DNA of 64,000 bases from the NCBI GenBank assembly GCA_030145015.1, contig JAQYWI010000002.1, forward strand, positions 22,506 through 86,505, given 5' to 3'. Positions 1 to 64,000 of this stretch are shown here, piece by piece (position 1 is the stretch's first letter; every line of letters starts with the position of its first letter). The DNA is from Desulfobacterales bacterium. GTDB lineage: Bacteria; Desulfobacterota; Desulfobacteria; Desulfobacterales; JAHEIW01. The position numbers and the translations under genes were made by a program. The notes under the pieces were generated by a model. That model was not told the DNA's origin, ran no database searches, and saw nothing but the letters and a program-made list of their open reading frames with translations.

Positions 1-1279
1 GCGCACTGATCACCAGGGCGAGGATGGCCATTGCTCCGCGAATCGGATAAACCTTAAACGCTGAGATGAATACCACCAATTCTCCCCAGAAGCTTGCCAG
101 ACAGGGGATACCCATACTCGCCATGGCCGCTACAATAAAGTAAGTGGAGGCCACGGGCATAATTTTACTCAACCCGCCCAACTCAGCAATCGCTTTCGTA
201 TGGGTTCTATCATAAATATAGCCCACCGAAGAAAAGAACAAAGCGGTCATCACTCCATGGGCAAACATTTGAAATACCGCACCGTTGAGGCCATCGACGC
301 TGACGGTTGACAACCCCAGACCGACAATTCCCATATGCGACACACTGGAATATCCAATCACATATTTAAGATCGGTCTGGCGCAGGCCGGCCAGTGCGCC
401 ATAGACAATACCGATCGCCGCCAAAAACGCCATCAGCTGGGACCAATACTGCCAGCCCTGCGGGCAAAGAAAAATAGCCACCCGCAGGACGCCGAAAGCG
501 CCGATTTTCATCAACACACCGGCATGCACCATGCTGACGGCATGGGGAGCGGCGACATGACCGATCGGTGACCAGGTATGAAAAGGCCAGACAGCCGCCA
601 GAATACCGAAGCCCAGAAACAGCAAAATAAACGCAAATTTCTGCTGTCCGGCCGTAAAGGTCCCCGGCTGCATCAGGGAGACAATATCAAAGGTATTCAA
701 GCCGGATTTGACAAAAAGGTAGACAATCGCCGGCAAAATCAGGGCACTGCCGGCCAGCAGGTAAAGCGTTAATTTCATGGCCGCGTATTCTTTACGCGTG
801 GTCCCCCAGACGACGATGAGCAAATACATGGGAAATAAGGAAACATCATACCAGACAAAAATGAAAAACAGATCCATGCTCATAAAGAGCCCGAACACGC
901 CGGTAACCAGTAAAAAATAAAGCGCATAAAATTCTTTTACACGGGTTTGCATTTCCCACATCGTCAGCACGCCGGTAAAAAATACAATCCCGGTCAGCAG
1001 CAGATTGGGCAAATTGAATCCGTCGGCGGCATTAAAATAAGTGATACCCATGGATTTGACCCACAGAATTTTTTCTACAAACTGCAGACCGCCGGTGCTT
1101 TTGTCATAGGCAAAAAACAGATACAAAGCTAAAACCAGCGTGCTTCCGGAAAAAATTGCACTGATCCATTTGATTTCCTGCTTCCGTTTCTCAGGAAGAA
1201 GGAGGATAATCAAAAGGCCAATCACACAGCTTAAAAGGATGCATGAAAGATAGGGAAAGCTGGCAAACTCCATTTTCAT
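1..1279 (-). CDS. nuoM: NADH-quinone oxidoreductase subunit M (partial, N-terminal part)
   Basis: Antiporter-like proton-pumping subunit of the complex I membrane arm. About 426 residues are visible; the gene runs off the left edge, so its C-terminus is not seen. The translation is a series of hydrophobic helices, with the NuoM signature around PFHTWSPIGHVAAPHAV followed by HAGVLMKIGAFG, which contains the conserved mid-membrane lysine. Two in-frame ATG codons lie at 1279 and 1273 (M-K-M-E-F); neither has a strong ribosome site, so the start is uncertain by two codons. It follows nuoL in the operon after a 290-base gap that holds a repeat. nuoN, if present, would lie beyond the window. Confidence 0.95.
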   Translation of the reverse strand, partial: MKMEFASFPYLSCILLSCVIGLLIILLLPEKRKQEIKWISAIFSGSTLVLALYLFFAYDKSTGGLQFVEKILWVKSMGITYFNAADGFNLPNLLLTGIVFFTGVLTMWEMQTRVKEFYALYFLLVTGVFGLFMSMDLFFIFVWYDVSLFPMYLLIVVWGTTRKEYAAMKLTLYLLAGSALILPAIVYLFVKSGLNTFDIVSLMQPGTFTAGQQKFAFILLFLGFGILAAVWPFHTWSPIGHVAAPHAVSMVHAGVLMKIGAFGVLRVAIFLCPQGWQYWSQLMAFLAAIGIVYGALAGLRQTDLKYVIGYSSVSHMGIVGLGLSTVSVDGLNGAVFQMFAHGVMTALFFSSVGYIYDRTHTKAIAELGGLSKIMPVASTYFIVAAMASMGIPCLASFWGELVVFISAFKVYPIRGAMAILALVISA

Positions 1280-1399
1280 CTACTTAACTCTCTAAGTTGA
1301 GCATATATAAACACAGGACTGCTAATAAATAAGGTTAAGAAAATACACTCCATCCAAATTTTGTCAATTTAGCACTGTCTGTAATTACCATTTTTGTTA

Positions 1400-1545
1400 A
1401 ATTCGAAATTCGAATATCGAAATACGAAACAAATACAAATATCAAGTGACCCAAAATCTAAGTTTAGAACATTTGTATTTCGGATTTTGAATTTGTTTCG
1501 ACCAATTTTATATAATCAGGCGTACTTCGTACTTCGGATTTTTGG
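1400..1545. repeat. Foldback intergenic repeat, family A copy 1 (nuoL-nuoM gap)
   Basis: AT-rich repeat that fills most of the 290-base gap between nuoL and nuoM. Its left half carries AATTCGAAATTCGAATATCG and its right half inverted matches such as TTTCGGATTTTGAATTTG, so it can fold back. The last ~55 bases are nearly identical to 31572-31625, sharing TTTGTTTCG-CCAATTTTAT and AATCAGGCG. No ORF is supported here. Confidence 0.7.
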
Positions 1546-1569
1546 AAATCACTTTATTTGTTTGAAAAA

Positions 1570-3471
1570 TTAAAATAAAAAATACAACGCCAGCAGGACC
1601 AGGACAACGAAGATGACCAGCAGCCGGTATTGAACCATCCCCAGATGTAAGCGGGACAGAACCCGGCCGGTTGCAACTGTGCCTTTGCCCAGTCCGTCAA
1701 TGCCGCTGTCGATGACGCGGTCGTCATTTTGCTTACAAAAACTGGCAACACCTTTATAAACAATGTAGTTCAGACACAGGCGATAAAAGTGATCGATATA
1801 CCAGCGTTTGGCGAAAAAAGTATTCAGCGCCGGGATCCTCTCCACAAAGCCGATCCGATCGGCTTGCGGGCGCCCGAATTCCAGCCAGGCCAACCCCACT
1901 CCGGCCGCCGCAATGGCCATAGCCACAAAAGGCAACCACGCAAAATGGGCCGGGTTACCCGCTGCATTCTGCAATGGTCCGGAAATAAAATGATCCAGCG
2001 GTGCTTCATACAGGCCCAGCAACAAAGTAATGGCGGCCAGGATGATTAACGGCCAGGCCATCACCCCATAATGCGTTGCGTGATGTTCGGCCGCATGGCC
2101 CTGATCAGCTTCAGCTGCGGATGCCGGCATAACGGCTTTCGGAAACATGAGAATAAAGATCATCCGGAAGGCATAATAGGCGGTCAAAAACGCGCCCAGC
2201 AGTCCCGCCATCAGCCAGATCGGGTTCTTCAAAGCAGCCAGACCGGCCAGGATCAGTTCTTTGCTGAAAAATCCGGACAAAGGCGGCAGGCCTGCAAGCG
2301 CAGCGGCGGCGATAATAATACAGATCATCGGAATTTTCAGACGGCGTCCACCCTGTCGGCTGATTTCAAAAATGTCATTGGATTCATAGGCGTGGATAAA
2401 AACGCCGGAACAAAGAAAGAGCAAGGCCTTGAACCCGGCGTGAGTCGTCAGGTGATAGACGCCGGCAAAATAGCTGCCGGCAGCCAGGCCCATGATCATA
2501 AAACCCAGCTGGCTGATGGTTGAGTAGGCCCACACCTGTTTGATATCCCGGCTGACCATCGCCATGGTGGACGCCATCAACATACTGATGGTGCCGATTG
2601 CCAGAAAGATGGCCATGGCCGTGGGGGATAGGCTGAAAAACGGAAAGAGGCGTGCAAACAGGTAAACACCGGCGGCCACCATCGTGGCGGAGTGCAGCAG
2701 GGCGCTCACCGGAGTCGGGCCTTCCATCGCGTCCGGCAACCAGGTCAGCAGCGGAAACTGGGCGCTTTTACCGATGATTCCGCCAAAAATCAGCAGAGCG
2801 GAAACGGTGATGAGTACCGGCGGCATTTGTGCGGCGACCGACGGACCGTTTACTTCCAGTATGTTCAGATTGCCGAGGGGGATCAAAACCAGAAGCAATC
2901 CGATAAAAAATGCCACATCCCCCAGCCGGGTCATTACAAATGCTTTCTTACCGGCTTCGGTGGCACTGAATTTTTCATACCAGAAACCGATTAACAGATA
3001 AGAAGAAAGCCCCACCAGTTCCCAGAAAATATAAAGCTGCAGCATGGTGGGCGATAGCGTCAGGCTCATCATCGCCCAGGCAAAAAGGGACATAAAAGCA
3101 TAGTATCTGGAGAATCCCGGATCACCGGCCATATAGCCGATCGAATATACCTGAACCAAAAAGCTGATCCCGGTCACCACCACCAGCATCAACAGACTGA
3201 CCGGATCCAGCAGGTAACCGAACGGAATCTGGATGTCACCGGAAACCACCCAGCGAAAGGTAAACTGGATGGGAGAACCCAGCCCCCAGTGTTTGCCAAG
3301 CAGAAAAAGGGCACTTAAAAGTGACAGCGTGACCGCGGCAATCGACAACCCTGCCGAAAGTCGCGGATAGGCCCGGGTAAAGATCATAATTAGAACAAAA
3401 GCGACAAACGGCAGCAGCGTCGTCAGCATGGCCGCAATCAATGTCGGATCGTTCATCCCAAATAAAGTCAT
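1570..3471 (-). CDS. nuoL: NADH-quinone oxidoreductase subunit L
   Basis: Largest antiporter-like subunit of the complex I membrane arm; pumps protons and carries the long lateral C-terminal helix. At 633 residues it is close to the family's usual ~610-650. Many transmembrane helices are visible, with the conserved core GPTPVSALLHSATMVAAG in the middle third and SDIFEIS-like loop sequences after it. The C-terminal ~100 residues are polar and then end in a hydrophobic helix (LLVIFVVLVLLALYF), as expected for the lateral-arm anchor. ATG at 3471. It lies between nuoK and nuoM, both gaps being occupied by repeats. Confidence 0.97.
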   Translation of the reverse strand: MTLFGMNDPTLIAAMLTTLLPFVAFVLIMIFTRAYPRLSAGLSIAAVTLSLLSALFLLGKHWGLGSPIQFTFRWVVSGDIQIPFGYLLDPVSLLMLVVVTGISFLVQVYSIGYMAGDPGFSRYYAFMSLFAWAMMSLTLSPTMLQLYIFWELVGLSSYLLIGFWYEKFSATEAGKKAFVMTRLGDVAFFIGLLLVLIPLGNLNILEVNGPSVAAQMPPVLITVSALLIFGGIIGKSAQFPLLTWLPDAMEGPTPVSALLHSATMVAAGVYLFARLFPFFSLSPTAMAIFLAIGTISMLMASTMAMVSRDIKQVWAYSTISQLGFMIMGLAAGSYFAGVYHLTTHAGFKALLFLCSGVFIHAYESNDIFEISRQGGRRLKIPMICIIIAAAALAGLPPLSGFFSKELILAGLAALKNPIWLMAGLLGAFLTAYYAFRMIFILMFPKAVMPASAAEADQGHAAEHHATHYGVMAWPLIILAAITLLLGLYEAPLDHFISGPLQNAAGNPAHFAWLPFVAMAIAAAGVGLAWLEFGRPQADRIGFVERIPALNTFFAKRWYIDHFYRLCLNYIVYKGVASFCKQNDDRVIDSGIDGLGKGTVATGRVLSRLHLGMVQYRLLVIFVVLVLLALYFLF

Positions 3472-3502
3472 CTGTACCCTTTTAATTTGTTATTAATATG
3501 TA

Positions 3503-3623
3503 GGTGTCAGGTGTCAGCAATACGAGCCTGAAGACATTGGGAATTATAAATTCTGTCTTCAGTCCTGTGTTCTCTGTTATCAGTCTTCTGTTTTCAGGCA
3601 CCTGAACACTGACACCTGACACC
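3503..3623. repeat. Foldback repeat, family B (nuoK-nuoL gap)
   Basis: The left arm carries two direct AGGTGTC units; the right arm (GCACCTGAACACTGACACC and on) is its inverse. Between the arms lie further short mirrored motifs (CTGTCTTCAGTCCTG and CAGTCTTCTG). The same unit occurs at 10978-11046, and partial copies at about 20023 and 39497. It may form a hairpin in the polycistronic nuo message. Confidence 0.75.
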
Positions 3624-3677
3624 TTGTTTTTGTATTTTGGAACTTCACAATTTGACACAGAAAAAAAGTGCTGCTTA

Positions 3678-3980
3678 TTATTTAAGGATGTTATATGCCC
3701 CCGGATCAAATGACCCGGTTCTCCTGTAAGCATAAACAATCAAAGCCAGCCCAACGGATACCTCTGCGGCTGCCACTGCTAAAATAAAAAGGGCAAATAC
3801 CTGACCTTCCAGATGTTGCCAGCGCAATGCGGCGCCCACAAACACAATCGAGGCGGCATTTAACATAATTTCCACGCCCAGCACAATCATGATCAGGTTG
3901 CGCCGCACGACCGCACAAAATATCCCTATCAGGAAAAGAATCCCGGCTAAAATAAGTACATGGCCAAAGGGAACGATCAT
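3678..3980 (-). CDS. nuoK: NADH-quinone oxidoreductase subunit K
   Basis: Small membrane subunit of complex I (MrpC-like), exactly 100 residues as in many bacteria. Three transmembrane helices are visible; the conserved glutamates of the proton path sit in IVLGVEIMLNAAS (helix 2) and in AVAAAEVSVGLALIVYAYR (helix 3). ATG at 3980 with AAAGGA seven bases upstream. Only 11 bases separate it from the end of nuoJ, which suggests tight co-translation. Confidence 0.97.
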   Translation of the reverse strand: MIVPFGHVLILAGILFLIGIFCAVVRRNLIMIVLGVEIMLNAASIVFVGAALRWQHLEGQVFALFILAVAAAEVSVGLALIVYAYRRTGSFDPGAYNILK

Positions 3981-3991
3981 TTGCTATCCTT

Positions 3992-4498
3992 TCAAATATC
4001 GTCTGCGGGTTTTTTGCGTCCCAGATAAAGTGCGCCGATAAGTGCGACCAGCAGCAGCAACGAAACGATCTCGATGACGAGCCAGTGTGTTTGAAACAGA
4101 TATTCCCCGAATGCTTTTGGTTTGGCCAGCGCGATCTCCAGGGTAACCTGGCTGCCGGGAGCCGAAGAAACAATTACAGTGCCCATAATGAGATAGACGA
4201 CGCCCATCAGAGCCATCGGCAGCCATTGCCGTATCGGAAACAAACGCTCTTCGGAAGCCTCCACTTTGACCATCATGATGATAAATAAAAAAAGGATCAT
4301 GATGGCACCGGCATAGATGATCACTTCCAGCACCGCCAGCAGGGGCGCCCCGAAAAGGTAAAACATCATGGCGCTGCCGAAAAAAGAAAAAACCAGATAC
4401 ACCACCGCATGCACCAGGTTGCGCCGCGTGATGGCGATGCCGGTGGTTATTAAAATAATGGCGGATAGAACGTAAAATATGATGGAATAAACAGTCAT
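3992..4498 (-). CDS. nuoJ: NADH-quinone oxidoreductase subunit J
   Basis: Membrane subunit of complex I with five predicted helices, 168 residues, in line with the family. It has the typical early stretch RRNLVHAVVYLVFSFFGSA and then LEVIIYAGAIMILFLFIIMM, the conserved TM3 region (pi-bulge helix in solved structures). The C-terminus is short and basic (GRKKPADDI). ATG at 4498. It is followed 11 bases later by nuoK and preceded by nuoI across a 156-base repeat-filled gap. Confidence 0.96.
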   Translation of the reverse strand: MTVYSIIFYVLSAIILITTGIAITRRNLVHAVVYLVFSFFGSAMMFYLFGAPLLAVLEVIIYAGAIMILFLFIIMMVKVEASEERLFPIRQWLPMALMGVVYLIMGTVIVSSAPGSQVTLEIALAKPKAFGEYLFQTHWLVIEIVSLLLLVALIGALYLGRKKPADDI

Positions 4499-4545
4499 TG
4501 TAAGTTTTTCGAATTAAAAATTAAAATTTTACCCGGTTAAACCCG

Positions 4546-4637
4546 GATCGTCTGTTGTCAGTGGTCCGTCGTCCGTTCTAGCTTAATTAGTCTTGTCAAT
4601 TTTTTACGACAGACAACTGACAACACACAACTGACAT
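4546..4637. repeat. Foldback repeat, family C (nuoI-nuoJ gap)
   Basis: Clustered variants of TGTTGTCAGTGGTCCGTCG on the left and ACGACAGACAACTGACAAC on the right form an inverted array. Related arrays sit at 5212-5404, around 6405-6433, at 8964-9066 and at 63284-63410, four of the five within the nuo operon. Confidence 0.7.
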
Positions 4638-4654
4638 TGAGCATTCCCGCTCAA

Positions 4655-5191
4655 TCATGGAAGATTCGTTTTGATATTGACCGGCTTATCCTCCCTTATA
4701 TGCTCGCCTTTCCCGCCGACCCCGGTGGCCACGCCTGCATATTTGTAAAAATTATATCCTTTGTCTTTACCCTGATGGCTTACAAGCAGATCCTTTTTCT
4801 CGTATACCAGCGTCAGGATATCTCTTTTGCAATTTTCAAACGCCGGCGTCAGCTGAATTGCGGAAGTCGGACAGGCCTCTTCGCATAGACCGCAGTAAAT
4901 ACAGCGGGCAAAGTTAATTCGAAACCATTCAGCATATCGCCGACCGTCTTCTCTTTCGGCCGATTGCATGGAGATGCAGCTGACCGGACAAACCCCCGAA
5001 CACAGATAACAGGCCACGCAACGTTCACCGCCGTCCGGATCCCGGGTCAGAATGATGCGGGCCCGGCTGCGTGCCGGCAGCGGACGTTTGTATTCCGGGT
5101 ATTCTTCCGTTATGGGCTTTCGGAAGAGATGCTTGAAGGTCGTGGCGAAACCGCTCGCCAGTGCTTTTATTGCATCTAAGGCTTCATTCAT
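4655..5191 (-). CDS. nuoI: NADH-quinone oxidoreductase subunit I (two 4Fe-4S clusters)
   Basis: Peripheral-arm ferredoxin-like subunit that carries clusters N6a and N6b and passes electrons to N2. The two motifs are plain: CVACYLCSGVCP at residues 58-69 and CIYCGLCEEACP at 97-108. The N-terminal ~50 residues contain the amphipathic membrane-docking segment. At 178 residues it is slightly longer than E. coli NuoI, owing to a polar C-terminal tail (GVGGKGEHIREDKPVNIK). ATG at 5191. Confidence 0.97.
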   Translation of the reverse strand: MNEALDAIKALASGFATTFKHLFRKPITEEYPEYKRPLPARSRARIILTRDPDGGERCVACYLCSGVCPVSCISMQSAEREDGRRYAEWFRINFARCIYCGLCEEACPTSAIQLTPAFENCKRDILTLVYEKKDLLVSHQGKDKGYNFYKYAGVATGVGGKGEHIREDKPVNIKTNLP

Positions 5192-5211
5192 CGATAATGT
5201 GCTTCCTGCGT

Positions 5212-5404
5212 GCGTGGTTGGTTGTTCGTCGTCCGTTGTCCGTGGAATGCCTATCGCGCTTTTGGCATTCTTGACTCCAATGGCTATTTGCCAACTTCAA
5301 TTCCAAGAAACATATTGGATCAATAGCCTTGGACGGGATATCCAAAATATTCAATTGAATCCCCAGCTCAATCTCAACGGACAACTAACAACTGACAATT
5401 GACA
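5212..5404. repeat. Foldback repeat, family C with unique centre (nuoH-nuoI gap)
   Basis: The outer arms are GTCGTCCGTTGTCCGTGG (left) and CAACGGACAACTAACAACTG (right). The centre, about 5245-5370, is not repeated elsewhere in the window and contains an internal mirror (ATTGGATCAATAGCC and related). It fills the whole nuoH-nuoI gap, and I see no gene in it. Confidence 0.65.
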
Positions 5405-5408
5405 AATT

Positions 5409-6395
5409 TTATATTAATAAAATTGCTCCCGTTACCATAATATTTAAAAGGGCTGCAGGAATGAGAACCTTCCATCCCAGCGCCATGAGCTGATCATAAC
5501 GCAGCCGCGGCAGGGTTCCTCGGACCCAGATCATCACCAGCGCCACAAAAATGATCTTGATCAAAAGCCATACCGGCGGCGGCAAAATGGGGCCCCGCCA
5601 GCCGCCCAGGAAAAGAACCGCCACCAGCGCACCCAGTACCTGCAGATGCACATATTCTCCCAAAAAGAAAAGCCCGAAGCGAATTCCACTGTATTCGGTG
5701 TGGTAGCCGGCCCCCAGTTCATTTTCAGCCTCGGGCAAATCAAAGGGAATCCGTTTACTTTCAGCCATGGCACTTATCATGAAGATGACAAACGCAACCG
5801 GCTGCACCAAAATAAACGGGTATTTCTCCTGGGCCTTAACAATTTCCACGATGCTGAAGGACTCCGCCAGCATGACAATCGGAACCAGGGAAAGCCCCAG
5901 GGCAAGCTCATAGCTGATCATTTGAGCCGCACCGCGGATTCCGCCTAACAGGCTGTATTTCGAATTTGAGGCCCAGCCCCCCATAGCGACACCGTAGACC
6001 CCTAAAGAAGAGAGCGCAAAAACATAAAGCAGCCCCACGTTCAGGTCCGCAATAACCAGCGGCACTTTTTCCCCAAAAAGGGTTAAGCTGCCGCCGAACG
6101 GAACGACGGCAAACATCATCAGGGCCGTCGTGGCGACCACCGCGGGTGCCAGGAGGAAAATAAAACGATCCGCCGCCGCCGGAACGATATCTTCCTTGGT
6201 GAGCATTTTGATGGTATCCGCAATCGGTTGAAGCAGCCCGAATTTTCCGGCCCGGTTCGGCCCGTAACGAATCTGCAGTCTTGCCAGAAATTTGCGCTCC
6301 AGCCACACGAGGTATGCGGCCAGCAGAAGCAAAACCAGAAGTACAACACTTAATTTTGCAATCAGTATGATGAATCCAGTAATCCAGGTTAACAT
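5409..6395 (-). CDS. nuoH: NADH-quinone oxidoreductase subunit H
   Basis: Membrane subunit at the joint of the peripheral and membrane arms; it forms much of the quinone chamber with NuoB and NuoD. 328 residues and about eight helices. Family signatures are visible: WLERKFLARLQIRYGPNRAG near residue 32, ALSSLGVYGVAMGGWASNSK near residue 130, and the acidic quinone-channel loop IPFDLPEAENELGAGYHTEY near residue 215. The C-terminal LPRLRYDQLMALGWKVLIP is also typical. ATG at 6395. 66 bases separate it from nuoG. Confidence 0.98.
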   Translation of the reverse strand: MLTWITGFIILIAKLSVVLLVLLLLAAYLVWLERKFLARLQIRYGPNRAGKFGLLQPIADTIKMLTKEDIVPAAADRFIFLLAPAVVATTALMMFAVVPFGGSLTLFGEKVPLVIADLNVGLLYVFALSSLGVYGVAMGGWASNSKYSLLGGIRGAAQMISYELALGLSLVPIVMLAESFSIVEIVKAQEKYPFILVQPVAFVIFMISAMAESKRIPFDLPEAENELGAGYHTEYSGIRFGLFFLGEYVHLQVLGALVAVLFLGGWRGPILPPPVWLLIKIIFVALVMIWVRGTLPRLRYDQLMALGWKVLIPAALLNIMVTGAILLI

Positions 6396-6461
6396 ACGAT
6401 CTGCCTGTTGTCTGTTGTCCGTAGTCCGTTGTTAAAGGATTGTAACAATGGTATTTACCAG

Positions 6462-8963
6462 CTAATCTTTTAGCTTTCGAATTTGATCTCGCCTAACCCA
6501 TGTTTCGCCGGTATCCATTTTTTGCCAATCCAGATTTTTGTGCCGGGGGATTATCAGCGCCCCGGCAGCCATATTATCGACTATTCGCAAATTCGCTTTG
6601 AGGGCCCCTCTATCCAACTCAATGGAAACCATGTCCCCGGCAGTCAGGTTCAATTTCTGCGCATCAATTCGACACATGAAAATACCCGGGCTTCCCTCAA
6701 AATCTGTCAGACACTCGGAATAAGAAGAGAGCTCTTCGGTGCCGAATGTCCGCTCGACGGCAATCAGTTCCAAACGCTCATCGCCGGCCGAACTATCACG
6801 AGGCGGATGAATTGAAAACCGCGCAGAAACGTCCGGTGCCCGATAAAACCGCACACCGTCATCGGGAATTTCTTCAATGGCCCCCAGATCTTTAAATCCG
6901 GGCTCGGTATCCGCCAGCCAATTCCATATGCCGGCTCGCAGATCCTTTGCCGCCGCCGGCGGTCCATCATCTATCAGATAAGCCAGCAACTGCCAGGCCG
7001 CCGCGGGCACAGTCCCCGGGATTCCCGTGCCATAAATCCGGGGGGGATGGTCGCCACCGCCGGTCAGGGCGATAGGAATGCCGCCCCTGTAAGCGGGTTG
7101 TGCGACCTGAGCCCTTGCTTCCTGATTGGCATAAACGCCTCCCGATTCATACAGCGTTGTTGTGGGAAGGAATATATGGGCTTTCTGCGCGGCTTCAGAA
7201 TTTATATAGTCCATCACAACCATCAGTTCCAGACGCTCCAGTGCGTTTTCGAGCCTTTGCCGATCCGGAAAATTCCAGAAAGGATTGCTTTCCACCAGAA
7301 TAAGCCCTTTAATTGAACCCTTTTCAATATCCTCGATAAGGGTTTCAAAGGAAGCCGTTTCATCCGAAAACAGTCCGGCTGCAAATGCATTCGCACCGGG
7401 CATTAAATAAAACAGACCCGCCTTTTTACCGGCGGCCTGCAACAGCAAGGCAGCGTCGGCTGCCAGAGCGGGCGTCTGCTGACGTACGATTTCCGTTGCA
7501 CAAACGATGATCGGACGTTGGCTCGTGCTCAGTTTTTCAGCCAGAACGGATATTTTTTCCTGCTGTGACCGCGACACCTGTTCAATTTCCGGAAGGGCCG
7601 CATGGAATTTCCGGCCGGATCCCTCCTGATTTTCCAGAGCTCCGCGATCGATTGCCGCTTTTATCACCGCCCCGAGGTAAGCATTGACCTCATCCAATTT
7701 TGCGGGCAAATGCTCAAATTCAAAAGGCAGAAAGACCGGGCGGGGGTCGATTACGGCAACCGTTGCATCATTTCGCCGGGCCTGCCGCATCGCCAGCGCC
7801 AGCATCGGCGCTTCATTGAGCGCATCGGCGCCGACCACAGCAATAAAATCGGCTGATTCAATCTCACGCAACGAGACCGTCAGATCGGGTTCGAGTCTGG
7901 AAACAGCGGATTTGACTTTACGCGTGATGGCCGTATCCACAAAATAAGCCGGTGGCGGCCAGCCTTTTGTCTGACACACCCGTTTCAACATGGCCAGCGT
8001 TTCAAGGCTGCTGCGGCTGGAGCCCGCACAGGCAACCGCTCCCGCGCCGGCCTTATTCATGAGGGTCTCCACTCTTTGTTCCAGAGCATTAACGGCCCGA
8101 TCGACAGCCTGCGCTTCACCATCAATTACGGCCCTGCGGGGTCGCTGCTCCAGATCGGCATAGAAAAATCCATAGCGGCCCCGGTCACAGATAAAATGGC
8201 CGTTAACAGAACTGCTGAACCGGGCTTCCTGCCGGACGATTTTACGATAACGGCAGCTGGCTATCGTATGGCAGCCTAAAGAACAGTTAATACATAACGA
8301 TGGGCGGCGTTCATAATCCCAGCGCCGGCCAAAAAAACGGGACGGCTTATCGGTGTAAACGCCGGTCGGGCAGATATCGCTCAGGTTGCCTGAAAAAGGG
8401 CTTTCCGGGATACCGTCTTTAAAACGCCCAAAATAGGTTTGATTGGCGGATTGCATGGCTCCCAGGTCCCGATAACCGCTGAATTCCTGATAAAATCTGG
8501 CACAGCGATAACAATGGATGCAACGATTCATTTCGTGCTGCAGCAAGGGACCCAGATACTGGTCCGTGTAAGTGCGCTTCTTGCTCAGGTATCTTCGAAT
8601 ACCGTGGCCGCCGGAAACCGTCATATCCTGCAGCAGACAATGCCCGCCTTCATCGCAAACGGGACAATCATGGGGATGATGGAGCATCAGCCATTCAATC
8701 ACATATTTACGAAAATCGACCGCTTCCTTAGCGGTAGTGGACACCACCATGCCGTCCTGGGCAGCCACCATGCAGCTCATCTGCACCCCTTTAAAGGGGC
8801 CCTGCAAAAATTTAACGGCACATACGCGGCAGGCACCCACGGACCCCAGGGCCGGATGGTAGCAAAAGCGCGGAATCATGATCCCCAGTTTTTCCGCAGC
8901 TTCGATCACCTTGGTTCCCGGCGCAACTTCTACTTCTCGATCATCGATGATAATTTTGGGCAT
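6462..8963 (-). CDS. nuoG: NADH-quinone oxidoreductase subunit G (multi-cluster Fe-S subunit)
   Basis: Largest peripheral-arm subunit of complex I, 833 residues. A 2Fe-2S (N1b) ligand set is seen at C34, C45, C48 and C64. The N5 motif with its histidine ligand is H96, C100, C103, C109, and N4 is C148, C151, C154 plus a later cysteine in SDICPTG. A further CINCSLGC set with a distal cysteine in GHFICDRG matches the optional N7 site, present in E. coli but missing in many lineages. The C-terminal two thirds is a molybdopterin-oxidoreductase-like fold, expected to lack a metal cofactor in complex I. ATG at 8963. Confidence 0.97.
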   Translation of the reverse strand: MPKIIIDDREVEVAPGTKVIEAAEKLGIMIPRFCYHPALGSVGACRVCAVKFLQGPFKGVQMSCMVAAQDGMVVSTTAKEAVDFRKYVIEWLMLHHPHDCPVCDEGGHCLLQDMTVSGGHGIRRYLSKKRTYTDQYLGPLLQHEMNRCIHCYRCARFYQEFSGYRDLGAMQSANQTYFGRFKDGIPESPFSGNLSDICPTGVYTDKPSRFFGRRWDYERRPSLCINCSLGCHTIASCRYRKIVRQEARFSSSVNGHFICDRGRYGFFYADLEQRPRRAVIDGEAQAVDRAVNALEQRVETLMNKAGAGAVACAGSSRSSLETLAMLKRVCQTKGWPPPAYFVDTAITRKVKSAVSRLEPDLTVSLREIESADFIAVVGADALNEAPMLALAMRQARRNDATVAVIDPRPVFLPFEFEHLPAKLDEVNAYLGAVIKAAIDRGALENQEGSGRKFHAALPEIEQVSRSQQEKISVLAEKLSTSQRPIIVCATEIVRQQTPALAADAALLLQAAGKKAGLFYLMPGANAFAAGLFSDETASFETLIEDIEKGSIKGLILVESNPFWNFPDRQRLENALERLELMVVMDYINSEAAQKAHIFLPTTTLYESGGVYANQEARAQVAQPAYRGGIPIALTGGGDHPPRIYGTGIPGTVPAAAWQLLAYLIDDGPPAAAKDLRAGIWNWLADTEPGFKDLGAIEEIPDDGVRFYRAPDVSARFSIHPPRDSSAGDERLELIAVERTFGTEELSSYSECLTDFEGSPGIFMCRIDAQKLNLTAGDMVSIELDRGALKANLRIVDNMAAGALIIPRHKNLDWQKMDTGETWVRRDQIRKLKD

Positions 8964-9066
8964 ATAACTGTCCGTCGTATGTTGTCTGTTGTCAGTTGTT
9001 ATTTATGGTTCTCATCCTTAACCAATTAAATTGTCCAACAACGGACAACTATCAACTGACAACTAA
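8964..9066. repeat. Foldback repeat, family C (nuoF-nuoG gap)
   Basis: The left arm holds GTCCGTCGTATGTTGTCTG and GTTGTCAGTTG; the right arm holds CAACAACGGACAACTATC and AACTGACAACTAACC. It occupies nearly the whole 109-base gap. Same unit as at 4546-4637 and 63284-63410. Confidence 0.7.
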
Positions 9067-9072
9067 CCTTTT

Positions 9073-10344
9073 CTATTTAAATGGGCACTTTTTCTGGCTG
9101 ATATGTTCTTCGACCTCCTCCCTAAAATTCGTCAGCAAACTTTGTAGCGGAGCTACGGCTCCGGGTGCAAACGCACAATATGCGCTCCAAAGATGCTTGC
9201 CCATTTCTTCCAGCAAAGGAATAAAATCTTCCTGGCCTTCCCCGTTTTCCAGGCGCAAAAGTAAATCCCGAATATACGGCAAACCTTCCCGACACGGGGT
9301 GCACCAGCCGCAGGATTCTCTGGCAAAAAACTCGGTTAAATTTAAGGTGGCCCCCACCAGGCAGGTTTTATGGTCAAAAACCATAATGGCGCCGGTTCCC
9401 AGTCTGTTCCCGACCTTTTTCAGGGAATCAAAATCCATCTCAATGTCAAAGTGTTCTTTGGGAAGAAATCCGGTTGAAGCACCTCCGGGCAAACAGGCCT
9501 TGTATTCTGAGCCCTCCAGCATGCCACCGGCATAATCATTAATAATCTCATTTAAGCGGATTCCCATGGGCAGCTCATAACAGCCCGGCCGCTTGACCTT
9601 GCCGCTGACGCAATAGATTTTGGTTCCCGCACCGGTTTCGGTTTGGGCCAGACTTTTGAACCAATCGGGGCCCTGGCGGATAATGTGCGGCATACAGGCA
9701 AAGGTTTCCACATTACTGAGCACCGTGGGCAGACCCCAGAGCCCTTTTTCGGTGGGATATGGAGGCGGTTGCACCGGATTGGGACGCTTGCCCATCAACG
9801 CATTTAATTGCGCCGTCACTTCTCCGCAGATGTAGCGGCCGCCACTGCGGTGAACAACAATTTTCAGGGTGTAATTACTTCCCAAAATGTTTTTACCCAG
9901 ATAACCGGCTGCTTCGGCCGCCTTGACCTCACGTTCAAAAATTCGGGCGCCGCTTTCGTACTCCGGCCGGATGAAAATAATGCCCTTCTGCGCTTTAACC
10001 GAAAATCCGGCAATGATCATACCTTCGATGATCATGTGAGGGTTGGCATGGATCAATACCCGATCTTTAAAGGTGCCGGGCTCCATTTCATCGGCATTGC
10101 AAACAATATATCTCGGAAAGGGCGCATCGGCGGCTATTGATTTCAGTTTTAAACCCGCCGGAAAGGCTGCACCGCCGCGCCCCAGCAGGTTGGCATCCTC
10201 AATTATCTGATGGATGCCCGCTTCACCGTGCTGGCTGATAGCTGCTTTCAAACCCTGATAGCCGCCGCTGTGTTCGTATTCTTCCAGAGTGGTAATGCGG
10301 TCCGGTTTGCGGTTTTCAAGTAAGACCTGGGGATACTTTTCCAT
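9073..10344 (-). CDS. nuoF: NADH-quinone oxidoreductase subunit F (NADH/FMN-binding)
   Basis: Catalytic entry point of complex I: binds NADH, FMN and the N3 4Fe-4S cluster. 423 residues. The FMN/NADH glycine-rich motif GRGGAAFPAGLK lies near residue 55; the N3 ligands are SCGWCTPCREG plus the distal cysteine in SAYCAFAPGA. Presence of E, F and G means this complex can accept NADH directly, unlike the F420- or ferredoxin-linked truncated versions found in some anaerobes. ATG at 10344. Confidence 0.98.
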   Translation of the reverse strand: MEKYPQVLLENRKPDRITTLEEYEHSGGYQGLKAAISQHGEAGIHQIIEDANLLGRGGAAFPAGLKLKSIAADAPFPRYIVCNADEMEPGTFKDRVLIHANPHMIIEGMIIAGFSVKAQKGIIFIRPEYESGARIFEREVKAAEAAGYLGKNILGSNYTLKIVVHRSGGRYICGEVTAQLNALMGKRPNPVQPPPYPTEKGLWGLPTVLSNVETFACMPHIIRQGPDWFKSLAQTETGAGTKIYCVSGKVKRPGCYELPMGIRLNEIINDYAGGMLEGSEYKACLPGGASTGFLPKEHFDIEMDFDSLKKVGNRLGTGAIMVFDHKTCLVGATLNLTEFFARESCGWCTPCREGLPYIRDLLLRLENGEGQEDFIPLLEEMGKHLWSAYCAFAPGAVAPLQSLLTNFREEVEEHISQKKCPFK

Positions 10345-10467
10345 AAGTGCCTAAAGTTTAAAGTGACTGTTTGAAAAAAATCCTGCTGAATTAATCGCAG
10401 CGATTTCCAAAGTCTCAATCGTAAATGCGTTTTTTGTGAAATCCGCAATCCACATGCCGAAATCCAT

Positions 10468-10941
10468 TTAAGCTTTTGATTTCAATTTTTCTAATATCTC
10501 ATCAATCTTTTGCGGCGTTAGGTGGCCATGAACCTTGCGGTTGATCAGCATCGCCGGCGACAAGTCACAATATCCGATGCAGCAGACCGGCAACAGCGTG
10601 AATAAACCGTCTGCAGTGGTGGCGCCCACATCGATGGCCAGTTTTTTACAAAGATAATCTTTTAGGGATTCACACCCATCCATCCAGCAAATCACACTGT
10701 CACAGACATGAATCACATATTTTCCAACCGGTTCACGATAGGTAAACGTATAGAACGTAGCAACTTCTTCCACTTGCAGCGGTGTCATCCCCAGAAGAAG
10801 CGCTACATCCTCCACGGCTTCATCACTTAAATAGCCGTAATGATCCTGAAGCGCCAGCATAACGTCAACCACCAACTCCCGAGGATGATCGGCGTGGGCA
10901 ATTTGGTTTTCTAAAGATTCTTTAAGCTCTTTCGGCAGCAT
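10468..10941 (-). CDS. nuoE: NADH-quinone oxidoreductase subunit E (2Fe-2S thioredoxin-like)
   Basis: Carries the off-pathway N1a 2Fe-2S cluster beside NuoF. 157 residues. Cluster ligands are seen as C-x4-C in HVCDSVICWMDGC and C-x3-C in PVCCIGYCDLSPA, in a thioredoxin-like fold preceded by the helical NuoE domain (ALQDHYGYLSDEAVEDVA). ATG at 10941. The 123-base gap to nuoF begins with a fragment similar to the CTAAAGT repeats (family E). Confidence 0.97.
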   Translation of the reverse strand: MLPKELKESLENQIAHADHPRELVVDVMLALQDHYGYLSDEAVEDVALLLGMTPLQVEEVATFYTFTYREPVGKYVIHVCDSVICWMDGCESLKDYLCKKLAIDVGATTADGLFTLLPVCCIGYCDLSPAMLINRKVHGHLTPQKIDEILEKLKSKA

Positions 10942-10977
10942 CGGAAACTCAAATCTGTAATTTTAGTCATTAAAAAG

Positions 10978-11046
10978 GTGTCAGGTGTCAGTGTTCAGGT
11001 GTCAGCTTGATCAATTCTGACACCTGACACCCGACACCTGAACACA
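10978..11046. repeat. Foldback repeat, family B (nuoBCD-nuoE gap)
   Basis: Three direct units of TCAGGTGTCAG type followed by their inverse (TGACACCTGACACCCGACAC). It can form a near-perfect hairpin of about 25 base pairs with a short AT-rich loop. Same family as 3503-3623. Confidence 0.8.
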
Positions 11047-11053
11047 CATAAAA

Positions 11054-13441
11054 TTAGCGATCGATATCGGGCAAAATATAATCAACCGAACCGATAATGG
11101 CGATTAAATCCGCAATACTCTCCCCCACGGCCATCAACGGCATGACCTGGACATTGGCAAATCCCGGCCCGCGGATGCGCACCCGATAGGCATAACCCAG
11201 CCCGTCGCTGACCACGTAATAACCCTGCTCCCCCCTGGGTATTTCGCAGGCTGCATAGGCCTCCCCATTCGGAATCCGGGGTCCCCGGGTCACGTTGACA
11301 AAATGATGGATCAGGCTTTCGATATCTTTGAGCATATCTTCGCGTTTGGGGATCACGTAACGATAGTCGTCGGCAATGGTTCGGCCCGCAGGCATGTTGC
11401 CGGCCGCTTGTTCGATGATCCGAATACTCTGTCGCATTTCTTCAACCCGCACCAAATAGCGGGCATAACAATCGCCACCGGTAGCAGTGGGGACCTCAAA
11501 CTCATAATTCTCGTAGCCCGAATAGGGCATATTTTTGCGTAAATCCCAATCGAGCCCGCAACTTCGCAGGTTGGGTCCGGTCACCCCCCAGTCCATGGCA
11601 TCTTCCAACGAAATCCGGCCGACGCCCTGTGTGCGTGCTTTAAAAATCGGATTATTACGGATTAAGCTTTCGTATTCCTGTAACCGTTGCGGAAAAATAT
11701 TGATAAATTCATCCACAGGTTCTTTCCAGCCCTCGGGCAGATCCGCAGCCAGACCGCCTATTCGGAACCAGGAAGGATGCAATCGTCCGCCGGTGATGCG
11801 TTCGACAATATCCAGAATCATCTCGCGTTCACGAAACGTATAGAAATTAGGTGCCATGGCCCCGACATCATGCGCATAGGTGGCAAACCAGACGAGATGA
11901 TTGCTCAAACGAAAGAATTCGCTCAGCATCACCCGGATCACCTGGGCCCGTTCCGGAACTTTTATATCTGCCAGGCTTTCCACCGCCAGCAGGTAGGGAA
12001 GATCATTGGCAGCACCCGCCAGATAGTCGACCCGCGCCAGATAGGGAATAAATTGGTGCCAGGTTTGACGCTCACCGATTTTTTCCACCCCGCGATGGTG
12101 ATACCCGATCTCCAATTCCAGACCGGTAATTTCTTCACCGTTTAAAGAGGCAATGTAGCGCAGCAACCCGTGAGTGCCGACGTGATGGGGCCCGATATTT
12201 AGAATCAGCGGATGCTCGCCGTCGGCTGATTTTGCATAAACGCCGCCGTCTAAAGGCTGCAGCTTTTCTGCCTCTTTACGGGTATAGGGCGCCATCTCAG
12301 TTGCCCTGCCCGGATAACTCTTTCTTAAGGGGTGACCTTCCCAATCCGGCGGCATGATAATCCGGCGAAGGTTCGGATGGCCTTCAAATCGAATGCCCAT
12401 CAGATCAAAAACTTCGCGTTCATACCAGTTGGCCGAAGGCCAGATATCGGTAATGCTGGGGGTGGTGGGATCTTGACCCTGCAGCTCCACTTTCAGCCGA
12501 ACCCGGCTGGCGGAATCAAAGGATAGCAGATGATAAACCATGGTGTAATCCGGGAAGCGATCCCGCTGACGACGGGCGGATTCGTCAACGGCGCTCAGAT
12601 CATCCAGACGCTGAAACTTCGGCGTTGCTGCGGTCTTCAGATAGTGCAATACATCCTTGAGCCGGTTTTTGGCAACCACAAACGTGAGCATATCCGATGT
12701 CGGTGAAACGGCCTGAACGTCTTCGCCAAATTGAGAGCTCAAAACCTGAACCAGGTTCTGCTCGGACTGATTTAATTCGATTTGCCGCGCCGCCGGGGTC
12801 CACATGAGGTCTGAGCGGCTATCCCGGAATTCAGGCGGAATAACCGAAGTGCCCCGGATGGCGGTGCCTTCCATTCCCGGACCCCGGGGGTCACGGGATT
12901 TGGTTTGGCCGTCTGCGAGAATGGGTTTGACACTTCCCTGGGTACCGCCTTTGAGATGAAATATGGAACGGGTGGGGCTTTCAGTTTCAATTTTTTTCTG
13001 CAGCATCATAAGCCCATTCAGAACGGCCTCGGGCCGGGGCGGGCATCCCGGGATATATACATCCACCGGTAAAATCTGATCGATGCCCTGCACAACGCTG
13101 TAAACGTCATACATGCCCCCGCAGTTGGAGCAGGACCCCATTGAAATCACCCATTTGGGTTCAGCCATCTGCTCGTATAGACGCAAAACAACCGGCGCAA
13201 TTTTCTTAAAAACCGTACCGGAGACAATCAGAAGATCGGCCTGCCGCGGTGAGGGGCGCAGGACCTCCGCTCCGAAACGGGCCATATCGTAACGGGCGGT
13301 CAGCGCAGTGGCCTCCTCGACAAAACAGCATGAGAGCCCGAAAAACATGGGCCACAGGCTGTATTTACGTGACCAGTTAATCAGGGCGTCTGTTCCGCCC
13401 AGCAAACGCTGGCTTAATCCTTTTGGGTTATCGGCCCCCAA
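11054..13441 (-). CDS. nuoBCD: NADH-quinone oxidoreductase, fused subunits B, C and D
   Basis: One 795-residue chain with three complex I subunits end to end. The NuoB part (about 1-165) has the N2 ligands C38, C39, C104 and C133. The NuoC part (about 225-375) ends with the family signature [20 protein letters not shown]. The NuoD part (about 410-795) holds [13 protein letters not shown] and the quinone-site region, and ends in [12 protein letters not shown]. The start is a TTG at 13441, supported by an AGGGGGG ribosome site seven bases upstream; no ATG exists before residue 32. It overlaps nuoA by 28 bases. The B-C linker (about 166-225) is long, polar and probably flexible. Confidence 0.95.
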
Positions 13442-13824
13442 TCAAGTCCCCCCTTTCGCCAGATGTAAATGAGGCCCAAAAGCAACACAACGATGAAAAA
13501 TGAAATTTGGATCCATCCCGACCAGCCCAGTGCACCGTGGGCGATGGCCCAGGCAAAAATAAAGGCGCCTTCCACGTCAAAAATGAGAAAAAAGATTGCC
13601 ACCAGATAAAACGGGACGGGATAATGCAGACGGGCAGTTCCGGTGGGGATAATACCGCTTTCATAAGGTCTTAACTTTTCAACGGTTTTTTTTCTTTCCC
13701 CAAGCCAGATAGCAATGACCAGTTGGGATGCAACGAATACCAGAATAAGAACAACATAGATGACGAGGCTAAAAATACCCGGTTCCCATGGTGAAAGGAT
13801 TCCGGCAGAAACAATCGGTTGCAT
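13414..13824 (-). CDS. nuoA: NADH-quinone oxidoreductase subunit A
   Basis: First gene of the nuo operon. Three-helix membrane subunit; 136 residues. Family signatures are the cytoplasmic loop [12 protein letters not shown] and the acidic second helix [18 protein letters not shown] at 13824 with GGAGAGG upstream. Its last 28 bases overlap the TTG start of nuoBCD. The operon promoter should lie in 13825-14100, but I could not assign one with confidence. Confidence 0.95.
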
Positions 13825-13947
13825 AACCTCTCCGCTGTAATTTAACGTCTTGGAATTTCTAAAAGATTGATGCTTGCTGCCGGAGCAGAAGCACCTTCAT
13901 TGGGTGTTAAAGGCTGTATTATGGCGAACCCGCTGGTACAAAATGAT

Positions 13948-14073
13948 GGAGTCACCGACCACCCGCAAAGCGGGTGGCTTGGATTTTTCCGCCATAGCGG
14001 GAAAATACAAAAGCACGGCAGTGCTTTAATCGGTGCGGGTGGAACCGGGTGCAAGGCACCCGGTTTGAAACAC
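13948..14073 (+). repeat. Four-hairpin repeat element, copy 1 (possible structured RNA or REP-type element)
   Basis: In order: head GGAGTC; hairpin 1 CCACCCGC-AAA-GCGGGTGG (13959-13977); hairpin 2 TTTTTCCGC-CATA-GCGGGAAAA (13984-14005); hairpin 3 AAAGCAC-GGCA-GTGCTTT (14010-14027); a linker with a second GCGGGTGG (14035-14042); and hairpin 4 AACCGGGTGC-AAG-GCACCCGGTT (14043-14065). An inverted, diverged copy lies at 25343-25471 with compensatory stem changes. A tetranucleotide GGAG head next to a GC-rich hairpin is typical of REP sequences mobilised by RAYT/IS200-like transposases, but no transposase is nearby. It lies between nuoA and rlpA, both of which read on the other strand. Confidence 0.7.
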
Positions 14074-14124
14074 CCAATTTTTTATATAGATTAGCGCCGG
14101 TTAAAATGCAATGATTTTCCTCTT

Positions 14125-14901
14125 TTATTCAGCAACCACAATTGCATCCGGAAATCCGTTTTGAATAAGGTAGGCTTCATATTCTTGTGCCTGTTCCAGG
14201 GTGGACACCTTACCGACCCGGACCCGGTAAAAAATATTGACGCCGTTATCGTACTCGACGATATGGGCATTTTTGTATGTTTGATCCAGTTTACGTTTAA
14301 GCTTTTCTGCATTTTCACGATTCAAGAATGCGCCGACCTGAAACGTAAAATTTCCGGAATAATAATCATCTTGAACGTAAGTTGACGCAGAGCTGCCGGC
14401 AGACGATGCCGGTCGCCCCAGGGCAACCACCTCGACCCTGGCGGTACCGGGACCCACGATTCCGATATCCCTGGCGGCTGTGTATGATAAATCAATTATG
14501 CGACCGCGTACAAAAGGACCGCGGTCATTGATTCGAACCACAACGCTGCGACTGTTTTCCCGGTTGTGCACCTCTACGTAAGTGCCCAGCGGCAATGTTT
14601 TATGCGCAGCGGTCATGGCGTACATGTTGTAAGTCTCACCATTTGATGTTTTTTTGCCGTGAAAATCACGACCATACCAGGAGGCGATTCCGTGCTGGCG
14701 AAAACCTTCAGAATGCGGCAGCGGTTGATACCACTTGCCCAGTACTTTGTATGGTTTTGGATAACCGGGTTTGCTCGAAGGCGGGGGCTGGGATCTAGGT
14801 GTGCTGCTCGCACAGCCGTAAATCAAAAACACAATTACCGCGAAGGTAAGGATAAACCGGTAACCGACCAACATTATGCGTCCAGATGAAATACCGTTCA
14901 T
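14125..14901 (-). CDS. rlpA: RlpA-like septal ring lytic transglycosylase lipoprotein
   Basis: Outer-membrane lipoprotein of the RlpA family, which cleaves or binds denuded peptidoglycan at division sites. It has a signal peptide ending in the lipobox LIYGC, then the double-psi beta-barrel domain (HGIASWYGRDFHGKKTSNGE to ARVEVVALG) with the conserved His/Asp catalytic region (NDRGPFVRGRIIDLSY). A C-terminal SPOR domain (about FTFQVGAFLNRENA onward) binds denuded glycan. ATG at 14901 or 14874 are both possible; the second gives a cleaner signal peptide. A TTG three codons upstream was not used. It lies just downstream of lon, on the same strand. Confidence 0.9.
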   Translation of the reverse strand: MNGISSGRIMLVGYRFILTFAVIVFLIYGCASSTPRSQPPPSSKPGYPKPYKVLGKWYQPLPHSEGFRQHGIASWYGRDFHGKKTSNGETYNMYAMTAAHKTLPLGTYVEVHNRENSRSVVVRINDRGPFVRGRIIDLSYTAARDIGIVGPGTARVEVVALGRPASSAGSSASTYVQDDYYSGNFTFQVGAFLNRENAEKLKRKLDQTYKNAHIVEYDNGVNIFYRVRVGKVSTLEQAQEYEAYLIQNGFPDAIVVAE

Positions 14902-14979
14902 AATCCACAAAAAACGCTGTAGGTAACCTCGGAGAAATTCTATACTTTCAATTCGTCACAGAAATCCTGATACGATGAA

Positions 14980-17376
14980 CTAAGTTTTTTTTCGTCTCCT
15001 TTTCCGTGACGACTGCTTTGGGCTGTCAAGCGCCAGATTGAGAACATTTATCATATTATCAACAAAGTGAAAGCGGATTTCTTTTTTAACCTTTGGGGGG
15101 ATGTCTTCCAGATCTTTTTTGTTCCACTCCGGCAGGATAATTTTCTTGATACCGGCCCGATGGGCGGCCAGTATTTTCTCCTTTACACCCCCAACCGGCA
15201 ACACCTGACCCCTTAAGGTAATTTCACCGGTCATTGCCAGATCTTTATCAATGGTCTTGTTTTTCAGCAGTGATGTCAGCGCGGTCAGCATGGTGACGCC
15301 GGCAGAAGGCCCATCTTTTGGTATGGCACCCGCCGGCACGTGAATATGCAGATCATGGGTTTCAAAAAAATCTTCATCGACGCCTATCTTTTTTGCATTG
15401 GCGCGAATAAAACTCAAGGCGGCCGTGGCCGACTCCTTCATCACATCACCCAGTTGCCCGGTGAGGGTCAGGCCATTTTTCCCTTTCATTGCGGTTGCTT
15501 CAATAAACAAAAGCTCGCCGCCTGTCGGGGTCCACGCAAGGCCGGTGGCAACGCCCGGTGTGGTCACCCGGGCTTTGGTTTCAGAGGTAAACCGGATAGG
15601 GCCAAGGTATGCGTGGATATCATCGACTTTAACCGTTACGGACTTGACCTTGCCGGCGACGATCCTGCTGGCCACACCGCGGCAAACATTGGCGATTTCC
15701 CGTTCCAGGTTCCGTAGGCCGGCCTCACGCGTGTAGCCTGTAATAATTTGCTTTACCGCCCCCTGGTTAAATTTTATCTGTTTAGCCTTTATTCCGTGTG
15801 CATCTCTCTGGCGCGGGATGAGGAAGCGGTTGGCGATTTTTACCTTCTCATCCAGCGTGTATCCGTGCAGCATCAGAACTTCCATCCGGTCCCGCAAAGC
15901 CGGCGGTATGGTATCTAAAATATTGGCTGTTGTAATGAACATGACTTTGGAAAGATCAAAGGGCACATCCAGATAATGATCCGAAAAGGAAAAATTCTGT
16001 TCGGGATCCAGGACTTCCAGAAGTGCGGAAGACGGATCCCCGCGAAAATCACTGCCCACCTTATCAATTTCATCCAGCATAAAGACCGGATTGTTGGATT
16101 CGGCCCGCCGTAAGCCCTGAATAATGCGTCCGGGAAGGGCGCCTACATAGGTGCGCCGGTGGCCTCGGATTTCAGCCTCATCTCTAACCCCCCCAAGGGA
16201 GATGCGATGAAACTTGCGACCCAGCGCCCGCGCAATGGATTGCCCCAGCGATGTCTTGCCGGTACCGGGTGGTCCCGCAAAGCATAAAATGGGCCCTTTT
16301 GATTCGGGCTTCAATTTGCGTACTGCCAAATATTCAATGATACGCCGTTTGGGTTTCTCCAGCCCATAATGATCATCATCCAGGATTTTTTGGGCCTTTT
16401 TGATGTCGACATTATCCGCGGTGCTTTCGTGCCACGGCAAAGCGGTGATCCAGTCCAGATAGGTTGATGCAACCGTATATTCGGCTGAGGACGGATGCAT
16501 CCGTGACAGACGATCCAGTTCGCGCTCGGCTTCTTTGTGCGCTTCTTGAGGAAGATTTTTTTTCTCAATTTTGGCCCGGTATTCTTCAATTTCAACCTGA
16601 CTTTCATCTGTTTCGCCCAGTTCTTCTTTGATGGCCTTGAGCTGCTGCCTTAAATAATATTCCTTTTGACTCTGATCCATGTCTCCTTTGACCTGGCTCT
16701 GAATTTTATTCCCCAGTTCAAGGATACTGAGCTGATGATTCACCAGACGCGTCACTTCTTTGAGACGCTCCTTCACATTTTGAATTTCCAGAATTTTTTG
16801 TTTTTCAGCCGGGCTGGAATTAATTGTAGATGCAATCATATCGGCCAGCGTACCGGCCTCCTGAATCGACTTCGCCATCTGGCCAATCTCCGGCGGCAGC
16901 CCTGCGGAAAGCTCCACGATTCGGATAAATTGCTCAATCAGGTTGGTCATGAGCGCCTCGGTCTCATTGTCTTTTACTTCATCTTCCTCAACCAATTCGA
17001 TCCGGGCCCGAAGATAGGGCCGCTTATTTTCCCAGGACTTTATTCTGAACCGGTAAAGCCCCTGAACCAGAAGCTGGGTTCGATTATCCTGGGTTTTGGC
17101 CATTTTCAAAATTAAGGCGCTGGTTCCGACCGGGGCCAGATCTTCGTGTTCAGGCTTATTTCCCTCTTCCGGCTTTTTGGATACCACCAGCCCGATAATC
17201 CGATTTTTGGCCATGGCTTCATCTACCAGCCGAACCGATTCCCCCTGCATCACCACAAGCGGAAGTACCATTTTGGGAAACAGGGCTGCATCAAACAATG
17301 GCAGGATCGGAAGCAGTTTGGGGACTTTCTCTGTATCAATCTCTACCGGCGGTCTTTGATCAGGTTGATCCGTCAT
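14980..17376 (-). CDS. lon: ATP-dependent endopeptidase Lon
   Basis: Cytoplasmic AAA+ protease that degrades misfolded and regulatory proteins. 798 residues. The N-terminal LonN substrate domain (about 20-215) is followed by a helical stretch, Walker A GPPGTGKT (368-375), Walker B with FMLDEIDK, and a C-terminal protease domain with the Ser-Lys dyad S691 (KDGPSAGV) and K734 (GGVKEK). The C-terminus is very basic (SSRKRRRKKT). ATG at 17376 has TGGAGGT six bases upstream. It follows an Hsp20 gene by 54 bases on the same strand, so a heat-shock operon is likely. Confidence 0.98.
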   Translation of the reverse strand: MTDQPDQRPPVEIDTEKVPKLLPILPLFDAALFPKMVLPLVVMQGESVRLVDEAMAKNRIIGLVVSKKPEEGNKPEHEDLAPVGTSALILKMAKTQDNRTQLLVQGLYRFRIKSWENKRPYLRARIELVEEDEVKDNETEALMTNLIEQFIRIVELSAGLPPEIGQMAKSIQEAGTLADMIASTINSSPAEKQKILEIQNVKERLKEVTRLVNHQLSILELGNKIQSQVKGDMDQSQKEYYLRQQLKAIKEELGETDESQVEIEEYRAKIEKKNLPQEAHKEAERELDRLSRMHPSSAEYTVASTYLDWITALPWHESTADNVDIKKAQKILDDDHYGLEKPKRRIIEYLAVRKLKPESKGPILCFAGPPGTGKTSLGQSIARALGRKFHRISLGGVRDEAEIRGHRRTYVGALPGRIIQGLRRAESNNPVFMLDEIDKVGSDFRGDPSSALLEVLDPEQNFSFSDHYLDVPFDLSKVMFITTANILDTIPPALRDRMEVLMLHGYTLDEKVKIANRFLIPRQRDAHGIKAKQIKFNQGAVKQIITGYTREAGLRNLEREIANVCRGVASRIVAGKVKSVTVKVDDIHAYLGPIRFTSETKARVTTPGVATGLAWTPTGGELLFIEATAMKGKNGLTLTGQLGDVMKESATAALSFIRANAKKIGVDEDFFETHDLHIHVPAGAIPKDGPSAGVTMLTALTSLLKNKTIDKDLAMTGEITLRGQVLPVGGVKEKILAAHRAGIKKIILPEWNKKDLEDIPPKVKKEIRFHFVDNMINVLNLALDSPKQSSRKRRRKKT

Positions 17377-17430
17377 TATTACCTCCAGAAATATACGTCT
17401 GGTCCTCCGTTATGATTATCGAAATTTAAT

Positions 17431-17877
17431 TTATCCTTCTGATATCGGGATTTTAAGGGATTTTGCAATCGGCATCTTTGCAAGTCGAATTTCAAGCAGA
17501 CCGTTTGTGTATGCGGCAGATACGACTTCAGGGTCAATGGGTGCCGGGAGATATAGAATTCTTTCGAAACGGCCGTATTGAATTTCGGCGAGCCTGTATG
17601 TGGTGTCGCCGGTGCAATGCCGGGCATCCCGGTCCCCCTGTATCTTAACTGCCTTGCTGCTGATCTCGACTTCCAGGGTATCTTTATCCACTCCGGCAAC
17701 CTCGGCAATAATAACGACTTCATCCGGAGTTTCGTTCATGTCCATTGGCGGTTTCCAGGCGCGTTCGGCTAGCGAGAAGGCCGGACTCATCGATCGAAAC
17801 ATGTCTTCAATCGTTTTTTCCAGGTCAGAACCCAGATGACCAAAATCTTCTGCAATTCTAATTTTGATAAATTCCAT
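17431..17877 (-). CDS. Hsp20/alpha-crystallin family small heat-shock protein
   Basis: ATP-independent holdase chaperone, 148 residues. The alpha-crystallin domain runs from about residue 45 to 138 (DMNETPDEVVIIAEVAGVDK through GLLEIRLAK); the N-terminal segment is acidic with EDMFRSMSPAF. It differs clearly from the other Hsp20 at 18377. ATG at 17877 with GGAGCCGGAG just upstream. Immediately upstream of lon, 54 bases apart. Confidence 0.93.
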   Translation of the reverse strand: MEFIKIRIAEDFGHLGSDLEKTIEDMFRSMSPAFSLAERAWKPPMDMNETPDEVVIIAEVAGVDKDTLEVEISSKAVKIQGDRDARHCTGDTTYRLAEIQYGRFERILYLPAPIDPEVVSAAYTNGLLEIRLAKMPIAKSLKIPISEG

Positions 17878-17972
17878 CTCCGGCTCCTAAAGTTTATGCT
17901 AATTGTTGGTTTCTCTTCTATAAATTCCAGATCAAAATAACACTGATTCGGCATTTTGTAAAGCAAGTGCCG

Positions 17973-18289
17973 CTAGTGTCATGTCTCCTAAAAATGTTAC
18001 AAATGTCGTGTGGTATATTTTAGTCCAGTTGCGTTCTTTACAGGCCTCTGGTCGCTGGCCACTGGCCACTGGCTGCCTGTCTCTGGGTCGGCCGGCAGCA
18101 AGCCTGCGACGAGCCCATCGGCCGTGAGCCCTTCGGTCGTGAGCCCTTCGGTCGTGAGCTCAGGGTCGAACGACTCAGGGTCGAACGACTCAGGGCCGAA
18201 CGGCTCAATCGAGTCGAAGCCAGCAGCCAGTAGCAAGAAGCCTAAAATAAACCATGTTTTTGTAAATTACTTGCGGGACGCGACACTAG
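17973..18289. mobile_element. Inverted-repeat element with CTAGTGTC ends (MITE-like), between two hsp20 genes
   Basis: A 317-bp segment bounded by CTAGTGTC (17973-17980) and GACACTAG (18282-18289). The match continues inward imperfectly: CATGTCTCC and TTACAAA on the left against GGGACGC and TTTGTAA on the right. Inside lie a foldback built on TGGCCACTGGCCACTGG and its partner GCCAGCAGCCAGTAGC, and a tandem block (18116-18215) of CCTTCGGTCGTGAG and CAGGGTCGAACGACT units. No transposase. An apparent ORF across it (Ser-Gly-Asn repeats) is just the tandem repeat read through. It fills most of the 499-base gap 17878-18376. Confidence 0.65.
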
Positions 18290-18303
18290 AGTCCAGACAC
18301 ACC

Positions 18304-18331
18304 TTGACAAAATTGACGGTATGGTTAAATT
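18304..18331 (+). promoter_or_regulatory. Candidate sigma-70 type promoter for the downstream hsp20
   Basis: A perfect -35 hexamer TTGACA (18304-18309) is followed after 16 bases by TAAATT (18326-18331), a 4/6 match to the -10 consensus. It lies about 45 bases ahead of the hsp20 start codon and just outside the CTAGTGTC element. No CIRCE operator was found next to it. Confidence 0.4.
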
Positions 18332-18376
18332 TCAAACGACAAACGAAATCAATTTTTATATCAAGGAGGTTCGACC

Positions 18377-18826
18377 ATGGCAATTGTAAAATGGGATCCA
18401 TTTCGAGATGTAGCCGCCTTGCAAGACCGGATCAATCGAATATTTAACGAGTCATTTGGCCGCTCACGGGATATGGATGATGAGGCCAGCCAGTATGACT
18501 GGAGTCCTCCGGTTGATATTTACGAAACAACCGACGGTATTGTTTTAAAAATTGAGCTTCCCGGCATTAACAAAGAGGATGTATCCGTTGAAATCAAAGA
18601 TAACGTGCTAACCCTTAAAGGGGAACGGCTTCTGGATCCGAAAATCAAAGATGAGCATTATTATCGCAAGGAAAGAAGTTTTGGAAAATTTCACCGATCC
18701 TTCTCACTCCAGGATCCGATAAATGCGGGCCTCATCAAAGCATCTTTTAAAGACGGCGTCCTAACAGTAGAAATTCCCGGATCCGAGAAAGAAAAACCAA
18801 AAAAGATCTCGGTCGATATTGATTAA
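18377..18826 (+). CDS. Hsp20/alpha-crystallin family small heat-shock protein
   Basis: Class A bacterial small heat-shock protein, 149 residues. The opening MAIVKWDPFRDVAALQDRIN and then NRIFNESF are hallmarks of the family. The alpha-crystallin domain is about 45-140, ending in the VEIPGSEKEKPKKISVDID tail with an I-x-V-type motif used in oligomer assembly. ATG at 18377 has AAGGAGG eight bases upstream, a strong ribosome site. It diverges from the lon-linked hsp20, from which a repeat element separates it. Confidence 0.96.
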   Translation: MAIVKWDPFRDVAALQDRINRIFNESFGRSRDMDDEASQYDWSPPVDIYETTDGIVLKIELPGINKEDVSVEIKDNVLTLKGERLLDPKIKDEHYYRKERSFGKFHRSFSLQDPINAGLIKASFKDGVLTVEIPGSEKEKPKKISVDID

Positions 18827-18856
18827 AGGGTTGCCGACAAATCGGATGTAACGCAT

Positions 18857-20020
18857 ATGCATCGAAATACAAGGCGGTCCTTCAAGTTCGTAATCGGCTC
18901 CCAGTACTTTTTGTATTTCGGCGTGCTGGGAATTTTCTTACCCTTCTTTAACCTCTATTGTTATCATCTAGGCTTTAGCGGCCTTCACATCGGAATTTTA
19001 TCAGCGGTGCGCTCGGTCGTTATGGTACTTTTTCAACTCATCTGGGGAGTCCTGGCCGATCGCCTCAATGCCCGCAGACCCATCTATATTCTGTGTAATT
19101 TCGTCAGCGCCCTCATCTGGATGCTGTTTCTTTTTACAGTTGATTTTTGGCCCATGCTGGTCATCACCGTCTTTTTCGGGATATTCCATGCCCCGATCAT
19201 TTCCTTTCTGGAAGCCTTTACCATGGATCTTCTGGGAAGCGATAAAAAAAATTACGGTCGAATCCGGGTGTGGGGGTCCATCAGTTTTATTGTGGTCGTG
19301 CTCGTGCTGGGTAAAATCATCGATCTCTATTCCGTGGAGATTATTGTTGTTCTAATCCTGGCCGGATTCCTGATGCTGTCCACAATCTCCACTCGAATTC
19401 CGGATATTCAGATCGCAAAAAAGAAACGGCTCACTCCCGAAGCAAAAAGCCTGGCAGAAATCCGGGTCCTCGTTTTTCTGTTTTGTGCTTTCTTAATGCT
19501 GGTCAGCCATAGTGCTTATTATGGCTTTTTTTCGATTCATCTGGAGAATTTAGGATATGGAAGTACATTTATCGGATTAGCATGGGCCCTGGCATCAGCA
19601 GCAGAGATTCTGGTAATGATCCGGTCGGATCAACTATTTAAACGCTTTTCTCTGCAAACGGTCCTTATCTTTTCATTTATGGTGGCCGCACTCAGGTGGT
19701 TCATTCTTTTTTGGGTGCAATCGGCACCTGCAATTTTACTTTCACAGGTTTTGCATGCGGTAACATACGGCGCATTTCATATGGCCAGTATTCTTTATAT
19801 TGATCAACTGGCGCCTGATAAAGCCAAGACTTTAGGTCAGGCGGTAAACAATGCCGTCACGTATGGTCTCGGTCTGATGGTGGGTTTCTTTTTCAACGGC
19901 TATTTGTTCGAAATAACCGGATCCTTTGCATTGTTTATCTTCAGTTCCTTGATCGCCCTATCCGGCGGCCTATTTTTCTGGGGGTTTTGTATGCTGGATC
20001 GCAAGCGCGCATCTAACTAA
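18857..20020 (+). CDS. MFS transporter, PPP (3-phenylpropionate permease)-like family
   Basis: Twelve-helix secondary transporter of the major facilitator superfamily, 387 residues, inner membrane. It opens with QYFLYFGVLGIFLPFFNLYC, and the loop between helices 2 and 3 reads WGVLADRLNARRPIYI, a degenerate MFS motif A, both typical of the PPP/HcaT-like group. Substrate cannot be told from sequence. Start ATG at 18857, 30 bases after the hsp20 stop; co-transcription is possible. Confidence 0.85.
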   Translation: MHRNTRRSFKFVIGSQYFLYFGVLGIFLPFFNLYCYHLGFSGLHIGILSAVRSVVMVLFQLIWGVLADRLNARRPIYILCNFVSALIWMLFLFTVDFWPMLVITVFFGIFHAPIISFLEAFTMDLLGSDKKNYGRIRVWGSISFIVVVLVLGKIIDLYSVEIIVVLILAGFLMLSTISTRIPDIQIAKKKRLTPEAKSLAEIRVLVFLFCAFLMLVSHSAYYGFFSIHLENLGYGSTFIGLAWALASAAEILVMIRSDQLFKRFSLQTVLIFSFMVAALRWFILFWVQSAPAILLSQVLHAVTYGAFHMASILYIDQLAPDKAKTLGQAVNNAVTYGLGLMVGFFFNGYLFEITGSFALFIFSSLIALSGGLFFWGFCMLDRKRASN

Positions 20021-20230
20021 AGGTTTCAGGTGTCAATGTTCAGGCGACAGCGTTCCGTAAACAGACAAAAGAAGACAGATGCTAAGAACTTGAGGGCGAC
20101 GCTCGTAATCTGCCGTCTGTCTCCCGAAGCCGGCAAAGGGGCATTATTGGACGGCTACCGAGAACGAGGACGAGGACGAGGACGATAATGATAATGGAAT
20201 TTCGGCCCCGTATTCGTCCTCGAAGCCGGC
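20021..20230. repeat. Intergenic repeats between convergent genes
   Basis: Holds a partial family B unit (TTTCAGGTGTCAATGTTCAGG) right after the MFS stop, then CTGTCTCCCGAAGCCGGCAAAG, whose CGAAGCCGGCAAA part recurs at 20221, and a purine-rich GAGGACGAGGACGAGGACGA block (20165-20187), whose partner CGTCCTCG lies at 20215-20222. No gene seen. Confidence 0.55.
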
Positions 20231-20259
20231 AAAAAAAGGCAGGGCCAAATGACCCTGCC
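20231..20259 (-). terminator. Rho-independent terminator downstream of the yegP-like gene
   Basis: On the minus strand GGCAGGG-loop-CCCTGCC (arms 20253-20259 and 20238-20244) is followed by seven T residues (20237-20231). It lies about 75 bases past the stop codon of the 20332-20667 gene. The plus strand has only a weak U-tract there. Confidence 0.8.
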
Positions 20260-20331
20260 CTGATAAAGGAAAATTGCGATAGATTACCTGGACATCATTT
20301 ACCCGTCCAGGACTTCCCGGGAAAAATAAAA

Positions 20332-20667
20332 CTACACCGTTAAATCCTTGACCCCGGCTTTAGACGCATTTTTCTTAACGGATTCAATGCCATTCAGCAT
20401 CGACGTTTTGCTGGAATACATCTGACTTTTGCCAATGACCTGCTTATTGGCGGCCAATAGAACAAAGTAAGGTTCCCCCTTCTTGGATGCCTTTTGTTCA
20501 AAATGGACATTCTTCTTGCAGTTCGTACAAACAGATTTAATTCCATTTTTCGCAGCCACTTTGGTTTTGTACGTTTGACTCGTCAGAATGACCTGTCCAT
20601 TGACAGCTTTAAGATTAAACGAGAACTTTCCGCTTTTGCCTTTTTTTAATTCGAATTTTCCGGGCAT
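20332..20667 (-). CDS. YegP-like DUF1508 double-repeat protein
   Basis: Small basic cytoplasmic protein of 111 residues made of two tandem DUF1508 units. The first runs about 3-52 (GKFELKKGKSGKFSFNLKAV through NGIKSVCTNCKK), the second about 55-105 (FEQKASKKGEPYFVLLAANK through NGIESVKKN). The function of the family is unknown. The longer reading frame upstream was rejected, because ATG at 20667 has AAAGGAGGT six bases ahead. A strong terminator follows. Confidence 0.9.
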   Translation of the reverse strand: MPGKFELKKGKSGKFSFNLKAVNGQVILTSQTYKTKVAAKNGIKSVCTNCKKNVHFEQKASKKGEPYFVLLAANKQVIGKSQMYSSKTSMLNGIESVKKNASKAGVKDLTV

Positions 20668-20964
20668 AATACCTCCTTTTATTGAAGTGACCAGATAAAC
20701 ACTTACTTCATTCGCGATCTTCTGCCAGAAGACCAAATACCAGCCGATTACAAATTTATTGCTAAAGTTCACTCAATCGACATTCAGAGGTTTTTTTACA
20801 GATGAGCTCTGGATACACGGAAATTGACACGGAATCAACATATTTTTTTTGGATATCGGTCAGTTGTGGTAAAAACCACATATCTTCGGAATTTAAAGAA
20901 CCGATATCTATCGTTTTGTTGGATCTTTAACGAGTGAGTTCTGAACCCTTTACTGACACCTGTA

Positions 20965-21723
20965 TTAATCTCCTTTGTAGGGAAAAAATACATACCGCAA
21001 CCAGTGCAGCAGTGTATTCTCGCGTAGCAGCTCCCTGTCCAGTTGATCAATTTCATAAACTAAGTTAGCCGGTTTTACAAACCATTGCTTGCGGGTGGTA
21101 AAAGATTCTTCCGGATCAAGATGTTTAACAACCTGGGCAGGGTTGCCGGCGGCAATGCAATTTGAGGGGATGGCGTCGACCACCACTGCTCCGGCGCCAA
21201 CAATACTATTTTCGCCGATCGAGACGCCCTTGCAGACAATGGCACTGTCTCCGATCCAGACGTTATTTGCAATATCAATCGGATCTGTTTTCCCGAATGC
21301 GATCCGGTTATAGACATCATGCCAATCGGAATCTGTAATATAGGCGCCGCTGGCGATCATGCAGTTATCACCGATGCGGATTTGGGAGGCCGAACTGATT
21401 CTAACCCCCGGACAGATCAGACCATAATCGCCGATTCGAATTTGCCCACTGACCTGTTTGTCCGTCCAGACGGACAAGCGCACCCGGTGGTCCGCAGCTG
21501 CAATCATGCAAACATAGTCACCGATAATAATAGGCGCGCCGAATACTTCCACATGCCAGGGCCTGAAAATCATAGGGGTCTTTCCGAGGGCAGCAAAATG
21601 CGGACGTAAAAAATGCTCGGTATAAAACCGCTGAAACTTCGAAATTGCTCTTTTTAAAACATATGGGCGGTGATCTTTCCGCAAGGATCTTAAACCTATT
21701 ATAAGGTTCACCCCAGAGGTCAT
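20965..21723 (-). CDS. Left-handed beta-helix acyltransferase (WcaF/maltose-acetyltransferase-like)
   Basis: Hexapeptide-repeat O-acyltransferase, likely acetylating a sugar of a surface polysaccharide. Repeats of the [LIV]-G-x4 type run from about VFGAPIIIGDYVCMIAA to GAGAVVVDAIPSNCIAAGNP, the standard ending of the family, interrupted by the loop ITDSDWHDVYNRIAF, which supplies the catalytic histidine. ATG at 21723 is proposed (about 252 residues), but there is no clear ribosome site and the first codons lie in a repeat, so the true start may be further in. The neighbour at 21999-23057 is also likely envelope-related. Confidence 0.85.
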   Translation of the reverse strand: MTSGVNLIIGLRSLRKDHRPYVLKRAISKFQRFYTEHFLRPHFAALGKTPMIFRPWHVEVFGAPIIIGDYVCMIAAADHRVRLSVWTDKQVSGQIRIGDYGLICPGVRISSASQIRIGDNCMIASGAYITDSDWHDVYNRIAFGKTDPIDIANNVWIGDSAIVCKGVSIGENSIVGAGAVVVDAIPSNCIAAGNPAQVVKHLDPEESFTTRKQWFVKPANLVYEIDQLDRELLRENTLLHWLRYVFFPYKGD

Positions 21724-21960
21724 AGAGACCACGGAGCTAAACAGGCTCAAAGCCGATCTACAGATTTCATTGAATTTGTGATTTAATAATCCGCAGATTA
21801 AATTTAGTCAAATTGTTAAATGGTCAAATAGTTTAAAATGGAAATAATCCTCTGACGAATTGACTAATCAACCAATTAACCACTTAACCTATATAATCTG
21901 CGGATAAATTTAACTTTTGATTTTCTCTGTGAGCTTTGTGTGCTCTGTGGTAAGACAATT
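21714..21960. repeat. Nested foldback repeat, family D with CTCTGTGG outer arms
   Basis: Three nested inverted layers. The outer arms are AGAGACCACGGAGC (left) and GCTCTGTGG (right). The middle arms are AATCCGCAGATTA and ATAATCTGCGGAT. The inner arms are GTCAAATTGTTAAATGGTCA and AATTGACTAATCAACC. The inner layer is shared with 58917-59065. It touches the 5' end of the acyltransferase gene. Confidence 0.7.
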
Positions 21961-21998
21961 GAAGTGAATGTTGCCACTGATTAAGATGTACCCTCTCA

Positions 21999-23057
21999 TC
22001 AAAAATCGACACAAGGTGATAATTCAGAGGTCGCCCAGAATTGATGATTGAAGAGCACACTTGCAGGTGTTAAGTTATAAATCGCATCGGCGGCAATCAG
22101 CGCCGCCGCGTTGGTCCAAGTGATTTTATCCTCAGGCCAGACTGTCAGATCAGGGCAGGTAAAGCCGCACCAATAAGATCCGTCTTCATAGCGTCGATCA
22201 CAAATCCAATTAAACACAATCCGGGTCAACTCGAGGTTCCCCATGGCCGCTAAAGCCAAACAGAGCTCCGCCGTCTCTGCAATGGTCACCCAGGGTTTAT
22301 CTGATACACAACGCACCCCCTGGTCTTCTACCACGAACTTTTTCCAGTATTTGTCAATCCGCTTGTGGGCCTCGTCTCCGGTAATTACACCGGCCAGAAT
22401 CGGATAAAACCAATCCATTGAATAGCGGGATTTAGTCATATTAAATAAATAAGGTTTATTTTTAATTGCGTCTGCCAGTTTGATTAATGCATTTTCCCAT
22501 GCTGGCACGCGAACTCCCAGCAATTTCGCAACCGCCAGCGCGCACTTAACGCTCATATAGATGGAGCTGGATCCTGTTAAAAGCGCCATGGGATCGATGT
22601 TGCCTTCGGGGCTTATCGCCCAGTAAATCTCCCCGTTGGGGGTTTGCAGACGCAATGCAAAATTTATGGCCTTTGAAAGCGTTGGCCACATTTCTTTTAA
22701 AAACCTAGCATCCTCCGTTATCAAATAGTGGTGCCATAGCCCAACAGCAACGTAGGAAGACAAATTCGCATCTCTGGTTTTGTCTAGCGGGACGCCTTGC
22801 CGATAGGCCGTGTACCAGCTGCCGTCTTCCAGCTGCATCCCGGCCAACCATTCAAAGGCCCGCCTGGCTTCGTCAAGGTAGCCCCCCACAGTGAGACCCA
22901 TGGCGGATTCAACGTGATCCCAGGGATCTGTTTTTTGACCTTTACACCACGGTATTTCCCCATCGGGCTTCTGGGCATTCGCAATTAACGACGCCACTTC
23001 GCGGATGTCAATGGAAGGAAGCGTTAACGGGCTGCTTGGAGAAAATTTAAGATCCAT
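21999..23057 (-). CDS. Alpha/alpha-toroid protein (prenyltransferase/six-hairpin glycosidase-like)
   Basis: 352-residue soluble protein with no signal peptide, built of helical hairpins with recurring motifs such as NAQKPDGEIPWC, AGMQLEDGSWYTAY, LRLQTPNGEIYWA and DRRYEDGSYWCGF, spaced about 50-70 residues apart. Such Q-x-(D/N)-G-x-(I/S)-(P/W) repeats are typical of six- or seven-hairpin toroids; database relatives are often labelled prenyltransferase-like. The catalytic function is not known, but a role on a glycan is plausible given the acyltransferase next door. ATG at 23057, one codon inside a possible TTG start. Confidence 0.65.
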   Translation of the reverse strand: MDLKFSPSSPLTLPSIDIREVASLIANAQKPDGEIPWCKGQKTDPWDHVESAMGLTVGGYLDEARRAFEWLAGMQLEDGSWYTAYRQGVPLDKTRDANLSSYVAVGLWHHYLITEDARFLKEMWPTLSKAINFALRLQTPNGEIYWAISPEGNIDPMALLTGSSSIYMSVKCALAVAKLLGVRVPAWENALIKLADAIKNKPYLFNMTKSRYSMDWFYPILAGVITGDEAHKRIDKYWKKFVVEDQGVRCVSDKPWVTIAETAELCLALAAMGNLELTRIVFNWICDRRYEDGSYWCGFTCPDLTVWPEDKITWTNAAALIAADAIYNLTPASVLFNHQFWATSELSPCVDF

Positions 23058-23087
23058 CAAAAAACCATACCTCTCTTTTCAACTTGG

Positions 23088-23299
23088 TACCTGAATTTTC
23101 ATGAGGAGTCCCTTGGTATCATAAAATTAGACGCCTCATCCCGGGAAGCGGGGCAAGATTCAGGTAGCAAAGAGGCATTCATACAAAGGAATCAGCGCTT
23201 ATGCAAGAAGAATATGCTCCGGTTTACCAACAGGAACCCTCTTGCGGCTCAATAAGGAAAATGGTGTCGATCGGAGCAACGCCCCAATACTTGTAAACC
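23088..23299 (+). ncRNA. Candidate structured non-coding RNA (strand uncertain)
   Basis: A three-way junction can be drawn by eye. P1 is TACCTGAAT (23088-23096) with ATTCAGGTA (23158-23166). P2 is ATGAGGAGTC (23101-23110) with GACGCCTCAT (23130-23139), one mismatch. P3 is CCCG-GGAAG-CGGG (23140-23152). Further on, GCTCCG (23216-23221) can pair with CGGAGC (23272-23277), or GGTTTAC (23221-23227) with GTAAACC (23293-23299), but not both as nested stems. At least six GGA motifs are present on the plus strand, one in the P3 loop, as in CsrA/RsmA-binding RNAs. On the minus strand the same fold would sit 30 bases ahead of the 23057 start. It matches no family I know. Confidence 0.35.
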
Positions 23300-23341
23300 A
23301 TTTGTTCCCATCTGACGTCTTTATAGCCAGAATTCTTCACA

Positions 23342-23370
23342 AAAGGAGGAATAATAAAATGAATGTGTAA
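23342..23370 (+). other. Strong ribosome site followed by a three-codon ORF
   Basis: AAAGGAGGA (23342-23350) precedes ATG-AAT-GTG-TAA at 23359-23370. A near-perfect ribosome site leading to an immediate stop may be a leader peptide or the stub of a decayed gene ahead of the sigma-factor operon, whose own start codon lacks a visible site. Confidence 0.35.
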
Positions 23371-23463
23371 CAGTGGTGGACAACTGTATCGAGAGCCAGT
23401 ATGGTGAAAACATTTACCGGAAGCGTTCTTCTCATGTACGGATAAACTCGCTGAAATTTAAAA

Positions 23464-24087
23464 ATGACTCCATCAACACCTATGGCGCCTGGCTCGCAGA
23501 CCTCTGATATACAGCTGGCCGAACTTGTTAAACAAGCCAGTGAAGGGAACCGCTTTGCCTTCGGGCAACTGATTGATCACCATCAGGGAGACATATACCG
23601 CATGATTTACTACCGTATACGCGCCCGAATGGATGCTGAAGACCTCACCCAGGACGTATTCATTCGGGCGTTTCGCAGCATTTCCCGCCTGCGGGAGCCG
23701 GACCGATTCCGCAGCTGGCTGTTTAGAATCGCGGTAAACCGGGTGAATGACTATCTGCGTAAAAAGCGGGTCAGATCCATATTCAAATCCTCCGATGAAA
23801 GTCCTGATATTGAACCGCAGGCAACCCAATCTCAGGAGCAGCCTGAAGCGCTGGAACAGGTTTTAAAAGAAGACTTCTGGCGACAGGTTGGACGGATTGC
23901 AAAGAAACTATCGAAAATGGAACGCGAAGTATTTATGTTACGGTTTCTGGACAACTTAAATATAAGTGAAATCGCCCAGACACTGAAAAAAAGTGAAAGC
24001 ACCGTAAAAACCCATCTGTATCGGGCATTGGCAAAATTTAAGAAAGAAAAGGCGTTGCGTCAATTTCTTCAGGAGGACATAAAGTGA
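23464..24087 (+). CDS. ECF-type RNA polymerase sigma factor (RpoE-like)
   Basis: 207 residues. Sigma region 2 runs about 30-95 (FGQLIDHHQGDIYRMIYYRI, DAEDLTQDVFIRAFRSI, FRSWLFRIAVNRVNDYLRKK) and region 4 about 135-195 (KKLSKMEREVFMLRFLDNL, ISEIAQTLKKSESTVKTHLY), with no region 3. ATG at 23464 has no clear ribosome site, and ATG at 23482 is another option. The next gene starts within its last codons (GTGA overlap), the usual pairing of an ECF sigma with its anti-sigma. Confidence 0.93.
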   Translation: MTPSTPMAPGSQTSDIQLAELVKQASEGNRFAFGQLIDHHQGDIYRMIYYRIRARMDAEDLTQDVFIRAFRSISRLREPDRFRSWLFRIAVNRVNDYLRKKRVRSIFKSSDESPDIEPQATQSQEQPEALEQVLKEDFWRQVGRIAKKLSKMEREVFMLRFLDNLNISEIAQTLKKSESTVKTHLYRALAKFKKEKALRQFLQEDIK

Positions 24088-24632
24088 GTATTCATAACCA
24101 TATCGAACCGCATTTGGAAGAAGACGACATGCTGCAGGCGGTGGTTGATGACACCGACCTATCAATGCTGCAGCAACAACATCTGATGGAATGTTCCCAG
24201 TGCCGCACCCGCAAGGAGCGACTCGAACAGGAACTGGCGCGCCTGGGGCAACTGGCCGAGCGTTATGCGCCGAAGCCGCAGAGGCGCATTATTGTGGCGG
24301 AGCAAAAAGTTCGGTCGCCCTTATTAAACTGGCGAGTTGCCTTTAGCGCTGCGGCCGTTGCGGCTGTCATTCTGGTCGTGTGGGGAACGTCTTTGATCCA
24401 AAATCAACAGCAAGGTAGTATTGGTAATTTAGCTCAGGATATGGTAGAAGCAGAAAGACTGATGACACAGGTAAATATACTGGTCGAAAATGCATTGCCG
24501 CAGGTCTATCTGGATATTATTGGGGAAACCAGTTTGAACCTGGATGAAGATTTTATGGACTTTCTGATTCCGACCAATGAAAGCGCTGCCCGAATCCCAG
24601 CGTCAGCAAAGAAAGGATCAATATTATGTTAA
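24084..24632 (+). CDS. Membrane anti-sigma factor with ZAS zinc motif
   Basis: 182 residues with a GTG start at 24084, preceded by AGGAGG. The H-x3-C-x2-C motif of zinc anti-sigma proteins is present at H33, C37 and C40. A single transmembrane helix lies at about 82-103 (VAFSAAAVAAVILVVWGTSL), leaving ~75 residues in the periplasm. This topology suits transmission of an envelope signal to the sigma factor it overlaps by four bases. The periplasmic part resembles no domain I recognise. Confidence 0.82.
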   Translation: MSIHNHIEPHLEEDDMLQAVVDDTDLSMLQQQHLMECSQCRTRKERLEQELARLGQLAERYAPKPQRRIIVAEQKVRSPLLNWRVAFSAAAVAAVILVVWGTSLIQNQQQGSIGNLAQDMVEAERLMTQVNILVENALPQVYLDIIGETSLNLDEDFMDFLIPTNESAARIPASAKKGSILC

Positions 24633-25033
24633 AAAAGGTCTGGATTGGCACACTGCTGATTTTCATGGTCAGTCTAGCTGGCACCGCCTTCGGCCAGGAG
24701 GTACCGTCCGGGAAGTGGTGGTACAATAAAAAGGTGGTTCAAAACCTCAACCTGACTCAAAAAGAGATCAGCAAGCTGGATCAGTTGTATGTAAAGAGCC
24801 ACCGCAAGCTCATTAAATTAAAAAATGCGGTGGAGCGTGAACAGTTTGAACTCGATGAATTGCTGGGGAAAAAGACCGCGGATGACGCCAACGTCCGCAA
24901 ACAATTCAAGCAACTCGAAAGTGCCCGCACAGACCTGGCGGACGAGCGTCTGGGGTTTGTTATCGGTGTCAGGGGAATTATTGGCGCCGAGCGGTTTCAG
25001 CAACTTAAGACATCCTATAAAAAATGGCGGTAG
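24626..25033 (+). CDS. Periplasmic Spy/CpxP-like or heavy-metal-sensor-like protein
   Basis: 135-residue exported protein: the signal peptide ends at about GTAFGQE. The mature part is all helical with the LTQKEISKLDQLYVKSHRKL segment (LTxxQ-like), then long charged helices. This shape fits Spy/CpxP/ZraP periplasmic chaperones, though overall similarity is only at fold level. ATG at 24626 overlaps the anti-sigma stop by seven bases. The trio sigma/anti-sigma/Spy suggests a cell-envelope or metal stress regulon. Confidence 0.7.
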   Translation: MLKKVWIGTLLIFMVSLAGTAFGQEVPSGKWWYNKKVVQNLNLTQKEISKLDQLYVKSHRKLIKLKNAVEREQFELDELLGKKTADDANVRKQFKQLESARTDLADERLGFVIGVRGIIGAERFQQLKTSYKKWR

Positions 25034-25342
25034 GTTTGCCTGGCCCTATAGGCCTCTTTTAAAGTTATCATGGGGACACCGAAACGCTTTTAGATCCTCT
25101 TTTTTTCAAGCTTGACTTTAGCCCTTACATTGTTTAACTTACCTTAGATATTCAAAACACATCAGACTTCTTTTTGAACCCGGTTTAGAACCCTGCTGAA
25201 TTTGTTGTCGATCTCAAGCGAACCTTCAAATTGAGCAGCAGACTTTCCTATCTTTAAGCATCAATATAGTTTCAAGTCACATTCTGGCTTTAACTCTAAA
25301 GTTTCGTGCGCTAACGGAGGATCTGATGGTAAGAGGTTATTG
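25034..25342. other. Gap after the sigma operon, nothing recognised
   Basis: 309 bases without a supported ORF. A short GGCC-CTATA-GGCC hairpin followed by TCTTTT (about 25043-25063) could be a weak terminator for the Spy gene. GGAGGATCTGATG (25317-25329) looks like a ribosome site plus ATG, but the frame stops after a few dozen codons inside the four-hairpin copy. Confidence 0.4.
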
Positions 25343-25471
25343 GGTTTTCCAAACCGGGCGCTTCGCATCCGGTTCCACCCGCAACGATTGGGGCACTTCA
25401 CGCCCCTGTCTTTTCCCGCCTATGGCGGCAAAATCCAAGCCACCCGCTGTGCGGGTGGTCGTTGACTCCAA
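25343..25471 (-). repeat. Four-hairpin repeat element, copy 2 (inverted relative to copy 1)
   Basis: Read on the minus strand it has the same order as copy 1: GGAGTC head, CCACCCGC-ACA-GCGGGTGG, TTTTG-CCGCC-ATA-GGCGG-GAAAA, GGGGCGT-GAA-GTGCCCC, a linker with the second GCGGGTGG, AACCGGATGC-GAA-GCGCCCGGTT and the tail ACCCAAT. Hairpin 3 differs from copy 1 on both sides (AAAGCAC/GTGCTTT becomes GGGGCGT/GTGCCCC) and still pairs. Flanking sequence differs outside GGAGTC and ACCCAAT, so these mark the borders. Confidence 0.7.
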
Positions 25472-25485
25472 ATTACGCGTTTAAT

Positions 25486-25529
25486 GCCTCCAGCGAAATT
25501 TTTCTATTCGTTCGGAGGCTTTTTATTTT
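25486..25529 (+). terminator. Rho-independent terminator
   Basis: GCCTCC (25486-25491) pairs with GGAGGC (25514-25519), with an inner CGAA/TTCG stem, followed by TTTTTATTTT. It lies just past the second four-hairpin copy and about 127 bases ahead of the dodecin gene. It would end any plus-strand transcript from the sigma operon or from the repeat. Confidence 0.75.
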
Positions 25530-25655
25530 ATCCCCGCAAACTTAAAGGGGCTAAAATATCGGCACGGCAGAGCGGCGAATTGTCAGCAACCCGCCGGCTG
25601 CCGGTAAAGACGATCAATTAACATTGTATCTGAAGTTTCAAGAAAGGAGGAAAAA

Positions 25656-25871
25656 ATGGCTGACAGTGTGTACAAAGTCATCAGACTGGTAGGGAGTAGC
25701 CCCAATTCCTGGGAAGAAGCCGCAAGAAACGCAGTGGATACTGCCGGTAAGAGCTTGAGAGATCTGAGGGTTGCGGAAATCCAAAAACTGGATCTTAAAG
25801 TCGAAGACGGCAAAGTTGTCGCTTACCGTGCCCTGGTGAATCTCTCCTTTAAATACGGCGGCGAAGGGTAA
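25656..25871 (+). CDS. Dodecin family flavin-binding protein
   Basis: 71-residue dodecin, a small beta-sheet protein wrapped on a helix that forms hollow dodecamers and stores flavin or related ligands. Family features: VYKVIRLVGSSPNSWEEAA, then AGKSLRDLRVAEIQKLD and EDGKVVAYRALVNLSFKY. In the flavin-stacking position, where many dodecins have Trp (DWFEV-type), this one has RVAEI, as in a large Trp-less bacterial subgroup, so flavin binding may differ. ATG at 25656 after AGAAAGGAGG. Confidence 0.92.
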   Translation: MADSVYKVIRLVGSSPNSWEEAARNAVDTAGKSLRDLRVAEIQKLDLKVEDGKVVAYRALVNLSFKYGGEG

Positions 25872-25933
25872 AGAAACTCAGAAAGATTAATGAACGCATA
25901 CCGTTCAAACAAATCATTGTAAGAGCGCAAAAG

Positions 25934-25987
25934 AATAAACCTCCGAATTGAAAAATACATCCTTCTTTTTGGGGGTTTATTTATTCT
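25934..25987 (+). terminator. Possible terminator after the dodecin gene
   Basis: AATAAACCTCC (25934-25944) can pair with GGGGGTTTATT (25971-25981) around a 26-base loop; TATTCT follows. The loop is large and the U-tract poor, so this is only a candidate. It lies 63 bases past the stop codon. Confidence 0.4.
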
Positions 25988-26056
25988 AACAGCGAATACC
26001 TGGTCCGCTGGGGCATGTACAAGATCAGCTGCATTGCTGTAGTCGATTGCGATGGG

Positions 26057-26200
26057 ATATTCGAATGATTGAATGTTGGAATACTGGGTTTGGCGGATTG
26101 AGATCTATTTTATATAGATAGCCCTCAATCGAAATTAAAATCAGGGCATCATCCTTTTTTCAAACCCAATATTCCATTTTTCCATCATTCCATTATTCCA
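26057..26200. repeat. Foldback repeat, family G (ATTCCA/TGGAAT)
   Basis: The left arm has GAATGATTGAATGTTGGAAT and CTGGGTTTGG; the right arm has CAAACCCAATATTCCATTTT and TCCATCATTCCATTATTCCA. Inner arms GGATTGAGATC and CCCTCAATCG also mirror each other. It lies in the 379-base gap between the dodecin and the methyltransferase; no gene is seen there. Confidence 0.7.
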
Positions 26201-26250
26201 TGTAAGCGGCATGATCTCCGTATATTATAAAAATCATGAGAAGTTGAACT

Positions 26251-26979
26251 ATGGCCAGTGCCTGCGAACATTATGAAAACCATCTCGCCAATTATTATGC
26301 CTGGATTTCCGGTGGCGTTAACCTGAAGATCAAGGAGAATCGGAAATTTTTCACTGACCTCAATATTCAGCCGATTCGCTCGGGTCTTGCATTTGATCTG
26401 GGTGCCGGTTGCGGGTTCCAGTCCGTCCCGTTAGCTCAATTGGGTTTTCGGGTCGTGGCAATGGATTTGAGCGCCAAACTGCTCGCGCAATTAAAAGAAA
26501 ATGCCAAAAAACTGCCGATTGAAACGATTTGTGATGATTTATCAAATTTCACAGATTATGACCGCGGCGGCATCGAGCTGGTTGTGTGTATGGGAGATAC
26601 GCTGACGCACCTGGAATCCTTAAAAAAGGTCCAAGCACTTTTTGATAAAGTGTATTCTGCGGTGGAATCCGGCGGCCGCCTGGTTCTATCTTTTCGAAAC
26701 TTAACCGTTGAGCTTAGGGAACTTGACCGATTTATTGCCGTCAAAAGTGACGACCAAACGATTTTTACCTGTTTTCTTGAATATGAAAAAGACGCCGTCA
26801 AGGTACACGACATCATTTATGAAAAAAAGAATTCCCGGTGGGCATTGAAAAAAAGCTTTTTTAGAAAACTGCGCATTTCCGCGGATTGGACCCGAAATTA
26901 TCTGCAATCAATTGGATTTGCTCTTGAATTTGATGACGAAGAAAATGGGATGGCCACCATCATTGCCCGAAAAGCGTGA
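26251..26979 (+). CDS. Class I SAM-dependent methyltransferase
   Basis: 242 residues. Rossmann-type methyltransferase: motif I AFDLGAGCGFQSVPLAQLGF, motif II acidic end VVAMDLS, motif IV IELVVCMGDTLTHL, followed by a SGGRLVLSFRNL strand. The substrate is unknown. It opens a run of plus-strand genes for glycosyl transfer, but a 173-base gap separates it from them, so a link is only possible. ATG at 26251; the site upstream is weak. Confidence 0.88.
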   Translation: MASACEHYENHLANYYAWISGGVNLKIKENRKFFTDLNIQPIRSGLAFDLGAGCGFQSVPLAQLGFRVVAMDLSAKLLAQLKENAKKLPIETICDDLSNFTDYDRGGIELVVCMGDTLTHLESLKKVQALFDKVYSAVESGGRLVLSFRNLTVELRELDRFIAVKSDDQTIFTCFLEYEKDAVKVHDIIYEKKNSRWALKKSFFRKLRISADWTRNYLQSIGFALEFDDEENGMATIIARKA

Positions 26980-27152
26980 ATTGTATCTTTTAATCAAAAT
27001 TGTCCTGTAAGGTCTTCGCGCAATTCTTGACTAATAAAAAAATTTGCCTGAATTAAAACGAGACGAATCGTGCCGCGGTCAAAATTCTTTTTTTATATGG
27101 TTGATTCGTAAAATGCCTGAACAGTCCGGGTCATTCTGACCTCATCCCAGTT

Positions 27153-28655
27153 ATGATGGATTTCCTTCAATACCTTTGGCTTTTTATCTATCTTTTTGCC
27201 TTGATGGCACTGTTTACCTATGGCATGAACTGCTGGTTTCTCATGCTGGTTTACCGCCTTAAATATCCCCAGGCAGTCAAACAACATCAAAAAATCAAAG
27301 AAACATTTTATCAAAACGTTCCCGCCGGGGATTGGCCCCACGTTACGATCCAACTTCCGATTTACAATGAGCGCTATGTGGTTGAACGCCTGATCGAAAC
27401 GGTTTGCAGGATCGACTACCCCAAAAATTTGCTGGAAGTGCAGGTTCTCGATGATTCAACCGATGATACCGTGCAGATTGCCGGAGCCATGGTCACCAAA
27501 ATGAAAGCCGCAGGCGTTGACATTGTTTATTGCCATCGGGCCGACCGCCGCGGCTTTAAAGCCGGGGCACTCAAAGAAGGGCTTAAAACCGCCAAAGGTT
27601 CGCTGGTGGCTGTTTTTGATGCTGATTTTATTCCCAATCCGGACTTCCTGAAGGAATCGGTTCCCTATTTCAAAGATCCTCAAATCGGTATGCTTCAAAT
27701 ACGGTGGGGTCATATTAACAGTGATTACTCCCTGCTCACCCGCGCGCAATCCATCGGTATTGACGGCCATTTTGGGGTGGAACAGGCTTCGCGGGCCTGG
27801 AACGGTTTTTTCATGAACTTTAACGGTACCGCGGGTGTCTGGCGCAAAAAAACCATCAGAGATGCAGGCGGCTGGCAGGCCGATACCCTGACGGAAGATT
27901 TGGATTTAAGTTATAGAGCCCAATTAAAAGGGTGGAAATTAATGTTTGCACCCCAGGTGGTCTGTCCGGCTGAAGTTCCGGTGACAATTAACGCCTTTAA
28001 ATCCCAACAGCACCGCTGGGCCAAAGGATCGATTCAAACCGCCCAAAAAAACCTGGGGAAGCTGTTTAAATCGGATTTGTCACGGTTGGTAAAGATCCAG
28101 GCATTTTTACACCTCACTCACTATATGGTCCATCCGATGATACTCCTGGTGGTACTGACCTCTATCCCGATGCTTTACACCCAGTGGTTTTTTGACAACC
28201 TGGCATTCCCGATAATGATATTTACGCTGCTGTGTTTGGCGACTTTCGGCCCTTCGTCACTGTACCTGTTTTCCCAGCGCGTCCTTTATCGCGACTGGAA
28301 ATCCCGCATCAAATATTTGCCATTATTAATGTGTCTGGGGACCGGAATTGCGGTCAACAATACCAAAGCAGTCCTGGAGGCGCTGTTTGGCATCAAAAGC
28401 GGATTCATCCGAACGCCCAAGTATGGTATCCAAAACAAAGGAGAAAGCTGGAAAAGCAAACGCTATGCAATTCCGCTTAGTCCCATATCCATTCTTGAAT
28501 TTTTCCTTGGACTGTATTCCTTAAGCGGGCTTCTCATGTTCGTGTTTTTCAGTAAATATCTGGTAAGCCCCTTCCTGTTGATTTATACCTCCGGATTCTT
28601 CTATGTCTTCTTTCTTTCGGTGAAACACGGATATGGAAAAACCGAATCAAAATAG
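27153..28655 (+). CDS. Membrane glycosyltransferase family 2 (cellulose-synthase-like)
   Basis: 500-residue processive-type GT2. One N-terminal helix (about 5-35) precedes the catalytic domain with D100/D101 (VLDDSTDD), DAD at 156-158, TED at 247-249 and the QQHRW motif at 285-289, which marks the acceptor site of BcsA/ceramide-glucosyltransferase-like enzymes. Four or more helices follow (about 310-495). It probably adds hexose from a UDP or GDP sugar to a lipid or grows a polymer in the inner membrane. There is no PilZ domain. It overlaps the next gene by 23 bases. ATG at 27153 or the next codon. Confidence 0.93.
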   Translation: MMDFLQYLWLFIYLFALMALFTYGMNCWFLMLVYRLKYPQAVKQHQKIKETFYQNVPAGDWPHVTIQLPIYNERYVVERLIETVCRIDYPKNLLEVQVLDDSTDDTVQIAGAMVTKMKAAGVDIVYCHRADRRGFKAGALKEGLKTAKGSLVAVFDADFIPNPDFLKESVPYFKDPQIGMLQIRWGHINSDYSLLTRAQSIGIDGHFGVEQASRAWNGFFMNFNGTAGVWRKKTIRDAGGWQADTLTEDLDLSYRAQLKGWKLMFAPQVVCPAEVPVTINAFKSQQHRWAKGSIQTAQKNLGKLFKSDLSRLVKIQAFLHLTHYMVHPMILLVVLTSIPMLYTQWFFDNLAFPIMIFTLLCLATFGPSSLYLFSQRVLYRDWKSRIKYLPLLMCLGTGIAVNNTKAVLEALFGIKSGFIRTPKYGIQNKGESWKSKRYAIPLSPISILEFFLGLYSLSGLLMFVFFSKYLVSPFLLIYTSGFFYVFFLSVKHGYGKTESK

Positions 28656-30057
28656 TTCGCCTTTTATCCACCTCGGATATGTGCAGGTTGTTCTTGTCGG
28701 GTTAGGCCTGCTTTCGGGTTTTATCTATTTTTTTAATTTCAGGCTGCAGCGCTTTTTTACCCAATTTGAAGCTATCAGCAAAACCGGCATCCATTTCTAT
28801 GTTTTCATATTTTTACTTTTAAGCGTACTTTACTTCATCAGCATTTATCTGGTTTTTAAGCATCGAGCGCTTTGGGTCCATTCGAAGAGCATGCTGTTTG
28901 TCATTTTAATCTTGGCGGTGACTTTCAGAGCATGTCTGCTTCCCACCGACCCCGCGGTACTTTCCAAAGACATGTATCGATACATATGGGACGGACGGGT
29001 GCAGCAAAACGGCATCAATCCCTACCAGCATCCGCCTGATGCAGATGAATTGAGAGAGTTCCGTGATAACAAAATCTATCCGAGTCTCAATCGAAAATCC
29101 TACCCTACCCTCTATCCGGCCGGCGCCCAGATATTTTTCCGGCTTTTCCACATGATCGTTGGAGATAGCGTCAGCGGCTACAAAAGCCTGATGACCTTAT
29201 TTGATGTGTTGACCCTCTTTGTGCTGCTGGCCCTTTTGCGGACTTATGGTTTTGATGACACCCGGTTCATTATTTATGCCTGGAACCCGTTGGTGATTTT
29301 TGAAATCGCTTACAGCGGCCACCTGGAAGGCCTAACCGTCTTCTGGATGGTTCTGGCCCTGTATCTGAATGCAACCCATAAACCGATGCTGGCAGTTGCC
29401 TCCCTGGCGATTTCAAGTGCAATTAAACTGTATCCGGCGCTTTTATTGCCCACCCTCTTGAATCCCGGTGAACGCCTTAAAGGAATTTTCACATTTGCGG
29501 TCTCAATTGTTTTGCTTTATCTGCCTTTTTTTATTGGCGGACGTAAGGTTTTGGGGTTTCTACCGATATATCTTCAGAATCCATATGAAAGCTTCAACCT
29601 GGGTTTAAAATATTTGATAATGCATCTGTGGCCGCAACTCCATTATTATCTGTTGAGCAAGATTTTTTTACTCGGCTTGATAGCGGCCGGATTGATTATT
29701 TTCTTTAAAAGCAAACATAAGGACCAGGCAATCCGATATGCGTATTTGTTAATGGGATTATTGATTGTACTGATGCCCGCATCCCTGCATGCCTGGTATG
29801 TCATTATATTGATCCCGTTTCTATGCTTTTATCCGGCAGTTGCCTGGTTATTGTTTAGCTGCACGGTGAGCCTGTCCTACTTAAAGTATGTGACACCCTC
29901 GGGGATCATGCCGACATCGGTGCTGGTGCTGGAATACGGTCTGCTGATTACCTTGCTGGCAGGCGCTTATATCCTCAAACGGTTCACCGGCAAAGACGGG
30001 AAAATCCCCGGGCCGCAACCGCATGAACGCAGGTACTTTTTGGAGAAGAATTCATGA
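28633..30057 (+). CDS. GT-C type polyprenyl-phosphate-dependent mannosyltransferase-like membrane protein
   Basis: 474 residues with about 12 helices. The first large loop has the acidic patch LSKDMYRYIWDGRVQQNGIN, typical of GT-C enzymes of the DUF2029/GT87 kind that take sugar from a polyprenyl phosphate on the outer face of the membrane. Inner signatures are AWNPLVIFEIAYSGHLEG and SSAIKLYPALLLP. It overlaps its upstream neighbour by 23 bases and its downstream one by four (ATGA). The DPM1-like GT2 two genes on could make its lipid-linked donor. Confidence 0.82.
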   Translation: MEKPNQNSSPFIHLGYVQVVLVGLGLLSGFIYFFNFRLQRFFTQFEAISKTGIHFYVFIFLLLSVLYFISIYLVFKHRALWVHSKSMLFVILILAVTFRACLLPTDPAVLSKDMYRYIWDGRVQQNGINPYQHPPDADELREFRDNKIYPSLNRKSYPTLYPAGAQIFFRLFHMIVGDSVSGYKSLMTLFDVLTLFVLLALLRTYGFDDTRFIIYAWNPLVIFEIAYSGHLEGLTVFWMVLALYLNATHKPMLAVASLAISSAIKLYPALLLPTLLNPGERLKGIFTFAVSIVLLYLPFFIGGRKVLGFLPIYLQNPYESFNLGLKYLIMHLWPQLHYYLLSKIFLLGLIAAGLIIFFKSKHKDQAIRYAYLLMGLLIVLMPASLHAWYVIILIPFLCFYPAVAWLLFSCTVSLSYLKYVTPSGIMPTSVLVLEYGLLITLLAGAYILKRFTGKDGKIPGPQPHERRYFLEKNS

Positions 30058-30818
30058 TCAGAAAGGCATATATTCTCATAATTTTTTCTTTGACAATCGC
30101 ACCGTTGGCTTCAGCAACAACTTTTGATCATTCGAAATTTGACCAGCTTCTAAAAGCCTATGTCGATGATCAGGGATTGGTGGATTATAACGCAATGGCC
30201 CAAGATATACGATTTCAAGACACCATCGAATCGTTAAGGCTGACCAACACCGCAGCAATGACGCCAAACGGTCAGTTGGCGTTCTGGATTAATGCATACA
30301 ATGCAGTGACCATCGCTAAGGTCATCAAGTGGAAACCCAAAAAAAGTGTGCGTGAAACCCTGATTCCAGGTGTGTGGACATCCACCAAGTTTTTTACGAC
30401 CCGAGAACACTTCGTGGGCGGCAGGCAACTGAGCCAGGACGATATCGAACACGAGATTTTGCGCAAAAAGCTCAACGACCCTCGAATCCATTTTGCCATC
30501 GTTTGTGCGTCTACCAGTTGCCCAAGATTGGCCCGCTTTGCATTCACCGAAGAAAATGTTCAGCGCCAGTTGGAAGCCCAGACCCGCGAATACATTAACT
30601 CTGATCGGGGAGTCCGTATTGATTATGCTGAAAACACCCTTTATCTTTCAAAGATATTTGACTGGTTTGCCAGTGATTTTAAAAACAAATCAGGATCGGT
30701 GCTGGCGTTTATTAAACCGTACCTCAACGAAAGTGCCACGGCCTTTTTGGACCGCAAACCAAAGATTAGTTACATCCATTATGATTGGGCGTTAAATGCA
30801 CAGGCGCCTTTGGAATAG
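30054..30818 (+). CDS. Exported DUF547 protein
   Basis: 254 residues with a signal peptide ending near APLASA. The DUF547 core is clear: LAFWINAYNAVTIAKVI, then HFVGGRQLSQDDIEHEIL, then IHFAIVCASTSCPRLARFAF. The biochemical role of DUF547 is unknown; His and Cys residues in the core (FAIVCASTSCP) suggest an enzyme. It lies between two glycosyltransferases with translational coupling (ATGA) to the upstream one, so it probably works on the same envelope product. Confidence 0.9.
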   Translation: MIRKAYILIIFSLTIAPLASATTFDHSKFDQLLKAYVDDQGLVDYNAMAQDIRFQDTIESLRLTNTAAMTPNGQLAFWINAYNAVTIAKVIKWKPKKSVRETLIPGVWTSTKFFTTREHFVGGRQLSQDDIEHEILRKKLNDPRIHFAIVCASTSCPRLARFAFTEENVQRQLEAQTREYINSDRGVRIDYAENTLYLSKIFDWFASDFKNKSGSVLAFIKPYLNESATAFLDRKPKISYIHYDWALNAQAPLE

Positions 30819-30820
30819 AA

Positions 30821-31504
30821 ATGATGAAAATATCCGTTGTCATTCCGACTCTTAATGAAGCCCAGGCGATCGCTGAGGTGGTCGCCGGCATCCCAAAAGA
30901 CGGGGTCGCACAAATTATCGTTGTAGACAACGGATCGATCGATGGTACCGCCGAGCGCGCGATCGCCGCCGGCGCACAGGTAATCCATGAACCTCACCGC
31001 GGTTATGGATCGGCTTGTATGGCCGGTGCTAAAGCAGCTCGGAGCAGTGACATCATTGTTTTTTTAGACGGAGACCGCAGCGATGACCCCCGTCAATTGG
31101 ATTTAATTGCCGCTCCCTTGATTCAGAAGCAAGCAGACCTGACAATCGGCAGCCGCATCGGCGGGGAGCTTGAAAGGGGTTCCATGCCGCTGCACGGCCG
31201 GCTTGGCAACCAATTGATCGTGTTTATTTTACGCGGGCTATATGGCGTTCGCATCACCGATATCGGTTCGTTTCGGGCCATCCGAACACGCGCATTATTT
31301 ACCTTGAACATGGAGCAGATGACCTATGGATGGCCGGTGGAAATGGTCGTCAAAGCCGCGCGAAAAGGATTACGCATTAAAAGTATACCCATAAGGTACC
31401 GCAAACGAATTGGCGTCTCCAAAGTCACGGGAACACTGCGGGGTAGTTTTTTGGCAGCCTATTATATGTTTCTGGTACCGTTAAAGTACCTACTTAAAAA
31501 ATAA
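30821..31504 (+). CDS. Glycosyltransferase family 2, dolichyl/polyprenyl-phosphate mannosyltransferase-like
   Basis: 227 residues. GT-A fold: VVIPTLNEAQAIAEVV, VVDNGSIDGTAE, and the metal-binding FLDGDRSDDP. The C-terminus has a hydrophobic helix (FLAAYYMFLVPLKYLLKK). The expected reaction is transfer of a sugar from a nucleotide to polyprenyl phosphate, to feed GT-C enzymes such as the one at 28633. ATG-ATG at 30821; a TTG start further upstream was rejected, as it would overlap the DUF547 gene by 34 bases. It lies two bases after the DUF547 stop. Confidence 0.92.
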   Translation: MMKISVVIPTLNEAQAIAEVVAGIPKDGVAQIIVVDNGSIDGTAERAIAAGAQVIHEPHRGYGSACMAGAKAARSSDIIVFLDGDRSDDPRQLDLIAAPLIQKQADLTIGSRIGGELERGSMPLHGRLGNQLIVFILRGLYGVRITDIGSFRAIRTRALFTLNMEQMTYGWPVEMVVKAARKGLRIKSIPIRYRKRIGVSKVTGTLRGSFLAAYYMFLVPLKYLLKK

Positions 31505-31625
31505 AATCCGAAATTCGAATATCGAAATCCGAATGTTCAAAACGTTTTGAATTTTGATCATTTGATATTCGGATTTGTTTCGGCCAATTTTATAAAATCA
31601 GGCGATATTCGTGCTTCGATTTTTT
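31505..31625. repeat. Foldback repeat, family A copy 2
   Basis: Starts at the stop of the GT2 gene with AATCCGAAATTCGAATATCG and folds back on TTTGATATTCGGATTTG. The right half matches 1490-1545 (TTTGTTTCGGCCAATTTTAT, AATCAGGCG). It separates the glycosyltransferase genes from the radical SAM genes. Confidence 0.7.
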
Positions 31626-31648
31626 AAAGCCGTTATAGGAGGATCTTT

Positions 31649-32650
31649 ATGGTTTCTTTAGGTATCGGTCTGACCAGCGATTGTAATTTGTCTTGCGCAC
31701 ACTGTTACCGGGATCAGAATCAGATCTATCATCTAACCCTGGATGATATTCAAACCGTATGTGAAAGTATAAATATCAGCTCCATTGGCTTCGGCACCGG
31801 TGAAAATGGCTTGAACCCTGAATATTCTACAATTATAGAATATTTACAGGCCCGACAAATAAAGCTTAGCCTGGCCTCCAACGGCTATACCCTGTCGATC
31901 ACGCCTGATGAAAAACTGAAATATTTCAGCGACGTGGAATTTTCGGTAGACTTTCCGGATCAACAAAGACAGGATCAATTTCGCGGTGAAGGCAACTGGC
32001 ATACGATTATGGCCGGCATCGAGAGATGCCGGAGGCTGGGTATTCGGGTTTCCATTCTGGCGGTATTGATGAATTTAAATTATAAAGACCTGGGGAAAAT
32101 CGCCTCCCTGGCAGCGACTTTCGGAGCTGATTTTAGAGTCAACGTCTATCAGCCTATGTATACTGCTGAATATATGCCCGGTTTCGACCAATACTGGCAG
32201 GCTTTTAGAATCCTTGCTGAAGATTGCGAAATTATCTCCGTAACTGAACCCCTGGTAAATACGTTTTTAGGGGTCAATGGTCTAAAGGGCACGCCCTGCG
32301 GAGGCCGGAGTATGCGCGTCACACCCGACCGGCATTTAAAAGCCTGCGTTTACTGGCCGGATTCGGATCTGACCATTGAGGATCTGGCTAAAGAAAAGGA
32401 AGCGGTGTTCGAATCACCTTATTTTAAGCAGACCCATCAAACACCCCGCTTCTGCTTGAAATGCGAATATGTTCAAAATTGCGGCGGTGGATGTGCCGCC
32501 CGTCGGAAATTAAGAAACCGTTTTGATGAACCGGATGAGTTCTGTCCGATTTTCAAGGGCAAAAGCATCAAGATCGATGGTCGGCTGTCATCGGCTGGAA
32601 AACCGCTGCGAACCGGCAGTATATGCACGACCATTGTAAGAGGCAAATAG
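31649..32650 (+). CDS. Radical SAM/SPASM-type protein
   Basis: 333 residues. The SAM-binding cluster ligands are C12, C16 and C19 (SDCNLSCAHCYRD). The C-terminal part has a SPASM/twitch-like set: PCGGRSMRVTPDRHLKAC, then CLKCEYVQNCGGGCAARR and EFCPIF, which would hold one or two further Fe-S clusters. SPASM enzymes mostly modify peptides, but no precursor peptide is visible nearby, and other members act on small molecules or lipids. ATG at 31649 with AGGAGG ahead. The next gene starts four bases after its stop. Confidence 0.88.
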   Translation: MVSLGIGLTSDCNLSCAHCYRDQNQIYHLTLDDIQTVCESINISSIGFGTGENGLNPEYSTIIEYLQARQIKLSLASNGYTLSITPDEKLKYFSDVEFSVDFPDQQRQDQFRGEGNWHTIMAGIERCRRLGIRVSILAVLMNLNYKDLGKIASLAATFGADFRVNVYQPMYTAEYMPGFDQYWQAFRILAEDCEIISVTEPLVNTFLGVNGLKGTPCGGRSMRVTPDRHLKACVYWPDSDLTIEDLAKEKEAVFESPYFKQTHQTPRFCLKCEYVQNCGGGCAARRKLRNRFDEPDEFCPIFKGKSIKIDGRLSSAGKPLRTGSICTTIVRGK

Positions 32651-32654
32651 ATTC

Positions 32655-33662
32655 ATGGCAATAGTTGAAGCGGCGTTAAACCTTCCTCAAAATTTGTATA
32701 TAGAGGTCACCAATCGATGCAACCTCAAATGCAAGGCGTGCATTCTCTATAAAGGCAGCTGGGAACCTCCGCGGGATATTACACTTGATGAACTCATCCG
32801 GATAACCGATCAGTTGCCGGAACTCAAACAGATTGCCCTGCACGGCATTGGTGAGCCGTTATTAAATGAAGCCTTGCCGGTCATGATCCGGCATTTAAAG
32901 AATCGCGATGTATTTGTATTCTTTAATTCCAACGGGATTTTGATCGATGAAAGACGACAATATGAGCTCATCACCGCCGGCCTGGATGAACTGCGCATAT
33001 CTTTGGATGCGGCCTCCCCACAGGGATATAAAGACATGCGCAATAGCGATAAATTTGATCGAATCGTCGGCAATCTGAAGTCTTTCGTTGCGCACAAAAG
33101 GCGGCTTGGTGTTGCCTGCCCGAAACTTTCACTCTGGTACCTGGGAACCCGTGAAAACATTGCCGAGCTGCCTGAGTTTATCCGGCTTGCCGCCGCCATC
33201 GGCATAAAAGATGTTTATCTGCAGCGATTGGTTTATTTCCAGGACGATGGCGGCTATGGTGTGGCATTACCTGAAAAAACTCTGATGCAATCAGATGGTA
33301 AAACCCGGGAATATTTAAATCAAAGCCAGGATCTGGCAAAACAGTTCGGCATTCGATTCAGTGCTTCCGGCCTGAGTACACCGCTTGAAAGTGTTCAAAC
33401 GTATTCCGGAAACCGCTATCCCTGGCAAAAGTGCTTCCGGCCGAAAACCCTGATGTACATCACCTCAAACGGCAATGTCCTTCCATGCTGCATATCGCCG
33501 TTTTCAACCTCAGATTATTCTTCGATTATTTTAGGTAACGTGTTTGAATCACCCCTGAAAGAAATTTGGCTCGGATCAAAATATACAGATTTCAGAAAAA
33601 CTCACCAAACAGACACCCCCCCCAAATGCTGCCGGGGTTGCGGTATCCTCTGGAGCCTCTAA
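32655..33662 (+). CDS. Radical SAM/SPASM-type protein
   Basis: 335 residues. The cluster motif is C22-x3-C26-x2-C29 (NRCNLKCKACIL). Conserved core pieces are ALHGIGEPLLN (GGEP-like) and LDELRISLDAA. The C-terminus has CFRPKTLMYITSNGNVLPCC and then KCCRGCGILW, a SPASM-type ligand set. It differs strongly from its neighbour, so the two probably do separate steps. Its TAA stop is the first three bases of the inverted repeat of the next element, so the original C-terminus may have been different. Confidence 0.88.
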   Translation: MAIVEAALNLPQNLYIEVTNRCNLKCKACILYKGSWEPPRDITLDELIRITDQLPELKQIALHGIGEPLLNEALPVMIRHLKNRDVFVFFNSNGILIDERRQYELITAGLDELRISLDAASPQGYKDMRNSDKFDRIVGNLKSFVAHKRRLGVACPKLSLWYLGTRENIAELPEFIRLAAAIGIKDVYLQRLVYFQDDGGYGVALPEKTLMQSDGKTREYLNQSQDLAKQFGIRFSASGLSTPLESVQTYSGNRYPWQKCFRPKTLMYITSNGNVLPCCISPFSTSDYSSIILGNVFESPLKEIWLGSKYTDFRKTHQTDTPPKCCRGCGILWSL

Positions 33663-33805
33663 AACCCATCTCAAAAAGGCGTCTAAGTGCCCAGGGCTGC
33701 GTTGTCCCGCGAATTGAAATACTCACGTACTGCGTGTACGCTCCGTTTTCAATTCACAGGACGCCTTGCCCTGAACTCTGATCCACCTTTTTGAGATGGG
33801 TTTTA
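33660..33805. mobile_element. Inverted-repeat element, family F (MITE-like), perfect 20-bp ends
   Basis: 146 bp bounded by TAAAACCCATCTCAAAAAGG and its exact inverse (33786-33805). The interior folds through AATTGAAATACTCACGTAC and GTACGCTCCGTTTTCAATT. In the inverse sense its core parallels those at 36616-36684 and 44776-44842 (GCTGCGTTG, CTCACGTAC, CGCCTTGCCCT). There is no transposase, so it would need one in trans. The left end supplies the stop of the radical SAM gene. Confidence 0.75.
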
Positions 33806-33828
33806 GTGTCAGGGTTCAAATAAAGGCG

Positions 33829-33925
33829 GATAGGCTGGGAAGCTGGAAGGCTTGAAAGGGCGAATGCTTCCAAGCTTTCTGGCGTCCCAGCCTTCAAGCT
33901 ATGAGCTATCAGCTACGAGCTATTT
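33829..33925. repeat. Foldback repeat, family H
   Basis: The left arm GGCTGGGAAGCTGGAAGGCT and the right arm GCTTCCAAGCTTTCTGGCGT with CCCAGCC are imperfect inverses. A direct array AGCTATGAGCTATCAGCTAC follows. It fills part of the 396-base gap before the PA2779-like gene; the remainder (33926-34040) is AT-rich with nothing recognised. Confidence 0.6.
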
Positions 33926-34058
33926 TCAGTTCATTTTGGATCCAGTTTTCTCGAATTCAGCTTTATATCCCATCAATTCGTTCAAGTGACAAAAATTGAC
34001 AATTATTGATTTTAAAGATACGATAAACACAATGAAAATACTTTAGAGGAGGTAAAGG

Positions 34059-34466
34059 ATGAAGTTAATTCGGCAACGATCCAAATCGGCAAGTGTGTTT
34101 CTCATTACCTTGATGGTTTTGTTAACCATACCGTATCAATCGGTCCTGGCGGCTATGATCGAAACAGGTGCCACTCTGGATATCACCGTGCAGGGTCAAG
34201 AAGCCCGCAACACAATCAAGAGCATCCTTGCTCGCGAAGACGCTCAGGCGGTTTTAAGGGCTCAGGGAATCGATCCTCTGGAGGCCGGGGCACGTGTTGA
34301 TAGCCTGACCGATGCTGAAGCCGCACGAATTGCCGATCAAATCGAAGAACTTCCGGCCGGCGGCAACTTCCTTATCGGCGTCCTCGTCGTTGTTGGTATC
34401 ATTGTCGTTATTTTAGCAATTACAGATGCAATGGGATATACCGACGTCTTCACATTTATTAAATAA
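34059..34466 (+). CDS. PA2779 family membrane protein
   Basis: 135 residues. It has an N-terminal signal or anchor (VFLITLMVLLTIPYQSVLA) and a C-terminal helix (FLIGVLVVVGIIVVILAITD). In between is a helical periplasmic part with LAREDAQAVLRAQGIDPLEA and VDSLTDAEAARIADQIEELP, the signature of the PA2779 family of Pseudomonas and relatives. The function is unknown, but it is always paired with the peptidase that follows here, which overlaps it by 41 bases. ATG at 34059 with AGAGGAGG upstream. Confidence 0.88.
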   Translation: MKLIRQRSKSASVFLITLMVLLTIPYQSVLAAMIETGATLDITVQGQEARNTIKSILAREDAQAVLRAQGIDPLEAGARVDSLTDAEAARIADQIEELPAGGNFLIGVLVVVGIIVVILAITDAMGYTDVFTFIK

Positions 34467-35445
34467 AGCCAAAAACAAGGGGCACGGCAACCACCATAGC
34501 CTACTGTGCATTCTTATTTTTGGGATAATTGGCGCACTGTTGGTTTTTACCGGATGCACTACGGTATCCACAAAAAAATGGTATCAGGATGCCGGGGGCA
34601 TACCGCCCAAACAAGAATTGAAAGCGGTGCCTTTTTATCCCCAGAAAGAATACCAGTGCGGACCGGCATCATTGGCAATGGCCCTTGCCTGGAGCGGCCT
34701 TCAAATCGATCCGGATAACCTCACTCCGCAGGTATACACGCCTTCCCTCAAGGGCAGCCTGCCGCCGGCTATGGTCGCCGCAACCCGCCGCCATGGAAGG
34801 GTTGCCTATCCCATCAGCGGAGCAAATGCGCTGCTCAAAGAAATTGCGGGCGGGCATCCGGTAATCGTTCTGCAAAATCTGGGATTTTCCTGGATTCCGC
34901 TCTGGCATTATGCGGTCGTAATCGGTTATGACCTTGACGAAGGTGTGGTCACCCTGCACTCCGGAACAACAAACCAGAAAAAAATGTCCCTGAGGGCTTT
35001 TGAAAATACCTGGGCCAGAAGTGATTATTGGGGGTTGGCCATTTTCCCGCCTTACCGCTTGCCCGCTTCAGCAGACGAATTTACGTATGTCGCGGCAATT
35101 GTTGGTTTGGAAAAAGCCCGCCAATGGGACGCGGCAGCGCAAGGGTATCAAACGGCACTCCATCGCTGGCCCAAGAACCTTTCCGCTCATATTGGCCTAA
35201 GCAACAGCCTTTATGCAAAGGGAGAATTAAAAATTGCAGAAAAGGTATTGCGAAAGACGACGGATCTTTTCCCGAATGAAGGTGTGGCTTTTAACAATCT
35301 GGCCCAGGTACTGTGGGAGCAGGGGAAAAAACAGGAGGCCATAAAAACAGCCCTCCAGGCCGTAACGCTTGGCGGGCCGTTTGTTGAAAAATATCAGAAA
35401 ACCCTGGATGAAATCCGGTCGAATGAACCCTATATAAGTGACTAA
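34426..35445 (+). CDS. PA2778 family C39-like cysteine peptidase lipoprotein with TPR repeats
   Basis: 339 residues. The lipobox VFTGC gives lipidation at C44. The C39-like papain-fold domain (about 65-215) has the oxyanion Gln and nucleophile Q77-C78 (EYQCGPASLAMAL) and H161 (LWHYAVVIGYD). The C-terminal ~120 residues form about three TPR-like repeats (AAQGYQTALHRWPKNLSAH, AEKVLRKTTDLFPNEGVAF, EAIKTALQAV). The expected place is the periplasmic face of a membrane; the substrate is unknown. The start at ATG 34426 lies inside the PA2779-like gene; a CTG at 34503 would give a more usual signal length. Confidence 0.86.
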   Translation: MQWDIPTSSHLLNKAKNKGHGNHHSLLCILIFGIIGALLVFTGCTTVSTKKWYQDAGGIPPKQELKAVPFYPQKEYQCGPASLAMALAWSGLQIDPDNLTPQVYTPSLKGSLPPAMVAATRRHGRVAYPISGANALLKEIAGGHPVIVLQNLGFSWIPLWHYAVVIGYDLDEGVVTLHSGTTNQKKMSLRAFENTWARSDYWGLAIFPPYRLPASADEFTYVAAIVGLEKARQWDAAAQGYQTALHRWPKNLSAHIGLSNSLYAKGELKIAEKVLRKTTDLFPNEGVAFNNLAQVLWEQGKKQEAIKTALQAVTLGGPFVEKYQKTLDEIRSNEPYISD

Positions 35446-35612
35446 AGTTAAGGTGTCGCTGCGCTCCATCTTTTAATAAAATGATCGTTCGACCCAGTCG
35501 TTCGACCCAGTCGTTCGACCCAGAGGCTCTCGACGGGAGGCTCTTGACAGGCAGAATTCCTTAACTTTAGGCATTTTAGATCACTTTAGTCACTTTAGTT
35601 CACTTGTATTTT
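35440..35612. repeat. Foldback repeat, family E with inner GTTCGACCCA tandem
   Basis: The outer arms ACTAAAGTTAAGG and CCTTAACTTTAGGCATTTTA mirror each other, and the right side continues with GATCACTTTAGTCACTTTAG. The centre has three TCGTTCGACCCAG units and then GGCTCTCGACGGGAGGCTCT. The inverse of the same centre lies in 42708-42790. The left arm begins in the last codons of the peptidase gene. Confidence 0.72.
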
Positions 35613-35619
35613 TTTACTT

Positions 35620-36441
35620 CTAATCCTTTTTCTCGAACAACCCCTTAACCTTATCGGTAACACCTTCCGCTTCTTTGCCGGCGCCCTCGACAATGCCCCC
35701 AGCTCCCTTTGCGGCTTTTTCGATATCGGCAATGCTGCCGACACCCAGTTTTTTAAGCTGATCATTTAAAGCTCCCATCACCATGGGTGACTGAATTTTG
35801 TCATACAGAGCCGCAAAAATTTCCTTGGCTATTTCGGCCGGAGAAGCACCGCCCTTCTTCTTGCCGAGGTCTTTGAGATGAATGTCGGGAAGATCGGCCT
35901 TGATTTCCTGGTCACCGAGCACACCGCCAGGTATTTCCACATCCAGGTTCACCTTGCCGTTTTTTAGGATAAAATCGTTAATGATCAACTTCTTTCCCGG
36001 ACCCTCTTTTGCGGGCTCCTTTTTGGAAGACTTACCTTTGGGCACATTTTTTTGCACGTTAGCCAGGAGCGCTTTAAAATTATCTGATTTGCCCCGCTTT
36101 TCGTAAGTGATCTCAGGGCCGACCACCTCGACTTTATTAATAATAATTGGATCTTTTGTTATCGAACCCTCATCAACATCCACGTAGATAGAGCCCACCT
36201 TCATGGCACTCGCAGATTTGAAGCCTTTCGGATTTCCAAGGAAAAACTTTTTAAGCTTGGCTTCGGCCGAAAAAATGGAAATTCCGACATCATCCACCCG
36301 TAATTCTGTGCCCGTAATTTTGGGCCCGTAAGTGTTGACCGCCATTTTAACGATCGGGCCCAACTTTGAAATACCGACAACAACAACGACAATGAGGAGG
36401 ACGACAATCGCACCGAGGCCGATAAATATCCATTTTTTCAT
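35620..36441 (-). CDS. AsmA-like single-helix envelope protein
   Basis: 273 residues. An N-terminal helix (about 4-25) anchors it in the inner membrane; the rest is periplasmic. The sequence NTYGPKITGTELRVDDVGIS then SAEAKLKKFFLGNPKGFKS is characteristic of AsmA/DUF748-type beta-rich proteins, which in larger form move lipid or affect outer-membrane assembly. This one is short. The C-terminal ~40 residues are Gly/Lys/Glu-rich, with amphipathic repeats of the AGGIVEGAGKEAEGVTDKV kind. ATG at 36441; it stands alone on this strand. Confidence 0.72.
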   Translation of the reverse strand: MKKWIFIGLGAIVVLLIVVVVVGISKLGPIVKMAVNTYGPKITGTELRVDDVGISIFSAEAKLKKFFLGNPKGFKSASAMKVGSIYVDVDEGSITKDPIIINKVEVVGPEITYEKRGKSDNFKALLANVQKNVPKGKSSKKEPAKEGPGKKLIINDFILKNGKVNLDVEIPGGVLGDQEIKADLPDIHLKDLGKKKGGASPAEIAKEIFAALYDKIQSPMVMGALNDQLKKLGVGSIADIEKAAKGAGGIVEGAGKEAEGVTDKVKGLFEKKD

Positions 36442-36504
36442 AATTTTTTCTCCTTTTCAATTTGGGGAAGGCCTTTGCTTTTGATGGAAGATGGTTCCCA
36501 TATA

Positions 36505-36703
36505 TAGAAGCTATCTCAAAAATAGTAGCTCACGTCCAAGAGCCCCGCTAACGCGGGATTACATGTCTAATCTAAACAGATTAATGTATGCATCAAGGCG
36601 TGAGCCGACGCAAAAGCGCAGCATACATATAAGTATGTGAGCATTTTAAGGAGGTTCACAACGAAGCTATTGGGCGTTAGATGCATTTTTGGGATAGCTT
36701 CTA
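36505..36703. mobile_element. Inverted-repeat element, family F (MITE-like)
   Basis: 199 bp. Left end TAGAAGCTATCTCAAAAAT, right end ATTTTTGGGATAGCTTCTA (one mismatch). The core has GCGCAGCATACAT and GTATGTGAGCATTTT, which form a hairpin, then AAGGAGG and CAACGAAGCTATTGGGCG; this core is shared with 44776-44842. It lies in the 357-base gap between two minus-strand genes. No ORF is supported. Confidence 0.75.
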
Positions 36704-36798
36704 TTTATTACCTGGGAAGTTAGGGACTAGATCGGGAAGTGTCAATATGAGAAGAGAAGAAAAACAATCTAACGATTATGATTGAAAAATCGGCATAT

Positions 36799-39456
36799 TC
36801 AAGGATTGGCGGCCTTAACATATGTGTCCGCATTGGAAGAAGATTGTGTCAGCAGAGGGCGATAGGTTTTCCCTTCCACCTGTTTCAGATAACCCAGTAA
36901 CTGCTGCTCCAGCTCGGCAGCCAGCCTGGGTTTTTCTTCTATCAGGTTTTTTTTCTCCATGGGATCTTGCTTCAGGTTAAATAATTGCAAAAGGTCCAGC
37001 TCAGCGAAATATATGAGTTTCCACTGCCAGTTTCGAAATAGAAAATAGCGGCGCTTAAAGGAGGCCCGGCCGGCAACATCTCTTTTAAGATAACGGTCGC
37101 GTTGGTTATTTAAAATAAGCGGGACAAGAGAAATTCCCATGCGGGGATCATCATAGGGCGGATCGGTCGAATAGCCTGCCAGATCGGCAATGGTGGGAAC
37201 CATATCCGCAGCAATCACGGGAACATCTTCAAAACGTCTTTGAATTCCATGTACAAAAAGAATTGCCGGAATTCGAATTTCTTCCTCATAAAGGGTATGC
37301 CCGTGAAGGCTGGCGCCGTGTTCCCAGAATTGTTCTCCGTGGTCCGAAGTAAACAATATGACGGTTTTTTCGTAAATATGATTTGCTTTCAGCCAGTTGA
37401 CAAAACGTTCAAGGGCACTGTCCAGATAAGAAAGGTTATTGTCGTAGAGATCTCTGGGGGTGTCGCCAAAATCTTTCCCGCCGGGTTTTTTCCAGAGATC
37501 ATTGTGCACATCCATCAAATGCAAAAAACAAAGAAACCGCTCACCCGCCCTGATTTTCGAGATGGCTTCACGCGCCGAATGAAATACTTCATCTGCGGTG
37601 GCGGTACGCCGGTCGCTTACCGCCCGGGGTATGCTTAACTCGAGGACCGAATTTTCAGGCGCAAATATGGATCGCGGGCCAAAGCCCCTCATGACCATAT
37701 AATGCCGGATACCTTCTGCCTGTGCAATTTTAAGAAAGAGATTTTCCCGGTATAAATCCGGTCCATACAGATCGAAGCGACTTCTACCGGCGACCAGAAA
37801 TGGAAATGCCGCAAAGGAGCCGCCCCCCTGACTGTAGGCCCGGCGAAACGAAACAGCCTCCGCCTGGGCCCATTCGTCCAGAAACGGCGTCAGGTTGCGC
37901 CGGTAGCCGGCGGAATGGAAGGCATCGCCTCTGAGCGCATCAACAACGATCACCATCAGATTGAAATCTTCAGGAAGTAAAGATGGATGGGTCTTTTCCA
38001 GTTTCCAGGGTTGGGGCCAGGGATGCGCTTGCTGATTAAAATCCGGATTTTGCCCCAGGCGGACCCAGGAATCCAGTTTTAATAAGCCCGCAAGCTCTCT
38101 GGCATAGGCTGCTTCCACCCGGGTGAGGTCGCTGAACTGCAGAAGCGTTGTCTTTGCCGCCGGATATTTATTCAGAATTCCGAAGGGGAAGAATCCAAGA
38201 AAAAAAACAAAGGCCATCAAAGCCCAGTGCCTTCCAGATCCGGGCGATCGGGCCTTTTCAGCGAAAATCACCTCTTCAAAAACCAGAACCAGCGCTCCGG
38301 CGACCACTAATGATACGATTTTCAAAAGGATGCTTTTCAGGTAAGAAAAGGCGGTAAACCACGGATTAAATAAATCTCCATATAGCAATAAATAAGCCAC
38401 AAGTCCGCACAGCAACAGCGTTGATAATATCAAAAATACCCATAAAGCCCGGCGATAGGGCTTTGAGGTAATCAGCCAGAACAGCGGGTAGATAAATAAG
38501 ACCCCTAAGGAAACACAAATAAGTCCCACCGGGCTCAATTTTCGATCTTGAGGCAAATAGTTTAAAATCCGGCTGTAAGTAATTGACAAAAGAGCACCGC
38601 TGACTGCACACAGCACAAAAGCCAGCGAAAAGACAGCGGGCCTGAGGCCGAGCGTGTTGACCTGCCATTCAACCGCATATGTCAGGGCGGAAAGTGTAAT
38701 GGCCGTGTAAGCCCCTGAGAGCAGCAAAAACGGCAAAAAAAATGATAGCCCTTTCAGGGCGGTTTTTTGATCCAATTTAGCCTGGAGAAAAGCCGTTAGC
38801 GCAATTATGGCCAGCGTAGCAATACCAAACCACAGTCCCGTTGTACCGGCAAAAACCGCGGGAACGAGTTTCCGCAGGACAATCTCAACACCTGAATTCA
38901 GGTGCATATATTCTTTTAGTCGATACCAGGAAGGATCCAGCTGGGCAACGACGACATTTAAAAAAAAGACCAGCACCAGAAACAACAGTGTGTGAGACTC
39001 TCTCTGCCGCAAACGGCCGGAGTCGTCACTGTTGTTAAACTGTTGATACCAGAGGACCGCATAACCCTGCATGAGAATTGCAGCCAGCAAAAGAAACGTT
39101 AGCGCGGATATTAAATTGCGCCAGCCATTGAAAACGGCCGGAGCCAAAAGCCCAACGGACAAAAACTGGATACCAACCGGTATTTTAAGCGCACCCGTAT
39201 AATGGTCGTGATTGAATCGGACCCAGACGTGTTGTAATCCGCCAACAAGGATCAAATAAACCCCGGCCAGACCGATAAAAATAAAAATGTGTATTCCAAG
39301 CCAGGCAAATCCAGGACTTTCACCGGCAGAAATTTCCTGACCCAGCTGGCTGTGGATTGCCGTAAAAAGATAAAGGAGCACAAAGACCAGACAGGCCCCG
39401 GTAAAATGCAGCCACGGCAGGGTTTCATATAGCCTTTTTAAAAGTGGTGAGGTCAT
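36799..39456 (-). CDS. Membrane-anchored sulfatase/phosphoethanolamine-transferase-fold hydrolase
   Basis: 885 residues. The first ~480 hold about 12 transmembrane helices, and the rest is a periplasmic alkaline-phosphatase-superfamily domain. Metal-site motifs are visible: VIVVDALRGDAFHSAGY (first Asp), FLHLMDVHNDLW and FTSDHGEQFWEHGASLHGH. The nucleophile region AYSQGGGSFAAFPFLVAGRS has Ser where sulfatases use Cys or Ser and transferases Thr. Relatives include YejM/LtaS-like proteins, but the N-terminal part is larger than theirs. Substrate unknown; a role in lipid or glycan modification fits the topology. ATG at 39456. Confidence 0.85.
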   Translation of the reverse strand: MTSPLLKRLYETLPWLHFTGACLVFVLLYLFTAIHSQLGQEISAGESPGFAWLGIHIFIFIGLAGVYLILVGGLQHVWVRFNHDHYTGALKIPVGIQFLSVGLLAPAVFNGWRNLISALTFLLLAAILMQGYAVLWYQQFNNSDDSGRLRQRESHTLLFLVLVFFLNVVVAQLDPSWYRLKEYMHLNSGVEIVLRKLVPAVFAGTTGLWFGIATLAIIALTAFLQAKLDQKTALKGLSFFLPFLLLSGAYTAITLSALTYAVEWQVNTLGLRPAVFSLAFVLCAVSGALLSITYSRILNYLPQDRKLSPVGLICVSLGVLFIYPLFWLITSKPYRRALWVFLILSTLLLCGLVAYLLLYGDLFNPWFTAFSYLKSILLKIVSLVVAGALVLVFEEVIFAEKARSPGSGRHWALMAFVFFLGFFPFGILNKYPAAKTTLLQFSDLTRVEAAYARELAGLLKLDSWVRLGQNPDFNQQAHPWPQPWKLEKTHPSLLPEDFNLMVIVVDALRGDAFHSAGYRRNLTPFLDEWAQAEAVSFRRAYSQGGGSFAAFPFLVAGRSRFDLYGPDLYRENLFLKIAQAEGIRHYMVMRGFGPRSIFAPENSVLELSIPRAVSDRRTATADEVFHSAREAISKIRAGERFLCFLHLMDVHNDLWKKPGGKDFGDTPRDLYDNNLSYLDSALERFVNWLKANHIYEKTVILFTSDHGEQFWEHGASLHGHTLYEEEIRIPAILFVHGIQRRFEDVPVIAADMVPTIADLAGYSTDPPYDDPRMGISLVPLILNNQRDRYLKRDVAGRASFKRRYFLFRNWQWKLIYFAELDLLQLFNLKQDPMEKKNLIEEKPRLAAELEQQLLGYLKQVEGKTYRPLLTQSSSNADTYVKAANP

Positions 39457-39496
39457 AAGTTAGCAAATACCAGGCACAAAATAACACCATTACGAT

Positions 39497-39706
39497 GGTG
39501 TCAGGTGTCAGTGAAAATAAGTACTGAGTGCTGAGGACTGGGGACTGGGCACAAAAGCATGCTTGGCGGCTGACCATTTCAACATGACTTGTCGGTTTCC
39601 GTCATGAATCGTCCTCCAGGGACCATGAGTTGTCGTTTTCCGTCATGAGCCGGCACGGCCATTTTTGCTTATATACCTCAGACCTCAGCACTCAGTCCTC
39701 AGTCCT
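39497..39706. repeat. Foldback repeat, family I, with an inner pair of CATGA-TCATG units
   Basis: It begins with a partial family B unit (GTGTCAGGTGTCAG). The outer arms are GTACTGAGTGCTGAGGACTG (39521-39540) and CCTCAGCACTCAGTCCTCAG (from 39682). Between them are two 25-base units, 39583-39607 and 39624-39648, 23/25 alike, each a CATGA-TCATG hairpin around TTGTCGGTTTCC or TTGTCGTTTTCC. It fills the 321-base gap between the sulfatase-fold gene and the P460 gene. Confidence 0.6.
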
Positions 39707-39777
39707 ATCTTTTCAGACCGTTACACCGGAAGCCTAATATAAGACCGTATTTTGCACATTGCATAAGGGGCGGCAAG

Positions 39778-40401
39778 CTAGCGGAACGGGGTGAAAACAA
39801 GATCACCCGTAAGTCGAAATGCAATACTGTGGCATTGGTGGCATTCGTTTAGCTTCTCCCCGGAAAGCGACCAGATCTCTTCCGGAGTAAAGCGCGCATA
39901 ACTCCAGTCAGCCGGAAAGAATTTTTCAGCGTCAGCTAAACCCGTAGAATCCAATTTGGTCATGACTTCAATTTCCAGAAGATCGGAATCAGCAAGGTGC
40001 GAGGCATCGCCCTTGTATCCTTCAAGAATGAGGATAGTACCCACCGGCCAGATTCGCATCGGGCCGGGCAGATCGGAGGTTTTTATCACTTTCGTGCGCT
40101 TTAGATCTGATTGGCGGTAATAGACCCAGGCGCTTTGATCACTTGAAAATCGGCGGGTCTTTATGAATTGCCTGGACCATCCCTTCAGCAGGGCTCCGGA
40201 CGCACGCCGATATCGCGGAAGCTCCCGTTTCTGATTTAAATAATGATAGGCGGCCGGGATAACCGTTGCAGGCTCACGGATTAATCTGAGCCCGGGAGAT
40301 TGTAAAAGCCTATCCGAATCGGCGGAATGACTACCCATCGCCGATAGCAAGATACCCATCAGGCTTAGACCCATATAAAAATGATTAATCGCTTTTTTCA
40401 A
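39778..40401 (-). CDS. Cytochrome P460-like monohaem protein
   Basis: 207 residues with a signal peptide ending near GSHSA. A C-terminal CHQCH haem site at 187-191, followed by SIAFRLTGDLVFTPF, matches the end of the cytochrome P460/c'-beta family, and WPVGTILILEGYKGD fits its core strand. Classic P460 carries a Lys crosslink to the haem and oxidises hydroxylamine; family members without it bind NO. Which applies here is not clear from sequence. The TTG start at 40401 directly abuts the stop of the upstream cytochrome gene; a later ATG (40374) would shorten the signal peptide. Confidence 0.75.
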   Translation of the reverse strand: MKKAINHFYMGLSLMGILLSAMGSHSADSDRLLQSPGLRLIREPATVIPAAYHYLNQKRELPRYRRASGALLKGWSRQFIKTRRFSSDQSAWVYYRQSDLKRTKVIKTSDLPGPMRIWPVGTILILEGYKGDASHLADSDLLEIEVMTKLDSTGLADAEKFFPADWSYARFTPEEIWSLSGEKLNECHQCHSIAFRLTGDLVFTPFR

Positions 40402-41661
40402 TTATAAAGATTTCAAATAGTCAATAATCGCATCAATTTTATCGTCTTTCAGATGCTTAAATGGCGGCATCTTCTCACCCCCATTAACAATCCTTTCACG
40501 GATGTTCTTTTCGCTGGTGGATCGCCCTGACGTTGGAAGCTTCGGGTTTTTAAACAAGCCTTGCAACCCGGGGCCCACTTTTGTTTCATTACGATCGTGA
40601 TAATGACAGATAGCGCAGTTGGCAGTAAACAGATCTTGGCCGGATCCGGCTGATTTTGCATTCTGCAGTTTGGAAAAAACCCAGTCGCCGGACCGACTCG
40701 GAAGGCGGAAACTGCCCTGCAACCTGATCTGGTTTTCTTTGCACACCACTTGAAGTTCGGCTTTACCCTTTTCGCCTTTGAACCGAAATTCCATGATGAC
40801 CTTATCGTCTTTTTGATCCATTTTAGCGATGATAATATCGCCCTCGAACTGCTTGCCGCTAAACATCCCGGGAGCCCCCTGAGTAAATTGATAGACTTTG
40901 TCGAAGTTTGACTTCCAGGTACCGGCAACCTCACATTTTAGTTTTTCAGCATGCGCTACCGGCGGTTTATGCACGGATTGGTTCAAACCATTGTAAATGG
41001 GGCCATTGCTGCATTGATGATCCGCCACCACAAAGAGCCAGTTTTTAAGGTCTTCGCCATCAAGCGGCAGCGGGATAAACGGAGAAACATAATCTTCGCT
41101 CGGAAAGTCCGCTTTTTTATCTTTCAGATCACCGCTGTCCGGTGCCAGGCGATAGGATCGAAAACGCTTGGTATCGACTGCCAGCATTTGAGGGCCAAGG
41201 TTATTGTTGGGATCATCAACCCTCATTTTGATTTGAAAAACCTGATCGGAAATTTTGTTAAAACGGATGTTGGAAATGCGCGGATCATCACCCTTTTTTC
41301 CGTCAACCGGCAAAATCACAGGGATCTCATTATCCGCACCCGCTTTGATTTGCACCTGAAGCGGAAAGTAAATATACCCCTCACTGTAGACATGCAAGCC
41401 CCAAGGCCCTCCGGACGGTAAGGGTATTTTAAAGGTACCATCGGATCCAATAGCGCCGCCTGTGAGGAAGGCGTTGTTATGAAGCTCACCTTTTTCAAGC
41501 GCCACAGCACCACTGGCCACAACCTTTCCATCCGAAGTGATTACTTTTCCGGATATAAATGTTTGCCCCCGGGCATCCGGCAAATTCAAAAAAAGTAAAC
41601 AGGCCATTATCAAAAGAAGACGTGTTGCAAAAATCCGTTTGTTTGACCCTTGTCTCATCAT
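40402..41661 (-). CDS. Exported cytochrome c with N-terminal carboxypeptidase-regulatory-like domain
   Basis: 419 residues. The signal peptide ends at about PDARGQ. A beta-sandwich follows (FISGKVITSDGKVVASGAVA, about 34-115), then a long beta-rich part (about 120-330) with no domain I recognise. Last comes a class I cytochrome c domain with CAICH at 349-353 and an axial Met candidate at 398 (EKMPPF). The final 71 residues align without gaps to those of the next cytochrome. It lies between the DUF2231 cytochrome and the P460 gene on the same strand. ATG at 41661. Confidence 0.85.
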   Translation of the reverse strand: MMRQGSNKRIFATRLLLIMACLLFLNLPDARGQTFISGKVITSDGKVVASGAVALEKGELHNNAFLTGGAIGSDGTFKIPLPSGGPWGLHVYSEGYIYFPLQVQIKAGADNEIPVILPVDGKKGDDPRISNIRFNKISDQVFQIKMRVDDPNNNLGPQMLAVDTKRFRSYRLAPDSGDLKDKKADFPSEDYVSPFIPLPLDGEDLKNWLFVVADHQCSNGPIYNGLNQSVHKPPVAHAEKLKCEVAGTWKSNFDKVYQFTQGAPGMFSGKQFEGDIIIAKMDQKDDKVIMEFRFKGEKGKAELQVVCKENQIRLQGSFRLPSRSGDWVFSKLQNAKSAGSGQDLFTANCAICHYHDRNETKVGPGLQGLFKNPKLPTSGRSTSEKNIRERIVNGGEKMPPFKHLKDDKIDAIIDYLKSL

Positions 41662-41697
41662 TTTGTCCCTTTAATTGCTTCCCTTTTAAGATGAGTT

Positions 41698-42405
41698 CTA
41701 AAGTGTTTTTAGATAATCTAACAATGCGTCAACCTGTTCAGATGAGAGCTGCCCGAACGGCGGCATTTTGCTAAAGGGTGTTTTTAGCTGCATTCGAAAA
41801 TTTTCATCTGATACCGGCTGGCCGCTCACCGGAAACTTGTTTTGCTTGAAAACGCCCATCAGCCCGGGCCCGACCTTGGTCGCAGTGCTATCCGTATGGT
41901 GACAGGCCGAGCAGTTTTGCTTAAAGACCATTGCGCCTTCGGCTGCCAGGCCTTTGACGTCTTCGCCCGCAGGCGCTCTGGTTCCGTACACCAGTTCCCC
42001 GCCAAAATATCCCAGACCGATCACGGTCAGCAGGCAGAGCGCATATATGGCCACGACAGTTTTGGTAAAGGCTCCGGCCAAAGCGCCGTAAACGACAGCG
42101 ACGAGAAGCAAGAACAAAAGTATTCCGCCTAAAATCAGTTTCATTTTGATCTCAAAAAGCCAGGCGCCGCCAAAGCGATGCTGCCAGTCCATGAGTCCCA
42201 ATAGGATCGTCGGCCCGGCCATAATCAACGCCAGGATAAGGCAGTGACGCGCGGTTTGGGCCAGGCTTTTACGATTGAAAATCCAGGCAATCAGCGCAAA
42301 TACAAATGCCCCGATGATAAGTCCGGCCGGCAAATGGGTCGCCGGCGGGTGCAAAGGATGCGTGTAACCGATTTTTGCCAGGGTCTGATAAATAGATTCA
42401 ATCAT
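41698..42405 (-). CDS. DUF2231 membrane protein fused to cytochrome c
   Basis: 235 residues. The N-terminal ~145 residues form four helices of the DUF2231 type (HPLHPPATHLPAGLIIGAFV, with His residues that may bind haem, and LGLMDWQHRFGG). After a short linker there is a periplasmic cytochrome c domain with CSACH at 165-169 and a Met candidate at 214 (SKMPPF). It is a plausible membrane electron entry or exit point for the two exported cytochromes that follow. ATG at 42405 with GAAAGGGG upstream; first gene of this three-gene set. Confidence 0.88.
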   Translation of the reverse strand: MIESIYQTLAKIGYTHPLHPPATHLPAGLIIGAFVFALIAWIFNRKSLAQTARHCLILALIMAGPTILLGLMDWQHRFGGAWLFEIKMKLILGGILLFLLLVAVVYGALAGAFTKTVVAIYALCLLTVIGLGYFGGELVYGTRAPAGEDVKGLAAEGAMVFKQNCSACHHTDSTATKVGPGLMGVFKQNKFPVSGQPVSDENFRMQLKTPFSKMPPFGQLSSEQVDALLDYLKTL

Positions 42406-42603
42406 TTGTGAGCCCCTTTCTCATTAAAATTGGAGATTGGTACCCGTATTGGGGAATTGAGCGGGTTTGATCGTTAGATTATCCCGATTCTAAATTAGGT
42501 TGATAGGAATAACACATGGTTTATTGAGGGCGTATAATGATTAACCTATCTCAAACGCCGGTGTCAATCGGATTTTCAATTCGCAAGGGTGCGAAGGCCT
42601 GCA

Positions 42604-42908
42604 ATATAGAAGCCATCTCAAAATTAGCAGTACATTTTCGATGACAGAGAAAAAAAGTTACAAAGGTGCACTAAAGTTAGAAATGCCTAAAGTTGAGGAA
42701 TTCTACCCGTCGAGAGCCTCCCGTCGAGAGCCTCCCGTCGAGAGCCTCTGGGTCGAACGACTGGGTCGAACGACTGGGTCGAACGATCCTATTTATAATA
42801 AAAGATGGAGCGCAGAGAGACCATAATTTTAGCTCATTTGTTGTTGTGAGCACTTTTTACAGGTTTAAAACTGTACCATCGGGTGTTAACTAAATTTTTG
42901 AGATAGAC
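42604..42908. mobile_element. Inverted-repeat element, family F, interrupted by a family E repeat
   Basis: Left end TATAGAAGCCATCTCAAAAT (42604 on), right end AAATTTTTGAGATAGACACC (to about 42908), both versions of the CTATCTCAAAA end motif. The space between is largely taken by a family E foldback (42668-42835), so one repeat seems to have inserted in another. It lies in the 600-base gap between the DUF2231 cytochrome and nfu; the flanks 42406-42603 and 42909-42990 show nothing else. Confidence 0.55.
42668..42835. repeat. Foldback repeat, family E, with tandem GTCGAGAGCCTCC and GTCGAACGACTGG units
   Basis: Outer arm GCACTAAAGTTAG and the right end ATAATTTTAGCTC are weak inverses, with TTATAATAAAAGATGGAGCG as in the copies at 35440 and 57376. 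The centre has three GTCGAGAGCCTCC-type units and three GGTCGAACGACT-type units, the inverse of 35490-35545. The ORF read through it is an artefact of the repeat. Confidence 0.7.
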
Positions 42909-43005
42909 ACCCAAGACTTGACCAATACCACTAAGTGGTATAGCTTAGGGGTTGAGAATTTTACGCAAAATAAATCAAAACATCCAAATGATATCGGAGG
43001 AAAAA

Positions 43006-43224
43006 ATGAAAGAACAGGTTCAAAGCGCATTGAATGAAATTCGACCGTCACTTCAGGCGGATGGTGGAGATGTGGAACTGGTGGACGTGGAAGACGGTAT
43101 TGTCAAGGTTCGATTGACCGGTGCCTGCGGCGGGTGCCCCATGTCCCAGATGACCCTGAAACAGGGTATTGAAGCCCATGTCAAAAAGAAAATCCCTGAG
43201 ATTGTCAGTGTCGAGTCGGTATAA
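43006..43224 (+). CDS. NifU C-terminal-domain (Nfu-type) Fe-S scaffold protein
   Basis: 72 residues, a bare Nfu domain that binds and transfers a 4Fe-4S cluster with the CxxC motif at C41 and C44 (TGACGGCPMS). The ADGGDVELVDV opening is diagnostic. A longer frame from a TTG at 42952 was rejected because ATG 43006 has TCGGAGG six bases ahead. Its final 20 bases overlap the convergent MFS gene. Likely used to mature Fe-S proteins such as those of complex I and the radical SAM enzymes. Confidence 0.95.
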   Translation: MKEQVQSALNEIRPSLQADGGDVELVDVEDGIVKVRLTGACGGCPMSQMTLKQGIEAHVKKKIPEIVSVESV

Positions 43225-44422
43225 CATCTGTACCAAAACGTGCAAATCCAATTGTCCCCGCGACTCCGAATAAAAATGCAACCATAAAATTCGTTGTCGG
43301 GCTGATCAGCCATAAAAATGCACCGCCAAAGGCGGCAACGGAGACGCACACATCGCGGATCAAATAATAAAGTCCGTACATACCGGCTTTGCAGTTTTCG
43401 GGTGCCAGATCCAGGATGAGCGCTTTGCGGGTCGGCTCGCCGAACTCTTTTAAGCCTCTGAGTACAAATGCTGGAATCAGCCACAGAAAAGACCGGCAGA
43501 ATATAAGTACCAGGGGAAAAAATGTGAAAAAGATAAATGTGACCACCACAAAGGGCTTTTTTGTGCTTTTATCCGCCAGGTGGGCGACGGGGATATAAAC
43601 CAGCACCGCGGTGGCCATTTCAATGCTCGTCAAAATGCCGAACTGAAAAGCCGAAACCTCAATCACCTGCATGCACCACACAACAACAAAGGCATAGGGG
43701 ATCTGTTCACAAAAGCGTATCAGTATATCTGAAACCAGCAAACGCCTGAGGGAAGCATCCATGGATTGAAACAGCTTGAAGGGATTTTTTTCGGGCTGGA
43801 GAACACATTCATCATCCGGTTTCTTGCTTGAATCATCTTCGATTAATTTTTGCTGCAACAAAACCGCAATAATAGAAAGAACGAATGCCACGCTAAAGGC
43901 GACGCGAACACCGTTATTAACCCCCCATATACCGATGCACAGGCCCCCCAAAATGGGTCCCAGCGCCATCGGAAATCTCCGCACAAGCGAATGCATGGTA
44001 ACCCCCATGGTACGCTTGTTTGTCGGCAGTACCTTCGCAATCAGTCCCATGGTCGCCGGTAAGGAGATCGCCGACCAGGCCAGAAAAAAAATCGCGCCGA
44101 TCAGGACCGCCTGCCACGCCGGAATAAGAATCACCACCAAAAATCCGGTCATTGCCATGCAATTAAATAACAGCAACGCGCGCTTAGTTCCAATGCGCTC
44201 GGAAAGATACCCGCCGGGAAATGCATAAATCGCCGACAGGAAGTTATCCATTCCATTTAAAAGCCCGATCGAAATGACCCCGCCGCCAAGTGCCAGCAAA
44301 TAAATTGGCAAAAAACGCTCTGCCATGCGTTCGCCCATACCCACCAACACCACCATAAACAGCAAACCGGCTGTACTTTTCGTCAAACCCAGAAAATCAG
44401 AAACACGTTTGGTGCGGGACAT
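43205..44422 (-). CDS. MFS transporter
   Basis: 405 residues, 12 helices, major facilitator superfamily. Motif A in loop 2-3 reads GGYLSERIGTKRALL, and the matching loop 8-9 has VAHLADKSTKKPFVV. A polar central loop (EDDSSKKPDDECVLQPEKN) splits the two halves. Shape suggests a drug/H+ antiporter-like or sugar-phosphate-like carrier; substrate unknown. ATG at 44422 with AGAGG upstream. The 3' end overlaps nfu by 20 bases on the opposite strand. Confidence 0.88.
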   Translation of the reverse strand: MSRTKRVSDFLGLTKSTAGLLFMVVLVGMGERMAERFLPIYLLALGGGVISIGLLNGMDNFLSAIYAFPGGYLSERIGTKRALLLFNCMAMTGFLVVILIPAWQAVLIGAIFFLAWSAISLPATMGLIAKVLPTNKRTMGVTMHSLVRRFPMALGPILGGLCIGIWGVNNGVRVAFSVAFVLSIIAVLLQQKLIEDDSSKKPDDECVLQPEKNPFKLFQSMDASLRRLLVSDILIRFCEQIPYAFVVVWCMQVIEVSAFQFGILTSIEMATAVLVYIPVAHLADKSTKKPFVVVTFIFFTFFPLVLIFCRSFLWLIPAFVLRGLKEFGEPTRKALILDLAPENCKAGMYGLYYLIRDVCVSVAAFGGAFLWLISPTTNFMVAFLFGVAGTIGFARFGTDVIPTRH

Positions 44423-44644
44423 CGGGCAAGACCTCTATAAGAAATTATGGTGCAGAAATGAGTTAACTATTTGATATTTATATATATTTAATACTAAATT
44501 AAATGGCTGTGGGATTAAATTTAGTGCTTATCATTATTTTTGATAGCTTAGTTTGACCCATAAATCCATTTAATTTTAAGCAACCGGGAAAAGTTAATGA
44601 AAATTTTAAATTCGCAAAAGGATAAAAAGTCACCCCAAAACAAA

Positions 44645-44669
44645 GGGCAGGATGGGTTACATCCTGCCC
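44645..44669 (-). terminator. Probable terminator for the Cys-rich hypothetical gene
   Basis: A perfect 10-bp stem GGGCAGGATG/CATCCTGCCC (44645-44654 and 44660-44669), loop GGTTA. On the minus strand TTTGTTTT follows. It lies 190 bases past the current stop of the 44859 gene, with a family F element between, as if the element had entered between gene and terminator. Confidence 0.6.
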
Positions 44670-44715
44670 TCTTCATCTCCATACTAATACAGGTCTTATC
44701 CAATTTAAATTCTGC

Positions 44716-44861
44716 TAGAAGTGATTTCAAAACCTCAGATCAGGTTCAAGGGCAAGGCGCAGGCCGATCGATAACGCGCAGCATACATGGGTATGTGAGC
44801 ATTTATCGGAGGCCTGCAACGCAGCCATTGGGCCTTAGATGGGGTTTTGAAACCACTTCTA
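44716..44861. mobile_element. Inverted-repeat element, family F (MITE-like)
   Basis: 146 bp with ends TAGAAGTGATTTCAAAACC and GGTTTTGAAACCACTTCTA (one mismatch). The core GCGCAGCATACATGGGTATG then GGAGGCCTGCAACGCAGCC matches 36616-36684. The right end gives the TAG stop of the 44859-45299 gene. The rest of the 436-base gap (44423-44644) is AT-rich with nothing recognised. Confidence 0.75.
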
Positions 44862-45299
44862 AGCATGCCTCATCTTGCGCCAGCCTTCTTCCATAAACTT
44901 CTTTTCGCGGTTTAACCCCCATTCTTTCATCGCCTGGTAGTAAGCAAGCAGATCGGTTTTGGCTAGCTTCTGGATTTCATCGCGCTCCTGGTTTCTTCTT
45001 TCGGTATCATCCGGTGTGATCCCGACCCAGGTGGCAAACCCCTGGTCGAAAACCCAGCCTGCGGTCACTTCCTGGGGTGCAACTCCCATTGAAGCGGCAT
45101 GCGTTCGCAGAACGTCCATATCCAGCTCAAGTATCCAGTTATTGTCCCATACCCGGTCATTGCGTCCGGAATCAATATCCTGACTGCAGTTCGGGCAATA
45201 AACCTGTGCCACCGAATTTTCAGCCAGGACCATTTTCCCAAAAAAGATCTCCGCGGTCTTTTGCCCGCAGACACAATTGGTTTTAAAGCTCTCGCACAT
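44859..45299 (-). CDS. Hypothetical protein with N-terminal zinc-ribbon-like cysteines
   Basis: 146 residues. The cysteine pairs CVCG (residues 9-12) and CPNC near residue 35 suggest a zinc ribbon. The rest is acidic and helical, with WDNNWILELDMDVLRTHAAS and a conserved-looking GWVFDQGFATWVGITPDDT. I do not recognise the family. ATG at 45299 has AAAGGAGG nine bases ahead, a strong site, so it is real and translated. The stop codon is provided by a family F element end, so the native C-terminus may have been cut or extended. Confidence 0.75.
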   Translation of the reverse strand: MCESFKTNCVCGQKTAEIFFGKMVLAENSVAQVYCPNCSQDIDSGRNDRVWDNNWILELDMDVLRTHAASMGVAPQEVTAGWVFDQGFATWVGITPDDTERRNQERDEIQKLAKTDLLAYYQAMKEWGLNREKKFMEEGWRKMRHA

Positions 45300-45499
45300 T
45301 TTTTTGACCTCCTTTCGGAGAAATCTGATGATTACATCGATAAGGATCTTTTACAAGATTATATGAAATAATTATATGTGAATCGAGAAAATGTAATTGA
45401 TTTAAGTCAAATAATAAAAACTGTAATTAATCTTATACGTTTATTCGCTTCAATCCGAATTACAGCTCGTTGAAGAATAAACCTCGGAATCCATTCACC

Positions 45500-46651
45500 T
45501 TAGCGCCGGGAAGCCAGAATAATTTCAATTCGGCGGTTCTGATGCCGGCCCTTTTCAGTTTGGTTGGATGCCACTGGACTATAGAAGCTGTGGCCGCTTG
45601 CCGTAAACCTTTGGGGCTCGATACCGGCCTTTTCTGTGAGATAGCGCACCACGGCCGCAGATCGAGCTGCCGACAATTCCCAGTTGGTTGGATATTTTTC
45701 CCTCAAGTCCGGTCCGATCGGAACGTTATCCGTATGTCCTTCAACGATGATGTTTTGGTTATTTTGCTTGAGGCTTTCGGCAAGCGTTGACAGCAATTGC
45801 TTACCTTTCTCATTGACCTTTGCTCTTCCGGAATTAAATAGAATCCTATCGACTAAGGTAACTTTTAATTTGCCGGCCAGATTTTCCAACTTCACTTGCT
45901 GGGCCTCTATCTGTTCTTTCAGGTCGGTTTCAATCTGGCGTTTGGTTTTATCTCGCTGAGCGATGGCATTTTGCAGTTCTTTTATCCTTTTTTCCCGGAA
46001 CTCTATTTCCGACTGCCGGTCATGCAGGCTGTTTTCTATTTTTAGCCGGACGGTATCCAGTTCAGTGATAATCTTCATTTGCTCGTTTATCGTTTGCTCC
46101 TGGATGACGATCTGTTCTTTCAAATCGATTAAATTAGTTTCAACATACTGTTTCTGGTTACCTAACTTTGAAATGGTCATTTCTTGCTCTTTTATCTTTT
46201 TTTCGCGACTCTCCAGCTGTGCCAGAAGGTTGATTTCCAACATACGCCTGGTTTCATCCAGCTTTGCAACGGCATCTTCCAGTTCTTTAATCTTTTGCTC
46301 GCGTGTCACGATCTGCGATTGCATATCGCTTTCTGATTTGCGCTTGGCCTCATCAACCTGGTGGATAACGTCTTCCCTTTGCGCTAAAGATTGGGAAAGC
46401 ATTTGCTGTTTTTTCTCCAACCCTTGATAGCGCGCATGAAGCTCGCTAGTATCCTGCTGGCACTTAGTCCAGTTTTGTTCCAATTCCCCCAGCTTTTGCG
46501 CTAATTCTTCGACTTTCTTGTCTTTTTGTTCAAGTTTCGCCTGAGTATCGGTAAGCCTTGCTTCTAATTCCTCATATTTTTCTTTGGAAACACATGCTGA
46601 AACCAGAAGACAAGTCAAACATAAGCTGAAAAAAAATATTTGTTTGCGCAT
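45500..46651 (-). CDS. OmpA-domain lipoprotein with long coiled coil (TagQ position)
   Basis: 383 residues. Lipobox LLVSAC gives lipidation at C20. Residues about 25-265 are an almost unbroken coiled coil (EKYEELEARLTDTQAKLEQK and many heptads with I-x-E-x-E-x-x-I patterns). Residues about 268-383 are an OmpA-like peptidoglycan-binding domain (ILFNSGRAKVNEKGKQLL, GHTDNVPIGPDLREKYPTNW, NRRIEIIL). It could reach from the outer membrane to the cell wall. Last gene of a six-gene operon; its place matches that of the TagQ lipoprotein in Pseudomonas. ATG at 46651 with GAGGGAG. Confidence 0.88.
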   Translation of the reverse strand: MRKQIFFFSLCLTCLLVSACVSKEKYEELEARLTDTQAKLEQKDKKVEELAQKLGELEQNWTKCQQDTSELHARYQGLEKKQQMLSQSLAQREDVIHQVDEAKRKSESDMQSQIVTREQKIKELEDAVAKLDETRRMLEINLLAQLESREKKIKEQEMTISKLGNQKQYVETNLIDLKEQIVIQEQTINEQMKIITELDTVRLKIENSLHDRQSEIEFREKRIKELQNAIAQRDKTKRQIETDLKEQIEAQQVKLENLAGKLKVTLVDRILFNSGRAKVNEKGKQLLSTLAESLKQNNQNIIVEGHTDNVPIGPDLREKYPTNWELSAARSAAVVRYLTEKAGIEPQRFTASGHSFYSPVASNQTEKGRHQNRRIEIILASRR

Positions 46652-46687
46652 AATAATTCTCCCTCACTGTATGTTTGCATACGGATT

Positions 46688-48538
46688 CTACGGCAAAATA
46701 AGATCTGATTGAATTTCCTGCTGGCTGACGTTTCCTGCCTTTCGTTTGTAAAGGGCCACATGGCTTCTGAATAGATCCAGTCTGTTTTTCAAACTCCGGC
46801 TGAAAACTTTCTCGAGGCCCAATTCTTGTGAAACAAAGTTGATTTGACTTGCAAAAAGTTCTTCAGGGTATCGCTGGGTTTCTCTGATTCGATTGAGATA
46901 GAGTTTTACGAAATGATCCATGGCGGAATCGAGCAGGCGAATTGTCTCTTTTGCCTTAGCAATTCCGCTCTCCAATGAATCAGGAATGGACTGAGAATCC
47001 GTCTCGTCTTTTATCTTCTCAAGTTTGTTCAGCTCATTGAAGGCGATTTTTCGCCGGATAGCATATTTTTGCAAAGATTCAGCCGTAAAAAGAGCGCTGT
47101 GGATAATACCCTTCACCGTTTCAGCTTCCTGCTCTTTAAGTAAAATACTTTTTTGTTTGAGTACGTCTCGCAGAAAAAGTAAATTCCTTTTTTCGGTTTC
47201 ATCAGCGGACATCGCCACAAATCGCTCAATTTCGGCAATGGGATCCTTGCTTTGATCTATTTCGATCTTTGGCGCTGAAAATTTTGCGGGAGCCTGGCCG
47301 GAATTTTGCTGAACACCCAGATTGGCCCACTCCTGATCGAGCCGTTCCTTGCGGTCCTGGGGCGTTAGGATCCCGGAAAGTGCGACACGAAAGCCAACAT
47401 CACTGCTGCGAAAGGCACCATCACCGAGGAATAAAGGTTGTTCTTCGCGCCTTCCGGGCATGGTCTCAGCCAGACTCTTGCGAAAACTGCCGCCTTTGAT
47501 GATAAACCCGCCGGCAGCGCCATGCAGCCGAAATCCTATTGAAAAATGAAATGGATCCAACACCATCTCGGCGGCATTGCCCGCGGTGTCGAAGAGTCCT
47601 AACGGATTAGCGCACTTTGAACCGATCCTGGCTAATTTTTGCTGGGGTTTGGCTGCACCCTGATCGGTAAAAACAGCGAAATCTTTATACGGCCTATCAT
47701 TTAATGGGAAAAACTCCTCATCGTTTAATTGCGACTCGGTCACCATCTGGCCGCCACGGGCCGCATACTCCCACTCGGCTTCAGTAGGCAAACGCAGGTA
47801 CCCAAAACGGTCATTGGAAAACTGGGGCAGGTGTTCCGGGGCATTTTTAATAAGCCACTCGGTGTATTTTCGGGTAAATTCCACGGCCTCAAACCAAGAA
47901 ATATCCGTCTTGGGGCGGGCATCATCCGCGAAAAACCAGGAACCGGGTCCAAAACAAACATCATTCATCACCGCTTTCCACTGGAAATTTGTAACCTCGT
48001 ATTTGCCGATAAAATAGTAAAATGCCCTGATATTCGTGTCGCCGGGTTGCGGGCAACGGCCATCACCGTTTACACTCGCATTTTCAAGCTTCACGCGCCA
48101 GGCAGCAGGCAAATCCTCCAGTGTAAAGGGTCCGGAAACCGCACTCAAACGCTTACCCTCCATGAAGCTATTTTTAAAACGCCCGCAGTCTTTGCAGCCC
48201 ATATCAAAGGGTAAATCTGCAAAATATCCCCCGGCAGGCACACAGACACGCCGCAGAATCATTTCCCCCTGGCAAGGCATCGGAAGTGAGAAATCGCTTT
48301 GGGAAGGATTGGGGTTTACTGCCGCTACCACCGGACCCGGCAAAGCCAAGACACGTTGCTCAGATGGGCAGTGTTGAGCCAGAAGCAGTGGGACGTGTAT
48401 CACTAAACCGAACAAAACACATAGCCAAGTAGAGGGAATCAGAAATTGTTTTGATAATCGAATGTAAAAATTGGGCGCTTTGTAATTTTGCCGATTCAAC
48501 CCAGATACAGGTTGCTTTGTTCCAGGCCTAAACCTCAC
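46688..48538 (-). CDS. Formylglycine-generating-enzyme-fold protein without catalytic cysteines (TagR-like)
   Basis: 616 residues. Signal peptide or anchor at about 36-55, FGE-sulfatase (SUMF1) fold at about 90-390 (GKYEVTNFQWKAVMND, LRLPTEAEWEYAARGG, PLGLFDTAGNAAEMVLDP, GGFIIKGGSF, SDVGFRVALSG), then a helical C-terminal ~220 residues. The Cys pair that makes FGE active should follow GGS; here the sequence is GGSFRKSLAETMPG, so it is likely non-catalytic, as proposed for TagR. The GTG start at 48538 has GGAGG seven bases ahead and overlaps the permease stop by 11 bases. Confidence 0.85.
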   Translation of the reverse strand: MRFRPGTKQPVSGLNRQNYKAPNFYIRLSKQFLIPSTWLCVLFGLVIHVPLLLAQHCPSEQRVLALPGPVVAAVNPNPSQSDFSLPMPCQGEMILRRVCVPAGGYFADLPFDMGCKDCGRFKNSFMEGKRLSAVSGPFTLEDLPAAWRVKLENASVNGDGRCPQPGDTNIRAFYYFIGKYEVTNFQWKAVMNDVCFGPGSWFFADDARPKTDISWFEAVEFTRKYTEWLIKNAPEHLPQFSNDRFGYLRLPTEAEWEYAARGGQMVTESQLNDEEFFPLNDRPYKDFAVFTDQGAAKPQQKLARIGSKCANPLGLFDTAGNAAEMVLDPFHFSIGFRLHGAAGGFIIKGGSFRKSLAETMPGRREEQPLFLGDGAFRSSDVGFRVALSGILTPQDRKERLDQEWANLGVQQNSGQAPAKFSAPKIEIDQSKDPIAEIERFVAMSADETEKRNLLFLRDVLKQKSILLKEQEAETVKGIIHSALFTAESLQKYAIRRKIAFNELNKLEKIKDETDSQSIPDSLESGIAKAKETIRLLDSAMDHFVKLYLNRIRETQRYPEELFASQINFVSQELGLEKVFSRSLKNRLDLFRSHVALYKRKAGNVSQQEIQSDLILP

Positions 48539-49745
48539 GGATAACCTCCGATGGTTCGATGCGTGATACCCGAAAAGCCCCGTAAGCTGATGCCAGCATG
48601 GCGAAACCCAGGGTCAAAACAAAGCCGGTCAACATATGCTCGAAGGATAGGCGACATATATATTCGCTCGCAGAGAGATATTCGGAAAAAAGTCCGTTGA
48701 TCATTTTTTCCGCTATTTTGTAAAGGAAAACAGCCATCACCGTACCAAGAACGCTGGTGGCCATGGATTGGACGATCGGGTACCAAATGATCGTTTCGGT
48801 TGAAAAGCCGATCAAGCTTGAAATACCCAGATATCGGCTTTTACGGTTCACATTGGCCAATACATTGCTTACCATAGAGGCAAAATAACCCAACACTGCC
48901 ACGACGGCGATGAGGCTGAAAATAAGGTTAAACGAACGGTCCAGGCGTTTGACCGTTTCAATATCCTCCGCCTGGGTATAAACCTCCAGGCCCTGATCCA
49001 TCAACATGCCGCGTAATTTGCCCACATCATAAATTGAGCGGGCATAAAGCCGAAAACTGGGATAAACTCTCGGCCGGGTCGGCCGGGCACTGCCTGGCCA
49101 TCCGAATGTCTCAGAGCGGTGACCGTCACGGTAGTCTTCGGTTGCCTCCAGAAGCTCCAAACGTACAAAGGCAGCTTCTCGGGTAAAGGCGTCCAGAGGC
49201 AAGACGGCGACAATTTTCAATGTGGCCGCAACTTGTTGCTTTACCCCGCTTACAGACCGTCCCACCTGCCCGGTGATATGCTGGCCCTCTTTGACCTTAA
49301 GTTTTCGCGCGGCCGGCTCCGATAACACGACCGTATTTTTCTCGGCCACGATGCGCCCATATTGCTCCAGCAGGGGATCACCTTCGGCGGTAGGAATGAG
49401 GGACACGACAACCGTGCGGGGATTTGCCGAATTTTTGTTATACAGAATCATACTGGCCGCAATGGAGCGCGTTTGTGGAATAACAAAAGCCACATCCGGG
49501 CGATCACGCATAGCAGAAAACCAGTCGGCGCCATAGCGACCGCTTCCCACCGCAGAAATTTCACGGTTCCGCGGATCTTGAATCAGGCGATCGGACAGGG
49601 TGTTAATAATCCCGCTCTTCACCCCGAATAACACCAGCAAAGGTGCCAGAACGGCTGCCAAGCCCATCACCGCACACGCAGATAACAAGCGCTCATGCAG
49701 GTAATCGCGCAGCGCCAGATGAATAACCGTTTTAAACTTGTTCAT
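48528..49745 (-). CDS. ABC transporter permease, FtsX/MacB-like (TagS-like)
   Basis: 405 residues. One N-terminal helix (about 20-45), a large extracytoplasmic domain (about 50-260), then three C-terminal helices in the FtsX domain (LIAVVAVLGYFASMVSNVLA, MATSVLGTVMAVFLYKIAEK, MLTGFVLTLGFAMLASAYGA) and the closing FRVSRIEPSEVIREV. Such permeases transmit force rather than transport; TagS is of this type. It lies directly next to its ATPase (15 bases). ATG at 49745. Confidence 0.9.
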   Translation of the reverse strand: MNKFKTVIHLALRDYLHERLLSACAVMGLAAVLAPLLVLFGVKSGIINTLSDRLIQDPRNREISAVGSGRYGADWFSAMRDRPDVAFVIPQTRSIAASMILYNKNSANPRTVVVSLIPTAEGDPLLEQYGRIVAEKNTVVLSEPAARKLKVKEGQHITGQVGRSVSGVKQQVAATLKIVAVLPLDAFTREAAFVRLELLEATEDYRDGHRSETFGWPGSARPTRPRVYPSFRLYARSIYDVGKLRGMLMDQGLEVYTQAEDIETVKRLDRSFNLIFSLIAVVAVLGYFASMVSNVLANVNRKSRYLGISSLIGFSTETIIWYPIVQSMATSVLGTVMAVFLYKIAEKMINGLFSEYLSASEYICRLSFEHMLTGFVLTLGFAMLASAYGAFRVSRIEPSEVIREV

Positions 49746-49760
49746 CGTTCAATCTGTCGT

Positions 49761-50555
49761 CTACCCAAAAATCCTAGCGTGCACCTTGCCCCGCTTCGGG
49801 TCCTGTTTGAAACTGAATTCTACGCGACGGAAACCGCGCTCCCCCAATTTTCCCCAATCATGCGTGGCCATAACCAGGGTAACACCATATTCGTCGGTCA
49901 GTTTGTTGAATAGACTCATGATTTCTTCAGCGTTAATTGGATCCAGTGAAGCGGTCGGCTCATCGGCTATTACCACTGACGGCTGATGCGCCATTCCCCT
50001 GGCAATGGCCACCCGCTGACGTTCCCCCACCGATAATTGACCGGGAAGTTTGTTCAGATGTCGTTCGATATGCAGGCGTTGGGCTATGGATTCTACGGCC
50101 TCTTCAATCGGCAAACCAAGTCCCCGCCGGCTGATTCCAATGTTCTCCCGGACCGATAGAAACGGAAAGAGACCACCTGTTTGCAGAACATATCCGATAT
50201 GCAGCATGCGGGTTTGAGCCAGGCGGCCCAGCCGCCTGTGCTGCCAAGCGTCCATCACATTCAGCGCTTCCCCATTTTGGGGAAAAAAGTCAAATCGTCC
50301 GGCTTCATCAGGTCGCAGGATCATCGCCAGCAGGTCGAGCAAGGTACTTTTGCCGCATCCGCTGACACCCACCAGGGCAATCTTCTCTCCCCGACGAATA
50401 ATAAGTTCGGGGACGGTCAATGTAAAACCCTGCTCCCCGGGCCAGCTTTTGGCTACCCCCATAAGGTGGAAGACTTCTTCGGCCTTTGAGAGCTTGCCTC
50501 CAGGCACCGATGACGCGCTCTCTTTTTCGGGTGACAGCTTCTTGCGATCGGCCAC
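49761..50555 (-). CDS. ABC transporter ATP-binding protein, LolD/MacB-like (TagT-like)
   Basis: 264 residues. Walker A GVSGCGKST (63-71), Q-loop at LQTGGLFPFLSVREN, signature LSVGERQRVAIARG, Walker B VVIADEPTASLD and switch His in VMATHDWG. It has an N-terminal extension of about 28 residues and a basic C-terminus. Partner of the FtsX-like permease. The GTG start at 50555 has GGGAGG eight bases upstream. Confidence 0.93.
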   Translation of the reverse strand: MADRKKLSPEKESASSVPGGKLSKAEEVFHLMGVAKSWPGEQGFTLTVPELIIRRGEKIALVGVSGCGKSTLLDLLAMILRPDEAGRFDFFPQNGEALNVMDAWQHRRLGRLAQTRMLHIGYVLQTGGLFPFLSVRENIGISRRGLGLPIEEAVESIAQRLHIERHLNKLPGQLSVGERQRVAIARGMAHQPSVVIADEPTASLDPINAEEIMSLFNKLTDEYGVTLVMATHDWGKLGERGFRRVEFSFKQDPKRGKVHARIFG

Positions 50556-50572
50556 GATGGAGACCTCCCGAT

Positions 50573-52576
50573 TTAGGGCATAAGACTCAAAGGGATTCGA
50601 TAGACGGCATCTCCCGGTTCGGTTGCCCCGAAAGTTACCCAGTTGGCCACATCGTCATGGATTTGAGTATACCTTCTGATCTTCGATTTTAGATTATTGA
50701 CGATGGCTTGCTGCTCCCCGACGCTCAATCTGTACCAATCCTCTTCGGTCAACCGCATGATATTGCTGCGGTAAGGTAAATCATCCAGGAATTCCGCAAG
50801 GACGCCCAGCTCACCCAGGTTTTGGTCCGGTTTTCGGCTAAATTGCAGGGGATCACGTGACATTTGTGCAACCGCTGCGAGAATGCTCTGGAAGAAATCC
50901 TTGTCCCGCGTTCGTTTGGTCCGCTGGGCTTGATCCAGAACGACCTTGAGGCGCTGGCTGAGGTCGCTGAGTTGATTTTTAGTTAGCAGAACGCTCACCT
51001 TGAAGGTCGGCGTGTCGGGGCGCGCTAAATCCATGTCTGAAACCCAGGCTTTAACAACCTTTGGTGCTTGAACACCAGCGCGACGGCCTAAAAATTCAAG
51101 CTGCATGGCATATCCCAAAATAGCCGCCTTGCGCACCGCCTCCTGCACCACATCCCCGGTTCGGTCTTTGGGTACCTCGGGCAATGTCAATCGCTCACCC
51201 ACACTGGTTGCCCGCACCAGTTCTACCATCTGGGTGGCAACACCCTCAACCACGCTTCCAAAACCACGCACGCCGGTTGCAGGCTGAGCGGCGTCAATGG
51301 GGACATACAGATCCCCGACCATCGGATCGGAATGTCCGGTCAGAGCCCTGAATTGGGTTTCCGCATAAGGGTGGTTGTTTACCTTTTTGCCTGCAGGTGT
51401 TTTGAGATGTAAAGCAAAAATCTTTACACCCTTGGCCGCGGCCATATCGGCTATCTCAGCTTCGTTCATAGCGGTTGAGGAAAAGGGATCGTCGTTTCGA
51501 ATAGCGCCTGCATCCGTAATGAGAAAGGCGAGCCGCGATACATACGGTGACCAGTTCAGTTTTTCAAGGGCCGTCTTAAGGCCGGCAAAGGCGTCTTCGT
51601 TGAAAGAATGCGTGGAAATCTTGGCTTCCTGTGCTTGGGCCAGGGCAAGTTCAAATTGTTGGCGCTCTCTTCCATCCCGCAAATCAGACAACACGCTGAC
51701 CACATATTCAACGCCCGGTGTTTTCTTAGTGCTGTTGCGAAAGGCAACCAATCCAAATGCCACCTTATCGGATAAGCCGGCTTTTTCGATGGCGTCATAA
51801 ATCTTGCGCACAGCCTCGCGGGTCCTATCGATATATGGTTTCATGGAAATCGTGGTATCAATGACGAATATAATTGCTGTTTTTAATTCCATATCTTCCG
51901 GGAATCGGCCTGAGCCGGGATCGATGGAAGCGACTTGCAAAAATTTAACGCCTTCAAAGAGCTCAAGCGCTTGAAAAATCGGCATGAGGTAAAACCGCTT
52001 TCTCGAGACGGCTTCCTCTGGTGGTTCGGCAGCCAATACTGGGAATTGCGCGGACGGGGAGATGCTTCCCGATTGAATCGTAGCAAACCGGGATGCAAGT
52101 TGAGCTGCCTGCCCACCCGGAGATGGTGACCCGGCAACCTTCTGAAGCGATTTCAGATCTTTGAAAAATAAGGCCGGCTGACGGCCGGTTCTTTCCGAAA
52201 AAACCAGCGTCAATGCTTGATTCCAATCAGAAGTTTTCGATCCTCTAATCCATCCGACTGCCCCTTCGGTGCTCGAAAGCCCGACTTCCAACCATGGCTC
52301 ACCGCCGACCGAAGCACGCTGGTAAACATAAAATACCGTAAACGGCTTGACCCACTTTTCCAGAACTTTCGCAGAGTTTCCCGCCAGCGCATAAAGCTTA
52401 GAGCCCGGATGGGTGATGACCTTTTGATATAATGTGCGTTTACCGGGTATGAGCAACGGCTTGCTTTGCTTAGCTGCATAGATCTCTTGCCCCATAAGCC
52501 CCAAACAGATAAAAAATGTCACCAACATAACAATGAACCCGGCCCTGCTCATGGATTTCATGTTTTTGGATTGCAT
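50573..52576 (-). CDS. Exported von Willebrand factor A protein resembling the periplasmic half of PpkA
   Basis: 667 residues. Signal peptide 1-34 (GFIVMLVTFFICLGL, cut near IYAA). An SH3-like segment at about 48-118 (LYALAGNSAKVLEKWVKPFT, WLEVGL, VGWIRGS). The vWA domain starts at about 234, with a MIDAS-like D240-T-T-I-S244 (VIDTTISMKPYIDRTREAV). A long helical C-terminal part follows. SH3-like plus vWA in this order is what I recall of the extracytoplasmic region of the Ser/Thr kinase PpkA; here there is no kinase domain at all. ATG at 52576 with GGAGG. Confidence 0.82.
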   Translation of the reverse strand: MQSKNMKSMSRAGFIVMLVTFFICLGLMGQEIYAAKQSKPLLIPGKRTLYQKVITHPGSKLYALAGNSAKVLEKWVKPFTVFYVYQRASVGGEPWLEVGLSSTEGAVGWIRGSKTSDWNQALTLVFSERTGRQPALFFKDLKSLQKVAGSPSPGGQAAQLASRFATIQSGSISPSAQFPVLAAEPPEEAVSRKRFYLMPIFQALELFEGVKFLQVASIDPGSGRFPEDMELKTAIIFVIDTTISMKPYIDRTREAVRKIYDAIEKAGLSDKVAFGLVAFRNSTKKTPGVEYVVSVLSDLRDGRERQQFELALAQAQEAKISTHSFNEDAFAGLKTALEKLNWSPYVSRLAFLITDAGAIRNDDPFSSTAMNEAEIADMAAAKGVKIFALHLKTPAGKKVNNHPYAETQFRALTGHSDPMVGDLYVPIDAAQPATGVRGFGSVVEGVATQMVELVRATSVGERLTLPEVPKDRTGDVVQEAVRKAAILGYAMQLEFLGRRAGVQAPKVVKAWVSDMDLARPDTPTFKVSVLLTKNQLSDLSQRLKVVLDQAQRTKRTRDKDFFQSILAAVAQMSRDPLQFSRKPDQNLGELGVLAEFLDDLPYRSNIMRLTEEDWYRLSVGEQQAIVNNLKSKIRRYTQIHDDVANWVTFGATEPGDAVYRIPLSLMP

Positions 52577-52600
52577 TGCCTGTCCTCCGTTTTTATAAAG

Positions 52601-53197
52601 CTATTGCCAATTCGTTAATACCTCACGCGCCTCCCGAGACCCCTGTGCCGCCTCTTTTTGGACCCATTGCCGCAGATCTGAGAGGTGATTTTGCGCCTCC
52701 GACTGTCCGCCAGACAGGGCTAGCTGGTACCACTCATATGCGGCCGCAGGATCTTTGATAATCGTTCCGCTATCATCCGTAGAGGTGGGATCAAAATAGC
52801 GCGCCACGATTAACGCGGCCTCTGCATGTCCGGCTTCAGCAGCGTACTCCAGCAGAATAAACGCCGCATCGGCCCGTTCCGGTTTTTGCGGGAATGATTT
52901 CGCTAGCGCTACGGCATCTTCCGGATCGATTCCCTTTCGCATCGCCTCTCGCACCTGTTCAAGTAAAGGCGCATCAGGTGAATAGGATGGTGGGGCAGGC
53001 TTGGGCGCCTCTTCCTTGGGAGGCAAATTTGCCATCCGAGGCAGTTTGGTTGGCTCAGCCGTTTCCTTGGTCGGAACGGCTTGTCTTGATACTCGCCAGG
53101 CGAAGTAGCCACCGACAGCTACAGTGATGACGATAGCAACCGTGATTGGGATCCACCACCGTGTTCGCGGCTCTTCATCGTCAAAATTATATTCCAC
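52601..53197 (-). CDS. Single-helix membrane protein with Sel1-like repeats
   Basis: 198 residues. A short acidic N-terminus (EYNFDDEEP), one helix (about 15-33, WIPITVAIVITVAVGGYFAW), a Pro-rich linker (about 45-75), then Sel1/TPR-like repeats (AEAGHAEAALIVARYF, PAAAYEWYQLALSGGQSEAQ, EAAQGSREAREVL). First gene of the Tag-like operon, 24 bases before the vWA gene. The GTG start at 53197 has AAAGGAGAG upstream. It could take the place of the missing PpkA N-terminal part as the inner-membrane anchor. Confidence 0.78.
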   Translation of the reverse strand: MEYNFDDEEPRTRWWIPITVAIVITVAVGGYFAWRVSRQAVPTKETAEPTKLPRMANLPPKEEAPKPAPPSYSPDAPLLEQVREAMRKGIDPEDAVALAKSFPQKPERADAAFILLEYAAEAGHAEAALIVARYFDPTSTDDSGTIIKDPAAAYEWYQLALSGGQSEAQNHLSDLRQWVQKEAAQGSREAREVLTNWQ

Positions 53198-53794
53198 AAG
53201 AACTCTCCTTTAATAACCAGTTATTGCAGCGATAATTATCGGATGCGGCGACTATAATATGCGTTCAGTTGGTTTTTCGGTCTATTTTATCCTATTCCAG
53301 GTGAGCAGGTAATATTCGGATTTATGAATTATTCCAAAACGATACAAGCGTCTCGGAAGGTTTGTCGGAACTGTGATCGTGACTGCAACCTGTAGCTGAA
53401 GAATGTGAATCTAAATCATCTATTTATTGTTTACCTTGCAAGTATATAAAGAAATGAATCCGTAGTGTCAAATTAAAGTTGTGACATCTATTAAATCCGA
53501 GCAAAATAAAGACAATTCAAGCTTTGACCCATTCCACTATATAAACAGTGCGTGTTTAGCCTCTGCCTTGATCCCGCGTGGAAAAGACGGGTCAGATTTC
53601 AACTGGACAAAAGGGCTATGGAGGTCCTAGTAGATTTTTGCTTGAATGTCGTCAGGTAAATCTTTATGATAGCGGCTAATTGGCTTCATAATCAGTTCTT
53701 CCGCCCGGCAGGTGACTTCGGAGAACTATTTCTGTGACGGTGTTTTGAGATCAACTTGTTCGTATAAGATACGAGAGTCCGGGAGCATACGTTT
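53198..53794. other. 597-base divergent gap, no gene seen
   Basis: Lies between the divergent Tag-like operon and the APC-TrkA gene and must hold both promoters. I see no ORF with a ribosome site, no strong palindrome, and none of the repeat families found elsewhere. GGGAG at 53781-53785 is the likely ribosome site for the APC-TrkA gene. Confidence 0.5.
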
Positions 53795-55828
53795 ATGGCG
53801 GAACAGATAGGGTTCAGACGCAATATGGGCCTGTTTATGGCGGTAATGATCGGCATTGGCGCCACGATGGGGCCGGGTATTTTTGCCCTGCCGGGCGAGC
53901 TGGCGCATATGATCGGTCCGCTGGGTGTTCTCGTCTATTTGGCGATGGGTTTTTTAACCCTGTTTACCGCCTTAAATTACAGCGAACTCAGTGCAGCCAT
54001 ACCGTTAGCCGGGGGCGGATATTCCTTTACCCACAGAACACTCAACAGACCCGTGGCGTTTTTTACCGGCTGGTTCTTCTGGATCGGCAACACCCTCGCC
54101 TGTTCGATGTACGCCCTTATCTTTGCCCTGACGATCCGCGCCTACTTTTTACCGGACGCCAGCATTGCCCTTCTCACCCTGCTCACCACCGTCGTATTCA
54201 CGGCCGTCAACCTCATGGGAATGAAGGAAGCCATTATCGTTATTACCGTAATGAATCTGGTGGAACTGGCGGTCCTGGTCGGCGTTGCCGGGCTCGGTTT
54301 CACAGATATTGAGCCGCTTAATCTGGAGCCTTTAGCGCCAATGGGATGGGGCCCCTTCATTCCGGCGATGGCCCTGATCTATATCTCCTATGTCGGGTTC
54401 GAACTGATTTCGAATGCGGCTGAAGAGATCATTCAACCGGGTAAAAACATTCCGCGAGCTATTTTGATCACATTGGGCGTAAGTACGGCAATTTATGTTT
54501 TTGTGGTCGGCGTAATGATGGGCACCGTCAATTATACCGAGCTCGCCCAGAGCGACATTCCGTTCATCTACGTTGCCGAGCGGCTTTTCGGCGGCTGGGG
54601 ACGCTGGGCCGGCGTCATCGCGACAATAATGGCGAGTCTTTCCGCATTCAGTGTGACATTGGGCGCCAGCGCCCGCATTTTATACGCATTGGGGCGCGAT
54701 AAACATTTTCCCTACTTTTTCGCCAAGTTGCATCCGAAATTCCAAACGCCCCATATTGCGCTTTTTATTTGTGCCCTGATTGTGATTATCTTCAGCTCCT
54801 CCGGCATCGTCAAATTTGTGGCTTCTTTGAGTGATTTCGGCTACCTGATGGGACTCGGAATCATCAATTATGCCGTGATTCCATTGCACAAAAAAATGCC
54901 CAATTTGCGACGTCCATTTCAAACCATGTTTTTCCCCTGGATACCTATTCTGGGCGTTATTACAACCTGGATCTTCGTTCCGGCATTAGAATTCAGAAGT
55001 TTTGTTCTGGGAGGGATACTGACCCTGGTCGGAAGCGCGATATATCTTTTCAATTCCGATAACCGCGCTGAAGTTTCCAAATTGACAAAATTTTATGTAA
55101 AATCATTGAAATTGTTTATATATAAATTAAGGAGAATGCGTATGCGAGTACTTATCATAAGTGGCGGAAAACAGGGCCAAAATATCGCTGATCGACTCCT
55201 GGCAAAAGATGAGTATCAGATGATGTTTCGCTCGGCGGAACATCAGGTAACCTTCATTGAAGAAGACGAGAAGCTATGTAAGGAATTGGAACAACGCTAC
55301 AATTGTCCAATTTACCAGGGAGACGGCACCAAGAAGGAATTACTGGGACAGGTAGGCCTTGATAATATTGATGTTGTCATCGCTGCCTTTCAAGATGACG
55401 GCCGCAATGTAATTGCGGCCCTCCAGGCCAGACAGTTAAAACTTGAAAAAGTCATCGCCATTGTCCAAAATTCCGAATACACACAGCTCCTTGAGCAGAA
55501 CAGCGTAGTGGTGGTTAACGCACCCTGGGCGACAGCAGCTATGGTCGAAAATATTCTCGACAACCCCGTTTTAGCGCAACTTTTCGAATTTGGAATCGGA
55601 GCGGCGAGTCTTTTAGAAGTAAGCGTGCCTGAAAATGCGAAGGTAAATGGCAATCTCATCCGCGATATTGAAATACCAAAAGGGTGCTTGATTGCCGCAA
55701 TCATCAGGGATAAGCAATTTGTGGTACCGCGCGGCGTTACGAGCATCGAGGTTGATGATCGCGTAATTTTTATCGGACCCGCCTCGGCCATAAAAAAAGC
55801 ATTCGATATATTTATGCTCAAAAAATAA
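53795..55828 (+). CDS. APC-family amino acid permease fused to a TrkA (RCK_N/RCK_C) regulatory half
   Basis: 677 residues. Residues 1-430 are an amino acid-polyamine-organocation permease with about 12 helices (GIGATMGPGIFALPGELAHM, then YSFTHRTLNRPVAFFTG). Residues about 450-600 are a TrkA-N/RCK_N Rossmann domain (VLIISGGKQGQNIADRL, FIEEDEKLCKELEQRY, YQGDGTKKELL) and about 600-677 an RCK_C domain (DIEIPKGCLIAAIIRDKQFV). It could be nucleotide-gated. An internal GGAG (55131-55134) with an in-frame ATG at 55142 marks the join, so the second half may also be made alone. The native operon partner seems to have been joined in frame. Confidence 0.9.
   Translation: MAEQIGFRRNMGLFMAVMIGIGATMGPGIFALPGELAHMIGPLGVLVYLAMGFLTLFTALNYSELSAAIPLAGGGYSFTHRTLNRPVAFFTGWFFWIGNTLACSMYALIFALTIRAYFLPDASIALLTLLTTVVFTAVNLMGMKEAIIVITVMNLVELAVLVGVAGLGFTDIEPLNLEPLAPMGWGPFIPAMALIYISYVGFELISNAAEEIIQPGKNIPRAILITLGVSTAIYVFVVGVMMGTVNYTELAQSDIPFIYVAERLFGGWGRWAGVIATIMASLSAFSVTLGASARILYALGRDKHFPYFFAKLHPKFQTPHIALFICALIVIIFSSSGIVKFVASLSDFGYLMGLGIINYAVIPLHKKMPNLRRPFQTMFFPWIPILGVITTWIFVPALEFRSFVLGGILTLVGSAIYLFNSDNRAEVSKLTKFYVKSLKLFIYKLRRMRMRVLIISGGKQGQNIADRLLAKDEYQMMFRSAEHQVTFIEEDEKLCKELEQRYNCPIYQGDGTKKELLGQVGLDNIDVVIAAFQDDGRNVIAALQARQLKLEKVIAIVQNSEYTQLLEQNSVVVVNAPWATAAMVENILDNPVLAQLFEFGIGAASLLEVSVPENAKVNGNLIRDIEIPKGCLIAAIIRDKQFVVPRGVTSIEVDDRVIFIGPASAIKKAFDIFMLKK
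55131..55144 (+). promoter_or_regulatory. Internal ribosome site at the domain join of the APC-TrkA fusion
   Basis: AAGGAG ending at 55134, then ATG codons at 55136 and 55142, both in frame (M448 and M450). The spacing of seven bases to the second ATG is ideal. Translation from it would give a free 228-residue TrkA-like protein starting M-R-V-L-I-I-S. Confidence 0.55.
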
Positions 55829-55880
55829 AGGGACGTAATTGAGCAGAAATTGAATTTTTCGACAGTCGCCGGGAGATATC

Positions 55881-57311
55881 TTAAGTCTTTATTTTTTTTG
55901 ACAAAATATGGGTGGCGCTGCCCAGAAAGAGTTCAGCCGCTTCTCCTTCCGTTTCGGACAGGGTCGGATGCGGATGAATGCTTAAAGCCATATCCTCGGC
56001 CAAAGCGCCCATCTCTATGGCCAAAACACCTTCGGAAATCAACCCTTCCGTATCGCGGCCGACAATTCCCACACCCAGGATACGCCCGGCCTCCGGGTCG
56101 ATAATTATTTTGGTTAGACCTTCGGGTGCGCCCATGGTCGTGGCGCGTCCTGAAAATTTCCAGGGAAATCGTTGGACTTTAATCGGTATATTTTCTTTAC
56201 GGGCTTGTTCTTCGGTTAGGCCGCACCAGGCTATCTGGGGGTCGGTATAAACCACAGCCGGAATGGCCCGAACATCGAAAGCGGAGGGTTCTCCCGCAAT
56301 GACTTCGGCAGCCACCTTGCCTTCGCGGGTGGCTTTATGCGCCAGCATCAACCCTCCGGCGACGTCTCCGACCGCAAAAATGCGCCCATCGGTGGTGCGC
56401 TGCTGCTCATCCACTTTTATAAATCCCTTTTCATCAAGCTCCACTTTGGTATTTTCGAGACCGATATCCTGGGAACTTGCCTTCCGGCCAATGGCCACCA
56501 GTACCCGATCAAAGCGCTGTTCCGGTTTTTCAACGTCGCCTTCCAAAATGACGTCAACGCCATTGTCGTTTGCCTGCATGGAAGCCACTTTGGTTTGAAG
56601 GCGGATGGTTTCAAAAATATTTTCAAGCCTTCGATGCAGCGGTTCGACCAGGTCCCGGTCCACACCCAAAAGAAGGTGGTCTTCGAGTTCAACCAGGCTG
56701 ACCCGGCTGCCCAGGGCGGCATAAACCGTGCCGAGTTCCAGGCCGACATATCCGCCCCCAAGGATGAGCAACGTTGGCGGTATATCCGCCAGTGCCAATG
56801 CGCCGGTGGAGCTCATGATACGGCTGCCGGGTTTAAACTCGGTACCCGGAAACGCAATCGGGCGCGACCCGGTCGCTATGATTGCATGCCGAAATTTGAT
56901 GCGGCTGACTTCAGCATCATGCAAGCGCACCAAATTTGAACTTTCAAACTGGGCCCGTCCCTGCATTAATTGAACACCGCGCCTGTTGCTCAAACTGACC
57001 AGGCCGTTGGCCAACGAATCGATGACGTTTCCTTTCCATTCCCGCAAGGCTTTAAGATCAATGCGGGGTTTATCAAACGTAATGCCCATGCTTGCGGCAC
57101 GCTCTGCGTCATGGATCAGTTCGGATAAAAAAAGAAAGGTCTTGGAAGGAATACAGCCTTTATACAGGCACACCCCGCCCGGTCGCCGGGCCGGATCCAC
57201 CATGGTCACGTCCAGTCCCAGGTCGGCTGCCCGAAACGCAGCCGCGTAGCCACCCGGTCCGCTGCCGACGATCAGGACTTCAGTTTCCTGCTCTAATTCG
57301 CCCATTACCAT
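55881..57311 (-). CDS. lpdA: Dihydrolipoyl dehydrogenase (E3)
   Basis: 476 residues. FAD-binding VGSGPGGYAAAFRAADLGL, redox disulfide C48-x4-C53 (GVCLYKGCIPSK), NAD-binding LILGGGYVGLELGTVYAALG and the C-terminal His-Glu site in SIHPHPTLSE. Regenerates lipoamide on E2 and yields NADH, which would feed complex I. ATG at 57311; an in-frame ATG two codons on is also possible. Last gene of the 2-oxoacid dehydrogenase operon, after a gap that holds a family E repeat. Confidence 0.97.
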   Translation of the reverse strand: MVMGELEQETEVLIVGSGPGGYAAAFRAADLGLDVTMVDPARRPGGVCLYKGCIPSKTFLFLSELIHDAERAASMGITFDKPRIDLKALREWKGNVIDSLANGLVSLSNRRGVQLMQGRAQFESSNLVRLHDAEVSRIKFRHAIIATGSRPIAFPGTEFKPGSRIMSSTGALALADIPPTLLILGGGYVGLELGTVYAALGSRVSLVELEDHLLLGVDRDLVEPLHRRLENIFETIRLQTKVASMQANDNGVDVILEGDVEKPEQRFDRVLVAIGRKASSQDIGLENTKVELDEKGFIKVDEQQRTTDGRIFAVGDVAGGLMLAHKATREGKVAAEVIAGEPSAFDVRAIPAVVYTDPQIAWCGLTEEQARKENIPIKVQRFPWKFSGRATTMGAPEGLTKIIIDPEAGRILGVGIVGRDTEGLISEGVLAIEMGALAEDMALSIHPHPTLSETEGEAAELFLGSATHILSKKIKT

Positions 57312-57375
57312 GGTTTTTTCTCCAAAACGCCATACGCTGTGGCCGATGGCTGTGTTGTTTACGCTTTAAAATGCT

Positions 57376-57515
57376 CACAAAAACAAGTGAGCTAAAATGC
57401 CTAAAGTGCCTAAAATTAAGGAATTCTGCCGTTTTTATAATAAAATATGATGGAGCATAGCGACACCATAACTTTAGGCACTTTAGTTCATTTTAGGCAT
57501 TTTAGGCACTTACAT
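57376..57515. repeat. Foldback repeat, family E (E2-E3 gap)
   Basis: The left arm TGCTCACAAAAACAAGTGAG then GCTAAAATGCCTAAAGTGCC mirrors the right TTTAGGCACTTTAGTTCATT and GGCATTTTAGGCACTT. The centre GGAATTCTGCC then ATAATAAAATATGATGGAGC is shared with the copies at 35440 and 42668. This copy lacks the GTCGAACGAC tandem. Confidence 0.75.
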
Positions 57516-57524
57516 ACCTTCATA

Positions 57525-58814
57525 CTATATCATCGTGATAAGCAGTTCATCCGGATCTTCCAGGGCTTGAATTACCACCTTTAAAAATTTAATGGCATCG
57601 GCGCCGTCCAGCACGCGGTGATCGATGCAAAGGACAATCGGCATGATCAATCGCGGGGCGATTTCATGTTCGCCTCTACCTTTATCAACCACCGCAGGCT
57701 GCAGCCGCCCCTGACCCATTCCCAGGATGGCCACCTCCGGAAAATTAATGATCGGCGCAAAATAGCCTCCGCCCATGGCGCCGGCATTGGTAATCGTAAA
57801 GGTGCTGCCCTGCAACTCTTCCAGGCCTACTTTGCGAGTGCGCGTGCGTTGCACCAGATCGTTCATTTCCACGGCAAGCTCTTTTATGCTTTTGCGGTCG
57901 ACATCGCGAACAACCGGAACAATCAAACCATTATCCGTGTTTACGGCGACACCAATATGAAAGTAGTTCTTAATAATGATCTCTCCGGCCCGGGCATCAA
58001 GGGTGGCGTTGAATTGCGGATACGTTTTCAGAGCGGTGGCAACCGCTTTTAACGCAAATACGGTCATGGTTAATCGACCGCCCTCGGCTTCGATTTCCGC
58101 CTTGTGTTTTTGGCGAAATGCTTCCAGCTTGGTGATGTCCACCTGATCCTGGCTGGTCACATGCGGGATCTGCGACCAGGCCGTAATCATCTGTTTGGCG
58201 GTTGCCCTCCGAATGGAGCGAAACGGCACCCGCTCAACCGGGCCCCATTTGGTGAAATCGGGTAATGCCGGCGATGGTATGGAAACAGCGGGAGCTTCTG
58301 CCGGGATAACTTCCCCGGCCGCCGGCGCTTCGACCAGTGCTTTGCCCGTTTCGGCAAAAGCGTGAACATCATCGGCTGTCACCAGGCCGGCGGATCCGGA
58401 CGGTGTTACCCGATAAAGATCAACGCCCAGCTCGCGCGCCAAACGGCGGGTGGCCGGTGAGGCCGGTACAGGTCCTTTTGTTTTCGCGGCTTCCGCTACG
58501 GATACCCCTTTTTCAGTTTCAGCCGCTTCAGCCGGTATTTCTTCGGGTTCCTGCACATCAACGACGACGGCTTCTTCACTGTTGCTAAAGGTCATCATCA
58601 CATCTCCGACCTTTACCGTATCTCCCGGTTTGACAAGCACCTCGGAAACCGTACCGCTAAACGGAGATGGGATTTCCACAGCCGCTTTATCCGTTTCGAC
58701 TTCTAAAATGAGATCGCCCTCTTTTACTTCCTGACCAACGGACACATGCACCGCAAGCACTTCGCCTTCGTGAACGCCTTCGCCTAAATCCGGTAATTTA
58801 AACGACCTGGACAT
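57525..58814 (-). CDS. 2-oxoacid dehydrogenase E2 (dihydrolipoamide acyltransferase)
   Basis: 429 residues. N-terminal lipoyl domain with the lipoylated lysine K43 (VETDKAAVE), a peripheral-subunit-binding domain (ASPATRRLARELGVDLYRVT), and the catalytic core with SQIPHVTSQDQVDITKL and the active-site DHRVLDGADA. Pro/Ala linkers join the domains. Sequence alone does not settle whether the substrate is pyruvate, acetoin or branched-chain acids. ATG at 58814 has GGGAGGG ahead; an upstream start was rejected. Confidence 0.95.
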   Translation of the reverse strand: MSRSFKLPDLGEGVHEGEVLAVHVSVGQEVKEGDLILEVETDKAAVEIPSPFSGTVSEVLVKPGDTVKVGDVMMTFSNSEEAVVVDVQEPEEIPAEAAETEKGVSVAEAAKTKGPVPASPATRRLARELGVDLYRVTPSGSAGLVTADDVHAFAETGKALVEAPAAGEVIPAEAPAVSIPSPALPDFTKWGPVERVPFRSIRRATAKQMITAWSQIPHVTSQDQVDITKLEAFRQKHKAEIEAEGGRLTMTVFALKAVATALKTYPQFNATLDARAGEIIIKNYFHIGVAVNTDNGLIVPVVRDVDRKSIKELAVEMNDLVQRTRTRKVGLEELQGSTFTITNAGAMGGGYFAPIINFPEVAILGMGQGRLQPAVVDKGRGEHEIAPRLIMPIVLCIDHRVLDGADAIKFLKVVIQALEDPDELLITMI

Positions 58815-58844
58815 AATCCCTCCCTTCGCCTTGCAGGCGAGCAG

Positions 58845-59116
58845 CAGGTTCAAGGTTCAGAGGTTCAGGGTTCAAGGGTTCCGGCTTCTGGCTGCTTTTC
58901 CGTGATTTTAGCCGACTCGTTAATCCGTCAAATAGTTAAATAGTCAATTAGTTATATGATTTAAACCATTTGACGATTTGACTACTCAACTACTTGACCA
59001 TTTAACTAAATCTTGAATCCTCCGACGAATTGACTATTCAACCAATCAACTGTTTAACTATACCCTCTGACCTCTGATATCTGCTTTCTGTTAATTAACC
59101 CCTGAACCTTTGAACC
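58845..59116. repeat. Nested foldback repeat, family D, with GGTTCA outer arms
   Basis: The outer arms are AGGTTCAAGGTTCAGAGGTT (left) and CCCCTGAACCTTTGAACCTT (right, up to the E1 beta stop). The inner arms are GTCAAATAGTTAAATAGTCA and AATTGACTATTCAACCAATC with a middle array of ATTTGACGATTTGACTACTC. The inner layer is shared with 21781-21900. It fills the E1 beta-E2 gap. Confidence 0.7.
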
Positions 59117-60100
59117 TTACGCAGCTGCCAGTACCTTTCTGGCCGCACGACATATACGTTCGCTGCCGGGCAAATAGACTTTCTCCCGATTAAACAATGG
59201 TATAATGACATCAAAACCGGCGACCCGCTCTATGGGAGCTTCCAAATGGTAAAATGCTTTTTCCATTAAACGCGAGACGATTTCAGCACCGGGGCCGAAA
59301 CTGCGCGGGGCTTCGTGAATCACCACCGCCCTGCCGGTCTTTTTAACCGATTGAACCAGAATTTCTTCATCCAGAGGTGAAATTGTCAGCAGATCGATTA
59401 CTTCCGCTTCAAGGCCGTCTTTGTCTTTAAGTTCAGCGGCCGCCTCCAGCGTGGGCCGCATCATGGCCCCATAGGAAATCAGGGTGACATTCGTGCCTTC
59501 CTTGATAAGTTGCGGCTTCCCAATGGGTAAGGTTTCTTCGGCCTCGGGCACTTCCTCGCGAAAGGCACGATACACCGCCTTGGATTCATAAAAGATCACC
59601 GGATCCGGGTCCCGGATAGCGCTGACCAACAACGCCCGGGCATTACGCGGTCCGGAAGGAATCACCATTTTGAGCCCCGGGGTATGGGCCCAGTAGGCCT
59701 CACGGCTTTCCGAGTGGTGTTCAAGCGCCCGGACACCACCGCCGTATGGTGTTCGCAAAACCATGGGTACATGAAATCTCCCCCGGGAGCGCCAGCGCAA
59801 ACGCGCGGCGTGGTTTTCAATCTGATGAAAGTTCTGATAACTAAAACCGGAAAACTGAATTTCACAGACCGGCTTGAGCCCGTAAGCCGCCATGCCGATG
59901 GACATGCCCACAATTGCAGATTCTGCCAGGGGCGTATCCAGCACCCGTTGATCGCCGAATTGATCGATGAGGCCGTCGGTTACCCTGAACACGCCTCCGT
60001 CAACCCCGACATCTTCTCCCAGGACGATAACACTGTCGTCCTTTTCCATTTCCTGCTGCAGTGCCAAATTGAGGGCCTGAACCATCGTCATTTTAGCCAT
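59117..60100 (-). CDS. 2-oxoacid dehydrogenase E1 component, beta subunit
   Basis: 327 residues, transketolase-like pyrimidine-binding and C-terminal domains. Typical opening TMVQALNLALQQEMEKDDSV then VLGEDVGVDGGVFRVTDGL; also GGGVRALEHHSES and TISPLDEEILVQSVKKTGRA. ATG at 60100 overlaps the alpha-subunit stop by eight bases and has GGAGGAGGG upstream, hence tight coupling for a 1:1 complex. It is followed by a repeat-filled gap and then E2. Confidence 0.96.
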   Translation of the reverse strand: MAKMTMVQALNLALQQEMEKDDSVIVLGEDVGVDGGVFRVTDGLIDQFGDQRVLDTPLAESAIVGMSIGMAAYGLKPVCEIQFSGFSYQNFHQIENHAARLRWRSRGRFHVPMVLRTPYGGGVRALEHHSESREAYWAHTPGLKMVIPSGPRNARALLVSAIRDPDPVIFYESKAVYRAFREEVPEAEETLPIGKPQLIKEGTNVTLISYGAMMRPTLEAAAELKDKDGLEAEVIDLLTISPLDEEILVQSVKKTGRAVVIHEAPRSFGPGAEIVSRLMEKAFYHLEAPIERVAGFDVIIPLFNREKVYLPGSERICRAARKVLAAA

Positions 60101-61199
60101 GATTGCCCTCCTCTCCGCCCCCGGCAAGCTCGCGGGCCAGGTCTGCTTTTTGTTCCTTTAAATAGGGCGGCATTTCGGCATAAGCATGCGCAAACATATC
60201 GATAGGATCGCCCAGCGCCTCCATTTGTTTTTCAGCGCCGTCCACGGCTGTCTGAATCTCTTCCATAATTTCAGATTCGACTTCGATCAGTTTCTCTTCA
60301 GAAAGCAAGCCCTTATCCAGGAGGTATTTTTGAAATCTGGGTAACGGATCCCGTTTGCTCCATTTTTCAACTTCCGCGTCGCAGCGATAGCGTGTGGGGT
60401 CGTCTGCGGTGGTATGCATTGTCAAACGGTAGGTCACGCACTCGATCAAGGTGGGCCCGCCGCCGGTTCGTGCTCTTTGCACGGCTTCCTGCGCAGCGGC
60501 ATAGACTGCCAGAATATCATTACCGTCCACCTGAATCCCCGGCAGACCATAAGCCAGTGCCTTCTGGGCTATCGTTTTTGAACGCGTCTGCCTGGAAAGC
60601 GGCATCGAGATCGCCCAGTGATTATTCTGACATACAAAAACCACCGGGGCCTGGAACACAGCGGCAAAGTTTAAGCCTTCATGAAAATCACCTTCGGAAG
60701 TTGCGCCATCTCCAAAATAGGTCATGGCCACGTCATCTTTTTGCCGGTATTTAGCGGCCCAGCCCAGGCCGACGGCATGAATAATCTGAGACCCCACAGG
60801 AACCGATATGGGCAGATCATTGCGGTCTTTTGGGATATCGACCCCTTCGCCAAATCCGTTGTTATAGATGATAACGCTTTCAAGGGATCTGCCGCGCCAT
60901 ATCTCGGCCGCTGTTTCGCGAAATGCCGGAACCATCCAATCACCGGGGCGTAAATGTGCAATCGTACCGAGCTGCGCGGCTTCCTGACCTTTTATCGGCG
61001 CAAACGTTCCGACCCGGCCCTGCCTTTGAAGATTAAGCAAGCGCTCATCAAACTTACGCGCCAGCAGCATGGTCCGATGGAGTTTGCGAAGAACATCTTC
61101 GCCAATATCCGGCTCCAGCTCTTTGTCCAGCTGCCCTTTTTCATTTAGAATCGAAAGATATTCAACTTTTTCGGAAATCGTTATTTTTTTTCGCGGCAT
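60093..61199 (-). CDS. 2-oxoacid dehydrogenase E1 component, alpha subunit (pyruvate dehydrogenase-like)
   Basis: 368 residues. The thiamine-diphosphate motif is GDGATSEGDFHEGLNFAAVF followed by CQNNHWAIS. The phosphorylation-loop region YRLTMHTTADDPTRYR and the substrate-side region VPAFRETAAEIWRGRS resemble pyruvate and branched-chain enzymes of the two-subunit E1 type. First gene of the operon. ATG at 61199 with GGAG eight bases ahead; an upstream extension was rejected. Confidence 0.95.
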   Translation of the reverse strand: MPRKKITISEKVEYLSILNEKGQLDKELEPDIGEDVLRKLHRTMLLARKFDERLLNLQRQGRVGTFAPIKGQEAAQLGTIAHLRPGDWMVPAFRETAAEIWRGRSLESVIIYNNGFGEGVDIPKDRNDLPISVPVGSQIIHAVGLGWAAKYRQKDDVAMTYFGDGATSEGDFHEGLNFAAVFQAPVVFVCQNNHWAISMPLSRQTRSKTIAQKALAYGLPGIQVDGNDILAVYAAAQEAVQRARTGGGPTLIECVTYRLTMHTTADDPTRYRCDAEVEKWSKRDPLPRFQKYLLDKGLLSEEKLIEVESEIMEEIQTAVDGAEKQMEALGDPIDMFAHAYAEMPPYLKEQKADLARELAGGGEEGNHG

Positions 61200-61638
61200 C
61201 GCGTGACTCCTTTGCAAAACCGATGATAACTCCGGCTGTAATAGATTTTTGGCTTTACTTCCGGTGTTCAAATTACCAATTTAATTATGGTGCGGATTTT
61301 GGTTTAGTCAAGAGCTTGCGGTATAACTTGAACCTATCTCAAAAATTCAGTTTTCTACTGAATTCAAAAGTATTCGATCAAAAAGTCTTTCGAGGAAGAA
61401 AAGGACTTTCAATTATTGTCGTTTACGAGTGAGTTCTCATTACACCTGGAGATTTCATGGAGAGTTAAGCGTTCTAATACCGGCGAGGAAAAAGTAAGCA
61501 GGATTCCAATCACTAGAAATGAGCCTGCAGCCGGCTGAATCAGGAATCGGCTAAAAGTTTTTGCCGGGCTGAATCTTTAACCATTTTTCAGTTGAGGCAT
61601 TCAAAGCTTTCAAATGCAGGAAAATTTCCGGGTAAAAA
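61200..61638. other. 439-base gap with a lone CTATCTCAAAA motif
   Basis: Contains ACCTATCTCAAAAATTCAG at about 61331-61349, which resembles one end of the family F elements, but no matching right end is found, so it may be a solo remnant. Otherwise AT-rich with no supported ORF. The promoter of the E1-E3 operon must lie near 61200-61300. Confidence 0.4.
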
Positions 61639-61875
61639 TTACTCTACAATTTCAAGCACTGTGCGCTTGTGCATCTTCGCTGATGCGGCGCCTAAAATGA
61701 TGCGAATAGATTTGGCGGTGCGCCCCTGTTTGCCGATGATTTTCCCCAGATCCTCTTTGGCCACTTTGAGTTCTAATACGGTGGCCTGGCTTCCTTTCAA
61801 TGCGTTGACCGTAACCTGCTCCGGATGGTCTACCAATGCCTCCGCAATACGTTGAATCAGATCTTTCATTTCCAT
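61639..61875 (-). CDS. khpA: KH-domain RNA-binding protein KhpA-like
   Basis: 78 residues, a single type II KH domain of the KhpA/YlqC family. The RNA-binding GxxG loop is G48-K-Q-G51 in LGKIIGKQGRTAKSIRIIL. In other bacteria KhpA pairs with KhpB and affects small RNA function and cell division. ATG at 61875 has GGAGGGG ahead; a longer TTG frame was rejected. It is usually next to rpsP/rimM, but here stands alone between metabolic genes. Confidence 0.93.
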   Translation of the reverse strand: MEMKDLIQRIAEALVDHPEQVTVNALKGSQATVLELKVAKEDLGKIIGKQGRTAKSIRIILGAASAKMHKRTVLEIVE

Positions 61876-62137
61876 AATCCCCTCCAATGCCTGTTCAACC
61901 TGATTGCATTATCCGATCTATCTTTTAGATACTATTTTCAACCAGGTTTGTAAATTATAAATAAAAAGTCGATAAATTTTTATCGTCTAGAGGGATTTTT
62001 CAATTTGAAATTTGGACTTTAGTCGTAAGGGCCAAATGACTGAAGCGACTGAATCGGAGTTTGGACGGTTTTCATTTTATCGAACGCCTTGTTTTCTGCA
62101 GCTTTATGTCTATATTTTTTAACCAAAAGGAGAAACC

Positions 62138-63283
62138 ATGGATTTTTCAATTCCCAAGAAGCTTTCCGAAGAAATCATACGCTTTAAAAAATTTCTCAAA
62201 TCGAGCGTCATATCTGAACTGCCGGGCTGGTATCAAAACCAGGAAATCCCTGCTAAATTTTTCTGCGAAATGGGAGAAGGCAACTGGTATGGAATTGAAC
62301 TAAAAGAAGGCCGGCTGCTCAAAGGATCGGCCTTAAGGGAAGCTTTAATTGCAGAGGAATTGGCCAAGGTGTCACCGGGTGTGGCGGTAGCAGCCCTGGC
62401 CCAAATTGATTTAGGCCTTATGGGTCTGTTCCTCTTCGGCTCTGACAACCTTAAAAAACACTATGGCCACGCCGCCGTCAGGGGCCAGACGTTGATGTGT
62501 CTTGGCAATACCGAGCGTCAGGCCGGCAGCGATGTGGCCGGCATCGAAATGCGCGCCCGAAAAGTCAAAGGGGGCTGGCTTCTCAATGGCACCAAAGCCT
62601 ATGTGACCAACGGATTCGTCAGCGATCTGGCTGTGATTACGGCGGTATCGGATCCTCAGGCTTCGAGAAACAACCGGCTTTCCATGTATTTGGTTGATCT
62701 GCACGCAGAGGGCGTTCAGAGAAAAAAGCTGAACAAACAGGTCTGGATCCCCTCGGATTTGACCCGCCTGCAGTTTAGCGATGTATTCGTCTCTGACGAT
62801 CATGTTCTGGGCAATCAAGGACAGGGGCTGCAGCAGGTGCTGACCATATTCACCTATAGCCGGGTCCCCATTTCCGCATTGACTCTGGGAACGGCCGCCG
62901 GGGCGTTCGAACTGGCGCTCGAACATGCCAAAAAACGTAAGATATTCGGTCAAACCATCACGGATTTTCAAGCGAAAGCTTTTGAAGCTGCTGATTTTTA
63001 CGCAAAAATTGAAGCAGCCCGACTGATGCTTTGGAAGGCCTGTTGGGAAATGGACCAGAATGAAAATTTTAGGTTGGATTCCTCGCTGGCAAAATATCTT
63101 GCTGTGGAAATAACCCGCAGCGCCACCACCTGGGCCGCAGATATTTTTGGGGCCGCATCGGTCATCCAGGAACACCCGGTTCATAATTTCCCCATGGATG
63201 CCTGGGCATCGTCTTTAGGTGAGGGCACCCAGGATGTGCAAAAATTGGTGATTTTCCGGGAAATGATTAAACGGTATGGATAG
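62138..63283 (+). CDS. Acyl-CoA dehydrogenase
   Basis: 381 residues. FAD-dependent oxidation of an acyl-CoA to an enoyl-CoA, with electrons to ETF. Core pieces: CLGNTERQAGSDVAGIEMRA, GWLLNGTKAYVTNG, LGTAAGAFELALEHAKKRK, FGQTITDFQAKAFEAAD. The C-terminal GEGTQDVQ holds the probable catalytic base E362. The N-terminal ~60 residues are less typical (PGWYQNQEIPAKFFCEMGEG). Chain-length preference cannot be told. ATG at 62138 with AAGGAG eight bases ahead. Confidence 0.93.
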   Translation: MDFSIPKKLSEEIIRFKKFLKSSVISELPGWYQNQEIPAKFFCEMGEGNWYGIELKEGRLLKGSALREALIAEELAKVSPGVAVAALAQIDLGLMGLFLFGSDNLKKHYGHAAVRGQTLMCLGNTERQAGSDVAGIEMRARKVKGGWLLNGTKAYVTNGFVSDLAVITAVSDPQASRNNRLSMYLVDLHAEGVQRKKLNKQVWIPSDLTRLQFSDVFVSDDHVLGNQGQGLQQVLTIFTYSRVPISALTLGTAAGAFELALEHAKKRKIFGQTITDFQAKAFEAADFYAKIEAARLMLWKACWEMDQNENFRLDSSLAKYLAVEITRSATTWAADIFGAASVIQEHPVHNFPMDAWASSLGEGTQDVQKLVIFREMIKRYG

Positions 63284-63410
63284 CGTTTGTGGTCCGTTGT
63301 TGGTCGTCCGTTGTAAAAAATGGGGCCTTTAGTGATCAATAAGATACCACAAATATCAGCGGTTGAAAGATTCCTTTACAACGGACTACGGACAACGAAC
63401 AACTGACTTT
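63284..63410. repeat. Foldback repeat, family C
   Basis: The left arm GTGGTCCGTTGTTGGTCGTC then CGTTGTAAAAAA, the right arm TTTACAACGGACTACGGACA then ACGAACAACTGAC. The loop includes unique sequence. Same unit as in the nuo operon gaps, 50 kb away. Confidence 0.7.
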
Positions 63411-63462
63411 TAGTATCTGTAAGATAATTAAAATATTTGGATTCGGTGAAACACCAAAGTGG

Positions 63463-64000
63463 CTAAGGCGTTAGGACAATTTTCCCTAATTGCCCCCCTT
63501 TCTCCATAATTTCATACGCCCGGCGTCCCTCACTTAAGGGCATCACCCGATCGATGACGGGTTTGAGTTTGCCGGCCCAGAGCATGGCAATCACATCCTT
63601 AAAATCTTGATGGCTCCCCATGGTACTGCCGATCAGGCTGATCTGTTTTCCGAAAATATAGCGGATATCGATTTCAGTTTGGGGTCCACTGGTGTTGCCG
63701 ACAATCACAATCCGACCGCCCCGTGCCAAAGCCTGCATGCTGGTGGTAAGCGTTGCCTTTCCGACATTATCAACGACCACATCAACACCCCGCTTGTCGG
63801 TAAGCTTGTATATCTCAGGGCCCCAATCGACCTGGGAGCGATCCAGCACCACATCGGCACCTAATTCTTTCGCCAGCTGTGCTTTTTTCTGATCGCTTGC
63901 TACGGCATATACAAAGGCACCGGCAAGTTTGGCAACCTGAATGGACATGCTGTTGACCCCGCCACCGGAGCCCACAACAAGCACGGATTCGCCGGCACGT
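63463..64000 (-). CDS. Zinc-type alcohol dehydrogenase/quinone oxidoreductase-like MDR protein (partial)
   Basis: The C-terminal ~179 residues of a medium-chain dehydrogenase/reductase; the N-terminus is off the right edge. NAD(P)-binding motif VVGSGGGVNSMSIQVAKLAG, then GADVVLDRS and GVDVVVDNVGKATLTTSM, ending in the typical ARRAYE-like EGRRAYEIMEKGGQLGKIVL. The open frame continues to base 64000 (R-A-G-E-S before V-L-V-V-G), so the start is not in the window. Function of the family ranges from enoyl reductase to quinone reductase. Confidence 0.88.
   Translation of the reverse strand, partial: RAGESVLVVGSGGGVNSMSIQVAKLAGAFVYAVASDQKKAQLAKELGADVVLDRSQVDWGPEIYKLTDKRGVDVVVDNVGKATLTTSMQALARGGRIVIVGNTSGPQTEIDIRYIFGKQISLIGSTMGSHQDFKDVIAMLWAGKLKPVIDRVMPLSEGRRAYEIMEKGGQLGKIVLTP

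Follow-up and report, generated by a model that had tools for sequence, protein, structure and literature searches.

In Pseudomonas aeruginosa, TagQ and PpkA are described as required for assembly of the type VI secretion system (T6SS) upon outer-membrane damage, and the same source calls the signalling molecule of this TagQRST/PpkA damage sensing unknown (PMC11881912). In tagS and tagT mutants of this species, TssK foci are reported still to form, less often, which is described as a modulatory role (PMC6657622). Campbell et al. (2013) published Srf-TagQRST/PpkA clusters without T6SS, using the labels tagQ, ppkA and tagR/S/T, likened TagQ to the Rickettsia 17 kDa antigen and presented srfABC as an operon of many bacteria whose function is unclear (PMC3608642). 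For FtsEX, a type VII ABC system, signal transmission has been described. The clusters of 2013 are therefore known already, and the form described here is a headless solo branch of the same module.

A six-gene operon in the Desulfobacterales window

The window, a 64,000-nucleotide stretch of DNA from a Desulfobacterales bacterium, contains an operon of six minus-strand genes between positions 45500 and 53197, which we confirmed as real. It encodes a Sel1-type membrane protein, here termed the anchor (52601 to 53197; Pfam Sel1 at 2.4e-4, below the cut-off, and a transmembrane scan), an exported vWA protein (50573 to 52576), a TagT/LolD-like ABC ATPase (49761 to 50555; ABC_tran, 3e-26), a TagS-like permease of the LolC/E-MacB type with a large periplasmic domain (48528 to 49745; FtsX, 8e-12), an exported TagR-like protein of the FGE fold (46688 to 48538; FGE-sulfatase, 1.4e-26) and a coiled-coil lipoprotein with the lipobox LVSAC and a C-terminal OmpA peptidoglycan-binding domain (45500 to 46651; OmpA, 8e-19). 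The first five genes were found together again in relatives, and the OmpA lipoprotein gene is facultative, being present in 3 of 11 loci, i.e. the window and two close relatives (L004 and, cut, L074). Of the six-gene order described in the original prediction, five genes thus recur in relatives, and the same count speaks against the proposal that this lipoprotein takes the place of TagQ. The five genes can nevertheless be separated, as in locus L007, where vWA and FGE genes have neither the ABC pair nor the anchor beside them. Two apparent irregularities, an absent FGE gene in L003 and a vWA gene split in two in G003 and G004, were rejected as biology because N runs lie at the breaks; single-record MAGs are pieces joined by 100-N runs, and gene distances in them carry no information. 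PADLOC returned no defence system, with domain-level matches only (MotB-like ZorB, generic ATPases, coiled coils), and in PHROGs nothing was matched beyond the FGE domain and, weakly, the Sel1 protein.

The vWA protein combines an I-domain fold with the MIDAS-like residues D240-x-T-x-S244 and D355, a putative metal site of which D240, S244 and D355 are kept in 76 of 76 aligned members, and the VIA/Foldseek listings fall mainly on residues 228-495. A search of solved structures yielded no relative, with one chain at E 0.08 for the sequence and none for its profile. The databank label 'PpkA' occurs on close homologues. Nine of the longer vWA homologues from the Tistrella search had no kinase domain according to Pfam, so there was no fused PpkA among them.

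The motifs of the ABC ATPase are intact (Walker A GVSGCGKST, signature LSVGER, Walker B VVIADEP), and the permease model (pLDDT 88.1) matched LolE (1.1e-18), MacB (7e-15) and YtrF (2.8e-14) in Foldseek. The predicted LolCE/MacB/FtsX fold together with these motifs places the pair in the type VII ABC superfamily. It shares permease fold and ATPase type with LolCDE, MacAB, FtsEX and YtrEF, but its partners are vWA and FGE-fold proteins rather than LolA, MacA or EnvC. The FGE domain is likewise shared with formylglycine-generating enzyme, PorK/GldK and the Treponema denticola variable protein, and the window protein has an extra C-terminal region. Formylglycine-generating enzyme has a catalytic cysteine pair in its C-terminal segment, whereas the window protein lacks this pair after GGS and has no Cys in the GGS..GFR segment; many of the 60 FGE rows listed, out of 71, have a PGRREE motif at this place instead.

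Comparison with T6SS-linked and Srf-linked modules

The likeness to TagR, TagS, TagT and the vWA part of PpkA noticed in the original prediction proved to be homology over most of each protein, as measured against the T6SS-linked set of Tistrella, which makes the comparison with P. aeruginosa indirect, with identities of 33% (vWA), 48% (ABC), 35% (FtsX) and 31% (FGE). The order vWA/ABC/permease/FGE is the same in the window and in the T6SS cluster of Tistrella mobilis pTM1 (L063), where it follows a kinase gene. Since kinase and vWA are also separate genes there, the free vWA protein is no peculiarity of the stand-alone form. A membrane protein with a transmembrane segment and a Sel1-type tail is common to the Tistrella TagQRST-PpkA system and the window, but the membrane Ser/Thr kinase of the former has no kinase-domain counterpart in the latter, and where TagQRST-PpkA has TagQ, an outer-membrane lipoprotein of the glycine-zipper type, the window has the OmpA coiled-coil lipoprotein. 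No T6SS structural gene, Fha or PppA was detected among the 26 window proteins scanned, and the sub-cut-off TssR_VWA and TssL matches in the window fall on the vWA and OmpA domains.

The T6SS-linked module is not the clade closest to that of the window. The same five genes, homologous over most of their length and arranged in the same order, follow srfABC in enterobacterial plasmids and in most of the Desulfovibrio loci fetched, and these modules, found in Enterobacteriaceae, some alphaproteobacteria and Desulfovibrio, show higher identity (46.9% for vWA and 37.8% for FGE with D. piger) and are nearest in the tree. They differ from the window form in having srfA-srfB-srfC and an anchor head of about 180 residues. 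No srfA, srfB or srfC was found in the window with phmmer. SrfB was found in 0 of 15 solo-clade genomes, all of them from relatives, and in 7 of 7 Desulfovibrio genomes, and SrfC in 0 of 10 as against 4 of 4. In a phylum sample of 395 genomes, 39 had a match, 14 of which matched the vWA domain only and were not counted as carriers, and all 17 SrfB-bearing genomes had the module, four SrfB matches below the cut-off being excluded. Five Desulfovibrio loci lacking srf (L021, L027, L040, L047 and L051) and considered as further solo cases were rejected, SrfB being present in 5 of 5 genomes, in one of which it adjoins a second vWA copy.

The solo clade forms one group both in the vWA tree (15 rows, SH-aLRT 99) and in the permease tree (11 rows, SH-aLRT 100); its 15 rows come from several groups, according to the record titles. 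The vWA tree omits L022 and L082 (a duplicate of L004) and includes 8 hand-picked database proteins of unknown context. The clade groups with the Srf-linked modules, and its grouping with the T6SS module was rejected on vWA (AU p 7.8e-5) and weakly on the permease (0.041). Derivation from the T6SS pathway, one of the two origins originally proposed, is therefore unlikely, and the other, that the module predates this pathway, gained no support. The srfABC linkage, this grouping and the homology between the Sel1 protein and the kinase tail had been missed in the original prediction.

The anchor lacks a cytosolic head

The window anchor consists of about 14 cytosolic residues, one transmembrane segment (15-33) and a periplasmic Sel1-type tail with a 'YFDP' motif, and an in-frame stop lies five codons upstream of its start codon. 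Counted on the longest ORF, the residues before the transmembrane segment have a median of 14 in solo anchors (n=16) and of 177.5 in the other anchors (n=48, minimum 136), so that a head of at least 136 residues, as in Srf-linked modules, is absent from the window anchor. The head thus changes with the setting, from a kinase in the Tistrella T6SS form to about 180 residues in the Srf form and the short stub of the window form. As originally predicted, the module has no kinase, no kinase family being found by Pfam in any of its six proteins.

Profiles of the tails without the transmembrane segment retrieved the Tistrella kinase at 5.5e-6 (16 solo tails; 6353 sequences) and at 3.2e-10 (tails of the 48 other anchors), and hhalign of anchor tails against the kinase tail gave a probability of 95-96%. 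In a control with 9 genomes or plasmid records, the kinase scored 45.7 bits versus 25.6 bits for the best other non-anchor match. The kinase-tail search of the protein database yielded two Tistrella-like sequences only. At the level of sequence, the Sel1 protein of the window is the kinase-less counterpart of the transmembrane segment and tail of the T6SS kinase, as represented by the Tistrella lineage (three near-identical sequences), the Sel1-type segment being a common fold.

A proposed envelope device and its alternatives

These comparisons suggest a module core made up of the anchor tail, the vWA protein, the type VII ABC pair and the FGE-fold protein, to which heads would be fitted according to the setting. 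We give about even credence to the view that the six genes represent a branch of this trans-envelope module that stands alone, without kinase or Srf proteins, and that is likely an ATP-driven mechanotransmission device. The vWA protein would be held at the periplasmic face of the inner membrane by the anchor tail, and the FGE-fold protein may bind a ligand of the cell wall or outer membrane, with the help of the OmpA lipoprotein in the window, while ATP hydrolysis on the LolCE-like pair would move or reset the periplasmic assembly. Because a cytosolic output domain is missing, the most likely direction of action of the solo form is outward, on the envelope, presumably in response to damage or tension, and it would not signal inward through phosphorylation.

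The solo module might instead signal inward, its ABC ATPase or stub serving as the docking site for a kinase, a T6SS or a transcription factor whose genes lie elsewhere in the genome, a reading that we regard as unlikely but as the strongest competitor. Both sister systems have a connection to machinery in the cytosol, a kinase in one and Srf in the other, and a VipB match was present in 5 of 10 solo-clade genomes, 4 of them strong; the original prediction of a module without T6SS fits the window but may not hold for these five genomes. In the 395-genome sample VipB was mildly enriched with the module (8/25 vs 38/370 genomes; p 0.004, or 0.015 minus the weakest match; relatedness uncorrected). 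However, the other 5 of 10 genomes had no VipB match, no neighbour beyond the five genes was common to more than three independent solo loci, and a search of five solo genomes with the anchor profile gave headless anchors as the sole matches above 25.3 bits and hence no kinase with such a tail.

An export machine for lipoproteins or lipids of the LolCDE/YbbAP kind, in which the vWA and FGE-fold proteins would be periplasmic receivers, appears improbable. LolE and LolC are the best structural matches of the modelled permease, and the window adds a lipoprotein gene, but the same ABC pair lies inside a T6SS cluster, the role described for tagS/tagT in P. aeruginosa is the modulatory one (PMC6657622), and the solo clade has no lipoprotein gene that regularly accompanies the module. 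We consider a decaying remnant of a Srf- or T6SS-linked module very improbable, since, although the head and partner genes of both relatives are missing and the L007 copy lacks further parts, the frames and motifs of the window are intact, the 15-row clade spans several groups and many residues are invariant in an alignment of 37 members that are 66-92% identical to the window.

Returning to the trans-envelope module, the solo branch in Desulfobacterales-type bacteria points to an envelope device whose inner parts can be exchanged. A bolder version, which we hold tentatively and with somewhat less than even confidence, is that of a general bacterial device for envelope damage or tension that is coupled, by the exchange of one head, to SrfABC, the commonest setting among the loci compared, to a kinase where the T6SS has recruited it, or to nothing in the solo branch, the solo form repairing or bracing the envelope. 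In our literature searches neither the solo form nor head exchange was described. If this version is true, the 'tit-for-tat' sensor of the T6SS would be a borrowed part. For srfABC, the comparison offers a handle, as the operon travels with an envelope module and lies next to an anchor with a candidate Srf docking head. The natural kinase-less version, in turn, isolates the envelope core, which may thus be purified and tested separately.

Gene Contexts of the Module

The minus strand at 45500-53197 was found to carry the six ORFs of the original prediction, with intergenic spacings of 15-36 bases plus one overlap of 11 bases. Pfam searches assigned these ORFs to OmpA lipoprotein, FGE-fold, FtsX-type permease, ABC ATPase, vWA, and Sel1 families, the vWA and Sel1 assignments scoring under the Pfam cut-offs. 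The vWA family is large (1153 homologues with E values up to 1e-3 among 7996 candidates scored), and many of the 120 homologues listed bear the databank label "PpkA" despite the kinase-free query; most of those listed are about as long as the vWA query. Elsewhere in the window, the divergently transcribed neighbor (53795-55828) encodes an amino-acid permease fused with TrkA-N and TrkA-C domains, and a cluster at 27153-39456 encodes a glycosyltransferase, two radical SAM proteins (one with SPASM), a C39-type peptidase with TPR, and a large sulfatase.

When plasmids were searched by tblastn, relatives covering at least 80% of the query were detected in 125 records, 114 of them from Klebsiella; 113 of the 125 are at least 99% identical to the Klebsiella query, and Srf genes were checked in one such record. 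The gene order in Leclercia, Klebsiella, and Lelliottia is srfA-srfB-srfC-membrane protein-vWA-ABC-permease-FGE (Srf form), and a similar arrangement is present in Cereibacter, Gluconobacter, and Hyphomicrobiales UR115, with a weak SrfA match in the first two. The T6SS cluster of Tistrella mobilis pTM1 reads tssH-tagH-tssJ-tssK-icmH-tssM-tagF-PP2C-kinase-vWA-ABC-permease-FGE-small protein-vgrG, the kinase and the vWA protein being encoded by two distinct genes. Alignments with the window proteins, which extend over the greater part of each protein, show identities of 33% (vWA), 48% (ABC), 35% (permease), and 31% (FGE) for the T6SS-linked Tistrella set; the corresponding values for the Srf-linked set of D. 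piger are 47, 47, 44, and 38%.

A scan of genome contigs yielded 51 loci. Most Desulfovibrio-type loci having sufficient upstream sequence contain the Srf form. The genes of the window were found without Srf (solo form) at loci L003-L016, L046, and L050, whose titles name Desulfobacterales, Desulfosarcina, Desulfobacteraceae, Desulfatiglandales, "Deltaproteobacteria," and one Olavius worm symbiont. The five-gene core is complete in the window and in nine of these loci, and the remaining ones are interrupted by contig ends or N runs, with the exception of L007. There, a reduced copy (L007:2179-6151) has vWA adjoining FGE, and ABC, permease, and anchor genes were not found; the same genome also has a complete module (L006).

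Other arrangements were also observed. Two genomes having the Srf form contain a second, divergent vWA module copy (L095 and L097). In front of these copies lie genes for small exported proteins and for one exported protein of about 430 residues, with no recognizable anchor. In a divergent vWA clade (L065, L067-L070, L100, and L101), no upstream anchor or Srf match was detected where sequence was available. The Azospirillum module of this clade (L065:10955-13814) is flanked by opposite-strand ORFs that by eye resemble a protein kinase and a PP2C phosphatase, possibly a further head or partner arrangement.

The Anchor Protein and the Proposed Exchange of Its Head

The protein preceding vWA is the key to the proposed head exchange. 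Anchors of the Srf form consist of a head, a TM segment, and a Sel1-type tail, and the Tistrella kinase comprises a kinase domain (residues 50-297; Pfam 2e-34), a TM segment (321-339), and a weak Sel1 match (437-455; E 0.049). The window anchor has about 14 residues followed by the TM segment and the tail; an in-frame stop codon shortly precedes its start. In the longest ORFs, the median number of residues before the TM segment is 14 in solo anchors (n=16) and 177.5 in other anchors (minimum 136; n=48, Srf-linked only in part); the two longest solo heads (66 and 95 residues) may reflect start-codon choice.

Tail HMMs from which the TM segment was left out retrieved the Tistrella kinase among 6353 sequences, with E values of 5.5e-6 (solo), 3.2e-10 (other anchors), and 4.5e-11 (combined), and hhalign gave a probability of 95-96% for the anchor tail against the kinase. 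In a control with nine genomes or plasmid records, this kinase scored 45.7 bits and the best other non-anchor match 25.6. By eye, a short juxtamembrane pattern (LPRMANLP/LPRIAKLP) appears common to kinase and anchor; the juxtamembrane part of the kinases gave no significant HMM score. The topology assumed here for the anchor agrees with that reported for Acidovorax citrulli PpkA (PMC12607579), which has an N-terminal kinase, a TM segment, and, by PhoA fusion, a periplasmic C terminus.

A second headless anchor (L104:7972-8568; 1e-106 to the window anchor) is encoded in solo-clade genome G002, adjoining what by eye appear to be oligopeptide-type ABC genes, and no vWA gene was found in the 17 kb retrieved.

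Distribution of Srf and T6SS Genes

SrfC was detected in none of 10 solo-clade genomes and in 4 of 4 Desulfovibrio genomes, and SrfB in 0 of 15 and 7 of 7, respectively; in five of these seven, no srf gene lies beside the vWA gene first fetched. Among 395 genomes of the phylum, 25 encode a full-length vWA protein, and all 17 with SrfB over the cut-off fall within these 25 (Fisher 3.9e-24, relatedness ignored). The eight vWA carriers without SrfB are G002, G356, and six genomes of a divergent clade. VipB is present in 46 of the 395 genomes, eight of them vWA carriers (p 0.004, or 0.015 minus the weakest), and was matched in 5 of 10 solo genomes, one match being weak and partial.

Four single-record MAG "chromosomes" consist of fragments linked through 100-N runs, some of which could be operator masks, and therefore distances inside them carry no weight. 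Such runs occur at L003, L004, L046, L050, and L071-L074, and coincide with a split vWA gene (G003/G004), a missing FGE gene (L003), and cut lipoproteins (L004 and L074). Because of these joins, and because MAG completeness is not given, the absence of Srf is to be read for the genome set as a whole, not genome by genome. As a statement on that set, Srf is missing from the solo clade rather than encoded elsewhere.

According to Campbell et al. 2013 (PMC3608642), host-associated Deltaproteobacteria have srfB and srfC together with tagQ, ppkA, ligA, and mostly tagR, tagS, and tagT, and T6SS machinery is present in only one of these bacteria; the srfB and srfC COGs are described there as absent from environmental Deltaproteobacteria, and the neighborhood as having low similarity to the genomes of environmental species. 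T6SS control genes are placed next to srfABC in a Xenorhabdus paper (PMC6950479). Searches of an open-access collection turned up no account of the solo form or of heads that can be exchanged. New here are the solo branch, its lack of a head, and the absence of Srf across the genomes of this branch that were searched.

Descent of the Solo Form

A tree of the vWA protein (85 rows, 654 columns) placed the solo rows in a single 15-row group (SH-aLRT 99), adjoining one with many Srf rows from Desulfovibrio; Srf-linked rows also appeared in several other parts of this tree, and the T6SS row elsewhere. Forcing solo and T6SS rows together cost 219.6 log-likelihood units (AU p 7.8e-5). The solo rows were again one group in the permease tree (11 rows, support 100), where the same constraint cost 23.2 units (p 0.041) in the presence of long branches. 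With a single T6SS locus in the sample and a midpoint root, the simplest reading, tentative as to the order of events, would be that both srfABC and the head were lost in the solo branch, the use of the module with T6SS representing a separate association.
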